Program-made: the position numbers and the translations under genes
Source: an uncultured Actinomycetes bacterium
GTDB lineage: Bacteria; Actinomycetota; Thermoleophilia; RBG-16-64-13
Assembly (NCBI GenBank): GCA_903873715.1
Contig: CAIQPS010000160.1
Location: forward strand, 1-39,661
Reading direction: 5' to 3'
Length of the DNA: 39,661 bases
Part shown: positions 1-39,661 of the stretch, piece by piece
Layout: the number at the start of each line of letters is the position of its first letter
Numbering within the stretch: the first letter of the stretch is position 1
Notes under the pieces: model-generated
What the model was told of the DNA's origin: nothing
The model's database searches: none
The model's input: the letters and a program-made list of their open reading frames with translations, nothing else

Positions 1-121
1 CCCGGAGGTGGCGGCCGTGGCCGACGACTTCTGTGGCACCGTGGAAGAAGACGGGGTGGCGCACTATCTGATGCGGCAGCCCTGGTTCCCTAAAAGCGAC
101 GACCCGGGAGTCGAAGAGTGA
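1..121 (+). CDS. C-terminal end of an unidentified protein (partial)
   Basis: The reading frame is open from base 2 and gives about 39 codons ending at a TGA at 119-121. That stop shares a GTGA overlap with the GTG start of the next gene, a sign of translational coupling. The visible tail is acidic and ends in GVEE. No domain can be recognised from so short a piece, and the start is outside the window. The coding call rests on the open frame, its codon usage and the tight overlap. Confidence 0.6.
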   Translation, partial: PEVAAVADDFCGTVEEDGVAHYLMRQPWFPKSDDPGVEE

Positions 122-396
122 AAGGTCTTTCCTGTCCTTACTGCGGGCACACCGCGATGTCTGTCGGCCGCAAGATGTTCCTGGGGCGCGCGACGGACGT
201 CCCCTGCAAGTCGTGCGGGAGGAAGGTCGGCGTGGTCGCCAGCTCCATGATCATGGCGTATATACCGTTCGCCGTGGCGTTCATCGCCGCGCTCTCCATC
301 AGCCAGATCCGCTTGAGGATCGCGGTGCTGGTCGGGGGCGCCGCCGTGACGTTCCTCCTCTGGTGGCTCTGGCTGCCCCTGCAGAAGCGAGACTAG
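118..396 (+). CDS. Small zinc-ribbon membrane protein
   Basis: The 92-residue product begins with a zinc-ribbon-like segment, CPYC near residue 6 and CKSC near residue 30. Two hydrophobic stretches follow (about residues 43-62 and 67-86) that would form a membrane hairpin, then a short basic end. The cysteine pairs are likely to bind Zn on the cytoplasmic side; this is inferred from spacing. The GTG start overlaps the stop of the upstream gene by four bases, so the two are probably one operon. It converges with the gene ending at 412. Function unknown. Confidence 0.65.
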   Translation: MKGLSCPYCGHTAMSVGRKMFLGRATDVPCKSCGRKVGVVASSMIMAYIPFAVAFIAALSISQIRLRIAVLVGGAAVTFLLWWLWLPLQKRD

Positions 397-411
397 CGAG
401 CCGGCGGGACC

Positions 412-1560
412 CTACACGAACCGCAACTGCGCCGCCACGCCTCCGGCCGCCTCCAGCGCCGGTATGCCTTCCGCGACTTCCACCACGGTGCTCTGTAGGA
501 TCGCCAGGCGCACCAGTTCACCCACCGCGTCGGCGATGGGCACGGGCTTGCCGCCGCAGAACGGGCACTCCTCCACGGGCTCCAGGCCGGCCCAGTCGCA
601 GGCGGGGCAGCGCCAGCCCGGCGGCCGGTAGTTCCGGTCGACCAAGAGTGTCTGGAGTTGGCCGCGCTCCAGGCCGGCCATGACCTGGTCGAAGCCGGCG
701 GCGCCGCGGCCGTTGCTCCCCAGGCCCTCGTTGATATGCGCCATCAACTGGGTGAGTTCGCGCCGGCGCGCCTCGTTGACGGAGGTCCGGGCGGCGCCGA
801 CCATCTGATTGACCGAGTCGGCGGCGTCGAACGGTATCTCGGCAACCACCTTGGGCGCTACGGCGGAGGGCAGGGTGCGGCGGAAGTTGCTGGCGATGTC
901 GTGCTGGGCGCAGACCACCACCCGCCTCACCGCCGAGCCTTCCAGCCACTTGGCCAGTGTCGTGGCCACTTCCTTGTAATGCTGGTCCACCAGGGTGTCA
1001 TGACGCGCGGCCGCGAAGTATTCCTTGATGGACAGCTCGCCGGTCTCCCGGTCGCTGGTGCGCAGCCAAGGGCCTCTCAGGTCGTCCGAGCGGGCGATGC
1101 CTCCCCATTCGTCCACCAGGTAGAGGCTGGAATCGTCACGGCTGACCCGGGCGACGATGAAGGGCTCGAGCAGCGACAGCGCGTGCGCGACCGGCCGGAC
1201 GTACGGGGACGGTTCGAGAACCATCCGGTTGATCAGCCGGAATGGCAAGTCGATGCGCTGGTAGATGCCACCCTCGCCGTCGAGGAAGAGCGCGAGACCC
1301 TGGGTGCTCTCGGTCAGGTCGTACTGCAGGACCGCGCCGATCTCCTCCAACTCGCTCTGCAACACGTGTCTCTGGTCCTTCGGGAGATCCAGTTCCCGCC
1401 CGATACGGGTGTACTCGCTGTTGAGGAACGTGGGGGCGGACTGCCGCCAGTCATCCAGCGGGCTGGTGGACAGGGTCACTGTGAGGAACGCCCCGCGCGG
1501 GGCCTTGGCGCCGGCCAGGTGCCGGATCTTCTCGGTGGCGCCGGCAAGACTGTCGATCAT
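412..1560 (-). CDS. Vms1/eRF1-like (bacterial aeRF1 superfamily) protein
   Basis: The 382-residue protein resembles the bacterial archaeo-eukaryotic release factor 1-like families related to Vms1/ANKZF1, which are linked to release of peptides from stalled ribosomes. The N-terminal two thirds look like the eRF1-type core, including a VVVCAQHDIASNF strand-helix segment. The segment near residues 270-310 (NEGLGSNGRGAAGFDQV) is typical of the last domain. A zinc ribbon ends the protein (CPAC near residue 318, CPFC about 14 residues later). No GGQ tripeptide is visible, so peptidyl-tRNA hydrolysis cannot be assumed. The ATG overlaps the stop of the upstream small gene as ATGA, which implies coupled translation. 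The family call is moderately secure; the biochemical role is not. Confidence 0.65.
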   Translation of the reverse strand: MIDSLAGATEKIRHLAGAKAPRGAFLTVTLSTSPLDDWRQSAPTFLNSEYTRIGRELDLPKDQRHVLQSELEEIGAVLQYDLTESTQGLALFLDGEGGIYQRIDLPFRLINRMVLEPSPYVRPVAHALSLLEPFIVARVSRDDSSLYLVDEWGGIARSDDLRGPWLRTSDRETGELSIKEYFAAARHDTLVDQHYKEVATTLAKWLEGSAVRRVVVCAQHDIASNFRRTLPSAVAPKVVAEIPFDAADSVNQMVGAARTSVNEARRRELTQLMAHINEGLGSNGRGAAGFDQVMAGLERGQLQTLLVDRNYRPPGWRCPACDWAGLEPVEECPFCGGKPVPIADAVGELVRLAILQSTVVEVAEGIPALEAAGGVAAQLRFV

Positions 1561-1859
1561 CCGGCACCGCCTTCCCTCCTTCCTTCACTTCCAGGGACGT
1601 CACCCTGATCGGCCGCCGGCGGCGCCGCCGCCGGCCGGAGCACGGGTTCGCTGGGATGAGCGGCATGCTGGTCGTGCAGCGCCTGCTCGGTCCGCCACCG
1701 CTCCTCGCGCTCGCGGAACTTGTCGGCCACGGCGGCCTTGCCCTTGTCGTGAGGAAGATCTGCGACATTGACTGTCCCGGTATCGGACAGCGCCCTGTTC
1801 ATCTGCTCGCTGGGAGTGACGGGGCGTCCCCCAAAACGCCCGACCTTCTTGTCCGACAT
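1557..1859 (-). CDS. Small, probably disordered hydrophilic protein
   Basis: This 100-residue protein is rich in charged residues, Ala, Pro and Gly, with no hydrophobic core and no recognised domain. The C-terminal 40 residues look disordered. A good ribosome binding site (AAAGGGGA) lies a few bases before the ATG on the minus strand. Its stop overlaps the start of the Vms1-like gene by four bases, so the two are co-transcribed and may act together. The conserved-looking part is the N-terminus (MSDKKVGRFGGRPVTPSEQM). No function can be assigned. Confidence 0.6.
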   Translation of the reverse strand: MSDKKVGRFGGRPVTPSEQMNRALSDTGTVNVADLPHDKGKAAVADKFREREERWRTEQALHDQHAAHPSEPVLRPAAAPPAADQGDVPGSEGRREGGAG

Positions 1860-2112
1860 GGTGTCCCCTTTCGGTCTCGTCGAAGGTGTGGCTCGGGTAA
1901 GGGATGTACCTCGATTCTATACCCGCCCTCGAAAGGTGGGTAACCCTCCGCGGCCGGGTGGCCGGGCCGCGTGGCCGCGCCGGGTGGCAGCCGCGCAGCG
2001 AAGCCGCGGCGCCAGGTCGTCACTGTTTCAATCTTCCGGCAACGGTCATATTGTTATAGCTGGGCCCGCGTCCGCAGGGCGCCCAGGCAAGGCGAGGAAA
2101 GGAGAGGTCCGG

Positions 2113-2574
2113 ATGCTGAAGAAGTTCAAGGCCTTCATCGACAAGGGGAACCTGCTGCAGCTGGCGGTAGCGTTCATCATGGGCGTCACGTTCGCCGCCG
2201 TGGTGACGTCGTTGGTGAACGACATCATCATGCCCGCCGTAGGCCTCGCCACCGGCGGCGTCGATTTCAACAGTCACTTCTCCGTGCTGAAAGACGGCAC
2301 TCCGGTCGGCCCGTACAACACGGTGGCCCAGGCGCACGAAGCCGGAGCGGTCACGCTCAACTGGGGCACGTTCATCAATACCATCTTCATCTTCGTGATC
2401 GTCGCGTTCGTCCTGTTCCTGCTGGTGGAGGCCTACACCCGGACCCAGAAGCCGGTGGTCGCGGAGGTCGTCACCAAGGACTGCCCGTACTGCTACACGA
2501 GCATCCCGAAAGCCGCCAGCCGCTGCCCGAACTGCACGTCGCAGCTGGGCGACGGAGGCCAGACGGGCTCCTGA
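2113..2574 (+). CDS. mscL: Large-conductance mechanosensitive channel MscL with zinc-ribbon tail
   Basis: MscL forms a pentameric inner-membrane pore that opens under tension and releases solutes during hypo-osmotic shock. The start (MLKKFKAFIDKGNLLQLAVAF) matches the family N-terminal helix and TM1. The frame contains TM1 (about residues 15-45), a periplasmic loop and TM2 (about 82-103). After TM2, where most MscL proteins carry a short helical bundle, this 153-residue protein ends in a zinc ribbon with CxxC-x10-CxxC spacing (CPYC...CPNC). The start at 2113 is chosen over upstream in-frame codons because of the strong AAAGGAGAGG site just before it and the family N-terminus. A perfect hairpin follows the gene. 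Confidence 0.93.
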   Translation: MLKKFKAFIDKGNLLQLAVAFIMGVTFAAVVTSLVNDIIMPAVGLATGGVDFNSHFSVLKDGTPVGPYNTVAQAHEAGAVTLNWGTFINTIFIFVIVAFVLFLLVEAYTRTQKPVVAEVVTKDCPYCYTSIPKAASRCPNCTSQLGDGGQTGS

Positions 2575-2621
2575 CGCACGGGCGCCGCGAAGGCGCACGA
2601 CGGGCTGTCTGCCGCGATCCT

Positions 2622-2651
2622 GGAGGCGGGGCGTCTTCTCGCCCCGCCTCC
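2622..2651 (+). terminator. Perfect 12-bp hairpin between mscL and rlmKL
   Basis: The arms GGAGGCGGGGCG (2622-2633) and CGCCCCGCCTCC (2640-2651) pair perfectly across a six-base loop. The structure lies 48 bases after the mscL stop and 19 bases before the rlmKL start. There is no long T-run, only a mixed pyrimidine tract, so termination efficiency is uncertain. It most likely insulates rlmKL from mscL transcription. Confidence 0.55.
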
Positions 2652-2655
2652 CGTC

Positions 2656-2670
2656 TATACTCCCCTCAAC
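2656..2670 (+). promoter_or_regulatory. Possible -10 element for a near-leaderless rlmKL transcript
   Basis: TATACT at 2656-2661 matches five of six consensus -10 bases and sits nine bases before the ATG at 2671. No Shine-Dalgarno-like sequence lies between. Transcription would start within a few bases of the start codon. No convincing -35 is seen. Confidence 0.4.
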
Positions 2671-5112
2671 ATGACTACTCCGAAGACCTCATCATCCGGC
2701 CGCAGCCCGGCGCCTCCCGAAGACCGGAGCGCGCACACGTTCTTCGCCACCTGCCCCAGGAACACCGAGGGCCTCCTGGCGGAGGAGTTGCGCGCGCTCG
2801 GCGCCGCCGACGCCAAAGAGACCAGGGGCGGAGCCACCTTCACCGGACCGGTGGCCCTCGCCTACCGCGCCTGCCTGTGGTCGCGGGTGGCCAGCCGGGT
2901 GCTGATGCACCTGGCCTCGTTCCCCACCGGGACCATCGACGAGCTGTACGACGCCGTGCGGGCGATGCCCTGGGAGCGGCACCTCAAGGCCGACGGGACG
3001 CTGGCCATCGAGACGACGTCCACCATCCGCCAGGGGCCGCTCGCCACTGTCAACACGCACTTCGTGGAGCAGCGGGTCAAGGATGCCGTGGTGGACCGGT
3101 TCCGTGCCAAGACCGGCGGGCGGCCTGGAGTCGACCTGGCTCGGCCGGACGTGCGCATCGCGGTGCACCTCTCGCCCGCCGAGACCGCGGTGAGCCTGGA
3201 CCTCTCAGGGGATGGGCTGCACAGACGGGGATACCGGCTGGAAGGCGGCGGCGCGCCGCTCAAGGAGAACCTCGCGGCGGCGATCCTGCTGCGGGCCGGA
3301 TGGCCGGTCGTGGCCGCCCGTGGCGGTGCGCTTCTCGACCCGATGTGCGGCTCGGGCACGCTGCTCATAGAGGGGGCCCTCATCGCGGCCGACATCGCTC
3401 CGGGCCTGCAGCGCGAGTACTTCGGTTTCCTCGGCTGGGAAGGCTTCGAACCGGCCGTCTGGCAGGACCTTCTGGCCGAGGCGGCCGAGCGGCGGAGGGT
3501 GGGGCTCACCAAGCTGCCGCCGCTGTTCGGCTCCGACGCCGACGCGCGCACGCTCGGCGCCGCCCGCGCCAACGCCCGCCGGGCGGGGTTGGCGGGGCGC
3601 ATCCAGTTCGACATCCGCGACCTGGGGGCCCTGACGGCTCCTCCGGGCGCCACGGCAGGCCTCGTCGCCACCAACCCTCCGTACGGCAAGCGCCTCGGTG
3701 ACGTGGCGGAGCTGACCGGCCTCTACGAGACCCTGGGCGAGCGGCTCAAGAAGTCGTTCGCCGGGTGGGAAGCGGCGGTCTTCACCGCCAACCCCGACCT
3801 GAGCGTCCACCTGGGGCTGCGGGCCCGCAGGGTGAACGTGCTGTTCAACGGGCCTCTCGAGGCGAAGTTGCTGGTGTTCGACATCGGGGAGGGGTTCGCG
3901 GACAAGCGGCCCGGCGGCGCCCGGGAGAGCGCGGCGGATGCCGGTGACGCACCGCGTGGTGCGGGCGGACCCGGTGGCCCCTCGGAGCCCGGCGCCCACG
4001 GCGCCGGCGCCCTGATGTTCGCCAACCGCCTGCACAAGAACCTCAAGCATCTGCGGAAGTGGGCGGCCCGGGAAGGCGTCTCCTGCTACCGCGTCTACGA
4101 CGCCGACCTGCCCGAGTACGCCGTGGCCGTCGACCTGTACGACGGCTGGGCGCACGTCCAGGAATACGCCCCGCCCGCCAGCGTCGACCCGGTCATGGCC
4201 CGGCGCCGGCTCAAGGACGTCATGGCCGTGGTGCCGGACGTGCTGGGCATACCCGAGAGCCACGCCGTGCTCAAGGTCCGCAGCCGGCAGCGCGGCACCG
4301 ACCAGTACGAGAAGCTGCGGGACCGCGGAGCGTTCCTCGAGGTCGAGGAGAGCGGGCTGAAGTTCCTGGTGAACCTCACCGACTACCTCGACACCGGGCT
4401 GTTCCTCGATCACCGGCCGGTCCGGCAGCTCATCCGCACCCTGGCGCCTGGAAAGCGGTTCCTCAACCTGTTCGCCTATACCGGCTCGGCCACCGTCTAC
4501 GCGGCGGCGGGCGGCGCGGCGGCGACCACCACGGTAGACCTGTCGCGCGTGTACCTGGAATGGGCGGAGCGCAACCTCGAGGTGAACGGCTTGGCCGGGC
4601 CGCGGCACGGCTTCATCAGGGCCGATTGCCTGGAGTGGCTGAAAGAGGCTTCCGCGGCGGCGCGGGCGGCAGCCCGGGCCGGAGCGGCAGCGGGCGGGCG
4701 GCGAGGCAGCCCGGGCGGCACCACACGCGGCGCGGCGCCCGTCTACGACCTCATCTTCCTGGACGCCCCCACCTTCTCGAACTCCAAGAGCATGGACGAG
4801 ACGCTCGACATCCAGCGCGACCACGCCTGGCTCATCCTCGCGGCCATGGATCTGCTGGCGCCGGGAGGCGTCCTGCTGTTCTCCACCAACTTCAGGCGCT
4901 TCAAGCTCGACCCCATGCTGGCGGAGCAGTTCGCGGTGACCGACATCACCAAGCAGACGGTCCCGGCGGACTTCGCCCGCAACCCGCGCATCCACACCTG
5001 CTTCCGCATCGAGGCCCGGGCGGGCGCCGCCGCCGGGCCGGCCGGCGCCGCGCAGACCGGCGCGGGGCAGACCACGGCGCCAGGCGGCGCAGCACCACCT
5101 CGTGACCGCTGA
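2671..5112 (+). CDS. rlmL: Bifunctional 23S rRNA methyltransferase RlmKL
   Basis: The 813-residue protein has the two-methyltransferase layout of E. coli RlmKL, which makes m2G2445 and m7G2069 in 23S rRNA. A THUMP domain occupies about residues 20-170. The first SAM-dependent domain follows, with DPMCGSGTLLIEGA near residue 227 and the catalytic NPPYGKR motif at 335-341. A Gly/Ala-rich linker (about 415-445) leads to the RlmK half, with FLNLFAYTGSATVYAA near 594 and LDAPTFSNSKSM near 696. A low-complexity Ala/Gly insert (about 655-690) and an Ala/Gly tail are local peculiarities. The fused form is best known from proteobacteria, so its presence here is noteworthy. There is no ribosome binding site before the ATG. 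The gene overlaps polX by 11 bases. Confidence 0.93.
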   Translation: MTTPKTSSSGRSPAPPEDRSAHTFFATCPRNTEGLLAEELRALGAADAKETRGGATFTGPVALAYRACLWSRVASRVLMHLASFPTGTIDELYDAVRAMPWERHLKADGTLAIETTSTIRQGPLATVNTHFVEQRVKDAVVDRFRAKTGGRPGVDLARPDVRIAVHLSPAETAVSLDLSGDGLHRRGYRLEGGGAPLKENLAAAILLRAGWPVVAARGGALLDPMCGSGTLLIEGALIAADIAPGLQREYFGFLGWEGFEPAVWQDLLAEAAERRRVGLTKLPPLFGSDADARTLGAARANARRAGLAGRIQFDIRDLGALTAPPGATAGLVATNPPYGKRLGDVAELTGLYETLGERLKKSFAGWEAAVFTANPDLSVHLGLRARRVNVLFNGPLEAKLLVFDIGEGFADKRPGGARESAADAGDAPRGAGGPGGPSEPGAHGAGALMFANRLHKNLKHLRKWAAREGVSCYRVYDADLPEYAVAVDLYDGWAHVQEYAPPASVDPVMARRRLKDVMAVVPDVLGIPESHAVLKVRSRQRGTDQYEKLRDRGAFLEVEESGLKFLVNLTDYLDTGLFLDHRPVRQLIRTLAPGKRFLNLFAYTGSATVYAAAGGAAATTTVDLSRVYLEWAERNLEVNGLAGPRHGFIRADCLEWLKEASAAARAAARAGAAAGGRRGSPGGTTRGAAPVYDLIFLDAPTFSNSKSMDETLDIQRDHAWLILAAMDLLAPGGVLLFSTNFRRFKLDPMLAEQFAVTDITKQTVPADFARNPRIHTCFRIEARAGAAAGPAGAAQTGAGQTTAPGGAAPPRDR

Positions 5113-6865
5113 CGCCCGGCAGGGACGGCTCCCCTCAAACCAGGAGCTGGCGCAGGTCATGCAGACCATCGCCGACTACCTGGACCTCGACGGACAATCC
5201 ACCTACCGCATCATCGCCTACGAGAAGGCAGCCGCGCTGTTCCGCGAGCACCCGATCTCGGTGGCGGAGATGGCTCAGCAGGGAGGACTGCGGCGCCTGC
5301 CGGGCGTGGGCGAGGCCATCGAGAAGAAGGTGCTCGAGTACGTGGCCACCGGGGACATCGAGTTCCTGGCCAGACTGCGCGACCGCTTCCCCGAGGGGTT
5401 GCTCACCGTGATGCGCCTCCCCGGGATGGGGCCCAAGAAGACCAAGGCCATCCACGAGCAGGCGGGCGTCGCCGACCTGCGCGACCTGGAGCGGGCCGCG
5501 CGCGAGGGCCGGCTGCGCGATCTACCGGGCATGGGAGCCAAGACCGAGGAGAACATCCTCCGGGCGATCGAGACCTGGACCGCCGTGGCCGCCGGACAGG
5601 ACAGCGGCCGCAAGCTGCGCGCCGCGGTGGAGCCCCAGGCGATCAAGTTCGTCGAGGCCTTGCGCGCCCTGCCCCAGGTGGCCGCCGCCGATTTCGCCGG
5701 AAGCCTGCGCCGTTGCCGGTCCACCGTCCGCGACATGGACCTGGTGGTGGCGTCGCTGGACCCGGAGGCGGTCATGGCCGCCTTCGCCACCCTGCCGGAG
5801 CTGGCCCGGGTGGAAGCCCAGGGCGAGACAAAACTGGCGGCAGCGACCTACACCGGCCTGAACGTCGACCTGCGGGTGGTGCCGCCGGATTCCTACGGCG
5901 ACCTGCTGCAACACTTCACCGGCAGTGCCGAACACAACGTCGCGCTGCGCGGGTACGCGCAGCGCCGCGGCTACAAGATCAGCGAGTACGGCGTCGAGCC
6001 CGTGGAATCGGGCCGGCATATCCGATGCGCCACCGAGGCCGAGGTCTACGAGCTGGTGGGCCTGCGCTACATCCCTCCGGAGTTGCGCGAAGACCAGGGG
6101 GAGATCCAGGCGGCCGAAGTGGGGATGCTCCCGGACCTCGTCGAGCTTCCGGACGTACGGGGCGACCTGCACGTCCACTCGGATTGGACCGACGGGCGGG
6201 TCTCTCTGGAACAGATGGCCCTCGCCGCCCGCGACCGGGGCCTCGACTACCTTTGCTTCTGCGACCACTCCCAATCTCTGGCGATGACCGGGGGGCTGTC
6301 GCCCGAGCGGCTGATGGCCCAGCAGGCGGAGATCCGGGCACTCGACGCCCGCATCGAAGGGATACGGCTCCTCTCAGGCATCGAGGTGGACATCCTGGCC
6401 GACGGCCGGCTCGACCTGCCCGACGAGACCCTGGCCCGGTTGGACTTCGTCACCGCAAGCATCCACTCCGGGTTCAGCCAGCCGCCGGCGCGGATCATGG
6501 AGAGGATCGTCGGGGCCATGCGCAATCCGTGCGTCCGCTCGGTGGCGCATCCCAGCGGCCGGCTCATCAACCGGCGCGAGGGCTACGAGATCGACATCGA
6601 CCTGCTGGCCCGGGTGGCCGCCGAGACCGGCACTTTCCTCGAGATCAATGGCTTTCCCGACCGGCTGGACCTGACCGCCCAGGCCGCGCGCCGGGCGGCG
6701 GCGCTGGGAGCGCGGATGGTCGTCTGCAGCGACGCCCACTCACCGGGTGATTTCGAGAACCTCAGGTGGGGCGTGGGGGAAGCGCGGCGAGGCTGGCTGA
6801 CGAAGGCGGATCTGGCCAACACCGGGGCTTGGGAGAGCATCGCGGAGAAGAGACCGGGGCACTGA
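5102..6865 (+). CDS. polX: DNA polymerase X family protein with PHP domain (PolX)
   Basis: The 587-residue protein has the full bacterial PolX architecture, associated with gap-filling repair synthesis and 3'-5' exonuclease activity. An N-terminal 8-kDa-like region carries helix-hairpin-helix motifs (LPGVGEAI near 62, LPGMGPKKT near 102, LPGMGAKTEEN near 141). The nucleotidyltransferase palm has catalytic Asp211, Asp213 and Asp256. The C-terminal PHP domain starts at DLHVHSDWTDG (His357, His359) and retains later metal ligands in CDHS, IEVD, SIHS and CSDAHS. All expected catalytic residues are present, so both activities are plausible. The GTG start lies inside the end of rlmKL in another frame, which implies translational coupling. 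A GC hairpin follows the stop. Confidence 0.93.
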   Translation: MTADARQGRLPSNQELAQVMQTIADYLDLDGQSTYRIIAYEKAAALFREHPISVAEMAQQGGLRRLPGVGEAIEKKVLEYVATGDIEFLARLRDRFPEGLLTVMRLPGMGPKKTKAIHEQAGVADLRDLERAAREGRLRDLPGMGAKTEENILRAIETWTAVAAGQDSGRKLRAAVEPQAIKFVEALRALPQVAAADFAGSLRRCRSTVRDMDLVVASLDPEAVMAAFATLPELARVEAQGETKLAAATYTGLNVDLRVVPPDSYGDLLQHFTGSAEHNVALRGYAQRRGYKISEYGVEPVESGRHIRCATEAEVYELVGLRYIPPELREDQGEIQAAEVGMLPDLVELPDVRGDLHVHSDWTDGRVSLEQMALAARDRGLDYLCFCDHSQSLAMTGGLSPERLMAQQAEIRALDARIEGIRLLSGIEVDILADGRLDLPDETLARLDFVTASIHSGFSQPPARIMERIVGAMRNPCVRSVAHPSGRLINRREGYEIDIDLLARVAAETGTFLEINGFPDRLDLTAQAARRAAALGARMVVCSDAHSPGDFENLRWGVGEARRGWLTKADLANTGAWESIAEKRPGH

Positions 6866-6890
6866 GCGGCCCGAGTCTGGCTGGCCGCCA

Positions 6891-6915
6891 CCGCGCCGGC
6901 TGCCCATCGGCGCGG
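6891..6915. terminator. GC-rich hairpin between convergent genes
   Basis: CCGCGCCG (6891-6898) and CGGCGCGG (6908-6915) pair perfectly around a nine-base loop. It lies between the convergent polX and zinc-binding genes and could stop transcription from either side. No T-tract is present. Confidence 0.35.
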
Positions 6916-6945
6916 GGCGGACACAAGCGGCGGACCGGCCGCGGT

Positions 6946-7182
6946 TCAGAATCGTCGGGAACTGAACACGCGAGAAGCGCGCACGTCGTCGGCTCCGACG
7001 ATGGCGTCGAGCAGGCGGGCCATGCCCCTGTCGGAGAGAGACCCGACCCAGCACCCACAGGACGCGTGGGCCAGTTTGTCGAGTCTCATCTCTGCTGCTG
7101 AGTCCTCCGGCGCGGCTACACCGCCGGGGAGAGCGACAAGGGCCCCACAGCCGGGGCACTTCCACGTATCACAGATTTCCAT
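6946..7182 (-). CDS. Small cysteine-rich, probably zinc-binding protein
   Basis: The predicted 78-residue product begins MEICDTWKCPGCGALVALP. It has CPGC near residue 9 and a second cysteine pair (CGCW) near residue 45, a pattern compatible with a single Zn site. The C-terminal half (LSDRGMARLLDAIVGADDV) looks like a short helix. In-frame upstream starts exist at 7215 and 7245 but lack a ribosome binding site; 7182 was chosen because the protein becomes compact and begins just before the Zn motif. No family is recognised, and the reading frame itself is only moderately supported. Confidence 0.5.
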   Translation of the reverse strand: MEICDTWKCPGCGALVALPGGVAAPEDSAAEMRLDKLAHASCGCWVGSLSDRGMARLLDAIVGADDVRASRVFSSRRF

Positions 7183-7296
7183 GGTCCTACTATCGGCGGG
7201 GGATGCCTGAACCATGAGCCAACGAACGAACGGGAAAAAGGACACGGTCCATGTGCTTTTCCCGACGCGCGGACGGACCGCGGCCCGTTCGCGGAA

Positions 7297-8526
7297 TCAG
7301 ACCTCGACCAGGTCGTCCTCCGAGATGGTGATCTTCTCGAGGCCCTCCGCGGTCACCCGCCAGGTGTTCTCCACCCCGACGACGCCGCGCCCCGGGAAGA
7401 CCAGTTTGGGTTCGCAGGCGATGACCTGGTCCTGCTCGAGTACCATCTTGAAGCCCCTGGCGAGCACCGGGAGTTCGTCCAGTTCGAGCCCCACTCCGTG
7501 GCCGATGTAGGGGGCCTGGTTGTTCGGAGCGCCCATGAAATAGGCGTCCAGACCCGAGGCGGCCAGGCGCTCCGTCATCCAATCGTTGGACACCTTGTAG
7601 ACGTCGCCGCACTGCACGCCGGCCTTGGCCGCCTGGCGAAAAACGTCCTGCACCTCCTGGCAGAGGCGCTGCCCTTCGGCCAAGTCGTCTGCGACGGGCC
7701 CGATGCTGATGATGCGCGTCTGGTCGCAGTAGTAGCCGCCGGTGAAGGAGACCAGGTCGACCACCACCGGGTCGCCGGGAGCGATGGGCCGCCAACCCGA
7801 CCCCTGACCGATGGCCGGTGACATACCGCCGCCGGCGAGCGGGTTGCCGGTGTACCCGGCCAGCGCCGCATGCGGGCCGGCGGACACGTTGCCGAACGGC
7901 CAGTCCTCGTTGAACTGGTGCATGCGGACGTTGCTGTTGCCCAACCGGCGCATGGCCGCACCGCACACCGCGCTCAGCTCCAGCTCGGTCATGCCCGGCT
8001 TGAGAGCCTCGACGGCCGCCTGATACCCCGCGTCCACGATGCGCGCGGCTTCGGCGGTGAAGGCCCGCTCGTAGTCGGACTTCACCGAGCGGACGGTGCG
8101 GATCACCGGCGAGCAGTCCTTGATGGTCGCACCGGGGAACAACGCCTCGTATCTGCGGAAGTGCGTCACCGGCACGACGTCCAGCTCCATCCCCACCACC
8201 GCGTCCGCGCCCAGGCCGAACCCGGCTATCACGGCGGGCAACTCCCGCAGGCTGCCGAGCGGCCGGATGTCCTTGACCGGCGACTCGACCCGGGCCCTGT
8301 CCGGGTCCTTGCGGACCAGGAAGACCGGCTCGCCTTCGGCCGGCACGAGCAACGGCCCCTGCTGGATGGTCCCCGTGAGATAGAACAGGTCGGGGTTGTG
8401 GAGGATCACCGCAAGCTGCATCCCGGACTGCGTCAGCGCAGCCTGGAAGCGCCGGGTGCGCCGCTCGATCTCTTCGGCGGGGACGAAATCCCAGCGGCCG
8501 GCCGGGAACGCGAGATCGACGGTCAT
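7297..8526 (-). CDS. M24 family metallopeptidase (Xaa-Pro peptidase-like)
   Basis: The 409-residue protein has the creatinase/aminopeptidase P fold: an N-terminal creatinase-like domain (about 1-150) and a C-terminal pita-bread domain. All five dinuclear metal ligands are visible: Asp257 (VVVDLV), Asp268 (YCDQTR), His343 (GHGVGLEL), Glu372 (CEPKLVF) and Glu386 (GVENTW). A catalytic peptidase is therefore expected, probably cytoplasmic and acting on Xaa-Pro dipeptides or related amides. The start at 8526 overlaps the stop of the preceding 54-codon gene as ATGA and gives a normal family N-terminus. The operon partners (small membrane protein, PNPOx-like flavoprotein, UbiX) do not reveal a substrate. 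Confidence 0.88.
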   Translation of the reverse strand: MTVDLAFPAGRWDFVPAEEIERRTRRFQAALTQSGMQLAVILHNPDLFYLTGTIQQGPLLVPAEGEPVFLVRKDPDRARVESPVKDIRPLGSLRELPAVIAGFGLGADAVVGMELDVVPVTHFRRYEALFPGATIKDCSPVIRTVRSVKSDYERAFTAEAARIVDAGYQAAVEALKPGMTELELSAVCGAAMRRLGNSNVRMHQFNEDWPFGNVSAGPHAALAGYTGNPLAGGGMSPAIGQGSGWRPIAPGDPVVVDLVSFTGGYYCDQTRIISIGPVADDLAEGQRLCQEVQDVFRQAAKAGVQCGDVYKVSNDWMTERLAASGLDAYFMGAPNNQAPYIGHGVGLELDELPVLARGFKMVLEQDQVIACEPKLVFPGRGVVGVENTWRVTAEGLEKITISEDDLVEV

Positions 8527-8687
8527 GCGAGGCCTCCGCTCAGGATCAGATAGGCGAACACGATGATGACCGCGCACGCCGCGGCGATGAGGGCCCAGAG
8601 GGCCACGACGGTCTTTCGGCCGCGCCGGACCTGCCGCTCGTCCTCCACGCTGTAGCGGGTGAAGCTCGGTGGTTGCACCGCGGTCAT
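8523..8687 (-). CDS. 54-residue single-pass membrane protein
   Basis: A short frame encodes MTAVQPPSFTRYSVEDERQ, then a basic segment (RRGRK), then one strongly hydrophobic helix (about residues 27-49) and a short GGLA end. The topology is N-in by the positive-inside rule. Its ATG overlaps the stop of the upstream flavoprotein gene as ATGA, and its TGA overlaps the ATG of the M24 peptidase in the same way. It fills exactly the gap between those genes, which is strong support for a real gene. It may anchor or regulate a neighbour; no family is recognised. Confidence 0.75.
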   Translation of the reverse strand: MTAVQPPSFTRYSVEDERQVRRGRKTVVALWALIAAACAVIIVFAYLILSGGLA

Positions 8688-9256
8688 CCTTTCAGGTCCA
8701 GGATCTGCCGGCCGAACACCCCGGTGGTGTTGTCCGTGAGCGCGATGCGCTGCGGCTCGATGCGATAGACGGCGACCTTGCGCATGGCCGCGGCCAGCCG
8801 GGGCTGGGCCATGACGTCCTCCACGAAGGGGAAGCGCCGCACGTACACCGCCATCGCCGCCACCTTGCCCGGCCCCGTGACCCGCTTGGCAGTCCCCCAG
8901 AGCTGCACGCCCTGGATCTGCTCCCAGTCGGCGTACTGCTCGGTGACCGTCACGGCCACCGGAGCCGCCCTGCCGATGTGCAGGCCATGGATGCTGTCCG
9001 CCTGGCTGAGGAAAACCAGCCGCAGACGGTCGTCAAGGGCGTAGAAGACGCTGGCGGCATGGGGGACGGAGACGACCGGCGCCGCCGAAGTGGTCGGGGC
9101 GACCTGCGGCGCAGAGGCGCCGGACTCAGTCCCGCCCGCGCCGGGCACAGGCCCCATGGTGGCCACGGTCATGGTGTGATGGTCGGCCAGGTAGCGAGCG
9201 ACGCGCTCGCGGAGATCGGCAGGGATAGGCGCCGCTGCGGCGCGGGCGCCGCTCAC
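8684..9256 (-). CDS. Pyridoxamine 5'-phosphate oxidase-like (FMN-binding split barrel) protein
   Basis: The 190-residue protein has the pattern of the PNPOx-like split barrel: HHTMTVATMG near residue 26, FYALDDRLRLVFLS near 71, HGLHIGRAAPVAVTV near 90, IQGVQLWGTAKRV near 112 and a C-terminal YRIEPQRIALTDN segment. Such proteins bind FMN, F420 or heme and reduce diverse small molecules; the substrate cannot be read from sequence. A low-complexity insert rich in Gly, Ala, Ser and Thr (about residues 36-62) interrupts the first barrel strands, which is unusual. The GTG start has no clear ribosome binding site. It is translationally coupled to the 54-residue gene downstream. Confidence 0.75.
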   Translation of the reverse strand: MSGARAAAAPIPADLRERVARYLADHHTMTVATMGPVPGAGGTESGASAPQVAPTTSAAPVVSVPHAASVFYALDDRLRLVFLSQADSIHGLHIGRAAPVAVTVTEQYADWEQIQGVQLWGTAKRVTGPGKVAAMAVYVRRFPFVEDVMAQPRLAAAMRKVAVYRIEPQRIALTDNTTGVFGRQILDLKG

Positions 9257-9349
9257 GATGCCGCACCGCAGGACGTGGCAGTCAGGACTTGCGGTGCGCC
9301 GGGACGGGCGCCGGGCCCCAGGCCGGGCACGGCGCCGAGGGGCTGCCGC

Positions 9350-9925
9350 TCATTCGCCCTCTTCGTCACCGCCGCCCCAGCGCTGGAAGAGGTCGTGGTC
9401 GATGTCGAACTGGTCGAGCACCTTGCCCACCGTCTGGTCCACCAGGTCGTCGATGGTGGTGGGGCGGTGGTAGAACGCCGGCATGGGAGGCAGCACGATG
9501 GCCCCGTACTCGGTGACCTCGGCCATGAGGCGCAGGTGGCCCAGGTGCAGCGGGGTCTCCCGCACCACCAGCACCAGCTTCCGCCGCTCCTTGAGGCAGA
9601 CGTCGGCGGCACGGGCCAGCAGGTTGCTGTTGAAGCTGTTCGCGATGGCGGACAGGCTCTTTATGGAGCAGGGCGCCACGATCATGCCGTCGGTCTTGAA
9701 CGAGCCCGAGGCGATGGGGGCATCGATGTCGTCGTCGGCGTAGGAGTAGTCGGCGAGGGCCTCGATCTCGGGTACGGCAAAACCGGTCTCCAGGCCGGCC
9801 ACGCGGCGGGCGGCCTGGCTCATCACCAGGTGTGTCTCGAAGCCCAGATCCCGCAGGACCTCGAGGATCCGCACCCCGTAGATGGTGCCCGATGCCCCGG
9901 TGATCCCCACGATGATCCGTCTCAC
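9350..9925 (-). CDS. ubiX: Flavin prenyltransferase UbiX
   Basis: UbiX attaches a dimethylallyl group to FMN to make prenylated FMN, the cofactor of UbiD-type decarboxylases. The 191-residue protein starts with RRIIVGITGASGTIYGVRIL, the Rossmann-like FMN site, and has the family motif APCSIKSLSAIANSF near residue 105. RRKLVLVVRETPLHLGHL near 135 and the PPMPAFYHRP segment near 166 complete the match. No ubiD is in the window, so the decarboxylase partner must lie elsewhere; ubiquinone synthesis is not implied. It is the first gene of a minus-strand group and diverges from nth. The start is GTG with a distant GGAGGA. Confidence 0.92.
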   Translation of the reverse strand: MRRIIVGITGASGTIYGVRILEVLRDLGFETHLVMSQAARRVAGLETGFAVPEIEALADYSYADDDIDAPIASGSFKTDGMIVAPCSIKSLSAIANSFNSNLLARAADVCLKERRKLVLVVRETPLHLGHLRLMAEVTEYGAIVLPPMPAFYHRPTTIDDLVDQTVGKVLDQFDIDHDLFQRWGGGDEEGE

Positions 9926-10050
9926 GGCCGACCCGTCGATGGTGTCCTCCTGTCGCTTGCCGGCAGCCTCTCGCCGCCCGTGGCGCCGGCGGCCCGATCG
10001 GCCGCAGGCTCACGTCCCCATACGTGGCTCATTGTAGTCGTTTTCTGCCG

Positions 10051-10062
10051 TATCATGCGCGT
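10051..10062 (+). promoter_or_regulatory. Possible -10 element for a leaderless nth transcript
   Basis: TATCAT at 10051-10056 matches five of six -10 bases and is followed by six bases and the ATG at 10063. That is the spacing expected of a leaderless mRNA. No Shine-Dalgarno sequence is present. A -35 element is not clear. Confidence 0.4.
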
Positions 10063-10728
10063 ATGCCCACCGTCCCGGACAGAAAGGCCCAGGCCCTCGA
10101 GATCATCCGCCGGCTGCGCGGGGCATATCCCGGCGCCCACATCGCACTGAAGTTCGAAAGCGACTGGGAACTGCTGGTGGCCGTGATGCTGTCGGCGCAG
10201 ACCACCGACGTCACCGTCAACAAGGTGACCGCCGATCTGTTCAAGAAATACCGCACGGTGGAGGACTACGCAGGAGCAGACCTCGCCGAGTTCGAGCAGG
10301 ACATCCACTCCACCGGCTTCTTCCACAACAAGGCCAAGCACGTGATCGCCTCCGCGCAGAAGGTCCTGGCGGACTACGGCGGGGAGGTGCCGGCCGGCAT
10401 GAACGAGCTCCTCACCCTGCCGGGGGTCGCCCGCAAGACGGCCAACATCGTCCTTGGCAACGCCCATCCCGAGGCCTACGCCGCCGACCCAGACGCGGGT
10501 ATCGCGGTGGACACCCACGTCAACCGCCTCAGCCAACGCCTGGGCCTGGCCGCCTCCAAGGACTCCGACAAGATCGAGCGGGAGCTCCTGGAGGTCGTCC
10601 CCCGGGACGAGTGGAACAAGATGACCTACCTGCTCATCGAGCACGGCAGGGCGGTCTGCGACGCGAAGCGCCCCAAGTGCGGCGAATGCGTCCTCAACGA
10701 CATCTGCCCGTCGGCGTTCAAGGTCTGA
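10063..10728 (+). CDS. nth: Endonuclease III (DNA glycosylase/AP lyase)
   Basis: Endonuclease III removes oxidised pyrimidines and cleaves the abasic site. The 221-residue protein carries the helix-hairpin-helix LPGVARKTANIVLGN with catalytic Lys125, and Asp150 in VDTHVNRLSQRLGL. The C-terminal [4Fe-4S] ligands are Cys199, Cys206, Cys209 and Cys215 in the standard C-x6-C-x2-C-x5-C spacing. Between Lys and Asp there are about seven more residues than in the E. coli enzyme (HPEAYAADPDAG region), a small loop insertion. The start MPTVPDRKAQ is preferred over an upstream in-frame codon because it matches the family length and follows the candidate leaderless -10. Confidence 0.94.
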   Translation: MPTVPDRKAQALEIIRRLRGAYPGAHIALKFESDWELLVAVMLSAQTTDVTVNKVTADLFKKYRTVEDYAGADLAEFEQDIHSTGFFHNKAKHVIASAQKVLADYGGEVPAGMNELLTLPGVARKTANIVLGNAHPEAYAADPDAGIAVDTHVNRLSQRLGLAASKDSDKIERELLEVVPRDEWNKMTYLLIEHGRAVCDAKRPKCGECVLNDICPSAFKV

Positions 10729-10752
10729 GACCGGCTGGAGCGGGCCACCGGG

Positions 10753-10773
10753 GCGGCGCTTGCTGAGCGCCGC
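10753..10773. terminator. Hairpin between convergent nth and NHL-protein genes
   Basis: GCGGCGCT (10753-10760) and AGCGCCGC (10766-10773) form a perfect 8-bp stem with a five-base loop. A second small dyad, GACGGC-AA-GCCGTC (10778-10791), follows and overlaps the stop of the minus-strand gene. Together they may terminate both convergent transcripts. There is no T-tract. Confidence 0.4.
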
Positions 10774-10789
10774 AGCAGACGGCAAGCCG

Positions 10790-12949
10790 TCAGTCCAGGA
10801 TCCCCACCACTTTCACCGAATCGATGTCGATCAGATAGCCCGTCGACCCGGCGCTGTGCGTGCCTGCCCTGCTCATGATCACGTAGTGCATGCCCGGTGC
10901 AAGCCACGCCGACGTCCACACGGTGCCGTACGTCGGGCCCGGGCCGGGGCCGTAGAGGTCCACCAGCGTCGGCGCACCGTCGTCCACGCTGATCCAGGCC
11001 TGTCCGTACGTGTAGAACTGGCGAGCCTGGATCGATATACGCATCCCCTCGAAGGGTATGGTCACCGAGCCGTCCGGATCGTCGGTGAAGCTGACGTATC
11101 CGCCCGAAGCGCCCGTTGACGGCAAGCGCGTCCAGATGCCGTCGTACATCAGGCGCCCGTCGTTCTCCTGGTACGTCGTCTGGCCGAGCAGACTGCCCGC
11201 CACCTCGACCGCGTCGAGGTTGATGTATGCGGTCGCCGTGTTGGTGGTGCTGCGCTTGATCTGAAGCAGGTGATACCCGGCGGCCAGAGTGCCTGTCGTG
11301 TAGACCCGCTCCCTGTACCGGGCGCCGCCCGGGTTGTACAGGTTCACGGTGGTCTTGAAGACCCCGTCCAGGTAGACGTCGGCCTTGCCCTGGTAAAGGC
11401 CCCTGGCGGCTATCCAGTCGAGCCGGGTGCCGTTGAAGGGCACCCTCACGTACGAGCCGCTCGCGTTCGAACGGGCGTCGGCCCCCGCCCACGCACTCGG
11501 TGTGGACACGAAGTTCCAGCCGCTGGAGTAGGCGAGTTGCGACGCCGTCTCCTCGTAGTGGGCCAGGTAGACGTAATCGTTGGCGGTGCCGGCCGTCGAA
11601 CTGACACCGGTGGGAGTGACCACGGAGACGCTCACCACGCCGGCGGCATGAGGAGGCGCCACGCACGTGATGGAAGTGGCGGAGCCGACGCTCACGCTCG
11701 TCGCGTTGGTCGACCCGAACCTGACGGCAGTCGCCCCGGTGAAACCGGTCCCGGTGATCTGCACCATCACCGCGCCTGCGGTCATGCCGAAGTCGGGCGT
11801 CACGGAGGTCACCACCGGCACGGGCGGCAGGTCGATCTTCCGTACGGTGGCGTTGATGGTGTCGGCCACGTACAGGTCGTTCGTCGCCGGCTTGTAGCAG
11901 ATGTCGTACGGGTAGCAGAAGGTCGCCACGGTACCCGTGCCGTCCTGGTGGCCGGGCGCGCCCGCGTGGCCTGCGACGGTGGTGACCCAGCCGGCCGAGG
12001 TGATCTGGCGGATGGTGTGCGAGCCGGTGTCGGCCACGTAGAGATAACCGTTGGCCGAGTCGTAGCAGAGCCCGGTCGGATGGTTGAACTGCGCTACGGT
12101 GCCGGCTCCGTTGGCGCTCCCGGTTGTACCCGTGCCCGCGAGCGTGGTCACCACGCCGGCCGCCGTGACTCTCCGGATCGCGTTGTTCCCGTAGTCGGCG
12201 ACGTACAGGTTGTGGTCCGCCGAGTCGTAGGTTATACCCCACGGGACGTTGAAAGCGGCGGACGCGCCGGTGCCGTCGAGGAACTCGTTGCGGCCGTTCC
12301 CTGCGATGGTCGTGACCCCCCCGCCCGCCGTTATCTTGCGGATGACGTTCCCGGACGCATCGCACACGAAAAGACAGGCGTGGTAGGAGTCATAGCAGAT
12401 GCCGTTCGGGGACATGAACCAAGCGGCCGTCCCGGTGCCGTCCCGCTCGCCGTAGTTGGCGTGGTCGCCGGCGAAGGTCGTCACCTGTCCGGTGGTGGTG
12501 ACCCGGCGGATGACGTTGTTCATGCTGTCCGCCACGTAGAGGCAGTGGTCCACGGGGTTGTAGCAGATGCCGTAGGGCTGGTTGAACCGAGCACCCGCCC
12601 CGGTCCCGTCCGAATACCCCGGGTTGTTCGCGAGGCCGGCGATCGTGGTCACGACCCCGGCGGCTGTGATCTGACGGATGGTGTGCGCGTTGCTGTCGGA
12701 GACGTAGAGGCAACCGTTGTCGGGGTCGTAGCAGATGGCCGACGGGTCGCTGAACCTCGCCGCAGTTCCGGTCCCGTTGGCGGTCCCGATCTCACCCGCC
12801 GCGCCGGCGACGGTGGTCACCTGCACGGCCGCGAACGCCGAGCCTGCGAACAGCACGGCGAGCAGGAACACTGTGAGACTCAGGCAGACGAGCGTCGCGA
12901 GCGCGCGACGGACCAAGATGCGACGGATGGATCTCGCGTGGGACAGCAT
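10790..12949 (-). CDS. Secreted NHL-repeat protein with IPT/TIG and two C-terminal beta-domains
   Basis: The 719-residue protein has a signal peptide (about residues 1-40, basic N-terminus, hydrophobic core, AFA cleavage site). About six NHL-type repeats of roughly 55 residues follow (to about residue 375). Each has the theme VTTVAG, GTGT-ARF, P-ICYD and LYV-D, forming a beta-propeller. An IPT/TIG-like immunoglobulin fold follows (PVVTSVTPDFGMTAGAV near 378). Two tandem copies of an about 130-residue beta-sandwich (starting YEETASQLAY and YQENDGRLMY) end the protein; each closes with a D(A/S)V(E/K)V segment like carbohydrate-binding modules. It is probably extracellular and adhesive or polymer-binding. 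A perfect AAGGAGG site precedes the ATG. No sortase signal or transmembrane anchor is visible at the C-terminus. Confidence 0.85.
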   Translation of the reverse strand: MLSHARSIRRILVRRALATLVCLSLTVFLLAVLFAGSAFAAVQVTTVAGAAGEIGTANGTGTAARFSDPSAICYDPDNGCLYVSDSNAHTIRQITAAGVVTTIAGLANNPGYSDGTGAGARFNQPYGICYNPVDHCLYVADSMNNVIRRVTTTGQVTTFAGDHANYGERDGTGTAAWFMSPNGICYDSYHACLFVCDASGNVIRKITAGGGVTTIAGNGRNEFLDGTGASAAFNVPWGITYDSADHNLYVADYGNNAIRRVTAAGVVTTLAGTGTTGSANGAGTVAQFNHPTGLCYDSANGYLYVADTGSHTIRQITSAGWVTTVAGHAGAPGHQDGTGTVATFCYPYDICYKPATNDLYVADTINATVRKIDLPPVPVVTSVTPDFGMTAGAVMVQITGTGFTGATAVRFGSTNATSVSVGSATSITCVAPPHAAGVVSVSVVTPTGVSSTAGTANDYVYLAHYEETASQLAYSSGWNFVSTPSAWAGADARSNASGSYVRVPFNGTRLDWIAARGLYQGKADVYLDGVFKTTVNLYNPGGARYRERVYTTGTLAAGYHLLQIKRSTTNTATAYINLDAVEVAGSLLGQTTYQENDGRLMYDGIWTRLPSTGASGGYVSFTDDPDGSVTIPFEGMRISIQARQFYTYGQAWISVDDGAPTLVDLYGPGPGPTYGTVWTSAWLAPGMHYVIMSRAGTHSAGSTGYLIDIDSVKVVGILD

Positions 12950-13134
12950 CGTAGCCTCCTTCGGGCGGATCAGACCAAGTCGGGCGCGATGTGGCCGGCC
13001 ACGGCCTCGGCCGGCGGCAGCTTTCCCACGCTAACGCGGACCGGACCGGGCGGTCAAGCGGCAAGTAAACCAAAGGGTAACTCTCTGCGCCCAGGCGGGC
13101 GGCATCCGGTCCCAACAGCGACGCGTCCGGCAGG

Positions 13135-13163
13135 TTGACGCTATAGCGCCACCCCTATACCAT
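13135..13163 (+). promoter_or_regulatory. Candidate promoter of the phenylacetate-CoA ligase gene
   Basis: The divergent gap 12950-13255 contains no gene. TTGACG (13135-13140) and TACCAT (13158-13163) are separated by 17 bases and fit a housekeeping sigma promoter. The predicted leader is about 85 bases. Nothing else in the gap is recognisable. Confidence 0.4.
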
Positions 13164-13255
13164 CGTCAGGCATTGCCGCAGCGCTTTTCCGCCGTCCGTG
13201 CGGCTGCGCCCATGCGATGCGCCTGCATGACCATTCAGACCTAGGGGACCCGCAG

Positions 13256-14608
13256 ATGATCTTCGACCGCGAACACGAGTGCATGGACCGCAAAGACCTC
13301 GAGAAGCTCCAGAGCGAGCGGCTCGTGGCCCTGGTCAAACGCGTCTACGATCGGGTCCCCTTCTATAGAGCCCTCTTCGACGAGAAAGGCATCGCGCCCG
13401 AGAAGGTCCGCGGCATCCAGGACCTGCCGAGCCTGCCGTTCACGCGCAAGTACAACCTGCGGGACAACTATCCCTTCGGGCTGTTCGCCACGCCGCTCAA
13501 AGACGTCGTCCGCATCCACGCGTCGTCCGGCACCACCGGCAAACCGACCACCGTGGGCTATACCAAGAACGACATCGACATGTGGGCGGGCGTCATGGCC
13601 CGTTCGCTGGCAGGCGCCGGCACCACCGCCGACGACGTGGTGCAGGTGGCCTACGGCTACGGCCTGTTCACCGGCGGCCTCGGGGCCCACTACGGCGCCG
13701 AGCGCCTGGGCGCCTCCGTCATCCCCATCTCGGGCAGCAACACCCAGCGCCAGATCATGCTGATGCAGGACTTCGGCACCACGGTCATCTGCTGCACGCC
13801 CAGCTTCATGCTCTATCTGTATGACGTGGCTCAGCAGCAGGGCGTGGACGTCACCAAGTTCCCGCTCAAGGTGGGCGTCTTCGGCGCCGAGCCGTGGTCG
13901 GACGCCATGCGCGTGGACATCGAGAAGAAGTGGAACATCAAGGGCTGCGACATCTACGGCCTGAGCGAGATCATCGGACCGGGCGTGTCGTGCGAGTGCG
14001 TCGAGGCCCAGAACGGGCTGCACATCAACGACGACCACTTCCTGCCCGAGATCATCGACCCGGAGACGGGCGAAGTGCTGCCCGAGGGCTCGGTGGGCGA
14101 ACTGGTGTTCACCACGCTCACCAAGGAAGCCTTCCCGCTCATCCGCTACCGCACCGGCGACATCACCAGCATCTGGCGCGAGCCCTGCGTCTGCGGCCGC
14201 ACCAACACCCGGATGGCCCGCGTGTCCGGCCGGACCGACGACATGCTCATCATCCGCGGCGTGAACGTCTTCCCGAGCCAGGTGGAGTCGGTGCTGCTCA
14301 TGTCGCCCGAGGTGGAGCCGCACTACCGGCTGATCGTCACCCGCAAGGGCGCCATGGACAACCTGCTGGTGGAAGTGGAGATCAAGCAGGACCTCTATCA
14401 CGAGGTGTCCGAGGCCATCCTGTCGATGGACGACATCACCACCATCGCCGAGCACGAGAAGATGATGCACCTGAAGTCGAACATCCAGAAGAACATCAAA
14501 GACATCATCGGTGTCAACGTGGGCGTGAACTTCAAGGAGCCCGGCTCCATCGAGCGGCAGGAAGGCAAGACCCAGCGGGTCATCGACAAGCGCAAGGAAG
14601 AAGCGTAG
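13256..14608 (+). CDS. paaK: Phenylacetate-CoA ligase
   Basis: The enzyme converts an aryl acid, classically phenylacetate, with ATP and CoA to the CoA thioester via an adenylate. The protein is 450 residues, the usual PaaK length. The P-loop-like motif [16 protein letters not shown] lies near residue 84, [15 protein letters not shown] near 233, and the hinge and C-terminal domain start with [19 protein letters not shown] near 297. The start at 13256 ([19 protein letters not shown]) is chosen because AGGGGA lies at the right distance and the N-terminus fits the family. The gene stands at the head of a plus-strand series. UbiX and the benzoyl-CoA-reductase-like ATPases elsewhere in the window are consistent with aromatic acid metabolism, but PaaK paralogs also act on other acids. 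Confidence 0.92.
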
Positions 14609-14720
14609 CGGGAGCAGGTGGTGCGGCGAGCCGCAGGGCCCGGAGGCCTGGCGGCCCCCCAGCGCGGCGCGGCGGTCCCGCCGGCGCCTCACCGTGAGAC
14701 AGCCCCGGCAAGGAGGCACC

Positions 14721-15785
14721 GTGGACGGCAAGGCTGATCCGCAGAAAGTGGACACGACGGGCGGCGGCGCGCCGTTCGACGGTCCGGCCCCGGACGACGC
14801 CCCGCCTCCGGCCCGCCCGGCTTTCGCCGACCCGCCACTGGACGATGACGGGCCGGCCGGAGACCCACCCTCGCAGGCCCGCCCCTTCCCGTCGGCCCAC
14901 GAGGACCGGCTGCACGCCCGCCTCGACGTCGAGACGCCCCAGACCGAGTCCCCGGCCTACAAGCTCAGCTACGAGGACCCGGAATTCCTCATGCGGGACG
15001 AACTCCGCGGCGCCCGGCTGCAGCTGGAGTTCCTTAAGCCCGACCTGCTGATGAAGGACCGGGGCATCGCGGCGACCGTGGTGGTCTTCGGGAGCGCCCG
15101 CATCCCAGCGCCCGACGAAGTGGCGGACCGCATCGCGGCGGCGGAGAGGCTGGTGGCGGAGAACCCCGGCGATCCCGATGCGGCTTGGCGACTGAACGCA
15201 GTGAATAAGCTGGCCGGCAAGGCCCGCTACTACGACGAGGCCCGCAAGCTGGCCAGGATGATCTGCGCGGTGGAGGACGAGCGGGTCGCGGATTCCGAAG
15301 CCTGCATCCTGCGGCACGACCGCGGCAGTGTGGTGGTCGTCACCGGCGGGGGACCGGGCGTCATGGAGGCGGCCAACCGGGGCGCGCACGACCTCGGGGT
15401 CGACAACGTCGGCCTCAACATCGTGCTGCCGTTCGAGCAGAGGCCCAACCAGTACATCACACCGCATCTCTGCTTCGACTTCCACTATTTCGCCATCCGC
15501 AAGATGCACTTCCTGCTCCGGGCGGTAGCCCTGGTGGTGTTCCCCGGCGGCTACGGCACCCTGGACGAGCTGTTCGAGGTGCTCACGCTCATCCAGACGA
15601 AGAAGGTGAAGCCTATGCCCGTGCTGCTCTTCGGGCGGGAGTACTGGGACAGGATCATCGACTTTCAGGCCATGGCGGACGAGGGAGTCATCGCCCCGGC
15701 CGACCTCGACATCTTCCAGTACGTGGAGACGGCCGAGGAAGCGTGGGCCATCCTCAAACCGGTGGTGCAGGCGGTCGCACGGTAA
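14721..15785 (+). CDS. LOG-family (lysine decarboxylase-like) Rossmann-fold protein
   Basis: The protein belongs to the LOG/TIGR00730-like group. Characterised members are nucleotide 5'-monophosphate phosphoribohydrolases, despite the lysine decarboxylase label. The diagnostic motifs GGGPGVMEAANRGA (about residue 209) and PGGYGTLDELFE (about 275) are intact. The N-terminal 70 residues are Pro/Ala/Asp-rich and probably disordered, which makes the protein longer than single-domain LOG enzymes. A GTG start at 14721 is preferred over one at 14694 because AAGGAGG lies directly before it. The protein should be cytoplasmic. It is 112 bases after paaK and may share its transcript. Confidence 0.85.
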   Translation: MDGKADPQKVDTTGGGAPFDGPAPDDAPPPARPAFADPPLDDDGPAGDPPSQARPFPSAHEDRLHARLDVETPQTESPAYKLSYEDPEFLMRDELRGARLQLEFLKPDLLMKDRGIAATVVVFGSARIPAPDEVADRIAAAERLVAENPGDPDAAWRLNAVNKLAGKARYYDEARKLARMICAVEDERVADSEACILRHDRGSVVVVTGGGPGVMEAANRGAHDLGVDNVGLNIVLPFEQRPNQYITPHLCFDFHYFAIRKMHFLLRAVALVVFPGGYGTLDELFEVLTLIQTKKVKPMPVLLFGREYWDRIIDFQAMADEGVIAPADLDIFQYVETAEEAWAILKPVVQAVAR

Positions 15786-15940
15786 CGCCGCTCTTGCCGC
15801 ATGGCCGACGGGTCCGGGGCAGGGCCGCTGCCCGAACCGGCGAACACCCTATGCTATGCTTCATATACTGAAATGGATATTCCTGCATACCCCCGAAGTC
15901 TTAGTACTTTGCCCGAGCCCGGTCCGCGGGTGATGTTCCG

Positions 15941-17290
15941 ATGAGCCACACAGCCCTCGAGATAGTCGGCGTCGTCGTCCTCATCGTCGTCAACGCCTTC
16001 TTCGTCATCGCCGAGTTCGCCATCGTGAAGGTGCGCGATACCCGCATCACCGAACTGGCGGCCGAAGGCGGCCGAAGGGCCCGGGTGGCAGAACATATCC
16101 TCGACCACCTCACCGCTTACCTGTCCGCCACCCAGTTGGGCGTCACCGCAGCCAGCCTCGGGCTTGGCTGGCTGGGCGCCGTGGCCTTCTCCGACCTCTT
16201 CGACAGCGTCCACGTCAACCCGACGCTGTCCGCCATCCTGGCGTTCGTGGCGATCACGTTCGTCACCATCATCTTCGGGGAGCTGGTGCCCAAGTCGCTG
16301 GCCATCCGCAAGGCGGAGGATTCGACCATCGCCATCGCGCTGCCGCTCCGCTGGTTCTACCTGGTCACCCGGCCGCTCACCTGGTTCCTGTACATCACCA
16401 CGGCCGGCGTCCTCAGGCTGTTCCGCATCGAGCCGGCGTCGGAGAGCGATCTGGCCCATTCGGAGGAAGAGCTCCGGATGATCCTCGAGGCCAGCCAGGA
16501 AGGCGGGCACATCGACGAGGTCGAGCAGATCCTCATGCGCCGCGCCCTCACCTTCGGCGACCGGACCGTCAGCGACATCATGGTGCCCCGCACCGAGACG
16601 GCCTTCCTACCCACGTCGACCACGGTGGCCGAGGCCATCGCCGAGGTCGAGGAGACCAACCACACGCGCTACCCGGTGTTCGAGGAGGATGTGGACAACG
16701 TCCTCGGGTACGTGCACGTGAAGGACCTGTACCGGGCGCCGCGCGCCGGCGCCATCCGGCGCCTGCTGCGCCCCATCGGGTTCATCGCCGAGACGGCCAA
16801 CATCGAGGTGGCGCTGCAACGCTTCCAGAGCACGCGCACCCCGCTCGCCATCGTGGTGGACGAGCATGGCGGCACCGCCGGCATCGTGACCATCCAGGAC
16901 GTCGTGGAGGAACTCATCGGCGAAGTGCGGGACGAGTTCGACCTCGAGGCCCCGCCCATCGAACGGCAGCCGGACGGCAGCTACTCGGTGGACGGCAGCA
17001 CCAGGGTGGACTACCTGGAAGACAAGCTGGGCATGCGGCTCCCCGAGGAGGGCTTCCCCACCCTCGGTGGCCGGGTGTTCGAACAATTGCAGCGCCGTCC
17101 GCACGTCGGTGACGAGGCCACGGTCGGCGATTTCCACGCCAAGGTCACGGAAGTCGACGGCATGCGCATCTGCCGGGTCCAGCTGACCCGCATAGAACCC
17201 GAGGAAGCCGGAGCGGAAGAGGGCGAGGAAGCGGAACCCGCGGAGCGCGGAGCCAACGGCCGCGGCCCGGGCAACGGCCGCGAACAGTGA
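15941..17290 (+). CDS. CNNM/CorC-type membrane protein (DUF21, CBS pair, CorC_HlyC)
   Basis: The 449-residue protein has a DUF21 membrane domain of about three to four helices (residues 5-165), two CBS domains (about 205-330, including MVPRTE and VDEHGGTAGIVTIQDVVEELIGE) and a C-terminal CorC_HlyC transporter-associated domain (about 345-425). A Glu/Ala/Gly-rich tail ends it. Relatives are linked to magnesium or cobalt efflux and were once annotated as hemolysins; transport is a family-based inference. The CBS pair probably senses adenosine nucleotides. The TGA overlaps the ATG of the following dikinase-like gene by one base, indicating co-translation. The 155 bases before the start contain AT-rich sequence and a small GC hairpin (15817-15833) but no clear promoter. 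Confidence 0.88.
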   Translation: MSHTALEIVGVVVLIVVNAFFVIAEFAIVKVRDTRITELAAEGGRRARVAEHILDHLTAYLSATQLGVTAASLGLGWLGAVAFSDLFDSVHVNPTLSAILAFVAITFVTIIFGELVPKSLAIRKAEDSTIAIALPLRWFYLVTRPLTWFLYITTAGVLRLFRIEPASESDLAHSEEELRMILEASQEGGHIDEVEQILMRRALTFGDRTVSDIMVPRTETAFLPTSTTVAEAIAEVEETNHTRYPVFEEDVDNVLGYVHVKDLYRAPRAGAIRRLLRPIGFIAETANIEVALQRFQSTRTPLAIVVDEHGGTAGIVTIQDVVEELIGEVRDEFDLEAPPIERQPDGSYSVDGSTRVDYLEDKLGMRLPEEGFPTLGGRVFEQLQRRPHVGDEATVGDFHAKVTEVDGMRICRVQLTRIEPEEAGAEEGEEAEPAERGANGRGPGNGREQ

Positions 17291-20200
17291 TGAAGCCCAT
17301 CGACATCCAGATACCGGTCGACTCCGACGCCCTCAGGGCGAACATCGGCAAGACGGCCCAACAGGTGGTGATCCCACCCCGGTATCTCCCGCTGGTGGAG
17401 GCGGTGCAGGGCTACTACGGCGTGCGCACCCCGCTCTCGGACACTCTCAGCGAGTACTTCCACACCTTCCGCAACGTCGACCTGCTCATCGACGGGTTCC
17501 AGACCATCCTGCTCCGCAACTGGAGCTATTTCGAGCGCTCGGACGACCGGGGGGAGCTCTTCACCCTGCTGTCCGAACTGGTGCTCGACCTGCTCGACAC
17601 CCCGCTGTCCACCCAGCAGACCTCGCTGCTCCTGCGGCAGCTCATCACCTGGAGCACGTCGGCCCTCTCCGGACCGCACCCCGACGCCTACGACGAGCCG
17701 CTCCGCACCATCGCGGAGACGCTCTGCCGCGAACTGCCGCTCCGGCCGTTCGCCTTCCTGGAGCGCGACACCCTCATCCACAACTTGGTGCGGCAGGCGG
17801 CCAAGCGGCCGGGGCTCGAGCCCGGCTTCTCCAGCCTGTTCCGCTCGCTCCTGCTCCTGGGCTACCGGCTCCTCGCGGAACGGCTGCCCATCCCGGCGTG
17901 GGCCATGTCGCCCGAAGCCGAGCTCACCGACAAGCCCGCCGTGGCCGGGCGGTTCCCGGAGCTGGCGCCCGAGGCCATGGCCGCGCTCATCGAGCGGGCC
18001 GAGACCGTGTCCGACCAGGAGTTGCTCGGCTCCGACCTGCCTGCCTTCTCCACGCTCCTCGACCGGGCGATCGACCAGGTGTTCCGCATCGACGACATCG
18101 AGGACCGCTTCGCCGTCTGCCTGTACTTCCTCAAGGACGACACTCTGGGGTACCGGCAGAACGAGGTGATGGTGGACCTGCTGGGCGTGGTCCGCCAGCT
18201 GATGTCCCCCGAGCGGCACATGGACGTGGACACCATCCTGGCCCGCCTCACCCGCTTCTTCCGCCAGCGCGACAACCAGTTCCTGCTGATGCGGTTCCAG
18301 TGCTACGAGGCGATCGGGGTCGCCATCGGGCAGGCGGGCAACGCGCAGGCTGCCGACCACTTGATCGAGGACGTGCTGTCCTGGAAGTTCCAGTACCCGG
18401 AGATCCAGGGCGCCACCGACGAGTGGGAGACGGTGGTCAACCCCTACCATCTGCCCAAGATCCGCTGTTGGATGCACATCATCGAGTCCAACCCGGCGCT
18501 CTACGAGCGGCTGGCGGCGGCCCTCAACGTGCAGCTGCGGCTGGGCGGCGTCTACATCGCCGACACCGACCTCTTCCAGCGCGACGTCACCCGCTTCCTC
18601 AACGCGGACATCCGGCCCATCTACTTCGTGGCCAAGCAGCTGCTGCGCGCCTTCCCCGTCTACTTCAACGACGTGGGCGCCGAGGGCGAGCTGCGGGCGG
18701 TCTCGACGGAACTCGACGAGATCTGCCAGCGGCAGGACACGCTCATGCACTTCCTGCGCAAGCAGTCGCACGCCGAGTCGTCCAACCGGCTGGTGGACTT
18801 CAGCCGGCAGGTGCTGGCCTATTGGGTCACGCTCGACCCGACGCCCCTGCAGCCCTACCTGTCGGCCAACACCTTCGCCGCGGTCAAGGAGGAGCGCACC
18901 TGGGCCATGCCGCCCCACGCGGTGCTCCGCCAGCTGGCCGCGGCCCTGGGTATCAAGACCAGGGCCAAGCCGGGCAAGCGCGCGGGCGCCAAAGCGGCGG
19001 CCGCGGCAGCTGCCGCCGCCGCGTCACCATCGGCCCCGCCCACCCAGGCCGCCACCTCGGGGCCGCACGCCGCCCCCTCCGCAGAGGCCGGTCCCGACTC
19101 GGTCGACGCGCTGCTGGACCACCTCGTCAAGCTCACCCCGGACGCGCTGACCGCACTCCTCGACACCCTCTACGACCACGAGGGCGACCGGGAGACCGCC
19201 CGCCGCAGGGTCGCCCTGATGGTGCGCACGCATCAGCTCCTCTACGAGAAGTACTCGCTGTCCCACGACAACATCGGCGGGGCGGTGAGCCGCCACCTGC
19301 AACTCGATCCCAAGGTCCGCGGCCGGTTCGTCAAGACGCTCGACGCCTGGCATGCCCAACCCGCGGCCGCGACCCGGGACCGCCTCGTCGACGCCTCGCT
19401 CACCGTCCTCGAGGACCTGCAGAAGATCATCCTCAGTGTGGGGCCGTCCGTGGCCGTGGAGAACATCTACCAGAAGCGGCACATCGCGGCCGGTATCCCT
19501 TCTATGTACGGCAACTACAGCGAGCCCAAGTTCGACGCGCTGGGGCTCTCGTTCCGGGTTGAGCGCCTGGTGGCCGTGCTCCTCGAGGACCTGGTCACCA
19601 CCGGCGTCGAGCCCTACGTCACCCGGGAATCGCTGCGGCGCATGGCTGCCGCCATCCGCCGGTTCGAGCGGGCCCTCGCCACCGACGGCGTCGACTCGCG
19701 CAACCTGGGCGCCAACCTGCGCCTGCTCGAATCCAGCTTCAGCAGCCACAACTTCACGTTCCACCAGTATCAGAACGTGTTCCAGTTCTTCATGGGCTCC
19801 GTGACCCAGCTGTCGCGGACCTCCATCCTCAGCCACGACCAGGTGCTGCACACCGTGCTCAAACACGACCCGCGGCAGTGCGTGGTGCGGTGTATGTCGA
19901 TAGACGCCGTCGCCGAGATGGTACTCCGAGAGGTGCTCGTGTCGGCCTTGGGCATGCAGACCCTGGACCGCTACATGTCCACGCTCATACGTCAGATCTC
20001 CACGCTCACCGACAAGCTGAGCAACCACGCGCTCACGCGGATGATGAACTACGACCCGGAGCGCCTGGTGTCGCGCATCCACAAGCACAACCCGCTCACC
20101 GACGACCAGATGACCCTGGGCTTCAAGGGCCTGGGCCTCAAGCAGATGGCGTCGTACAAGCAGCGGGTGCCGCAGGGCTTCATCCTCACCACCGAGCTCT

Positions 20201-21588
20201 TCAGCGCGATGCCGGCCATGGCCCATCGCCCGCTCTTCGACGACACGCTCGACCGGGTGCGCAAGGCCATCGACGACCTGGAACGCGAGACCGGCCTCCG
20301 CCTCGGCGACCCGGACCGGCCGCTCACCGTGTCGATCCGCTCCGGAGCAGCCATCTCCATGCCCGGGCTCATGACGACGTTCGTCAACGTCGGCCTCAAC
20401 GACAAGCTGGCGCAGGCTCTGTCGCGCAAGCCCGGCTTCGAATGGGCCGCCTGGGACAGCTACCGCCGCTTCCTACAGACCTGGGCGATGGCCGCCGGCA
20501 TCGACCGCGACGTGTTCGACGCCATCATGGTGGAATTCAAGGCCCGCTACGGCGTGGACCGCAAGTCGGACTTCCTGCCGGAGCACATGAGAGAGATGGC
20601 CTTCGCCTACAAGGAGCGGGGCCGGGAACTGGGCGTGCGCTACACCGACGACCCCTTCCGGCAGGTGGTGGCCTGCATCCGCAAGGTGCTGGGCTCCTGG
20701 GACTCCCCCGAAGCCAAGCTCTACCGGCAGTACCTCGGCGTGGCCGAGGAATGGGGCACGGCGGTGGTGATCCAGCGGATGGTGTTCGGCAACCTCAGCC
20801 GCGAATCCGGGTCCGGGGTCACGTTCACTCGCAACCCGCTCGAGCCGCACAGCAACCAGGTGCGGCTGTTCGGCGACTTCACCGCCCGCAGCCAGGGCGA
20901 GGACCTGGTGGCCGGCCTGGTGTTCCCGCTACCCGTGTCGGAGGCGCAGCGTCTCGGCAGCCCCACCTACATGGGCATCGAGCACTCCCTCGAGAAGGAC
21001 CACCCGGGCGTCTACCAGGCGCTGCTGGATGTGGCCCGCGACCTGGTGGGCCTGCGCGAGCACGACCCGCAGGAGATCGAGTTCACCTTCGAGTCGGACG
21101 ACCCAAGCGACCTGTACATCCTGCAGAAGCGGGCCATGGTGCAGGAGCAGACCACCGATTCGCCCTACTTCGACACTTCATCGAAGGCGTTCGGTCCTGC
21201 CGCCGCGGTGGGTATGGGAGTGGCCGGCGGGGCCTACGCCGGACGGGCGGCCATGAGCATGGCCCAGATCGAAGCGCTCACCGCCGAGAAGCCCGGCGAG
21301 CCCATCGTGCTGCTCCGCCCGGACACGGTGCCGGAGGACATCGCCATGATCACCCAGGTGTCGGGCCTGCTGACGGCTCGAGGTGGCGCCACCTCACATG
21401 CGGCCGTCACCGCCAAGCGCCTGGGCAAGACCGCCGTGGTGGACTGCCGCGCCCTCGAGGTCGACGAGCATCGCGGCGAGGCCCGCCTGGCCGGCCAGGA
21501 GATTAAGCCGGGCGACTGGCTCTCCATAGACGGCCGCACCGGCAACATCTTCCTGGGACGGGTGCCGACCATCGCGCGGGTGCTCTAG
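17290..21588 (+). CDS. Giant PPDK-related protein lacking the PEP/pyruvate barrel
   Basis: The 1432-residue protein has two parts. The first 900 or so residues are mostly helical, match no domain I recognise, and are broken by an Ala/Pro-rich linker (about 565-600). The C-terminal third follows pyruvate phosphate dikinase: GFKGLGLKQM near 942 with VPQGFILTTELF, then SIRSGAAISMPGLMTTFVN near 1017, WGTAVVIQRMVFGN near 1155, GVTFTRNPLEP near 1178, and the swivelling phospho-His domain with RGGATSHAAV (His near 1370). The protein ends shortly after this domain, so the TIM barrel that binds PEP or pyruvate in PPDK is absent. It should bind ATP and phosphorylate the His; the acceptor is unknown and may be recognised by the N-terminal region. 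ATG at 17290 is preferred; a GTG at 17287 is also in frame. Confidence 0.8.
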   Translation: MKPIDIQIPVDSDALRANIGKTAQQVVIPPRYLPLVEAVQGYYGVRTPLSDTLSEYFHTFRNVDLLIDGFQTILLRNWSYFERSDDRGELFTLLSELVLDLLDTPLSTQQTSLLLRQLITWSTSALSGPHPDAYDEPLRTIAETLCRELPLRPFAFLERDTLIHNLVRQAAKRPGLEPGFSSLFRSLLLLGYRLLAERLPIPAWAMSPEAELTDKPAVAGRFPELAPEAMAALIERAETVSDQELLGSDLPAFSTLLDRAIDQVFRIDDIEDRFAVCLYFLKDDTLGYRQNEVMVDLLGVVRQLMSPERHMDVDTILARLTRFFRQRDNQFLLMRFQCYEAIGVAIGQAGNAQAADHLIEDVLSWKFQYPEIQGATDEWETVVNPYHLPKIRCWMHIIESNPALYERLAAALNVQLRLGGVYIADTDLFQRDVTRFLNADIRPIYFVAKQLLRAFPVYFNDVGAEGELRAVSTELDEICQRQDTLMHFLRKQSHAESSNRLVDFSRQVLAYWVTLDPTPLQPYLSANTFAAVKEERTWAMPPHAVLRQLAAALGIKTRAKPGKRAGAKAAAAAAAAAASPSAPPTQAATSGPHAAPSAEAGPDSVDALLDHLVKLTPDALTALLDTLYDHEGDRETARRRVALMVRTHQLLYEKYSLSHDNIGGAVSRHLQLDPKVRGRFVKTLDAWHAQPAAATRDRLVDASLTVLEDLQKIILSVGPSVAVENIYQKRHIAAGIPSMYGNYSEPKFDALGLSFRVERLVAVLLEDLVTTGVEPYVTRESLRRMAAAIRRFERALATDGVDSRNLGANLRLLESSFSSHNFTFHQYQNVFQFFMGSVTQLSRTSILSHDQVLHTVLKHDPRQCVVRCMSIDAVAEMVLREVLVSALGMQTLDRYMSTLIRQISTLTDKLSNHALTRMMNYDPERLVSRIHKHNPLTDDQMTLGFKGLGLKQMASYKQRVPQGFILTTELFSAMPAMAHRPLFDDTLDRVRKAIDDLERETGLRLGDPDRPLTVSIRSGAAISMPGLMTTFVNVGLNDKLAQALSRKPGFEWAAWDSYRRFLQTWAMAAGIDRDVFDAIMVEFKARYGVDRKSDFLPEHMREMAFAYKERGRELGVRYTDDPFRQVVACIRKVLGSWDSPEAKLYRQYLGVAEEWGTAVVIQRMVFGNLSRESGSGVTFTRNPLEPHSNQVRLFGDFTARSQGEDLVAGLVFPLPVSEAQRLGSPTYMGIEHSLEKDHPGVYQALLDVARDLVGLREHDPQEIEFTFESDDPSDLYILQKRAMVQEQTTDSPYFDTSSKAFGPAAAVGMGVAGGAYAGRAAMSMAQIEALTAEKPGEPIVLLRPDTVPEDIAMITQVSGLLTARGGATSHAAVTAKRLGKTAVVDCRALEVDEHRGEARLAGQEIKPGDWLSIDGRTGNIFLGRVPTIARVL

Positions 21589-21631
21589 CGGCTTCGCAGG
21601 CCGGCGGGGCCGGGCGGTAAGGCGAGCAGGC

Positions 21632-22423
21632 CTACGGCACCACGCCCAAGTCAACATCTACGCCGGTGAGATCGGCAGTCACGTCGATCACTGTCGCGGC
21701 GTCGAAGATGTTACCGCCATCCCAGAACTGCGGCGTAGTCCCCCCGTTGAACGAGACTCCCAGCTTGTAGCGCCCGCGCAGCAGGCCCACGATCAGGAAC
21801 CGGGTGGAGACGCCGTCGGCCGTGGTGAGCAGGGTCGCCCGACGGAGCGTGTCGCGCTGCTGCAGATCGTAGGCCATGATGCTACCCGTGTGCCGGGCGC
21901 CGCCGCTCCACGTCACCTGCCCCTGGATGCTCAGCCCCGGCTGCATCACGAAGTCCAGCAGGTTGCGCCCGGGCACGACGACGAGCACCCGAGACTCGTA
22001 CACCTCGTGCCCTTGGACCGGGAGGCCTCCGTACCACTGCGAGACGTAGCCCGTCTGGCCGGCAAACACACCCAGGCGGTACCGGCCGGGCTGCAGCCCC
22101 TTGAAGGCGAAGCTGGATACCCCGTCTCGGCCGTCGATGAACGCTCCGGACTCGGTGAACAGGCCCACACGCAGAGAGCTCTTGGGATGCGAGGCCGCGA
22201 AAGCAGCCGAGATGTAGAGGTCGGCGGGGCCGGAGCCCGTCGTAGTGGTCCCCAGCCCACTCGGTTCGTCCGCTATCCCGGTCACGGGTGTCTCGCCTCC
22301 CGGCACCGTCGTGGTGCCGGGCGCCGAGTGGCTGCAGCCCGCGAGCGCCGGTGCGGCCAGCAGCAGCACGAGAGCCCAGCAGGTGGCTATCAGTCTGATG
22401 AGCACGGTGCGCGAGCCATCCAT
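21632..22423 (-). CDS. Secreted lipoprotein with beta-sandwich (carboxypeptidase-regulatory-like) repeats
   Basis: The 263-residue protein has a lipoprotein signal peptide with lipobox LAGC at about residues 27-30. A Thr/Gly/Pro-rich linker follows (about 33-65). Two repeats then share the motif FKGLQPGRYRLGVFAG / IVGLLRGRYKLGVSFNG, each followed by QWYGG or QFWDGG. This is the signature of beta-sandwich carboxypeptidase-regulatory-like domains found in cell-surface proteins. It is expected on the outer face of the cytoplasmic membrane. GAGAGGAG precedes the ATG. It lies 12 bases after the cation transporter gene and is probably in the serpin operon. Ligand unknown. Confidence 0.7.
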   Translation of the reverse strand: MDGSRTVLIRLIATCWALVLLLAAPALAGCSHSAPGTTTVPGGETPVTGIADEPSGLGTTTTGSGPADLYISAAFAASHPKSSLRVGLFTESGAFIDGRDGVSSFAFKGLQPGRYRLGVFAGQTGYVSQWYGGLPVQGHEVYESRVLVVVPGRNLLDFVMQPGLSIQGQVTWSGGARHTGSIMAYDLQQRDTLRRATLLTTADGVSTRFLIVGLLRGRYKLGVSFNGGTTPQFWDGGNIFDAATVIDVTADLTGVDVDLGVVP

Positions 22424-22435
22424 GAAGCGCTCCTC

Positions 22436-23083
22436 TCAGTCGTCGGCCGTCTCGGCCTCGAAGGCCTCCCGGCCTTCCACCACCAGGAACGGGATCAGCG
22501 CCAGGGCCGCGGCGCTGTCCAGCCACCACCATCCGAACGCGGCTGACAACGCCAGCCCGACGAGCAGCACCGCAGAAAGGTAGGCGCAGCTGAGGGCTTC
22601 ATCCGAATCGGCGCGCAGCGCGGGTGAATCCAGACGGTCGGACGCCGCCAGCCGTCGCTTGGTGTGGGCGAGGATAGGCATGCCGATGACCGCGACGACG
22701 GCGATCGCCAACCCCCACACGCTCGTGTCCGCGTCCGCCCGGTGTCCGGCCACCAGCCCGTAGACGGAATACGCCAGGATGTACGCCGCCAGCGCGAACA
22801 GCAGGCCACCGGCCACGCGGGCCGTAAGGCGTTCGACCCGCTCGATGTTCTCCGGGCCGGCGTCGCCGCGCAGTTCCCAGCGGAACCGCAGGAGCAACAC
22901 GACGGCACTCGCCAGTTCGATGAGGCTGTCGATACCGAACGCCAGCAACAGCAGGCTGCCCGACAGCAGACCCAGGGCGACGGACGCGGCGAACTCGACG
23001 GTCATCCAGACCAGCGTCAGGTATTCCAGGCGCACCGCCTCCCGCAGCAGCCGCTTTCTTTCGCCGGACATCGCGGGTCTCAT
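22436..23083 (-). CDS. Small cation-diffusion-facilitator-like transporter
   Basis: The 215-residue protein has six predicted membrane helices arranged like the CDF membrane domain and no C-terminal cytoplasmic metal-binding domain. In helix 2 the usual DxxxD is Asp52-x3-Glu56 (FGIDSLIE). In helix 5 the usual HxxxD is replaced by Glu162-x3-Cys166 (DEALSCAYLS), so metal choice may differ from Zn. WWLDSAAALALIPFLVVEG matches CDF helix 6. It is known that shortened CDF-like proteins occur; transport by this one is inferred. The ATG overlaps the stop of the serpin gene by four bases, so the two are translated together. MSGERKRLL four codons downstream is an alternative start. Confidence 0.75.
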   Translation of the reverse strand: MRPAMSGERKRLLREAVRLEYLTLVWMTVEFAASVALGLLSGSLLLLAFGIDSLIELASAVVLLLRFRWELRGDAGPENIERVERLTARVAGGLLFALAAYILAYSVYGLVAGHRADADTSVWGLAIAVVAVIGMPILAHTKRRLAASDRLDSPALRADSDEALSCAYLSAVLLVGLALSAAFGWWWLDSAAALALIPFLVVEGREAFEAETADD

Positions 23084-24363
23084 GACCCGTGGCGGCTTGG
23101 ATCGGTCACCTGTCCCAGGAACAGGATGGCGCCGGTCTGCCGGTCCCGTATCAGGAAGTAGAAGGGCCGGTCGACGGCCAGGAGCACCTCGTCCTGCGAT
23201 ACTCCGGCGGTGAACGTCACCGTCGCGCCTGCCGCGGCCTCCGTGCCCGCCTCGTCGACCAGGACGAAAGCCTCTTCGCCCACGCCTGAGATCTCAGTCT
23301 GCTCGCTGGTCATCCCGGAGAAGTCCGCCGTCTTCGCCGAGAAGGCGGCCACCAGACCCAGGCCCCGGAGCGGGGCCTTCAAGTCGACGGAGGACGAGAA
23401 GGTGAACCGGGGAAGCTGGAGGGTGACGTGCCGGGTAGCCAGCGCGGCGGTGATCTCGTCGACCCTCTCAGATGTAAGGGCCTCGCCCACCTCTCCGAAC
23501 CCTCCCGCAGCCGGGAGGACCACCATGAAGGACAGCCGCCCATCATCGTACGGCACGTCGATAGCCTGCAGACCGTCGCCCTCCATGTAGTCGTACTCGT
23601 CGCGGAGACCGCACATGGTCGGCACCCTTATCTCCGTCCCGTCCGGCAGGCGGAAAGGCAGGTCCCTGGTGAGACTGGGCTGGAAGGGCTCCTCCCACTT
23701 CGCCTTCATGTAGGCGGCGGTGGTCAGCATGAGCACGGTCTTGTCGGCGCGGGGCCCGTCAGGATCGACCGCCTGAGGGATGCGGCCGTTGGTCGCGTCG
23801 TACATCCACTGGTTGATGGTCTGCGCCGCGGCGGCGTAGTCGTCGAAGTCGACCAAGCGGAGCGGGGCGCCGTAGGTCCTGCCGAGCAGGTCCACGAACG
23901 CCTTCTGGTAGGGCATGCCGGCCTGCCCCCAGAGAGCGGAGGCGGGAACGAAGTCCGCGATCTCCGAAAGGGACACGTCGAGAGCGCCCAAAGCCGGGTA
24001 GAGGCTGGCGTCCGCGAGGTCCGCGTGAAGGACGGTGCGGAATTCCTGCTCCGTTTGCCCCCTCGCCCCGGCCATGGCCAAGGACAGCACCGTCGACACG
24101 GCGTACGGGGAGCACACGAAGTTGCCGTCGGCGGGCCGGATGACCCCGAACAGGTCCAGGGCGAAGGCGTTGCCGCCCGATGCCACCGCGGCGATATCCT
24201 CCATGGCGTGCGAGGAGGGCTTGGTCTGCGCCGGGCCCTCGAGGACGGGCGCCTTGCTGCCCCCACTCCCGCATCCCGCGACGAGCAGCCCGAGGGCGGC
24301 GAGAAACATCAGCCCCGCCACGACGGCGAGCGCACCCTGAAGCGGAAAGCCGGACCGGTTCAT
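23080..24363 (-). CDS. Serpin-family protease inhibitor, lipoprotein
   Basis: Serpins trap serine or cysteine proteases through a mobile reactive loop. The 427-residue protein has a lipoprotein signal with VAGC near residue 31, followed by the full serpin fold: NFVCSPYAVSTVLSLAMAGARG near 82, FVDLLGRTYGAPL, TAAYMKAKWEEPF near 218 and the C-terminal DRPFYFLIRDRQTGAILFLGQV. The hinge (EAGTEAAAGA near 368) keeps the small residues of inhibitory serpins. Counting 17 residues from the hinge Glu puts P1 at or near Gly in TFTAGVS, suggesting an elastase- or subtilisin-like target; this is approximate. The protein would be membrane-anchored outside the cell. GGAGGGGTGAG precedes the ATG. It begins a three-gene minus-strand group. 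Confidence 0.9.
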   Translation of the reverse strand: MNRSGFPLQGALAVVAGLMFLAALGLLVAGCGSGGSKAPVLEGPAQTKPSSHAMEDIAAVASGGNAFALDLFGVIRPADGNFVCSPYAVSTVLSLAMAGARGQTEQEFRTVLHADLADASLYPALGALDVSLSEIADFVPASALWGQAGMPYQKAFVDLLGRTYGAPLRLVDFDDYAAAAQTINQWMYDATNGRIPQAVDPDGPRADKTVLMLTTAAYMKAKWEEPFQPSLTRDLPFRLPDGTEIRVPTMCGLRDEYDYMEGDGLQAIDVPYDDGRLSFMVVLPAAGGFGEVGEALTSERVDEITAALATRHVTLQLPRFTFSSSVDLKAPLRGLGLVAAFSAKTADFSGMTSEQTEISGVGEEAFVLVDEAGTEAAAGATVTFTAGVSQDEVLLAVDRPFYFLIRDRQTGAILFLGQVTDPSRHGS

Positions 24364-24619
24364 CTCACCCCTCCATTGGTGGACCGTCTACGACCCTACC
24401 AGAACGCTGAGCGCCGGTCCAAGGTTCCCGCGCGACTCGCCACCCCGGGGCGCCGGCGCCAGTGCGGCGCGTTCCGTCAGGTACGGGTCACTGCCACCTG
24501 ACGGCACTCGGTGCACACGTCATGCGTGCCGTCGGCGGAGGCTGGTGGTAGTGTTAGAAGGGTCGTGTGTCCACGGCCCCCACACTTTTCGTATCAACGG
24601 CGAAAGGACCGGAATCAAG

Positions 24620-25828
24620 ATGGCTGCTCCACGGACACTGGGAATCAACGGGCTTGGCCGCATCGGCAAGCTGACTCTTTGGTACCACCTGGCTCACGAC
24701 GACTTCGACACCTTCGTGGTCAACGTCGGCCGTCCGGTGGGGACCTCCCTCCAGTCCGTCCTCGAGTACCTCTCCAAAGACAGCACATACGGTTCGCTCC
24801 ACAAGTGGCTGGGCGGCTGCTACGGCAAACGCGAGCTCGAAGTGGTCGACGAGGAGAAGGGCCTCTGCAAGATCCACGGCAAGGACGTCGTCTTCCTGCG
24901 CTCCGCCCGCGATCCCAAGGACATCCCCTGGCGTGAGTACAACGTGCCGCTGGTCGTGGATTGCACCGGCAAGTTCCGGGATCCGTACGCGGAAGGCACC
25001 GACGGCAAGGGGGCGCTCCGCGGGCACCTGGCCGCCGGAGCCCGGGCGGTCGTTATCAGCTCCCCGTTCAAGAGCAAAGTGAAGGGTGTCCCACTGCCGG
25101 ATGACGCCGCAGTCCTCATCCACGGGATCAACCACCTCGACTACGATCCGGGCAAGCACAAGATCGTCTCGGCGGCCTCCTGCACCACCACGGGCCTCGC
25201 CCACATGATGAAGCCGCTCCTCGCCCGCGATCTCACCCGCAACATGATCACCGCCGGCATGAGCACCATCCACGCGGTCACCAACAGCCAGCCGCTGCTC
25301 GACTCCGTACCGGCTGCCGGCGCCACCGACCTGCGCAAGACCCGCTCCGGCATGAACAACATCGTCATCACCTCCACCAACGCCGCCAAAGCGCTGGAGC
25401 AGGTCATGCCCGAGATCGCCCGCATCGGCTTCATGGCCGACTCGGTGCGCATCCCCACCGACGCCGTCAGCCTGATCGTCCTGAACGTCACCTTCCAGGC
25501 GGAGGAGCGCATGGACGGGACCGTGGATATCGACCGTGACGCAATCAACGCCATCTACGCCGAAGCGGCGGCCGGCGAGTCCAAGGGCCTGCTGAAGTTC
25601 AGCATGGAACAGAACGTGTCGGTGGACATGCTGGGCGAAGACGCGGCCGTCACCATCGAGGGCGTGGAGACACACACCCGCACCGGCTTCGTGGACATCA
25701 AACTGGCCGGCACGAGCCACCGCATCCCGGTGACCCACGTCAAGATCTTCGGCTGGTACGACAACGAGATGGGCAGTTACACGTACCGCCTCGGCGAGCT
25801 GACCACGCACGTGGCCAAGACGATGTAG
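24620..25828 (+). CDS. gap: Glyceraldehyde-3-phosphate dehydrogenase
   Basis: The 402-residue protein has the NAD(P) site INGLGRIGKLTLW near residue 7 and the catalytic cysteine in SAASCTTTGLAHMMKPLL near 190. The C-terminal GWYDNEMGSYTYRL ends as in all GAPDH enzymes. It is about 65 residues longer than the classical enzyme. The extra length comes mainly from segments such as the one around KWLGGCYGKRELEVVDEEKG and the central region near 130-150, so it belongs to a divergent long branch. Cofactor preference cannot be read safely. AAAGGA lies 11 bases before the ATG. The gene appears monocistronic: it diverges from the serpin operon and is followed by a strong terminator. Confidence 0.92.
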   Translation: MAAPRTLGINGLGRIGKLTLWYHLAHDDFDTFVVNVGRPVGTSLQSVLEYLSKDSTYGSLHKWLGGCYGKRELEVVDEEKGLCKIHGKDVVFLRSARDPKDIPWREYNVPLVVDCTGKFRDPYAEGTDGKGALRGHLAAGARAVVISSPFKSKVKGVPLPDDAAVLIHGINHLDYDPGKHKIVSAASCTTTGLAHMMKPLLARDLTRNMITAGMSTIHAVTNSQPLLDSVPAAGATDLRKTRSGMNNIVITSTNAAKALEQVMPEIARIGFMADSVRIPTDAVSLIVLNVTFQAEERMDGTVDIDRDAINAIYAEAAAGESKGLLKFSMEQNVSVDMLGEDAAVTIEGVETHTRTGFVDIKLAGTSHRIPVTHVKIFGWYDNEMGSYTYRLGELTTHVAKTM

Positions 25829-25879
25829 CAGGACTGCTTACGGCCGGGGGAGAGCCCGGCTGTGACCGGCACCTTCCTG

Positions 25880-25916
25880 GGCCGCCTCGCCGCAAGGTGG
25901 GGCGGCCTCTTGTTTT
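25880..25916 (+). terminator. Rho-independent terminator of gap
   Basis: GGCCGCCTCGCC (25880-25891) pairs with GGTGGGGCGGCC (25896-25907) as a 12-bp stem containing two G-T pairs, closed by a GCAA tetraloop and followed by TCTTGTTTT. It starts 51 bases after the gap stop. This is the clearest intrinsic terminator in the window. Confidence 0.85.
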
Positions 25917-26028
25917 GCGGGGTGACCGGCGGCGCCGGGGCGGCGTGGGGCAAGGTGCGGGGCGGCCGGCGCCGGGCCGCGCCCTGCCGGTGGAGCCCCG
26001 CGCATCAGCGCGCCGCGGGCTTCGGCCC

Positions 26029-26562
26029 TCAGTCTCCCGGGACGGTGACGAGTTCCGGGACGGCCCGGGGTGCGGCATCGGCATCGCCCGGTCCGGCGCC
26101 CTCGCGGGCGGGAAGGATGGCGACCCGCATCATGGTCCGCGGCCGCCCGAAGCGCCGCGGCCCTGCCGAACCCGGGTTGATGTGGAGCACACCGTCCTTC
26201 TCGTCTTGCGCAGCGATGTGGCTGTGGCCGGCGACGACGACCACCGGGCCGCCGGGGCGACCGGCACCATCGGGCCGCGGGGAGATGTGCGCCACCACGA
26301 AGCAGACGCCGCCGATCTCGACCTCGGCCCGCGACGGCAGAGCATCCGCCCAACCGCCCACATCGACGTTGCCGCGCACGGCGGTGACCGGAGCTATCTG
26401 GCGCAGGGCCCTGAGGACCTCGGAGGTGCCGACGTCGCCGGCGTGAAGGATGTGGTCGACACCCCGGAGACGCTCCACCACTTCCGGGTACAGATGGCCG
26501 TGCGTGTCGGAGACGACGCCGATGACGAGCGGGGCGCTGTGAGCGCCGGCGGTCGAGCTCAT
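26029..26562 (-). CDS. Calcineurin-like metallophosphoesterase (YfcE/MJ0936 type)
   Basis: The 177-residue protein has the dinuclear metal signature of small phosphoesterases: SDTHG near residue 17, HAGDVG near 40, RGNVD near 63, VAHIS near 91 and GHSH near 112. Family members hydrolyse phosphodiesters such as cyclic or bis-p-nitrophenyl substrates; the natural substrate is unknown. A Pro/Gly-rich stretch between VAHIS and GHSH replaces the more usual short loop. The start at 26562 (MSSTAGAHSAPLVIG) lies seven bases after the stop of the iron-sulfur gene, so it is probably the last gene of that operon. An in-frame upstream start would overlap the previous gene and give an atypical leader. Confidence 0.85.
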   Translation of the reverse strand: MSSTAGAHSAPLVIGVVSDTHGHLYPEVVERLRGVDHILHAGDVGTSEVLRALRQIAPVTAVRGNVDVGGWADALPSRAEVEIGGVCFVVAHISPRPDGAGRPGGPVVVVAGHSHIAAQDEKDGVLHINPGSAGPRRFGRPRTMMRVAILPAREGAGPGDADAAPRAVPELVTVPGD

Positions 26563-26569
26563 CGCGCGC

Positions 26570-27736
26570 CTACTCGAGGTCCTCGTCGAAGAGGTCTTCG
26601 CCGAACAGGTCGTCACCCAGGTCGTTGCCCGGAGGAAGGTGGCCGTGGTCCTGGGCGTAGCGGGCCAGCAACTCGCTCTCCCGCTGGGTGAACAACTCCG
26701 CGCGTTCGAACCACAGCCGGGACGCGGATGCGCAGGTCGCCTCCATGAGGGCGGCGATCACCCCGCGGGAAAGGTCGGCCACGCCGGCGATGCGCAGCAC
26801 CTGTCCTGTGGAGTCGGCCAACTGGAACACGCCGGGAACGGGCGGGATGGCGGCCAGTTCGTCCTCGGTGAGCCACCGCCAGGAATCGGGCGGGAGCACC
26901 GGAGACGCGACAGGGCTCTTCTTGCGGCAGTTCTCGAGCCAGCGAGCGCCGGCCTCTCCGGGCGCCGTCACCGCCCCGGTGGGACAGACCATGACGCACT
27001 GCCCGCAGAAGGTGCAGCCCGACGCCCGCAGCGTGCCTTTCACCGGCAGCGCCCGGCAGCGCCCGCCCGCGTCGGGGATGGCCCCGCGCTGGATGGCCGC
27101 CAGGCCTGCCTGGCCGGTGGCGGCGGGGGCGACTATGTCCTCCATCTGCAGCGCCGACCCTGCGAAGGGCGAACTTGCGCAGATCATGACGCATCTGCCG
27201 CACCCGATGCACAACCCCTGCTCACGCCTGATGCGCCCCTCGTCGTGGGCCTCCCGCGGCACCACCGCAGCCCAGCGGCGCAGCTGCAGCCCAGGGTCGA
27301 TGTAGGCGACCAGCTTGCCCAGTTCGCACCGCCCGAACTCGCTGCAGCACCGGCCCTCCACCGGCACGCCGAAACGGCACTCCTCGCGGGAGCAGCCGTC
27401 GCGGTCGGGGCAGCTGAGGCAGATGTGCGGATGATGGTCCAGGATGTCGGCCAGGCGGCGCAGCCGATCGGCGTGGAGGGCCGGACCGGAAGTGGTGATG
27501 TCCATGCCGGGCCGCACAGGCATGCAGCAGGAGAGCGTGGGGACGGGCTCCGAGTCGCGTCTGCCGCCGGTCACCTCGACCACGCAGAGCCCGCACGAGA
27601 CCCCGAGTTCGCCACCGCAGCCGATCCCGGGGTAGGAGCACAGGCGGGGGACGTATCTACCGGCCAGGTCGCAGGCCTGGAGTATGCTGACGCCCTCCGG
27701 GACGTTGAGGGCGACGCCGTCTATGCGAACCTGCAT
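26570..27736 (-). CDS. [2Fe-2S]/[4Fe-4S] electron-transfer protein with GIY-YIG-like tail
   Basis: The 388-residue protein starts with a plant-type [2Fe-2S] domain: Cys33, Cys48, Cys51 and Cys70 or Cys71, plus an extra Cys40. A NuoG/HydA-like His-Cys3 cluster segment follows (DHHPHICLSCPDRDGC, near residue 100). Two bacterial ferredoxin motifs come next (CIGCGRCVMIC and CTFCGQCVMVCP). Residues about 297-388 are different: PGVFQLADSTGQVLRIAG and ERAELFTQRESELL resemble a degenerate GIY-YIG fold, ending in an acidic tail. It should carry electrons between a donor and the neighbouring ferredoxin or ATPase proteins, in the cytoplasm. No flavin or NAD site is visible. The gene follows the ferredoxin gene by six bases. 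Confidence 0.75.
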   Translation of the reverse strand: MQVRIDGVALNVPEGVSILQACDLAGRYVPRLCSYPGIGCGGELGVSCGLCVVEVTGGRRDSEPVPTLSCCMPVRPGMDITTSGPALHADRLRRLADILDHHPHICLSCPDRDGCSREECRFGVPVEGRCCSEFGRCELGKLVAYIDPGLQLRRWAAVVPREAHDEGRIRREQGLCIGCGRCVMICASSPFAGSALQMEDIVAPAATGQAGLAAIQRGAIPDAGGRCRALPVKGTLRASGCTFCGQCVMVCPTGAVTAPGEAGARWLENCRKKSPVASPVLPPDSWRWLTEDELAAIPPVPGVFQLADSTGQVLRIAGVADLSRGVIAALMEATCASASRLWFERAELFTQRESELLARYAQDHGHLPPGNDLGDDLFGEDLFDEDLE

Positions 27737-27742
27737 GGCCGC

Positions 27743-28036
27743 CTACCAGCTGTGGCGGAGGGCGCCGCCCGGACAGGCGGCGGTGCAGGGCAGCTTGCGC
27801 TCGGTGCCGCCCGATCCGTTCTGGGCCTTACAGACGGAGCAGAGCTCGCGCAGACGCTTGCGCGCCCCCTCGGCGACGGTGCAGACGAAGTCGTCGTAGT
27901 CGTCCATCTCCACGGCGAAGACGTTGCCGGGGCAGACCTTGGTGCACCCGTACTCGGTGCAGCCGATGCAGATGTCGGTATCGACCGTGATGTAGTAGAA
28001 GCCGGAGCCGTCCTCGTAGCCATAGTTGGCGATCAT
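27743..28036 (-). CDS. Two-cluster ferredoxin
   Basis: The 97-residue protein has nine cysteines: Cys23, Cys26, Cys31 and Cys35 (CIGC then CTKVCP), Cys52, Cys66 and Cys69 (CSVC), and Cys84 and Cys88 (CTAACPGGAL). This supports two [4Fe-4S] clusters with long spacing between the halves, unlike a compact 60-residue ferredoxin. The start codon at 28036 overlaps the TGA of the upstream ATPase gene by one base. Its place between a BzdQ-like ATPase and a multi-cluster protein suggests it is the direct electron carrier for the ATPase-driven reductase, comparable to the ferredoxins in benzoyl-CoA reductase operons. That role is inferred from context. Confidence 0.8.
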   Translation of the reverse strand: MIANYGYEDGSGFYYITVDTDICIGCTEYGCTKVCPGNVFAVEMDDYDDFVCTVAEGARKRLRELCSVCKAQNGSGGTERKLPCTAACPGGALRHSW

Positions 28037-29013
28037 CAGCCCGCGACCCCCGCGCCTTCGCCTGCCGGTTCGGCGGCGCCACCGGGCGTCCCGCCGTTGC
28101 CGGGCGCAGTCCCGCCGGCGGCCGCCGCTTCCTTCTGGGCCTTGCGGTACAACGAATGGGCGAAGAGCGATGCACCCAAGGCACCGGCGATCTGCGGGTC
28201 GAGCACCGAATCCGCGGGAAGCTTGATCGCCTCCACCCCGATGAGCCGCTCGATCCGCCGTGTCACCCCGATGTTCTTGCCGATGCCGCCGGTGATGAAG
28301 AACTCGCGCTCCACCTGCATCCGTTCGATGAGCCCGGCCACGCGCTGGGCCATGGCGGCGCAGTAGGCGGCGAGCACCTTGTTCACGCTCCAGCCCGCGC
28401 GCAGCAGCGAGGTGGCCTCGGACTTGGCGAAGACCGTGCAGACGTTGCTGACCGCCGCGGGTTCCTCGTCGATCTCGAACGAGCGCCGCCCGATGTCCTC
28501 GATGGGCACCGACAGCACGTCCGCGATGACCTCCATGCCCCGGCCGGTCCCGGCCGCGCACTTGTCGTTCATGATGAAGTTCAGGACCTTGCCCCGCTCG
28601 TCGATGCGGATGACCTTGCAGTCCTGGCCACCCATGTCGAGGATGGTGCGGATGCTGGGGCCTCCCATGTGGTTGGCGCCGCGGGCGTGGCACGCGATCT
28701 CGGTGATGGTCCGGTCCGCGAAGGGCACGTTCACCCGGCCGTAACCGGTGCCGACCGCGTAGGAGATGTCGTCGAGCGTCAGCCCGATGGGCTCGGCCGC
28801 ACCGCGGAACGCGCGCAGGGCACTATCCGGGCTGGACGAACCGGTGCGGGTTGAATTGAAGGCGAGGAGCTTGCCGTCGGCCAGGATGACCGCCTGCGAA
28901 CTGACGGACCCGACGTCGACGCCTACCGTGATGCTGGAGGCCGCCCGCCAATCAAGGTCAGGGGCCTGGTAGGTCTTCTCGCTCCACCGCCAAAAGTGCT
29001 GGGTCTCTGTCAT
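28036..29013 (-). CDS. bzdQ: BadF/BcrA/HgdC-type ATPase, BzdQ-like
   Basis: These ASKHA-fold ATPases hydrolyse ATP to push a low-potential electron onto a dehydratase or reductase. The 325-residue protein has the phosphate motif GVDVGSVSSQAV at residues 31-42 and the ADP-binding TILDMGGQDCKVI near 123. Cys152 (NDKCAAGTG) and Cys192 (SNVCTVFAKSE) are the ligands of the subunit-bridging [4Fe-4S] cluster. RTGSSSPDSA and GTGYGRVNVPFADRTITEIACHARGAN read like the Q/A subunit of class I benzoyl-CoA reductase. About 35 extra N-terminal residues and a Gly/Ala/Pro-rich tail are additions. A second, different ATPase lies upstream, as in bzd/bcr operons. Exact substrate remains open because the catalytic subunits are not in the window. 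Confidence 0.82.
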   Translation of the reverse strand: MTETQHFWRWSEKTYQAPDLDWRAASSITVGVDVGSVSSQAVILADGKLLAFNSTRTGSSSPDSALRAFRGAAEPIGLTLDDISYAVGTGYGRVNVPFADRTITEIACHARGANHMGGPSIRTILDMGGQDCKVIRIDERGKVLNFIMNDKCAAGTGRGMEVIADVLSVPIEDIGRRSFEIDEEPAAVSNVCTVFAKSEATSLLRAGWSVNKVLAAYCAAMAQRVAGLIERMQVEREFFITGGIGKNIGVTRRIERLIGVEAIKLPADSVLDPQIAGALGASLFAHSLYRKAQKEAAAAGGTAPGNGGTPGGAAEPAGEGAGVAG

Positions 29014-29028
29014 CGCCTGGCTAGTGTA
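29014..29028 (-). promoter_or_regulatory. Possible -10 element just before bzdQ-like gene
   Basis: On the minus strand TACACT (29028 to 29023) is followed by nine bases and the ATG at 29013. No Shine-Dalgarno sequence is obvious. The same hexamer and spacing occur before korA. The bzdQ-like gene may thus have its own nearly leaderless transcript. Confidence 0.35.
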
Positions 29029-29040
29029 CTACTCCGTCCG

Positions 29041-29062
29041 GCCCTGGACTAAAGTCCGGGGC
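29041..29062. promoter_or_regulatory. 22-bp inverted repeat, candidate operator upstream of bzdQ-like gene
   Basis: GCCCTGGACT (29041-29050) and AGTCCGGGGC (29053-29062) are inverted around AA, with one mismatch in ten pairs. The centre lies about 38 bases upstream of the bzdQ-like ATG, where a -35 region would sit. It could be a regulator site or a short hairpin. It also touches the left edge of the mazF remnant. Confidence 0.5.
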
Positions 29063-29280
29063 TATGTAGTCCTCTGACGAGCGCGGTCCACAGCCGTTGG
29101 CCGCTCGACGTCGTGCTCGCAGATCTGGAGACTGCGGGCCTACCGGTCTTTTCTCTGGTGCGGATGAAGCTGTTCACGCTCGATGATCGCGTGGTCGTCA
29201 GACAGCTCGGCCATCTGGGCCCAGAAGACCGCGCAACGGCCTCGGCAGCTCTCTGCGTGTTGCTGGGTGGAGTGAACTAG
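29053..29280 (+). pseudogene. Remnant of a MazF/PemK-type toxin gene
   Basis: The plus-strand frame from 29053 to the TAG at 29278 encodes a C-terminal MazF-like piece. It includes SRWPLDVVLADLETAGLPVF, SLVRMKLFTLDDRVVVRQLG and a final helix (EDRATASAALCVLL). These match the last two thirds of PemK/MazF endoribonucleases, where LDVVL-DW--AGLP and VRMKLFTLD are characteristic. The first 40-50 residues are missing: an in-frame TAA at 29050-29052 sits inside the inverted repeat, and there is no plausible start. No antitoxin gene is adjacent. It is antisense to the surrounding operon, and its TAG overlaps the TAG of the bzdP-like gene (CTAG). It is probably non-functional debris. Confidence 0.65.
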
Positions 29281-30053
29281 GAAGCGCTCTCCCAGGCTAT
29301 CAGCGCCGCGCCGAGCGCGCCCAGGTACTCGGCATCCGGCAACACCTCCACGTTCACACCGCCGAGCGCCTCGGACAGGGACTTCACGAAGCCCACGTTC
29401 AGCGCCGCGCCGCCACCCAGCACCACCGGGTCGTCGACCCCGATGCGCCGCACCATCGCGGACACGCGGCTGGCCATGGCATCGTGGACCGCACGGGCGA
29501 TGTCGGCAGCGGGGGTGTTGGCGTGGATGAGGCTGACCACCTCTGACTCCGCGAACACCGTGCACTGAGCGTTCATCGGGATGGACTGGGTCGACCCGAG
29601 CGACGAGGTGGCGAAGTCACCGAGGCTCATGTCGAGAGCGCGGCTCATGGCTTCCACGAAGGCGCCGGCACCTGCCGCGCACTTCTCGTTGATGGCGAAG
29701 TCGAGGACCTTGCCTTCGGGGCTCAGCCTGATGGCCCGGGCTTCGTCGGCGCCGACGTCGATGACGGTGCGGGCCCCGGGGCGCAGCTTCGCGGCGCCCC
29801 GCCCATCGGCGAGGACCTCGGTAGGCTGCTGCCCGGCGATGGCAAGGGCTTTGCGCCCTGCGCCGGTGGCGGCGATCGCCTGGATCGCCGACCGGTCTAT
29901 GCCGGCCACCCGTGCGGCCTCCTGCAGGCCCCGCTCGGCGGATTCCTCCTGGTCGAACCCCGACACCACGGCGGCCTTGGCCAGGACGACCCCGTCCTGG
30001 ATGAGCACGGCGTGCACGTTCTTGGCTCCGACATCGATGCCGGCAACGATCAT
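29277..30053 (-). CDS. bzdP: BadF/BcrA/HgdC-type ATPase, BzdP/BcrD-like
   Basis: This 258-residue protein is a second ASKHA-type activator ATPase, clearly distinct from the BzdQ-like one. It begins MIVAGIDVGAKNVHAVLIQDG and has VIDVGADEARAI near residue 97. The cluster-ligand cysteines are Cys125 (NEKCAAGAG) and Cys164 (NAQCTVFAESE), with the usual spacing of about 40. The AKNVHAVLI variant of the phosphate loop is typical of the D/P subunits of class I benzoyl-CoA reductases, which pair with A/Q subunits as a heterodimer. The internal ATG at 30053 is chosen: GGAGGG precedes it and it removes a non-homologous leader. It follows korC by 47 bases. Confidence 0.78.
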   Translation of the reverse strand: MIVAGIDVGAKNVHAVLIQDGVVLAKAAVVSGFDQEESAERGLQEAARVAGIDRSAIQAIAATGAGRKALAIAGQQPTEVLADGRGAAKLRPGARTVIDVGADEARAIRLSPEGKVLDFAINEKCAAGAGAFVEAMSRALDMSLGDFATSSLGSTQSIPMNAQCTVFAESEVVSLIHANTPAADIARAVHDAMASRVSAMVRRIGVDDPVVLGGGAALNVGFVKSLSEALGGVNVEVLPDAEYLGALGAALIAWESAS

Positions 30054-30100
30054 TCTCGGTCCCTCCGCGATCTGAGCGCCACGCCGTCCGGCGGCGCCTC

Positions 30101-30751
30101 TCAACGGTCTCGCAACGCCAGTCCGCGGGCGAGAGCCTTGCTGTTGATCTCCTCCGTGCCTGCGGGCACCATCACGAGGACCGCCTTGCGTAGCGACTCC
30201 GCAGTCACCACGCCGGTGATACCCGCGACGGCCCCCAGGGTGAGGATGTTCGCCGTCTGCTTCCGCCCGGTCTCTTCGAACGCCAGGCGGGTGAACGGGA
30301 TGCCGAACTGCTCCCCCTTGAACGGCGGCACGGCCGTCACGTTCTCGGAGTCGTAGACCAGCACACCGTCGGAGCGTAGCACGCGGATGTATTCGTCGGC
30401 AGACGCTTGGTTGAGCGCGACGAGCAGATCGGCATGTTCGAGCTCGGGATAGTCGATCTGCGCGTCGGAGATGATGACGTCGCTGCGGCTGTAGCCGCCC
30501 CGGGCCTCGGGGCCATAGGACTGGGTCTGGACGACGAACCGGTGGTCGCGGGCCCCGGCCATCGCCAGGATGACCCCCATGAGGATGACCCCCTGCCCGC
30601 CGCTGCCCCCGAACCTCACCTGCACCAGGTCGCGACCGGCGAGCAATCCGGTGCGGTCCACCGCCGAGGCGCGCGCTCGCTCGGCGCGCGCCGCCTGTGC
30701 GGCCTTGCCCCCGCCGGCCCCGGCGCCCGGCGCGCCCGCGGTGGCGCTCAT
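30101..30751 (-). CDS. korC: 2-oxoacid:ferredoxin oxidoreductase, gamma subunit
   Basis: The 216-residue protein has the gamma-subunit fold of 2-oxoacid:ferredoxin oxidoreductases. RFGGSGGQGVILMGVILAMAG lies near residue 46, QTQSYGPEARGGYSRSDVIIS near 74, and LVALNQASADEYI near 108. It helps bind CoA and completes the heterotrimer with the alpha and beta subunits. The first 40 residues are Ala/Gly-rich and extra to the family. The start ATG at 30751 overlaps the korB stop as ATGA. A delta (ferredoxin-type) subunit is missing from the cluster; the 97-residue ferredoxin downstream may replace it. Confidence 0.88.
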   Translation of the reverse strand: MSATAGAPGAGAGGGKAAQAARAERARASAVDRTGLLAGRDLVQVRFGGSGGQGVILMGVILAMAGARDHRFVVQTQSYGPEARGGYSRSDVIISDAQIDYPELEHADLLVALNQASADEYIRVLRSDGVLVYDSENVTAVPPFKGEQFGIPFTRLAFEETGRKQTANILTLGAVAGITGVVTAESLRKAVLVMVPAGTEEINSKALARGLALRDR

Positions 30752-31704
30752 TCCCCGCCCTCCAGAGGCAGCCCGGAGGCGTCGGCGGCCTCGCCGTTGC
30801 GGGCGGGCGGACGTTCGGGCGCGGTCTTGCGGGGCTTCCTCGGGGCAGCGGGCTGTTTCGGCCGGGCCGGCGCCTCGGCGGCCCCGGCCTGCGCCCGCTC
30901 GACTATCGCGGCATAGGCGGACTGGAACTCGGGTGCCTCGTCGTCCTCGTACAGGATCCCGGTCACGATCTTGTCCCGCAGTTCGTCGGGCGTCATCTTG
31001 GCCGCCGCCGTCACGGATATCGACCTGGCTTTGGTGTCGTCCAGCATGGCTATCACGCCGGCGGGCGGGTTCCGCTTGCCGTATTCCGTCGGGCAGGGGA
31101 CCACCGCTTCGATGAAGGAGAACCCCTTGTGCTGGATGCCCTGCTTGATGAGCCGTTCGAGCGGCCGGATGTTGGCCGCGATGCCCCGGGCCACGAAGCT
31201 CGCCCCCGCCGCTTCCGCCAGCCGGCAGAGGTCGAAGGACGGTTCGATGGACCCGTACGGGGCGGTCGTCCCCCGGTCGCCGGGGTCCATGGTGGGCGAC
31301 ACCTGGCCGCCGGTCATGCCGTAGGTCTGGTTGTTGAACAGGATGCAGGTGATGTCGATGTTGCGCCGGCAGGCGTGGATGAAGTGGTTCCCCCCGATGG
31401 CCGCGCCGTCGCCGTCGCCGGTGAGCACGACCACGGTGAAGTCGGGCCGGGCCATCTTGATGCCGGTCGCGAAGGCGAGCGCCCTCCCGTGGATAGAGTG
31501 CACCGTCCCCAGGTCGATATAGCCGACAGCCCGGCTCGAGCAGCCGATCCCGCCGACCACCACGGTCTTTTCGCGCACCAGCCCCAGGTCGAGCACGGCC
31601 CTGAGGAAGGCACCGGTCACGATGCCGTTGCCGCACCCCGGGCACCAGATGTGGGGTAACCGCTCGGTGTGGAGGAACTGCTCGATGTCGAGGACTTCAG
31701 ACAC
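30748..31704 (-). CDS. korB: 2-oxoacid:ferredoxin oxidoreductase, beta subunit
   Basis: The beta subunit binds thiamine diphosphate and the catalytic [4Fe-4S] cluster. The 318-residue protein shows WCPGCGNGIV (Cys21, Cys24), GGIGCSSRA near 52, and the ThDP/Mg motif GDGDGAAIGGNHFIHACRRN near 95. The later cluster cysteine is in VVPCPTEYGKRNPPA near 204. The last 60 residues form a Lys/Pro/Ala-rich extension absent from most relatives. The protein converts 2-oxoglutarate or another 2-oxoacid with CoA to acyl-CoA, CO2 and reduced ferredoxin; substrate choice is inferred from the KorAB-like sequence. It overlaps both neighbours (8 bases with korA, 4 with korC). Confidence 0.92.
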   Translation of the reverse strand: MSEVLDIEQFLHTERLPHIWCPGCGNGIVTGAFLRAVLDLGLVREKTVVVGGIGCSSRAVGYIDLGTVHSIHGRALAFATGIKMARPDFTVVVLTGDGDGAAIGGNHFIHACRRNIDITCILFNNQTYGMTGGQVSPTMDPGDRGTTAPYGSIEPSFDLCRLAEAAGASFVARGIAANIRPLERLIKQGIQHKGFSFIEAVVPCPTEYGKRNPPAGVIAMLDDTKARSISVTAAAKMTPDELRDKIVTGILYEDDEAPEFQSAYAAIVERAQAGAAEAPARPKQPAAPRKPRKTAPERPPARNGEAADASGLPLEGGE

Positions 31705-32875
31705 TCTCGTACTTCCCGACGAGTTCGGTCACCCGGTCGAGGATCTCCCGCGGGGTGATGAGGGTCCCGTCGATCTTGCCCATGCTGATGACCGTGGTCC
31801 AGTTCTCCGCCATCTTGCGGACCTCGCGCGCATACTGCCCCAGGTTCAGCTCGGGGATCAGCATGAACTCCACCCGCCGGGCCACCTTCTGGATGATCTC
31901 CACCGGCAGCGGGAACAACGTGTAGAGGTGGAGCACCTCCACCTGCAGCCCTTCCTTCTCGGCCAGCTTCCAGGCCGCCCGGGCACTCCGCGCGCACGAC
32001 CCGTACGCCACGATGCACACCCGGCCCTTGCCCTCGTTCTTGACGTCGTAGAGGCAGAGCTCGTCGCGGTGGTTGCCGACCTTGTCGTAGAGCTCGCGCA
32101 GGAACTTCTCGCTCTTCTGCGGGTCGTTGGTGGGGAAGCCGGTCTCGTCGTGGATGAGGCCGGTCACGTGAGGATGCGCCTCCGACCCGAGCACGTGCGG
32201 TGGATGCACCTCCCGCACCAACTCAGGATGGATGTAGCTGGGGCTGAAGTCGAAATCGCCGCTGGTGAGCCGGTACCGGTCGATGAGCTCGGGCGCGAAG
32301 CTCTCGCGCATGTGGCCCACCACCTCGTCGGCAAGCAGGGTCACCGGCGTGCGGAACCGCTGCGCGAAGCGCACGGCGGCCATGGTAAGCCGGTACATGT
32401 CCGCCACGTTGGAGGCTGCGAGCACCACGGCCGGGTGGTCGCCGTGGGTGCCCCAGCGGGCCTGCATGACGTCACCCTGCGACGGTGCGGTGGGACGGCC
32501 GGTGGAAGGCCCGGCCCGCATCACGTCCACGATCAGAAGAGGCGCCTCCACCATGATGGCGTAGCCGATGGCCTCCTGCATCAACGAGAACCCGGGGCCC
32601 GAAGTGGCCGTCATGGCCAGCTGGCCCGCCAGCGACCCCCCGATGCACGCGCAGATGGACGCGATCTCGTCCTCCATCTGCAGGAACACGCCGCCCACCT
32701 TCGGCAACTCGACGGCCATGGCCTCCATGATCTCGGAGCTGGGGGTGATGGGGTATCCGGCGAAGAAGCGCACGCCGGCGTCGAGGGCCCCGAGAGCGCA
32801 CGCCCGGTTCCCCTGGATGAGCATGCTGCTGGGGTCGATCTTTTCGCGGAGCACGTGTGTGTGCCAGCGTTCCAT
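31697..32875 (-). CDS. korA: 2-oxoacid:ferredoxin oxidoreductase, alpha subunit
   Basis: The alpha subunit is 392 residues from ATG 32875. It starts with the pyrimidine-binding domain (LIQGNRACALGALDAGVRF near 19, FAGYPITPSSEIMEAM near 38, MEDEIASICACIGGSLAG near 65). DVMRAGPSTGRPTAPSQGD near 115 and the C-terminal VCIVAYGSCARSARAAWKLA near 285 complete the KorA pattern. Together with KorB it makes low-potential reduced ferredoxin. The start is chosen because codons upstream would place the N-terminus inside the promoter-like region. GAGGAG lies only two to three bases before the ATG. It leads the minus-strand operon korA-korB-korC-bzdP-bzdQ-ferredoxin-FeS-phosphoesterase. Confidence 0.92.
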   Translation of the reverse strand: MERWHTHVLREKIDPSSMLIQGNRACALGALDAGVRFFAGYPITPSSEIMEAMAVELPKVGGVFLQMEDEIASICACIGGSLAGQLAMTATSGPGFSLMQEAIGYAIMVEAPLLIVDVMRAGPSTGRPTAPSQGDVMQARWGTHGDHPAVVLAASNVADMYRLTMAAVRFAQRFRTPVTLLADEVVGHMRESFAPELIDRYRLTSGDFDFSPSYIHPELVREVHPPHVLGSEAHPHVTGLIHDETGFPTNDPQKSEKFLRELYDKVGNHRDELCLYDVKNEGKGRVCIVAYGSCARSARAAWKLAEKEGLQVEVLHLYTLFPLPVEIIQKVARRVEFMLIPELNLGQYAREVRKMAENWTTVISMGKIDGTLITPREILDRVTELVGKYESV

Positions 32876-32916
32876 CGCTCCTCGAGTGTAGCACCGCGAC
32901 AGGTAGGGCCTGTCAC
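32876..32916 (-). promoter_or_regulatory. korA promoter candidate with 17-bp dyad
   Basis: On the minus strand an extended -10 (TGCTACACT, 32893 to 32885) lies nine bases before the korA ATG. GTGACA (32916 to 32911) could serve as a -35 with a long 20-base spacer. GACAGG (32898-32903) and its inverse CCTGTC (32909-32914) form a perfect dyad in the spacer, a likely regulator site for the whole redox operon. Confidence 0.4.
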
Positions 32917-32966
32917 ACGAGGCCACCCGCCCGTGGGCTCATGGTGGCACCGCGCAGGCCGCGCGG

Positions 32967-33620
32967 TCAGGCTACCGGCGCCGGGTTCTTGAGGTAGGCG
33001 ATGATGACGTCGGCCAGACGCTCCAGGAGCAACTCCGGCGGAGCCGAGCCCGGCAGCGGGCCGCCGGCCAAGGAGCGCTGGACGTACTCTTCCTGGGCGG
33101 CCTGGGCCAGGCGCGAGGCGACCCGGGCGGCGGCCTCCGGATCGGCATGGCCGATCTCGTCGGCGGACTTGAGCAGGATCTCGACCTCGAGGTTCTCGAC
33201 CGCGGCCTTGTGGCGATAGCCCTGCGCGCGCAGCACCGGGTCGGTGGCGCCGTGGACCACGAAAGCCTCGAACAGGCGGTCGTCACCGTCGCAGGCGGTC
33301 TGCTTGATCTCGAGGAGGCGGCGGACCGAATCGGCGAGGGTGAGGGCGTCCCAGTCGATCTTGGCGATCTGGTTGCGCATGCACGCCTCCTCCCGGGATT
33401 GCACCCGGTCCTGGACGGCATGCAGCAGTGCGGTCTTGTCGCCGAAACGGGCGTAGAGCGTGCCGATGGAGGTGTTCGACCTCCTCACCACCTCGGCGGT
33501 GGTGAGCGCCTCGAAGCCCTTGCTCTTGATGAGGGCTTCGGCCGCCTTCAGGATGCGCTCCTGGGAGTCCCGGCTGCGCTGCTGGCGCGGTTCTTTGACT
33601 TCATGTAACGTTTCGGCCAC
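32967..33620 (-). CDS. TetR-family transcriptional regulator
   Basis: The 217-residue protein has the TetR DNA-binding domain at about residues 17-65 (RILKAAEALIKSKGFEALTTAEVVRRSNTSIGTLYARFGDK, given here as two parts: helix 1 near RILKAAEAL and recognition helix near SIGTLYARFGDK). A mostly helical ligand domain follows with no cysteine cluster. The GTG start follows an extended -10 by six bases, suggesting a leaderless message. It is transcribed divergently from the acetolactate-synthase-like gene and probably controls that promoter and its own. It also lies 91 bases from the korA start and might act there too. The inducer is unknown. Confidence 0.9.
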   Translation of the reverse strand: MAETLHEVKEPRQQRSRDSQERILKAAEALIKSKGFEALTTAEVVRRSNTSIGTLYARFGDKTALLHAVQDRVQSREEACMRNQIAKIDWDALTLADSVRRLLEIKQTACDGDDRLFEAFVVHGATDPVLRAQGYRHKAAVENLEVEILLKSADEIGHADPEAAARVASRLAQAAQEEYVQRSLAGGPLPGSAPPELLLERLADVIIAYLKNPAPVA

Positions 33621-33635
33621 GGGTCGATTCTAGCA
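33621..33635 (-). promoter_or_regulatory. Extended -10 for a leaderless tetR transcript
   Basis: On the minus strand TGCTAGAAT (33635 to 33627) is an extended -10 with TAGAAT matching five of six bases, followed by six bases and the GTG start. The heptamer TAGAATC seen here also occurs twice in the divergent promoter, so the TetR protein may bind its own start region. Confidence 0.45.
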
Positions 33636-33660
33636 CCAAACAAGGCCTGATTGGGCCTCC

Positions 33661-33690
33661 TTGACCGTAGAATCTAGAATCTATATTCTA
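33661..33690 (+). promoter_or_regulatory. Promoter and operator of the acetolactate-synthase-like gene
   Basis: TTGACC (33661-33666) and TATTCT (33684-33689) are 17 bases apart, a good housekeeping promoter. The spacer holds two direct TAGAATC copies (33668-33674 and 33675-33681). The second, with ATTCTA at 33685-33690, forms an inverted pair, TAGAAT-CTAT-ATTCTA. A single inverted copy, GATTCTA, lies at 33626-33632 by the tetR start. This is the usual place for a TetR repressor site. Another weak dyad, AGGCC/GGCCT, lies at 33643-33658. Confidence 0.55.
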
Positions 33691-33739
33691 ACCGCCGAGG
33701 CCCGAGGGGCGGGCCGTTGCCGACCGGGGAGGTGGCTGA

Positions 33740-35371
33740 ATGAAGGCCTCGGACCTGTTCATCCGGTGCCTCGAGAACGAGGGCGTCGAATACATCTTCG
33801 GCGTCCCCGGCGAGGAGACGCTCCACGTCGTCGATTCCCTGAACGGCAGCACCATCAAGTTCGTCCCCACGAGGCACGAGCAGGGTGCCGCCTTCATGGC
33901 CGACGTGTACGGCAGGCTGACCGGCCGGGCCGGCGTCTGTCTCTCAACCCTGGGCCCGGGAGCCACCAACCTGGTGACCGGCGTGGCCGACGCGAACATG
34001 GACATGGCGCCCCTGGTGGCCATCTCCGGACAAGCTTCCACCACCCGCCTCCATAAGATCAGCCATCAGGTGATAGACCTCACCGAACTGTTCGAGCCCA
34101 TAACAAAGTACGGCGCCCAGGTGCGCATGCCGCAGACCATCCCCGAGATCGTCCGAAAGGCTTTCAAGGTGGCCGAGGCCGAGGCGCCGGGGGCCTGCTT
34201 CATCGAGTTCCCGCAGAACGTCCAGGAGATGAACGTCGAGGGGCTGGCGCCGCTCCGCCGGCAGGCGCCCAGGCTGCCCTACCCCAACCCGGAGGAACTG
34301 GACGACGTCGCCGCGCTGCTCGACGCGGCCGCATCCCCGCTCATCCTGGCGGGGCACGGGGTCGTCCGCATGCACGCCTCCGACAAGCTGATGGCGTTCG
34401 CGGAAGCGCTCAACATCCCGGTGGTCACCACGTTCATGTCCAAGGGCGTCATCCCCGCGTCGCACAAGCTGCTGCTGGGCACCGCCGGCCTCAACTCCAA
34501 CGACTACAACCACTGCGGCTTCATGCAGGCCGACCTCATCGTATGCGTCGGCTACGACATGGTGGAGTACCACCCCTATCTCTGGCGCCGGGACGAGCAC
34601 AAGCTGGTGCACATCCACGCCACCCCGGCCGAAGTGGACGAGCACTACGTGGTCGACGGCGGGGTGGTCTGCCAGATAGGGCCGACGCTCGACGCCCTCA
34701 GCAAGCGTTGCCGGCGGCACCGTTCCCGGGTGGCCAACACCCCACGCCGCAACCTGCTGGACGAGATCGAGGAGTACGCGGACGACAAGGGCTATCCGGT
34801 CAAGCCGCAGAAGATCATCAACGACATCCGCAGGGCACTGGGCCCCGAGGACATCGTCATCAGCGACGTCGGCGCACACAAGATGTGGCTCGCCCGCCTC
34901 TACCAGGCCGAGCGCCCCAACACCTGCATCGTGTCGAACGGCTTCGCGGCCATGGGCATATCCCTGCCGGGGGCGGTGGCGGCCGGCCTGGTGCATCCGG
35001 ACAAGACCATCCTGGCTGTGATGGGCGACGGCGGCTTCATGATGAACTCCCAGGAACTGGAGACCGCGGTGCGCCTGGGCGTCAACATGGTGGTGCTCAT
35101 CTGGAACGACCAGGCGTTCGGGCTCATCGAGTGGAAGCAGGTGTGCCAACTGGGCCGCCCCAGTTGTGTAAACTTCGATAATCCGGACTTCGTGCTGTAT
35201 GCGAGGAGTTTCGGGGCCGAAGGGTACCGGATAGAGAAGGCCGCAGACCTGTTGCCGACCCTCCGGGCGGCGATACGCAGACCAGGGGTCACGGTGATCG
35301 ATTGTCCCGTCGATTACCGGGAGAACGTGTTCCTGACGGAGCGCCTGGGCGCGATGGTCTGCAAGGACTAG
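33740..35371 (+). CDS. Acetolactate synthase-like thiamine diphosphate enzyme
   Basis: The 543-residue protein has the three-domain fold of acetohydroxyacid synthases. The N-terminal domain has EYIFGVPGEETLHVVDSL, RHEQGAAFMADVYGRLTG (catalytic Glu) and STLGPGATNLVTG. The ThDP/Mg motif GDGGFMMNSQELETAVRLG is near residue 430, followed by WNDQAFGLIEWKQ. SHQVIDLTELFEPITKYG resembles the catabolic AlsS type more than the anabolic IlvB type, and no small regulatory subunit gene follows. It probably condenses pyruvate to acetolactate, but related ThDP enzymes can decarboxylate other 2-oxoacids. GGAGGTG precedes the ATG. The TetR gene diverges from it, and citrate synthase follows 48 bases later. 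Confidence 0.82.
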   Translation: MKASDLFIRCLENEGVEYIFGVPGEETLHVVDSLNGSTIKFVPTRHEQGAAFMADVYGRLTGRAGVCLSTLGPGATNLVTGVADANMDMAPLVAISGQASTTRLHKISHQVIDLTELFEPITKYGAQVRMPQTIPEIVRKAFKVAEAEAPGACFIEFPQNVQEMNVEGLAPLRRQAPRLPYPNPEELDDVAALLDAAASPLILAGHGVVRMHASDKLMAFAEALNIPVVTTFMSKGVIPASHKLLLGTAGLNSNDYNHCGFMQADLIVCVGYDMVEYHPYLWRRDEHKLVHIHATPAEVDEHYVVDGGVVCQIGPTLDALSKRCRRHRSRVANTPRRNLLDEIEEYADDKGYPVKPQKIINDIRRALGPEDIVISDVGAHKMWLARLYQAERPNTCIVSNGFAAMGISLPGAVAAGLVHPDKTILAVMGDGGFMMNSQELETAVRLGVNMVVLIWNDQAFGLIEWKQVCQLGRPSCVNFDNPDFVLYARSFGAEGYRIEKAADLLPTLRAAIRRPGVTVIDCPVDYRENVFLTERLGAMVCKD

Positions 35372-35419
35372 GGACAGCGACAGAAGGAAGTACCTTCCGC
35401 CAACACGAAGGATAGAGCG

Positions 35420-36766
35420 ATGTCAGATACCGCCAAGCTCAACATCGACGGTACCTCCTACGACCTGCCCGTGGTCGTCGGCACTGAAGGCGACCGCGCC
35501 ATGGACATCCGCAAGCTCCGACAGACCACCGGCTACGTGTGCCTCGACGACGGCTTCGCCAACACCGGCTCGTGCGAGTCGGCCATCACGTTCGTGGACG
35601 GCGAGAAGGGCATCCTGCGCTACCGGGGCATCCCCATCCAGCAACTGGCCACCCAGAGCACGTTCGTGGAGACCTGCTGGCTGCTGATATACGGCGAGCT
35701 CCCCACCCGGGAGCAGCTGAAAGCCTGGTCGGGCCTGTTCACCAAGTACGAGATGATCCACGAGGGGCTCTACCACCACTTCGACGGCTTCCCGTCCACC
35801 GGGCACCCCATGGCCATCCTGTCGGCCATGATCAACGCCATGAGCTGCTACGAGCCGGGCCTCATGGAGATGGAGGACGCCTCCACCTTCCAGGTGTCGG
35901 CCGCCCGCCTCATCAGCAAGCTGCGCACCATCGCCGCGGCGGCATACAAGGCGTCCATCGGCCAGCCGATCGTGTATCCGAAGCCGCACCTCGACTACTG
36001 CACGAACTTCCTGCACATGATGTTCTCCATCCCCTACGGGGACTACGAGCCCGAGCCGGAGATCGTCGCGGCGCTCCAGCTGATCCTCATACTGCACGCC
36101 GACCACGAGCAGAACTGCTCGTCCAGCACCGTGCGGATGGTGGCCTCCTCGGGCGCCAACCTGTTCGCGAGCTGTGCCGCCGGCGTGTGCGCCCTCTGGG
36201 GCCCGCTGCACGGCGGAGCGAACGCGGCGGTCGTGGAGATGCTGCAGTACCTGCACGACAACAAGGTCGACCTCAAGGACTACATCGCCCGGGTCAAGGA
36301 CAAGAACGACCCGCTGCGCCTGATGGGCTTCGGCCATCGCGTCTACAAGACCTACGACCCGCGCGCCAACATCATGAAGGCCACCGCCGACAAACTGCTT
36401 GCCAAGGTCAAGGGCAACGACCCGCTGCTCGAGATAGCCAAGCGCCTCGAGGACGTGGCCCTCAAGGACAAATACTTCATCGACCGCAACCTGTACCCCA
36501 ACGTGGACTTCTACTCGGGCGTCATCCTCCGGGCGATGGGCATCCCGGTGAACATGTTCACGGTGATCTTCGCGATGGGCCGGATGCCCGGCTGGATCGC
36601 CAACTGGAAGGAACAGTACGACTCGGGCGGCGCCCTGTACCGCCCACGCCAGATCTACACCGGCCAGAGCGAGCGGGATTACACCCCTATCGCGGAACGC
36701 GGCACGTCCGACTGCCTTGCGCCAAAAGTGTCCAAAAAGGGCCGCCCTTACTGCGAACTCAAGTGA
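35420..36766 (+). CDS. gltA: Citrate synthase
   Basis: Citrate synthase joins acetyl-CoA and oxaloacetate. The 448-residue protein has all key regions: LHADHEQNCSSSTVRMV with the first active-site His near residue 230, GPLHGGANAAVVEML near 257, MGFGHRVYKTYDPRA near 304 with the second His, and YPNVDFYSGVILRAMG with the catalytic Asp near 362. The length and the extended N-terminal beta region (INIDG-like, KLNIDGTSYDLPVV) resemble hexameric bacterial enzymes, which are often NADH-sensitive; that regulation is an inference. GAAGGATAG lies before the ATG. It probably shares the promoter of the ThDP enzyme gene. Its product leads towards 2-oxoglutarate, the likely Kor substrate. Confidence 0.94.
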   Translation: MSDTAKLNIDGTSYDLPVVVGTEGDRAMDIRKLRQTTGYVCLDDGFANTGSCESAITFVDGEKGILRYRGIPIQQLATQSTFVETCWLLIYGELPTREQLKAWSGLFTKYEMIHEGLYHHFDGFPSTGHPMAILSAMINAMSCYEPGLMEMEDASTFQVSAARLISKLRTIAAAAYKASIGQPIVYPKPHLDYCTNFLHMMFSIPYGDYEPEPEIVAALQLILILHADHEQNCSSSTVRMVASSGANLFASCAAGVCALWGPLHGGANAAVVEMLQYLHDNKVDLKDYIARVKDKNDPLRLMGFGHRVYKTYDPRANIMKATADKLLAKVKGNDPLLEIAKRLEDVALKDKYFIDRNLYPNVDFYSGVILRAMGIPVNMFTVIFAMGRMPGWIANWKEQYDSGGALYRPRQIYTGQSERDYTPIAERGTSDCLAPKVSKKGRPYCELK

Positions 36767-36779
36767 GCGACACGCTCAC
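36763..36779 (+). terminator. Hairpin at the citrate synthase stop codon
   Basis: GTGAGCG (36763-36769) and CGCTCAC (36773-36779) pair perfectly around ACA, and the stem includes the TGA stop. A second dyad, GCCACG/CGTGGC, follows within 25 bases. No T-tract is present, so it may protect the 3' end rather than terminate. Confidence 0.35.
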
Positions 36780-37151
36780 GCGGGCCACGAGGCCGCCGCG
36801 TGGCGCCACTCATAGGACCGGCGCTGACTCAGAAATGACGCGCCGACTGAAGTCCAGGACCAGCTATCCGGCGAACACCGGCCGGCGAGCCGCCGATGAG
36901 CCCACCCGTGGATCAGCCCCGCTGGACGCGCAACACGCCGACAAAGCGCGGGTGGCGCCACTGACGGCTGTGACTCAGACCGGGCCTGCCGCCCAGATGT
37001 GAGGCCCGGCTCGGCGCCCGATGACGAGCTGTTAGAGGCCGGGCGTGTGCCGGCGAACGTGAGCGTGCGTACTCGCGAGCGTGGTGAGCCGGGACACGTC
37101 CGGCCTCTCCATGAGTGTGCGTGGTGAGCCGGGATACGTCCGGCCCACCTA
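36780..37151. other. Gene-free intergenic region between convergent genes
   Basis: About 370 bases without a convincing gene. A 55-codon plus-strand frame (from 36834) has no ribosome binding site and unlikely composition. The right part holds the repeat structure listed separately. The left part shows only short GC dyads. Confidence 0.6.
37034..37146. repeat. Inverted and direct repeats, REP-like
   Basis: A 21-base arm at 37034-37054 pairs with 37088-37108 with one G-T pair and one mismatch; the loop is about 33 bases. The right arm belongs to a 25-base unit (37081-37105, starting GTGGTGAGCCGGG) repeated at 37121-37145 with one change, a 40-base period. Each unit can also fold on itself (GCCGG/CCGGC). 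It lies between convergent genes and may act as a bidirectional terminator or be a dispersed genomic repeat. Confidence 0.6.
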
Positions 37152-37505
37152 CTAGAAGTGCTCTATGGTGGTCGACTGCTGCGCCAACCTGTCCTTGAGA
37201 TACGGGATGTACTTCAGCAGAACGCTGTCGCTCTGAGCCTTGATCGTCACTTCGTACCACCGCGTGGTGCCCTTGTGGTAGCTCATGTCGACCAGCTCGA
37301 CGCCTTCCTCGGCCGCCATGTCCTGGACGATCCGGTGGACGGCGTCCTGGCTGCCCCGGGTGTCGACGAAGGTCTGGGCCGCCTGCTCGGCGGCCTCCCT
37401 GGAGAAGTTCACCGCCTCACGATGCGCGCCGTACATGCTGACCCCATCGAAGATGAAGACCGCGACGATCGCGAGAAGGACGAAGGTCGATAGAAGGACT
37501 CTCAT
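37152..37505 (-). CDS. Small membrane-anchored protein, unknown function
   Basis: The 117-residue protein has one N-terminal hydrophobic helix (residues 3-21) with little positive charge before it. An extracytoplasmic domain of about 95 residues follows (NFSREAAEQAAQTFVDTRG, then a beta segment RWYEVTIKAQSDS and a C-terminal helix). The layout, a helix followed by an Ala-rich amphipathic helix, resembles small pilin-like or TadE-like proteins, but no processing site is evident. The ribosome binding site is weak (AGGA next to the ATG). It lies 140 bases downstream of the large secreted-protein gene and could be in the same transcript. Confidence 0.65.
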   Translation of the reverse strand: MRVLLSTFVLLAIVAVFIFDGVSMYGAHREAVNFSREAAEQAAQTFVDTRGSQDAVHRIVQDMAAEEGVELVDMSYHKGTTRWYEVTIKAQSDSVLLKYIPYLKDRLAQQSTTIEHF

Positions 37506-37645
37506 TTCCTGGCGAACTCCCCGAACGCAGATGAAGCTACAGAAGGGATATCGACAGGTGGCGCCAGAGGCTTAACGGTACCGCCGGGTCACGGTGACTC
37601 CCCCGGCGCCGCCATCCGCACCGGCGGCCCGGCGAGCCGCACGCC

Positions 37646-39661
37646 TCACCGGTACCGGCGCCTGCGGCTCTTTCTCACCAGAGCGACGGCAACGGCTGCG
37701 ACCACGATGGCGCCGAAGGCCAGACCGGCCCACGGCGCGACGTCCAGGAGCGTGACGAAACGGAGCGAAGCGCCCCGTTGATCGATGACCGTCCTGCCCG
37801 CGACCACCGTCACCGAGAGGGTGTGGGTGCCTTCGGTGCCGACGACCGGAAGCTTGACGGTGTCATTGCCGGGATTAAGCTTCACGTCCACCGTGACGCC
37901 CCGCGGGAACGACAGGCCCGAGCCGGAGAGGCGCAGCTGGACGGTCATGGCCGAAGCGGCACCGTTCTGGAGTACGACGGCCACAGAGCCTGTGTTCCCG
38001 AACGCGACCGAGTGCCGGATGGTCTTCAGCTGCACCTTGGCCAGCTCGTCACGGGCGGTCTTCTCGGCTTTGACGGCATAGCCCAGACCGGCGCTGGCCT
38101 GTTCGGGACTGACCCCGGCCCGTGACCACCAACGGCTCTCGGCTATGAACAGGGAGCGCCGGGCCGCTTCCAGAGGCAGCGAGGCTGGTTCCGCCACGGC
38201 GGCCAGGTCGTCGACCACCGCGTGCGCGGATTGGATGGCGGAGAACAGCGTCTGGCCGATGTAGCCGGCCTGCGGCGCCGGGTCCTCGTTGAACTGCACG
38301 GGGCGGGTGCCCGGAGGATGCGACGCGATGAGGTCGCTCATCGTCTGCGTCCGGATCCAGGCGTCACCCTCCAGCTCCCGGCCGATGGCGTCGAGATAGG
38401 CCTGTGGCGGGAGGCCGGCTTCCGGCCCGGGTGTGAGGACGAGGGCGTCCCGCTGCCCGGACGCAAGGACCGCAGCGATCCCGGCGAACAGAGCCGCGGG
38501 ATCCCAGGGGGGAGCCATGACGGCCCGCAGGTCGGCATCGGCGAGGATGAGGGTGACACGGTCGTTCGCGTCGTCATGGGCCCGGACGACCACCGTGCCC
38601 TCGGCCGGTGGCTCGCTCAGCCCCGCCGCCACCCCTGCGTCGACAAGCACGTGGTCCACCGACGCCCTGCCAAGATCGCTGAGGCTCTTGCCGGGCAGAT
38701 CCAACCCTGGAGCGTAGGCGCCGGCGGGCGTGAGTCCGAGGGCCAGCGTCTGGACCACTTCCTGCTTGCCCAGTTGCACCTGCTCGAACCCGTCCCGCCA
38801 ATCCTGGGCGCCGAGAAGACCGAGGTCGGGACCGGCGTAGGGAGCCGTGGCGATCTCCACGGTCTTGGTTGCGGCAAGTCCGGCCAGGGCCGTCAGCACC
38901 GCTTTGGCATCGACGGCGGTGGGGTCGCTCGCGGCCACGGCCGCGCCCTTCCCCGAGCTATCGGCCAGGGCGTAGCCGTCGGCCATGTCGCGCAACTGGG
39001 CGAGCAACATCGGCTCGACCCCGACGCTGAAACGCCACGCGGGAAACCGCCCGCCCAACCCGGCCAAGCCGGTGAGCGGGCCGTCGGCCGCACAGGCCTC
39101 GGCGATCGCCGTGTCCATGAAGCGGCCGTCGGCGTCGCGGTGGATGCCGAGTTCCGCGCGCCACACGAACGCCAGGTCGAGCGGGGATGAAGTCGACGCC
39201 ACCCGTCCCATCCAGGTCTGGCCGCGCGCCACCACCGTGTCGCCCGAACGCACCTCCACCGTGATCCGGAACGCCCCGGGGCTCGACGGCAGGGTGGCCG
39301 CCGGGATAGGCAGCCGGAGTTCGGAGGCACTCGGCCGCGCGACGTCGGGGAGAGAGTCGGCAGCGATGGTCAGGCTGCCGGCGTCCGGGAGCCCGGGAGA
39401 CGGCTGGAAGATCTGTGCGGCCAGCGCCGGCCCGGAGACCTGCACCTCGATGGTCGAACCCTGTCCCAGGTCGGCCAAGGCGTCGCCGGACACCGTGATG
39501 GCGGCCGAATCGGTGACGCCGGTGAGCGCGTGGTCGAGGGTGACGGTGAGAGGAGCGGGGGCTAGCGGCACCGCGCCGGCCTGCGGCGGCGCGGCCGCCA
39601 GCAAGACAAGGCTGACGATCGCGGCCCCCACGAGGACCGCCGGCAACAGACGGCGGCCCGG
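37646..39661 (-). CDS. Secreted, C-terminally anchored protein, DUF6049-like (5' end off window)
   Basis: At least 666 residues are visible. The frame stays open to the window edge and reads RRLLPAVLVGAAIVSLVLL, so the true start is probably just outside; a TTG at 39646 is the only internal option near the edge. A signal peptide is followed by an immunoglobulin-like region (about 30-145). A large alpha/beta region then resembles polysaccharide-deacetylase or GH57-like folds (about 155-450). A helical segment and a second beta domain (about 545-635) precede one transmembrane helix and a basic RKSRRRRYR end. This layout matches large actinobacterial cell-envelope proteins of the DUF6049 type, which often lie next to murJ. 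Catalytic residues are not clear. Confidence 0.7.
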   Translation of the reverse strand, partial: PGRRLLPAVLVGAAIVSLVLLAAAPPQAGAVPLAPAPLTVTLDHALTGVTDSAAITVSGDALADLGQGSTIEVQVSGPALAAQIFQPSPGLPDAGSLTIAADSLPDVARPSASELRLPIPAATLPSSPGAFRITVEVRSGDTVVARGQTWMGRVASTSSPLDLAFVWRAELGIHRDADGRFMDTAIAEACAADGPLTGLAGLGGRFPAWRFSVGVEPMLLAQLRDMADGYALADSSGKGAAVAASDPTAVDAKAVLTALAGLAATKTVEIATAPYAGPDLGLLGAQDWRDGFEQVQLGKQEVVQTLALGLTPAGAYAPGLDLPGKSLSDLGRASVDHVLVDAGVAAGLSEPPAEGTVVVRAHDDANDRVTLILADADLRAVMAPPWDPAALFAGIAAVLASGQRDALVLTPGPEAGLPPQAYLDAIGRELEGDAWIRTQTMSDLIASHPPGTRPVQFNEDPAPQAGYIGQTLFSAIQSAHAVVDDLAAVAEPASLPLEAARRSLFIAESRWWSRAGVSPEQASAGLGYAVKAEKTARDELAKVQLKTIRHSVAFGNTGSVAVVLQNGAASAMTVQLRLSGSGLSFPRGVTVDVKLNPGNDTVKLPVVGTEGTHTLSVTVVAGRTVIDQRGASLRFVTLLDVAPWAGLAFGAIVVAAVAVALVRKSRRRRYR

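Follow-up and report, generated by a model that had tools for sequence, protein, structure and literature searches.

Why does an iron-sulfur electron carrier end in a domain with the fold of a nuclease? The question is raised by an open reading frame on the reverse strand of a 39,661-nucleotide contig from an uncultured actinobacterium; we refer to this whole stretch of DNA as the window. The reading we favor, with moderate confidence, is that the encoded protein is a flavoprotein-less form of BzdV, acting as the Fe-S wire of a BzdPQ activase system and ending in a non-catalytic GIY-YIG fold and an acidic tail that most likely dock on a partner. The computations show how the protein is built, its predicted fold, the missing catalytic residues, the gene neighborhood, the shared tail and purifying selection; electron flow, docking and the identity of the receptor are inferred. 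In the literature that we found, the route of electrons to the activase of a bzd-type benzoyl-CoA reductase is inferred rather than demonstrated, and a pseudo-nuclease domain on the donor, together with a tail common to the donor, the reductase and a small protein, would provide concrete handles on partner recognition.

A short BzdV-like protein encoded with bzd-type activase genes

The 388-residue protein (P0001; positions 26570..27736, reverse strand) is specified by an open frame that translates as the first-pass annotation described, and it contains the [2Fe-2S] domain, the NuoG-like segment and the two ferredoxin motifs that were noted there. The [2Fe-2S] domain (residues 2-83; 27488..27733, reverse strand) matches Pfam Fer2_4 with 47.4 bits against a cut-off of 22.8, and its Cys33, 48, 51 and 70 are invariant in a 24-row alignment (A4). 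A NuoG/HydA-type His-Cys3 cluster segment (His102, Cys106, Cys109 and Cys115; 27392..27445, reverse strand) is recognized by its invariant residues and by a weak Pfam match, below the cut-off, to residues 98-115. Two 4Fe-4S motifs occupy residues 176-255 (26972..27211, reverse strand), where the Fer4_7 and Fer4 matches, both above their cut-offs, fall within residues 176-257. In the 24-row alignment, the presumed cluster cysteines and His102 are invariant. Overlooked in the earlier description were four more invariant cysteines (Cys 120, 130, 131 and 137; 27326..27379, reverse strand), which are possibly the ligands of one more cluster, and an acidic C-terminal tail of the form DDLF...EDLF (26573..26623, reverse strand), identified from low pLDDT in the models and from the tail counts given below.

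Among solved structures, the closest relatives of the N-terminal part are the Fe-S modules of HydA1, NuoG and the formate dehydrogenase FdhA, and the 50 PDB matches listed for the full-length model are complex I and hydrogenase chains. The window protein has the same [2Fe-2S] and His-Cys3 arrangement as the N-terminal modules of HydA1, NuoG and FdhA (8a6t, 7q5y, 6tg9), but lacks their hydrogenase, formate or quinone parts. Cluster geometry was not read from the full-length model because pLDDT is low at approximately residues 101-140 and 201-220.

The genes around this frame are transcribed on the reverse strand in the order korABG-bzdP-bzdQ-bzdM-bzdV, followed by a YfcE-type phosphoesterase gene. 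The 2-oxoacid:acceptor oxidoreductase alpha subunit (31697..32926) matches POR_N and scores 478 bits with NF006412 against a cut-off of 411. The beta subunit (30748..31704) and gamma subunit (30101..30625) of the 2-oxoacid:ferredoxin oxidoreductase exceed the cut-offs of TPP_enzyme_C and POR, respectively, with their best NCBIfam models scoring below cut-off. A BzdP-like activase (29277..30104), whose start is probably internal, matches BcrAD_BadFG and CoA_E_activ above cut-off and holds the same place in three related loci (L021-L023). The BzdQ-type activase (28036..29013) scores 418 bits with TIGR03192, above the equivalog cut-off of 380; an activase of this type is a feature of the bzd-type benzoyl-CoA reductase system. 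Next to the carrier gene lies a BzdM-like ferredoxin of 97 residues (27743..28036), with a Fer4_6 score of 25.3 bits against a cut-off of 25 and the same N- and C-terminal pattern as its relatives. The downstream phosphoesterase gene (26029..26616; TIGR00040 above cut-off) also adjoins the short BzdV gene in L021-L024, and the order of Kor, activases, short BzdV gene and YfcE is conserved in L021-L023. The TIGR03192 score and the loci of relatives support the bzd-type activase neighbors that had been proposed for this gene. Like BzdV, the window protein carries a NuoG-like Fe-S module with two 4Fe-4S motifs and is encoded with bzdP, bzdQ and bzdM.

In the accessible text of two publications, BzdV is described as a putative NADPH:ferredoxin oxidoreductase (PMC5658619) and as part of a ferredoxin-regenerating system with korAB (PMC5736913). 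Neither the translation nor a Pfam search reveals a GltD-like FAD/NAD(P)H module in the window protein, which therefore should not use NADPH itself. Low-potential electrons would instead be released by the KorABG 2-oxoacid:ferredoxin oxidoreductase and would pass through the BzdM-type ferredoxin, the clusters of the short BzdV, or both, to the ATP-driven BzdPQ activase, which in turn would energize an enzyme of the 2-hydroxyacyl-CoA-dehydratase/benzoyl-CoA-reductase type. The flavin half might be dispensable where Kor makes reduced ferredoxin, and the role of the GIY-YIG-fold domain and the acidic [DE][DE]L[FY] tail would be to hold the electron carrier on its partner.

The enzyme that the window system may serve

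The only PF06050 matches in the genome of the window belong to a divergent pair of HGD-D genes on another contig (C134, approximately positions 20970-23492; positions 34-2556 of the extracted locus L018), one subunit of which carries a long Asp/Leu tail. This pair has no TIGR03190/03191 match at E 1e-10 (0.01 for the second subunit), and the models used detect neither BzdN nor BzdO in this genome. The ring hydrolase Oah, which scores above cut-off in 7 of 18 genomes of the family, is likewise not detected above cut-off in this genome (best score 87 of 464 bits). Because BzdN and BzdO are not detected and Oah stays below cut-off, benzoyl-CoA may not be the substrate of the window system. The divergent pair is a possible new activase-dependent reductase or dehydratase.

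Whether the Kor-BzdPQ-M-V module in the clade of the window serves this divergent enzyme instead of a benzoyl-CoA reductase is, in our estimation, evenly balanced, and such a role would be compatible with docking. Consistent with this assignment, 12 of the 18 genomes of the family contain the divergent pair, BzdQ scores above cut-off in 11 of these 12, and a CoA_trans gene pair lies 3.6-5.5 kb from it on C134; the pair as the sole HGD-D match and the lack of an Oah match point in the same direction. Conversely, the BzdQ model scores above its equivalog cut-off, one family genome (G076) encodes a true BzdN alongside the divergent pair, and the assembly of the window is 96.9% complete, such that genes may be missing from it.

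The carboxy-terminal domain has a predicted GIY-YIG fold

Approximately the last 90 residues of the protein had been likened to a GIY-YIG fold from their sequence. Structure prediction and a fold search with residues 281-388 support this view at the level of prediction. The AlphaFold2 model, built with an input alignment of 76 sequences, is compact and has a pLDDT of at least 90 in 79 of 108 residues. Its secondary structure, in domain numbering, comprises strands at 22-27 and 33-39, a helix at 42-50, a strand at 60-65 and a helix at 69-84. We place the degenerate, DUF7508-like domain at residues 281-371 (26624..26896, reverse strand) on the basis of the predicted fold, the fold search and profiles.

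The best ten rows of a Foldseek search against the PDB are the N-terminal domain of GRXS16 (2lwf) and nine UvrC GIY-YIG chains, with E-values from 7.9e-4 to 5.3e-3. VIA returns Z-scores of 10.8 for UvrC 1yd6 (83 aligned residues, 2.5 A), 9.7 for GRXS16 2lwf (97 aligned, 5.4 A) and 9.5 for UvrC 1ycz. EndoII, PD-T4-3, I-TevI and R.Eco29kI follow at 4.4 to 6.1, with EndoII and PD-T4-3 being proteins that we take to be GIY-YIG members, and the first row outside the GIY-YIG nucleases has a Z of 3.5. By this predicted structure, the domain has the three-dimensional fold of the GIY-YIG superfamily.

Profile comparisons lead to the same group of proteins. The sequence profile of the domain reaches 2lwf at E 0.017, covering positions 14-92 of 97, and hhalign aligns the domain with 23 UvrC domains at a probability of 75% (E 2.5e-5, 41 columns). 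The register of the latter alignment agrees with the first-pass assignment of GVF to the GIY position and RIAG to the YIG position. Pfam DUF7508 (PF24348), a family named as of unknown function and a relative of the window domain, matches 74 of the 76 domain copies with E-values no higher than 0.1. The window copy scores 23.1 bits against a gathering cut-off of 26, and the homologous domain of a Tectomicrobia BzdV (L064) scores 33.9 bits. Other DUF7508 matches in the genome of the window, also below cut-off, are a UvrC gene on contig C3 (18.8 bits) and a UvrC-like gene on C141 (20.2 bits). Our literature search found no paper that names DUF7508 and none that brings GIY-YIG together with benzoyl-CoA. 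A match to 8fje (E8; hmmsearch E 1.9e-5) was rejected as a relative, as it consists of four short repeats, none of which is significant alone.

Arabidopsis GRXS16, the top Foldseek row, shares with the window domain the ending TQ...G-x-[LV]-P-P-G-N, and is a redox/Fe-S protein as well. Its GIY-YIG domain is N-terminal and fused to glutaredoxin, whereas that of the window protein is C-terminal.

The domain recurs in BzdV and mostly tracks the reductase

The fusion had been regarded as odd, a judgment that is not supported: the same domain ends BzdV-type proteins and short forms, it matches DUF7508, and GRXS16 offers a precedent on a redox/Fe-S protein. Relatives occur in 10 of 299 genomes of a class sample at E 1e-40, the genome of the window included. 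Among 396 genomes of a phylum sample, the domain is found only in the genome of the window, which signifies rarity and not absence, and a plasmid search with the domain gave no match. An alignment of the class-sample relatives was scanned over genome contigs, and 80 loci were used of 127 relatives; L008-L016 and L021-L029 denote one and the same set of contigs. The domain model matches 76 of the 80 loci, nine of which are contigs from which the model was built. Our alignment of 76 domain copies (A2) comprises 75 loci and the window. Five loci stand outside it: L038, L081 and L090 are truncated by contig ends, and L091 and L098 are complete without the domain.

Two forms of the protein can be distinguished. 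The 11 short forms (345-420 residues) come from Actinomycetota metagenome-assembled genomes (MAGs; L021-L029) and from two unclassified MAGs. In the 69 long forms, which measure approximately 811-879 residues when complete and with the domain (64 proteins), a GltD-like part lies between the Fe-S module and the terminal domain. The start of this part is visible in the L032-L100 sequences, and a family search confirmed a full FAD/NAD(P) module in both proteins tested (L064 from Tectomicrobia and L059 from Aromatoleum evansii). In BzdV of A. evansii, the GltD-like module that the window protein lacks spans residues 247-718. Judged by place and architecture, the long relatives are BzdV, and the terminal domain is thus found in Betaproteobacteria and in a Tectomicrobia MAG at the end of BzdV-type proteins, as well as in the Actinomycetota short forms. 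The window protein shares with BzdV of Azoarcus/Aromatoleum the Fe-S N-terminal module (34-39% identical in the best segments of L032-L100) and, encoded with bzdPQM, the C-terminal domain and DDLF tail, for which identity is 37-42% in five loci.

The survey of homologs that had been suggested as a check thus finds the fusion repeatedly, with a BzdQ-type gene in the examined DNA of 61 of the 80 loci. Matches of a BzdP query near 32% identity are cross-matches of the BzdQ activase and were excluded from counts. Three loci without a BzdQ-type gene (L056, L067 and L070) have neighbors that, by eye, look like later ring-pathway genes, and the locus DNA examined for two short forms (L026 and L027) contains no activase. 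Of the genomes that correspond to 40 of the 80 loci, 38 contain the domain; each has a single copy in a frame the size of BzdV, except one genome (G669) with two. This count excludes frames of 615, 706 and 980 residues with weak matches to the domain model, which are likely UvrC.

Does the domain serve a purpose of its own? Among 28 pairs from eight Aromatoleum/Azoarcus genes, dN/dS is 0.056 for the domain and tail, 0.056 for the GltD-like part and 0.12 for the Fe-S part. This purifying selection implies that the terminal domain does something in Aromatoleum. The domain is kept both with and without the flavoprotein half, and therefore does not need that half. The BzdV tree has no outgroup and was rooted at its midpoint, so that short and long forms may differ through either a loss or a gain of the flavoprotein half.

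The two complete BzdV relatives that end before the domain and have no tail (L091 and L098, from Nitrosomonadales/Sideroxyarcus MAGs) nest inside the long group, with support of 99/92 for that fork and 84/83 for the nearest fork, and neither of their genomes yields a match to the domain or to BzdN. BzdN is found above cut-off in 34 of 40 genomes. Four other domain-bearing genomes comprise two with pieces of BzdN (G692 and G660) and two with only paralogue-level matches to the BzdN model (G679 and G680). In three genomes of the family of the window (G034, G058 and G064), BzdQ and BzdM occur together with a BzdP-type activase, but the BzdV domain is missing, which indicates that the carrier is dispensable there. 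The L091/L098 pattern and these three genomes together show that the terminal domain mostly tracks the reductase, yet is not indispensable to the activase. In the same three genomes (loci L178, L179 and L180), the neighborhood with BzdQ, BzdM and GAPDH is retained and the BzdV gene is missing.

The absence of the domain from two genomes without BzdN matches, and the sharing of the C-terminal tail described below, lead us to favor docking as the most likely function of domain and tail. An unlikely alternative is that the domain merely caps BzdV structurally or helps it to fold, and binds no partner itself, so that the tail alone, or nothing, docks. Strong purifying selection would fit such a structural role equally well, as would retention of the domain with and without the flavoprotein half. 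For a purely structural part, however, one would not predict that the absence of domain and tail coincides with the absence of BzdN matches in two of two cases.

An acidic tail shared by BzdV, BzdN and a small cysteine protein

The sequence [DE][DE]L[FY], DDLF or a near variant, occurs within the last 15 residues of 74 of 76 domain copies. We find, as a new observation, that this C-terminal tail is common to BzdV, BzdN and a small Cys protein. With L, F or Y allowed and up to 3 further residues, it is present in 71 of 77 BzdV and 42 of 45 BzdN proteins (exceptions, 6/77 and 3/45), and a DELF-type tail occurs on 48 of 58 small Cys proteins encoded beside bzdM or bzdV. By comparison, the tail is absent from BzdO (0/47), BzdP (0/54), BzdQ (0/60) and BzdM (0/63). 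Among 22 clusters of open reading frames with at least 15 members, three carry the tail, and none of 1855 frames in the other 19 does; since the clusters merge overlapping frames, each was scored simply as having or lacking the tail, and the three cluster names derive from example sequences. In the solved structure of BzdN (8s02), which ends in EEELF, our alignment extends to the last residue; the accessible text of the BzdNO structure paper (PMC11971306) contains no discussion of the tail that we could find.

The small Cys protein has a GCNTCFDAG motif and is encoded, for example, at positions 6399-6680 of L061 and 9110-9412 of L028, with further relatives elsewhere. Two representatives that were tested gave no Pfam or NCBIfam match. 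This protein is probably BzdS, to judge by the gene order bzdNOPQMSTUVWXYZA as given in the accessible part of the source.

The family of the window has an expanded tail on the short BzdV (DDLFGEDLFDEDLE) and on the divergent HGD-D subunit. A tail of the form [DE][DE]L[LF] ends 9 of 11 such subunits in this family (G092, in which the frame is broken, was omitted), compared to 0 of 14 in a chosen set of other HGD-D paralogues that does not include every HGD-D gene.

Because BzdV, BzdN and the small Cys protein bear the same tail, all three may use one receptor. The putative receptor that we favor as first candidate is BzdPQ, which must meet both the donors and BzdN; the complex of BzdPQ with BzdNO is probably transient, according to the accessible text of PMC11971306. 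The BzdV domain itself is unlikely to be the only receptor, since three genomes have tailed HGD-D subunits but no BzdV domain. A more specific scheme, possible although we lean against it, would have the three tails form a code that is read by one receptor, perhaps BzdPQ, with donor and acceptor alternating on the activase and the dead GIY-YIG domain acting as a platform that presents the tail of the donor.

Eukaryotic cytosolic Fe-S clients bear a C-terminal targeting tripeptide. The tail could by analogy direct the maturation or targeting of proteins that receive Fe-S clusters and not be a docking peptide, as its presence on two Fe-S proteins (BzdN and BzdV) and the small Cys protein might suggest. 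We regard this explanation as quite improbable: BzdO, BzdQ and BzdM, which are Fe-S proteins by literature and motifs, lack the tail, and the [8Fe-9S] cluster was present in BzdNO that Escherichia coli produced from a plasmid with bzdNO (PMC11971306, accessible text).

Catalytic residues of the nuclease fold are absent

The catalytic residues of UvrC serve here as the reference for judging the state of the BzdV domain. The Tyr of the YIG motif, the Lys and the Arg at their places, and a Glu at residues 357-361, are each found in 0 of 76 domain copies versus all four in 23 of 23 UvrC controls from related genomes. There is no YIG-motif Tyr at residues 312-318 in any of the 76 copies, and residue 325, at the place of the Arg, is G, S or A in all of them. 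The YIG motif could also be placed one residue along (IAG or IKG in the role of YIG), but Tyr, Lys and Arg are absent from their places in either register. For the Glu, the ungapped alignment with 2lwf supplied the position, which was widened to 357-361. Some elements are partly retained. The place of the GIY Tyr holds Y in 23 of 76 copies and F or L in 53, as in GVF of the window; the late Asn place holds N in 10; and a Lys precedes the Lys place by one residue (residue 317) in 62, although not in the window.

According to the accessible text of PMC1564403, the GIY-YIG superfamily is marked by its fold, the Tyr residues of GIY and YIG, a central catalytic Arg, a C-terminal metal-binding Glu and nuclease activity. 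The window domain has the predicted fold of the UvrC endonuclease (1yd6 and 1ycz), with the first 41 columns aligned without gaps, but not the catalytic residues that UvrC retains. Given that all four tested residues are missing from every copy and present in every UvrC control, a canonical GIY-YIG cut by this domain is unlikely, and the protein probably ends in a nuclease-type fold without catalytic residues, that is, a pseudo-nuclease. If true, this would be a GIY-YIG fold in a redox protein in which all four tested catalytic places have been lost.

The comparison with GRXS16 calls for some caution. In the alignment to 2lwf, GRXS16 has F in place of the YIG Tyr and S in place of the Arg, and nonetheless is reported, in the accessible part of a review, to have endonuclease activity. 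Hence, loss of the YIG Tyr and Arg alone is not proof of inactivity, but GRXS16 has a Glu where the BzdV domain family has none. That the domain still binds or cleaves nucleic acid, for example as a redox-controlled nuclease like that proposed for GRXS16, in which the Fe-S half would act as redox sensor, has the fold in its favor. So does the fact that, of all solved proteins, GRXS16 comes nearest in sequence over the full domain and is reportedly active under control of a disulfide between its two domains (same review). This reading is nevertheless highly improbable given that all 76 copies have lost the Tyr, Lys, Arg and Glu, and given the BzdQ-type genes near 61 of 80 loci and a domain alignment in which no Cys is invariant or nearly so.

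Other genes in the window

Elsewhere in the window, long open reading frames at 8669-10150 (forward strand) and 37646-39646 (reverse strand), which have no Pfam match at 1e-3, may be unassigned genes or antisense frames. A 1433-residue protein (17287-21588, forward strand) combines PPDK ATP-binding and PEP-utilizer mobile domains with a long N-terminal part that has no assignment. This bacterial genome also encodes, at 23080-24363 (reverse strand) of the window, a serpin-family protease inhibitor with a lipoprotein-like start.

Follow-up and report, generated by a model that had tools for sequence, protein, structure and literature searches.

A truncated mazF-type gene between bzdP and bzdQ as the probable remnant of a toxin–antitoxin insertion in a Thermoleophilia operon

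What occupies a gap of 263 bases between two ATPase genes of one operon, and how did it get there? The question was raised by a contig of an uncultured Thermoleophilia bacterium (contig C160, analysed over its whole 39,661 nucleotides and referred to as the window), which belongs to a 3.33 Mb draft genome of 169 contigs. The operon, on the minus strand, is an anaerobic electron-supply operon of the benzoyl-CoA-reductase type, with its genes in the order korABC, bzdP-like, bzdQ, ferredoxin and NuoG-like. Specifically, korA (31697–32926), korB (30748–31704) and a gamma-type subunit gene (ending at 30101) precede the gene for a BzdP-like BcrAD_BadFG ATPase or activase (29277–30056) and bzdQ (28036–29013; benzoyl-CoA reductase, bzd-type, subunit Q, likewise a BcrAD_BadFG ATPase), and a small ferredoxin gene and then a NuoG-like iron-sulphur protein gene lie downstream of bzdQ on the same strand. 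BzdQ exceeded the equivalog cut-off of TIGR03192 (418.3 versus 380.2 bits), and the gene order korABC-bzdP-bzdQ-ferredoxin-NuoG-like is that of the bzd-type benzoyl-CoA reductase cluster (bzdP, bzdQ, bzdM/V-like, korABC). In the window, however, the bzdP/bzdQ junction is widened by a mazF relic to the 263 bases that separate the bzdP-like stop from the bzdQ start. Elsewhere in the window (23080–24363) lies a gene for a bacterial serpin (E 1.8e-87 to PF00079), the N-terminus of which resembles that of a lipoprotein.

Within the gap, an open frame runs on the plus strand from 29053 to 29280, antisense to the operon. As the initial annotation had pointed out, no ATG, GTG or TTG stands at its head (the first start-like codon listed within it is a GTG at 29113), and its TAG stop (29278–29280) overlaps the minus-strand stop of the BzdP-like gene (29277–29279) in a shared CTAG. 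The frame had been taken for part of a PemK/MazF toxin gene, and a match of its residues 5–70 to positions 40–108 (of 109) in PF02452 (PemK_toxin) was indeed real (E 0.0014), but the score of 19.3 bits lay under the gathering score of 23.1 bits. Taken by itself, this profile match would be a borderline call, and it is the related genomes that decide the MazF identity. Among these genomes (Thermoleophilia/Actinomycetota metagenome-assembled genomes, none of the same genus as the window), tblastn revealed MazF genes in nine others of the class, with 47–58% identity and E-values of 1e-14 to 1e-20, which rules out chance likeness; over the retained part, the intact homologues of the class share 48–61% identity with the fragment. 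PF02452 was passed by both intact relatives scanned (45 and 49 bits), the upstream antitoxin of the one intact relative scanned for it passed PF04014 (MazE), and several intact toxins have antitoxin-like frames (SRLTKKYQAT and similar) directly upstream. At the DNA level, the spacer gave above-background matches within the family only to the mazF genes of relatives (68–70% over ~107 bases). NCBIfam gave no match for the fragment, and PDB searched by sequence none for either the fragment or an intact relative. No closer copy was found in a phylum-wide sample of 396 genomes and no relative of the fragment among viral contigs, while a plasmid search returned a single distant match (48%, on a Candidatus Megaera plasmid); a literature search on decayed mazF matched nothing within the limits of the wording searched. 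By homology, then, 29071–29280 is the relic of a MazF/PemK mRNA interferase gene.

Alignment to the intact toxins placed the start of the homology at ~29071–29074, where LTSA of the window (in PLTSA) corresponds to MITSA, and the in-frame stretch before this break (29053–29073, plus strand) is not homologous to the toxin N-terminal part. The relic (29071–29280, plus strand) retains ~66 of ~113 codons, or the C-terminal ~58% of a mazF/pemK-type gene, which upholds the toxin identity and brings its extent from the two thirds claimed at first to nearer three fifths. The missing first ~45 codons include the VVVVPFPF strand and the arginine of RRRPAL. In MazF of K. pneumoniae, both RNase activity and toxicity require Arg28 and Thr51 (PMC8086154). 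Because the PDB gave no match, the catalytic positions were taken from the literature and from a reading of the family alignment rather than of a structure, and on this basis the equivalent of Arg28 (the R of RRRPAL) was lost and that of Thr51 (the T of ITSA) was kept. Compared with the toxins (PF02452) and MazE/AbrB-type antitoxins (PF04014) of G003, G005, G011, G014 and G024, the fragment keeps the TS, WP and VR.K.FTLD motifs; unlike the intact pairs, it stands antisense inside the bzd operon, and the antitoxin, the start codon and the ribosome binding site of a functional type II module are all absent. No antitoxin gene lies beside it in the spacer, and no copy of the toxin N-terminus or of an antitoxin (with that of G003 as the reference) was found elsewhere in the genome. 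A fragment without a start cannot make an active nuclease and therefore has no toxin role today, and the frame should not be annotated as a toxin.

The retained part is well preserved. It holds 18 of the 20 columns that are invariant in eight intact copies and has no internal stops or frameshifts, which suggests that the truncation is not old, or else that the lineage evolves slowly. GC content at third positions was 0.69 in the fragment versus 0.73–0.89 in the intact copies, but as a sign of relaxed constraint this is weak, and an open frame is also expected of sequence that is still constrained.

A second mazF relic illustrates the same kind of loss. G003 carries an intact antitoxin–toxin pair, and its congener G012 shares the flanks of this pair; in G012 (locus L007 on contig C22, reverse strand), however, ~500 bases reaching from before the antitoxin to the MITSA motif of the toxin are replaced by ~63, as the comparison with G003 revealed. 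As in the window, the antitoxin and the toxin N-terminus are deleted, the C-terminal part is open and conserved, and the breakpoint is nearly the same, offset by ~20 bases from that of the window. In contrast to the window, the G012 relic is located elsewhere in the genome, at the site of the intact pair of G003, and behind it comes an inserted gene whose product carries a Phd/YefM antitoxin domain. The comparison of these two related genomes displays decay of the type that is proposed below for the window.

The bzdP/bzdQ junction itself was compared in eleven other family genomes in which the two ATPase genes occur in each other's vicinity. The distance between the bzdP and bzdQ matches was ~20–130 bases in eight of these eleven, so that close spacing is the common state, in keeping with the earlier statement that the two genes are usually adjacent. 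The closest relative, G006 (L030), has a ~240-base spacer of unrelated sequence without toxin similarity, and no relative was found with the same spacer as the window yet devoid of toxin similarity. Two genomes carry much larger inserts at this junction. That of G015 (~2000–7996 of L031) measures ~6 kb and contains Wzz-type genes along with ABC transporter and nucleotidyltransferase genes; that of G017 (1–7993 of L033) measures ~9.8 kb and contains nucleotidyltransferase and Wzz-type genes too, together with radical SAM and PqqD-like ones. The functions of these genes were read from their sequences and not from a domain scan, and the two cassettes appear to consist of exopolysaccharide-type genes. 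Insertion at the bzdP/bzdQ junction is therefore not unusual. Moreover, the bzdP product of the window is two to three residues shorter at its end than in some relatives, an earlier end that fits a junction at the very end of bzdP.

The reading that we favor, with a probability of roughly 87%, is that the insertion of a mazEF-like module separated bzdP from bzdQ and that one deletion followed, leaving the spacer with the dead remnant of the module. A type II module, consisting of a MazE/AbrB-like antitoxin and a MazF-like mRNA interferase, would have landed there in antisense orientation to the operon, so that its 3′ end and that of bzdP faced each other. Subsequently, a deletion would have removed the antitoxin together with the first ~45 toxin codons, the catalytic arginine included, and would have brought the break near the promoter region of bzdQ. 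Loss of the antitoxin would be survivable only with a broken toxin, which would explain why only the C-terminal part remains. The homology, the missing parts, the usual close spacing in relatives and the similar deletion in another genome are established by the comparisons above, and from these we infer that insertion preceded deletion and that a single deletion was involved. Of the two origins put forward in the initial annotation, insertion (followed by deletion) fits better than a fusion of two operons, because adjacent bzdP and bzdQ genes are common in the family. Against this reading stand the sub-threshold PF02452 score and the finding of neither an empty site nor an intact insertion among the non-congeneric genomes compared.

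Toxin–antitoxin modules are generally viewed as mobile and prone to rapid decay, and the feature is an ordinary fossil of one, with a tidy comparative history. It offers a clean, recent case of decay within a metabolic operon, with the same kind of loss in a second genome, and marks the bzdP/bzdQ junction as a repeated site of insertion (a relic here, 6–10 kb cassettes in two relatives). Beyond annotation and the history of the operon, its practical value is small.

The toxin gene accounts for most of the gap of over 260 bases that it had been invoked to explain, since ~207 of the 263 bases belong to the relic; the ~57 bases left toward bzdQ may be a promoter/operator stretch for that gene. 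In this stretch, a perfect palindrome, GGACTAAAGTCC / GGACTTTAGTCC (29046–29057), is a candidate operator centred ~38 bases ahead of the bzdQ start, and TACACT (29023–29028, minus strand), recognized by eye 9 bases before the bzdQ ATG, may serve as a –10 element. Such elements raise the alternative that the spacer DNA was retained because it is useful, as an internal promoter and palindromic operator through which expression of bzdQ and the downstream ferredoxin genes is uncoupled from that of korABC-bzdP, with the mazF sequence as a mere carrier. This alternative, which is compatible with an insertion followed by a deletion, is tentative and in our view somewhat unlikely. In its favor, GGACTTTAGTCC occurs in four exact copies in the 3.33 Mb genome versus one for the reversed control pattern, and by eye all four sites (L110–L113) are apparently upstream regions: besides the one before bzdQ, the others (G000 C6:5858, C16:30368 and C80:4534) lie in settings after the gene for a FixJ-like (FixJ/LuxR-type) regulator at C6:5654–5821, before an HpaB_N-domain gene and before a zinc-ribbon gene. 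When one mismatch was allowed, however, the palindrome count equalled that of the control (9 versus 9). The exact palindrome is absent from this junction in every relative, and the core is nearly absent from the relatives altogether; G006 carries a different palindrome, CCCCTAAAGGGG (L030, 4520–4570), at the same distance before bzdQ.

The palindrome core resembles the DosR/DevR box of mycobacteria. An operator of this type would be expected to show the palindromic core GGACTWWAGTCC in promoter regions more often than by chance, a measure on which the exact counts and the one-mismatch counts given above disagree, and a literature search on the exact DosR core matched nothing within the limits of the wording searched. 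None of the 13 LuxR-type (GerE) matches in the genome was tied to the palindrome site. The OsdR consensus of Streptomyces is AGGGCCGATCGGCCCT (PMC5069765), from which the window palindrome differs in its core. A sigma-70 scan near bzdQ found no full promoter, and a terminator scan revealed one weak terminator-like site on the plus strand, inside the relic. No stable fold was detected for the bzdQ leader RNA (z-score –0.19), and Rfam gave only sub-threshold chance matches over 28900–29400. Furthermore, the mazF part of the spacer does not include the palindrome. An internal operator before bzdQ is a possible feature, no more than a fair guess. The bolder version, in which the insertion and decay of the toxin–antitoxin module rewired the operon, giving bzdQ and the ferredoxin genes that follow it a palindromic operator of their own as part of a small undescribed regulon of this Thermoleophilia lineage, strikes us as distinctly unlikely.

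Still less probable is that a larger cassette once split the operon and collapsed, leaving the end of a mazF gene without any toxin–antitoxin insertion between bzdP and bzdQ. The cassettes of G015 (~6 kb) and G017 (~9.8 kb) demonstrate that this very site takes insertions, but no mazF gene was among the cassette genes read (part of the G017 cassette lay outside the locus read), tblastn with the fragment (P0001) gave no match in either genome, and the 263-base gap holds no other cassette trace. A living short gene, encoding a C-terminal MazF peptide that begins at the internal GTG (29113) or at a non-standard codon and acting as a decoy or antitoxin-binding product, would agree with the open frame and the conserved columns; it is nevertheless very improbable given that the frame has no start at its head and lies antisense in the operon, that the GTG product would have 55 residues without the fold core, and that the genome holds no cognate antitoxin. 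Finally, a chimera in which the assembler joined the fragment into the operon is conceivable in a draft of 169 contigs but scarcely credible here, as both flanks are syntenic with relatives in normal order and orientation, and a chance join would therefore need to restore the operon.
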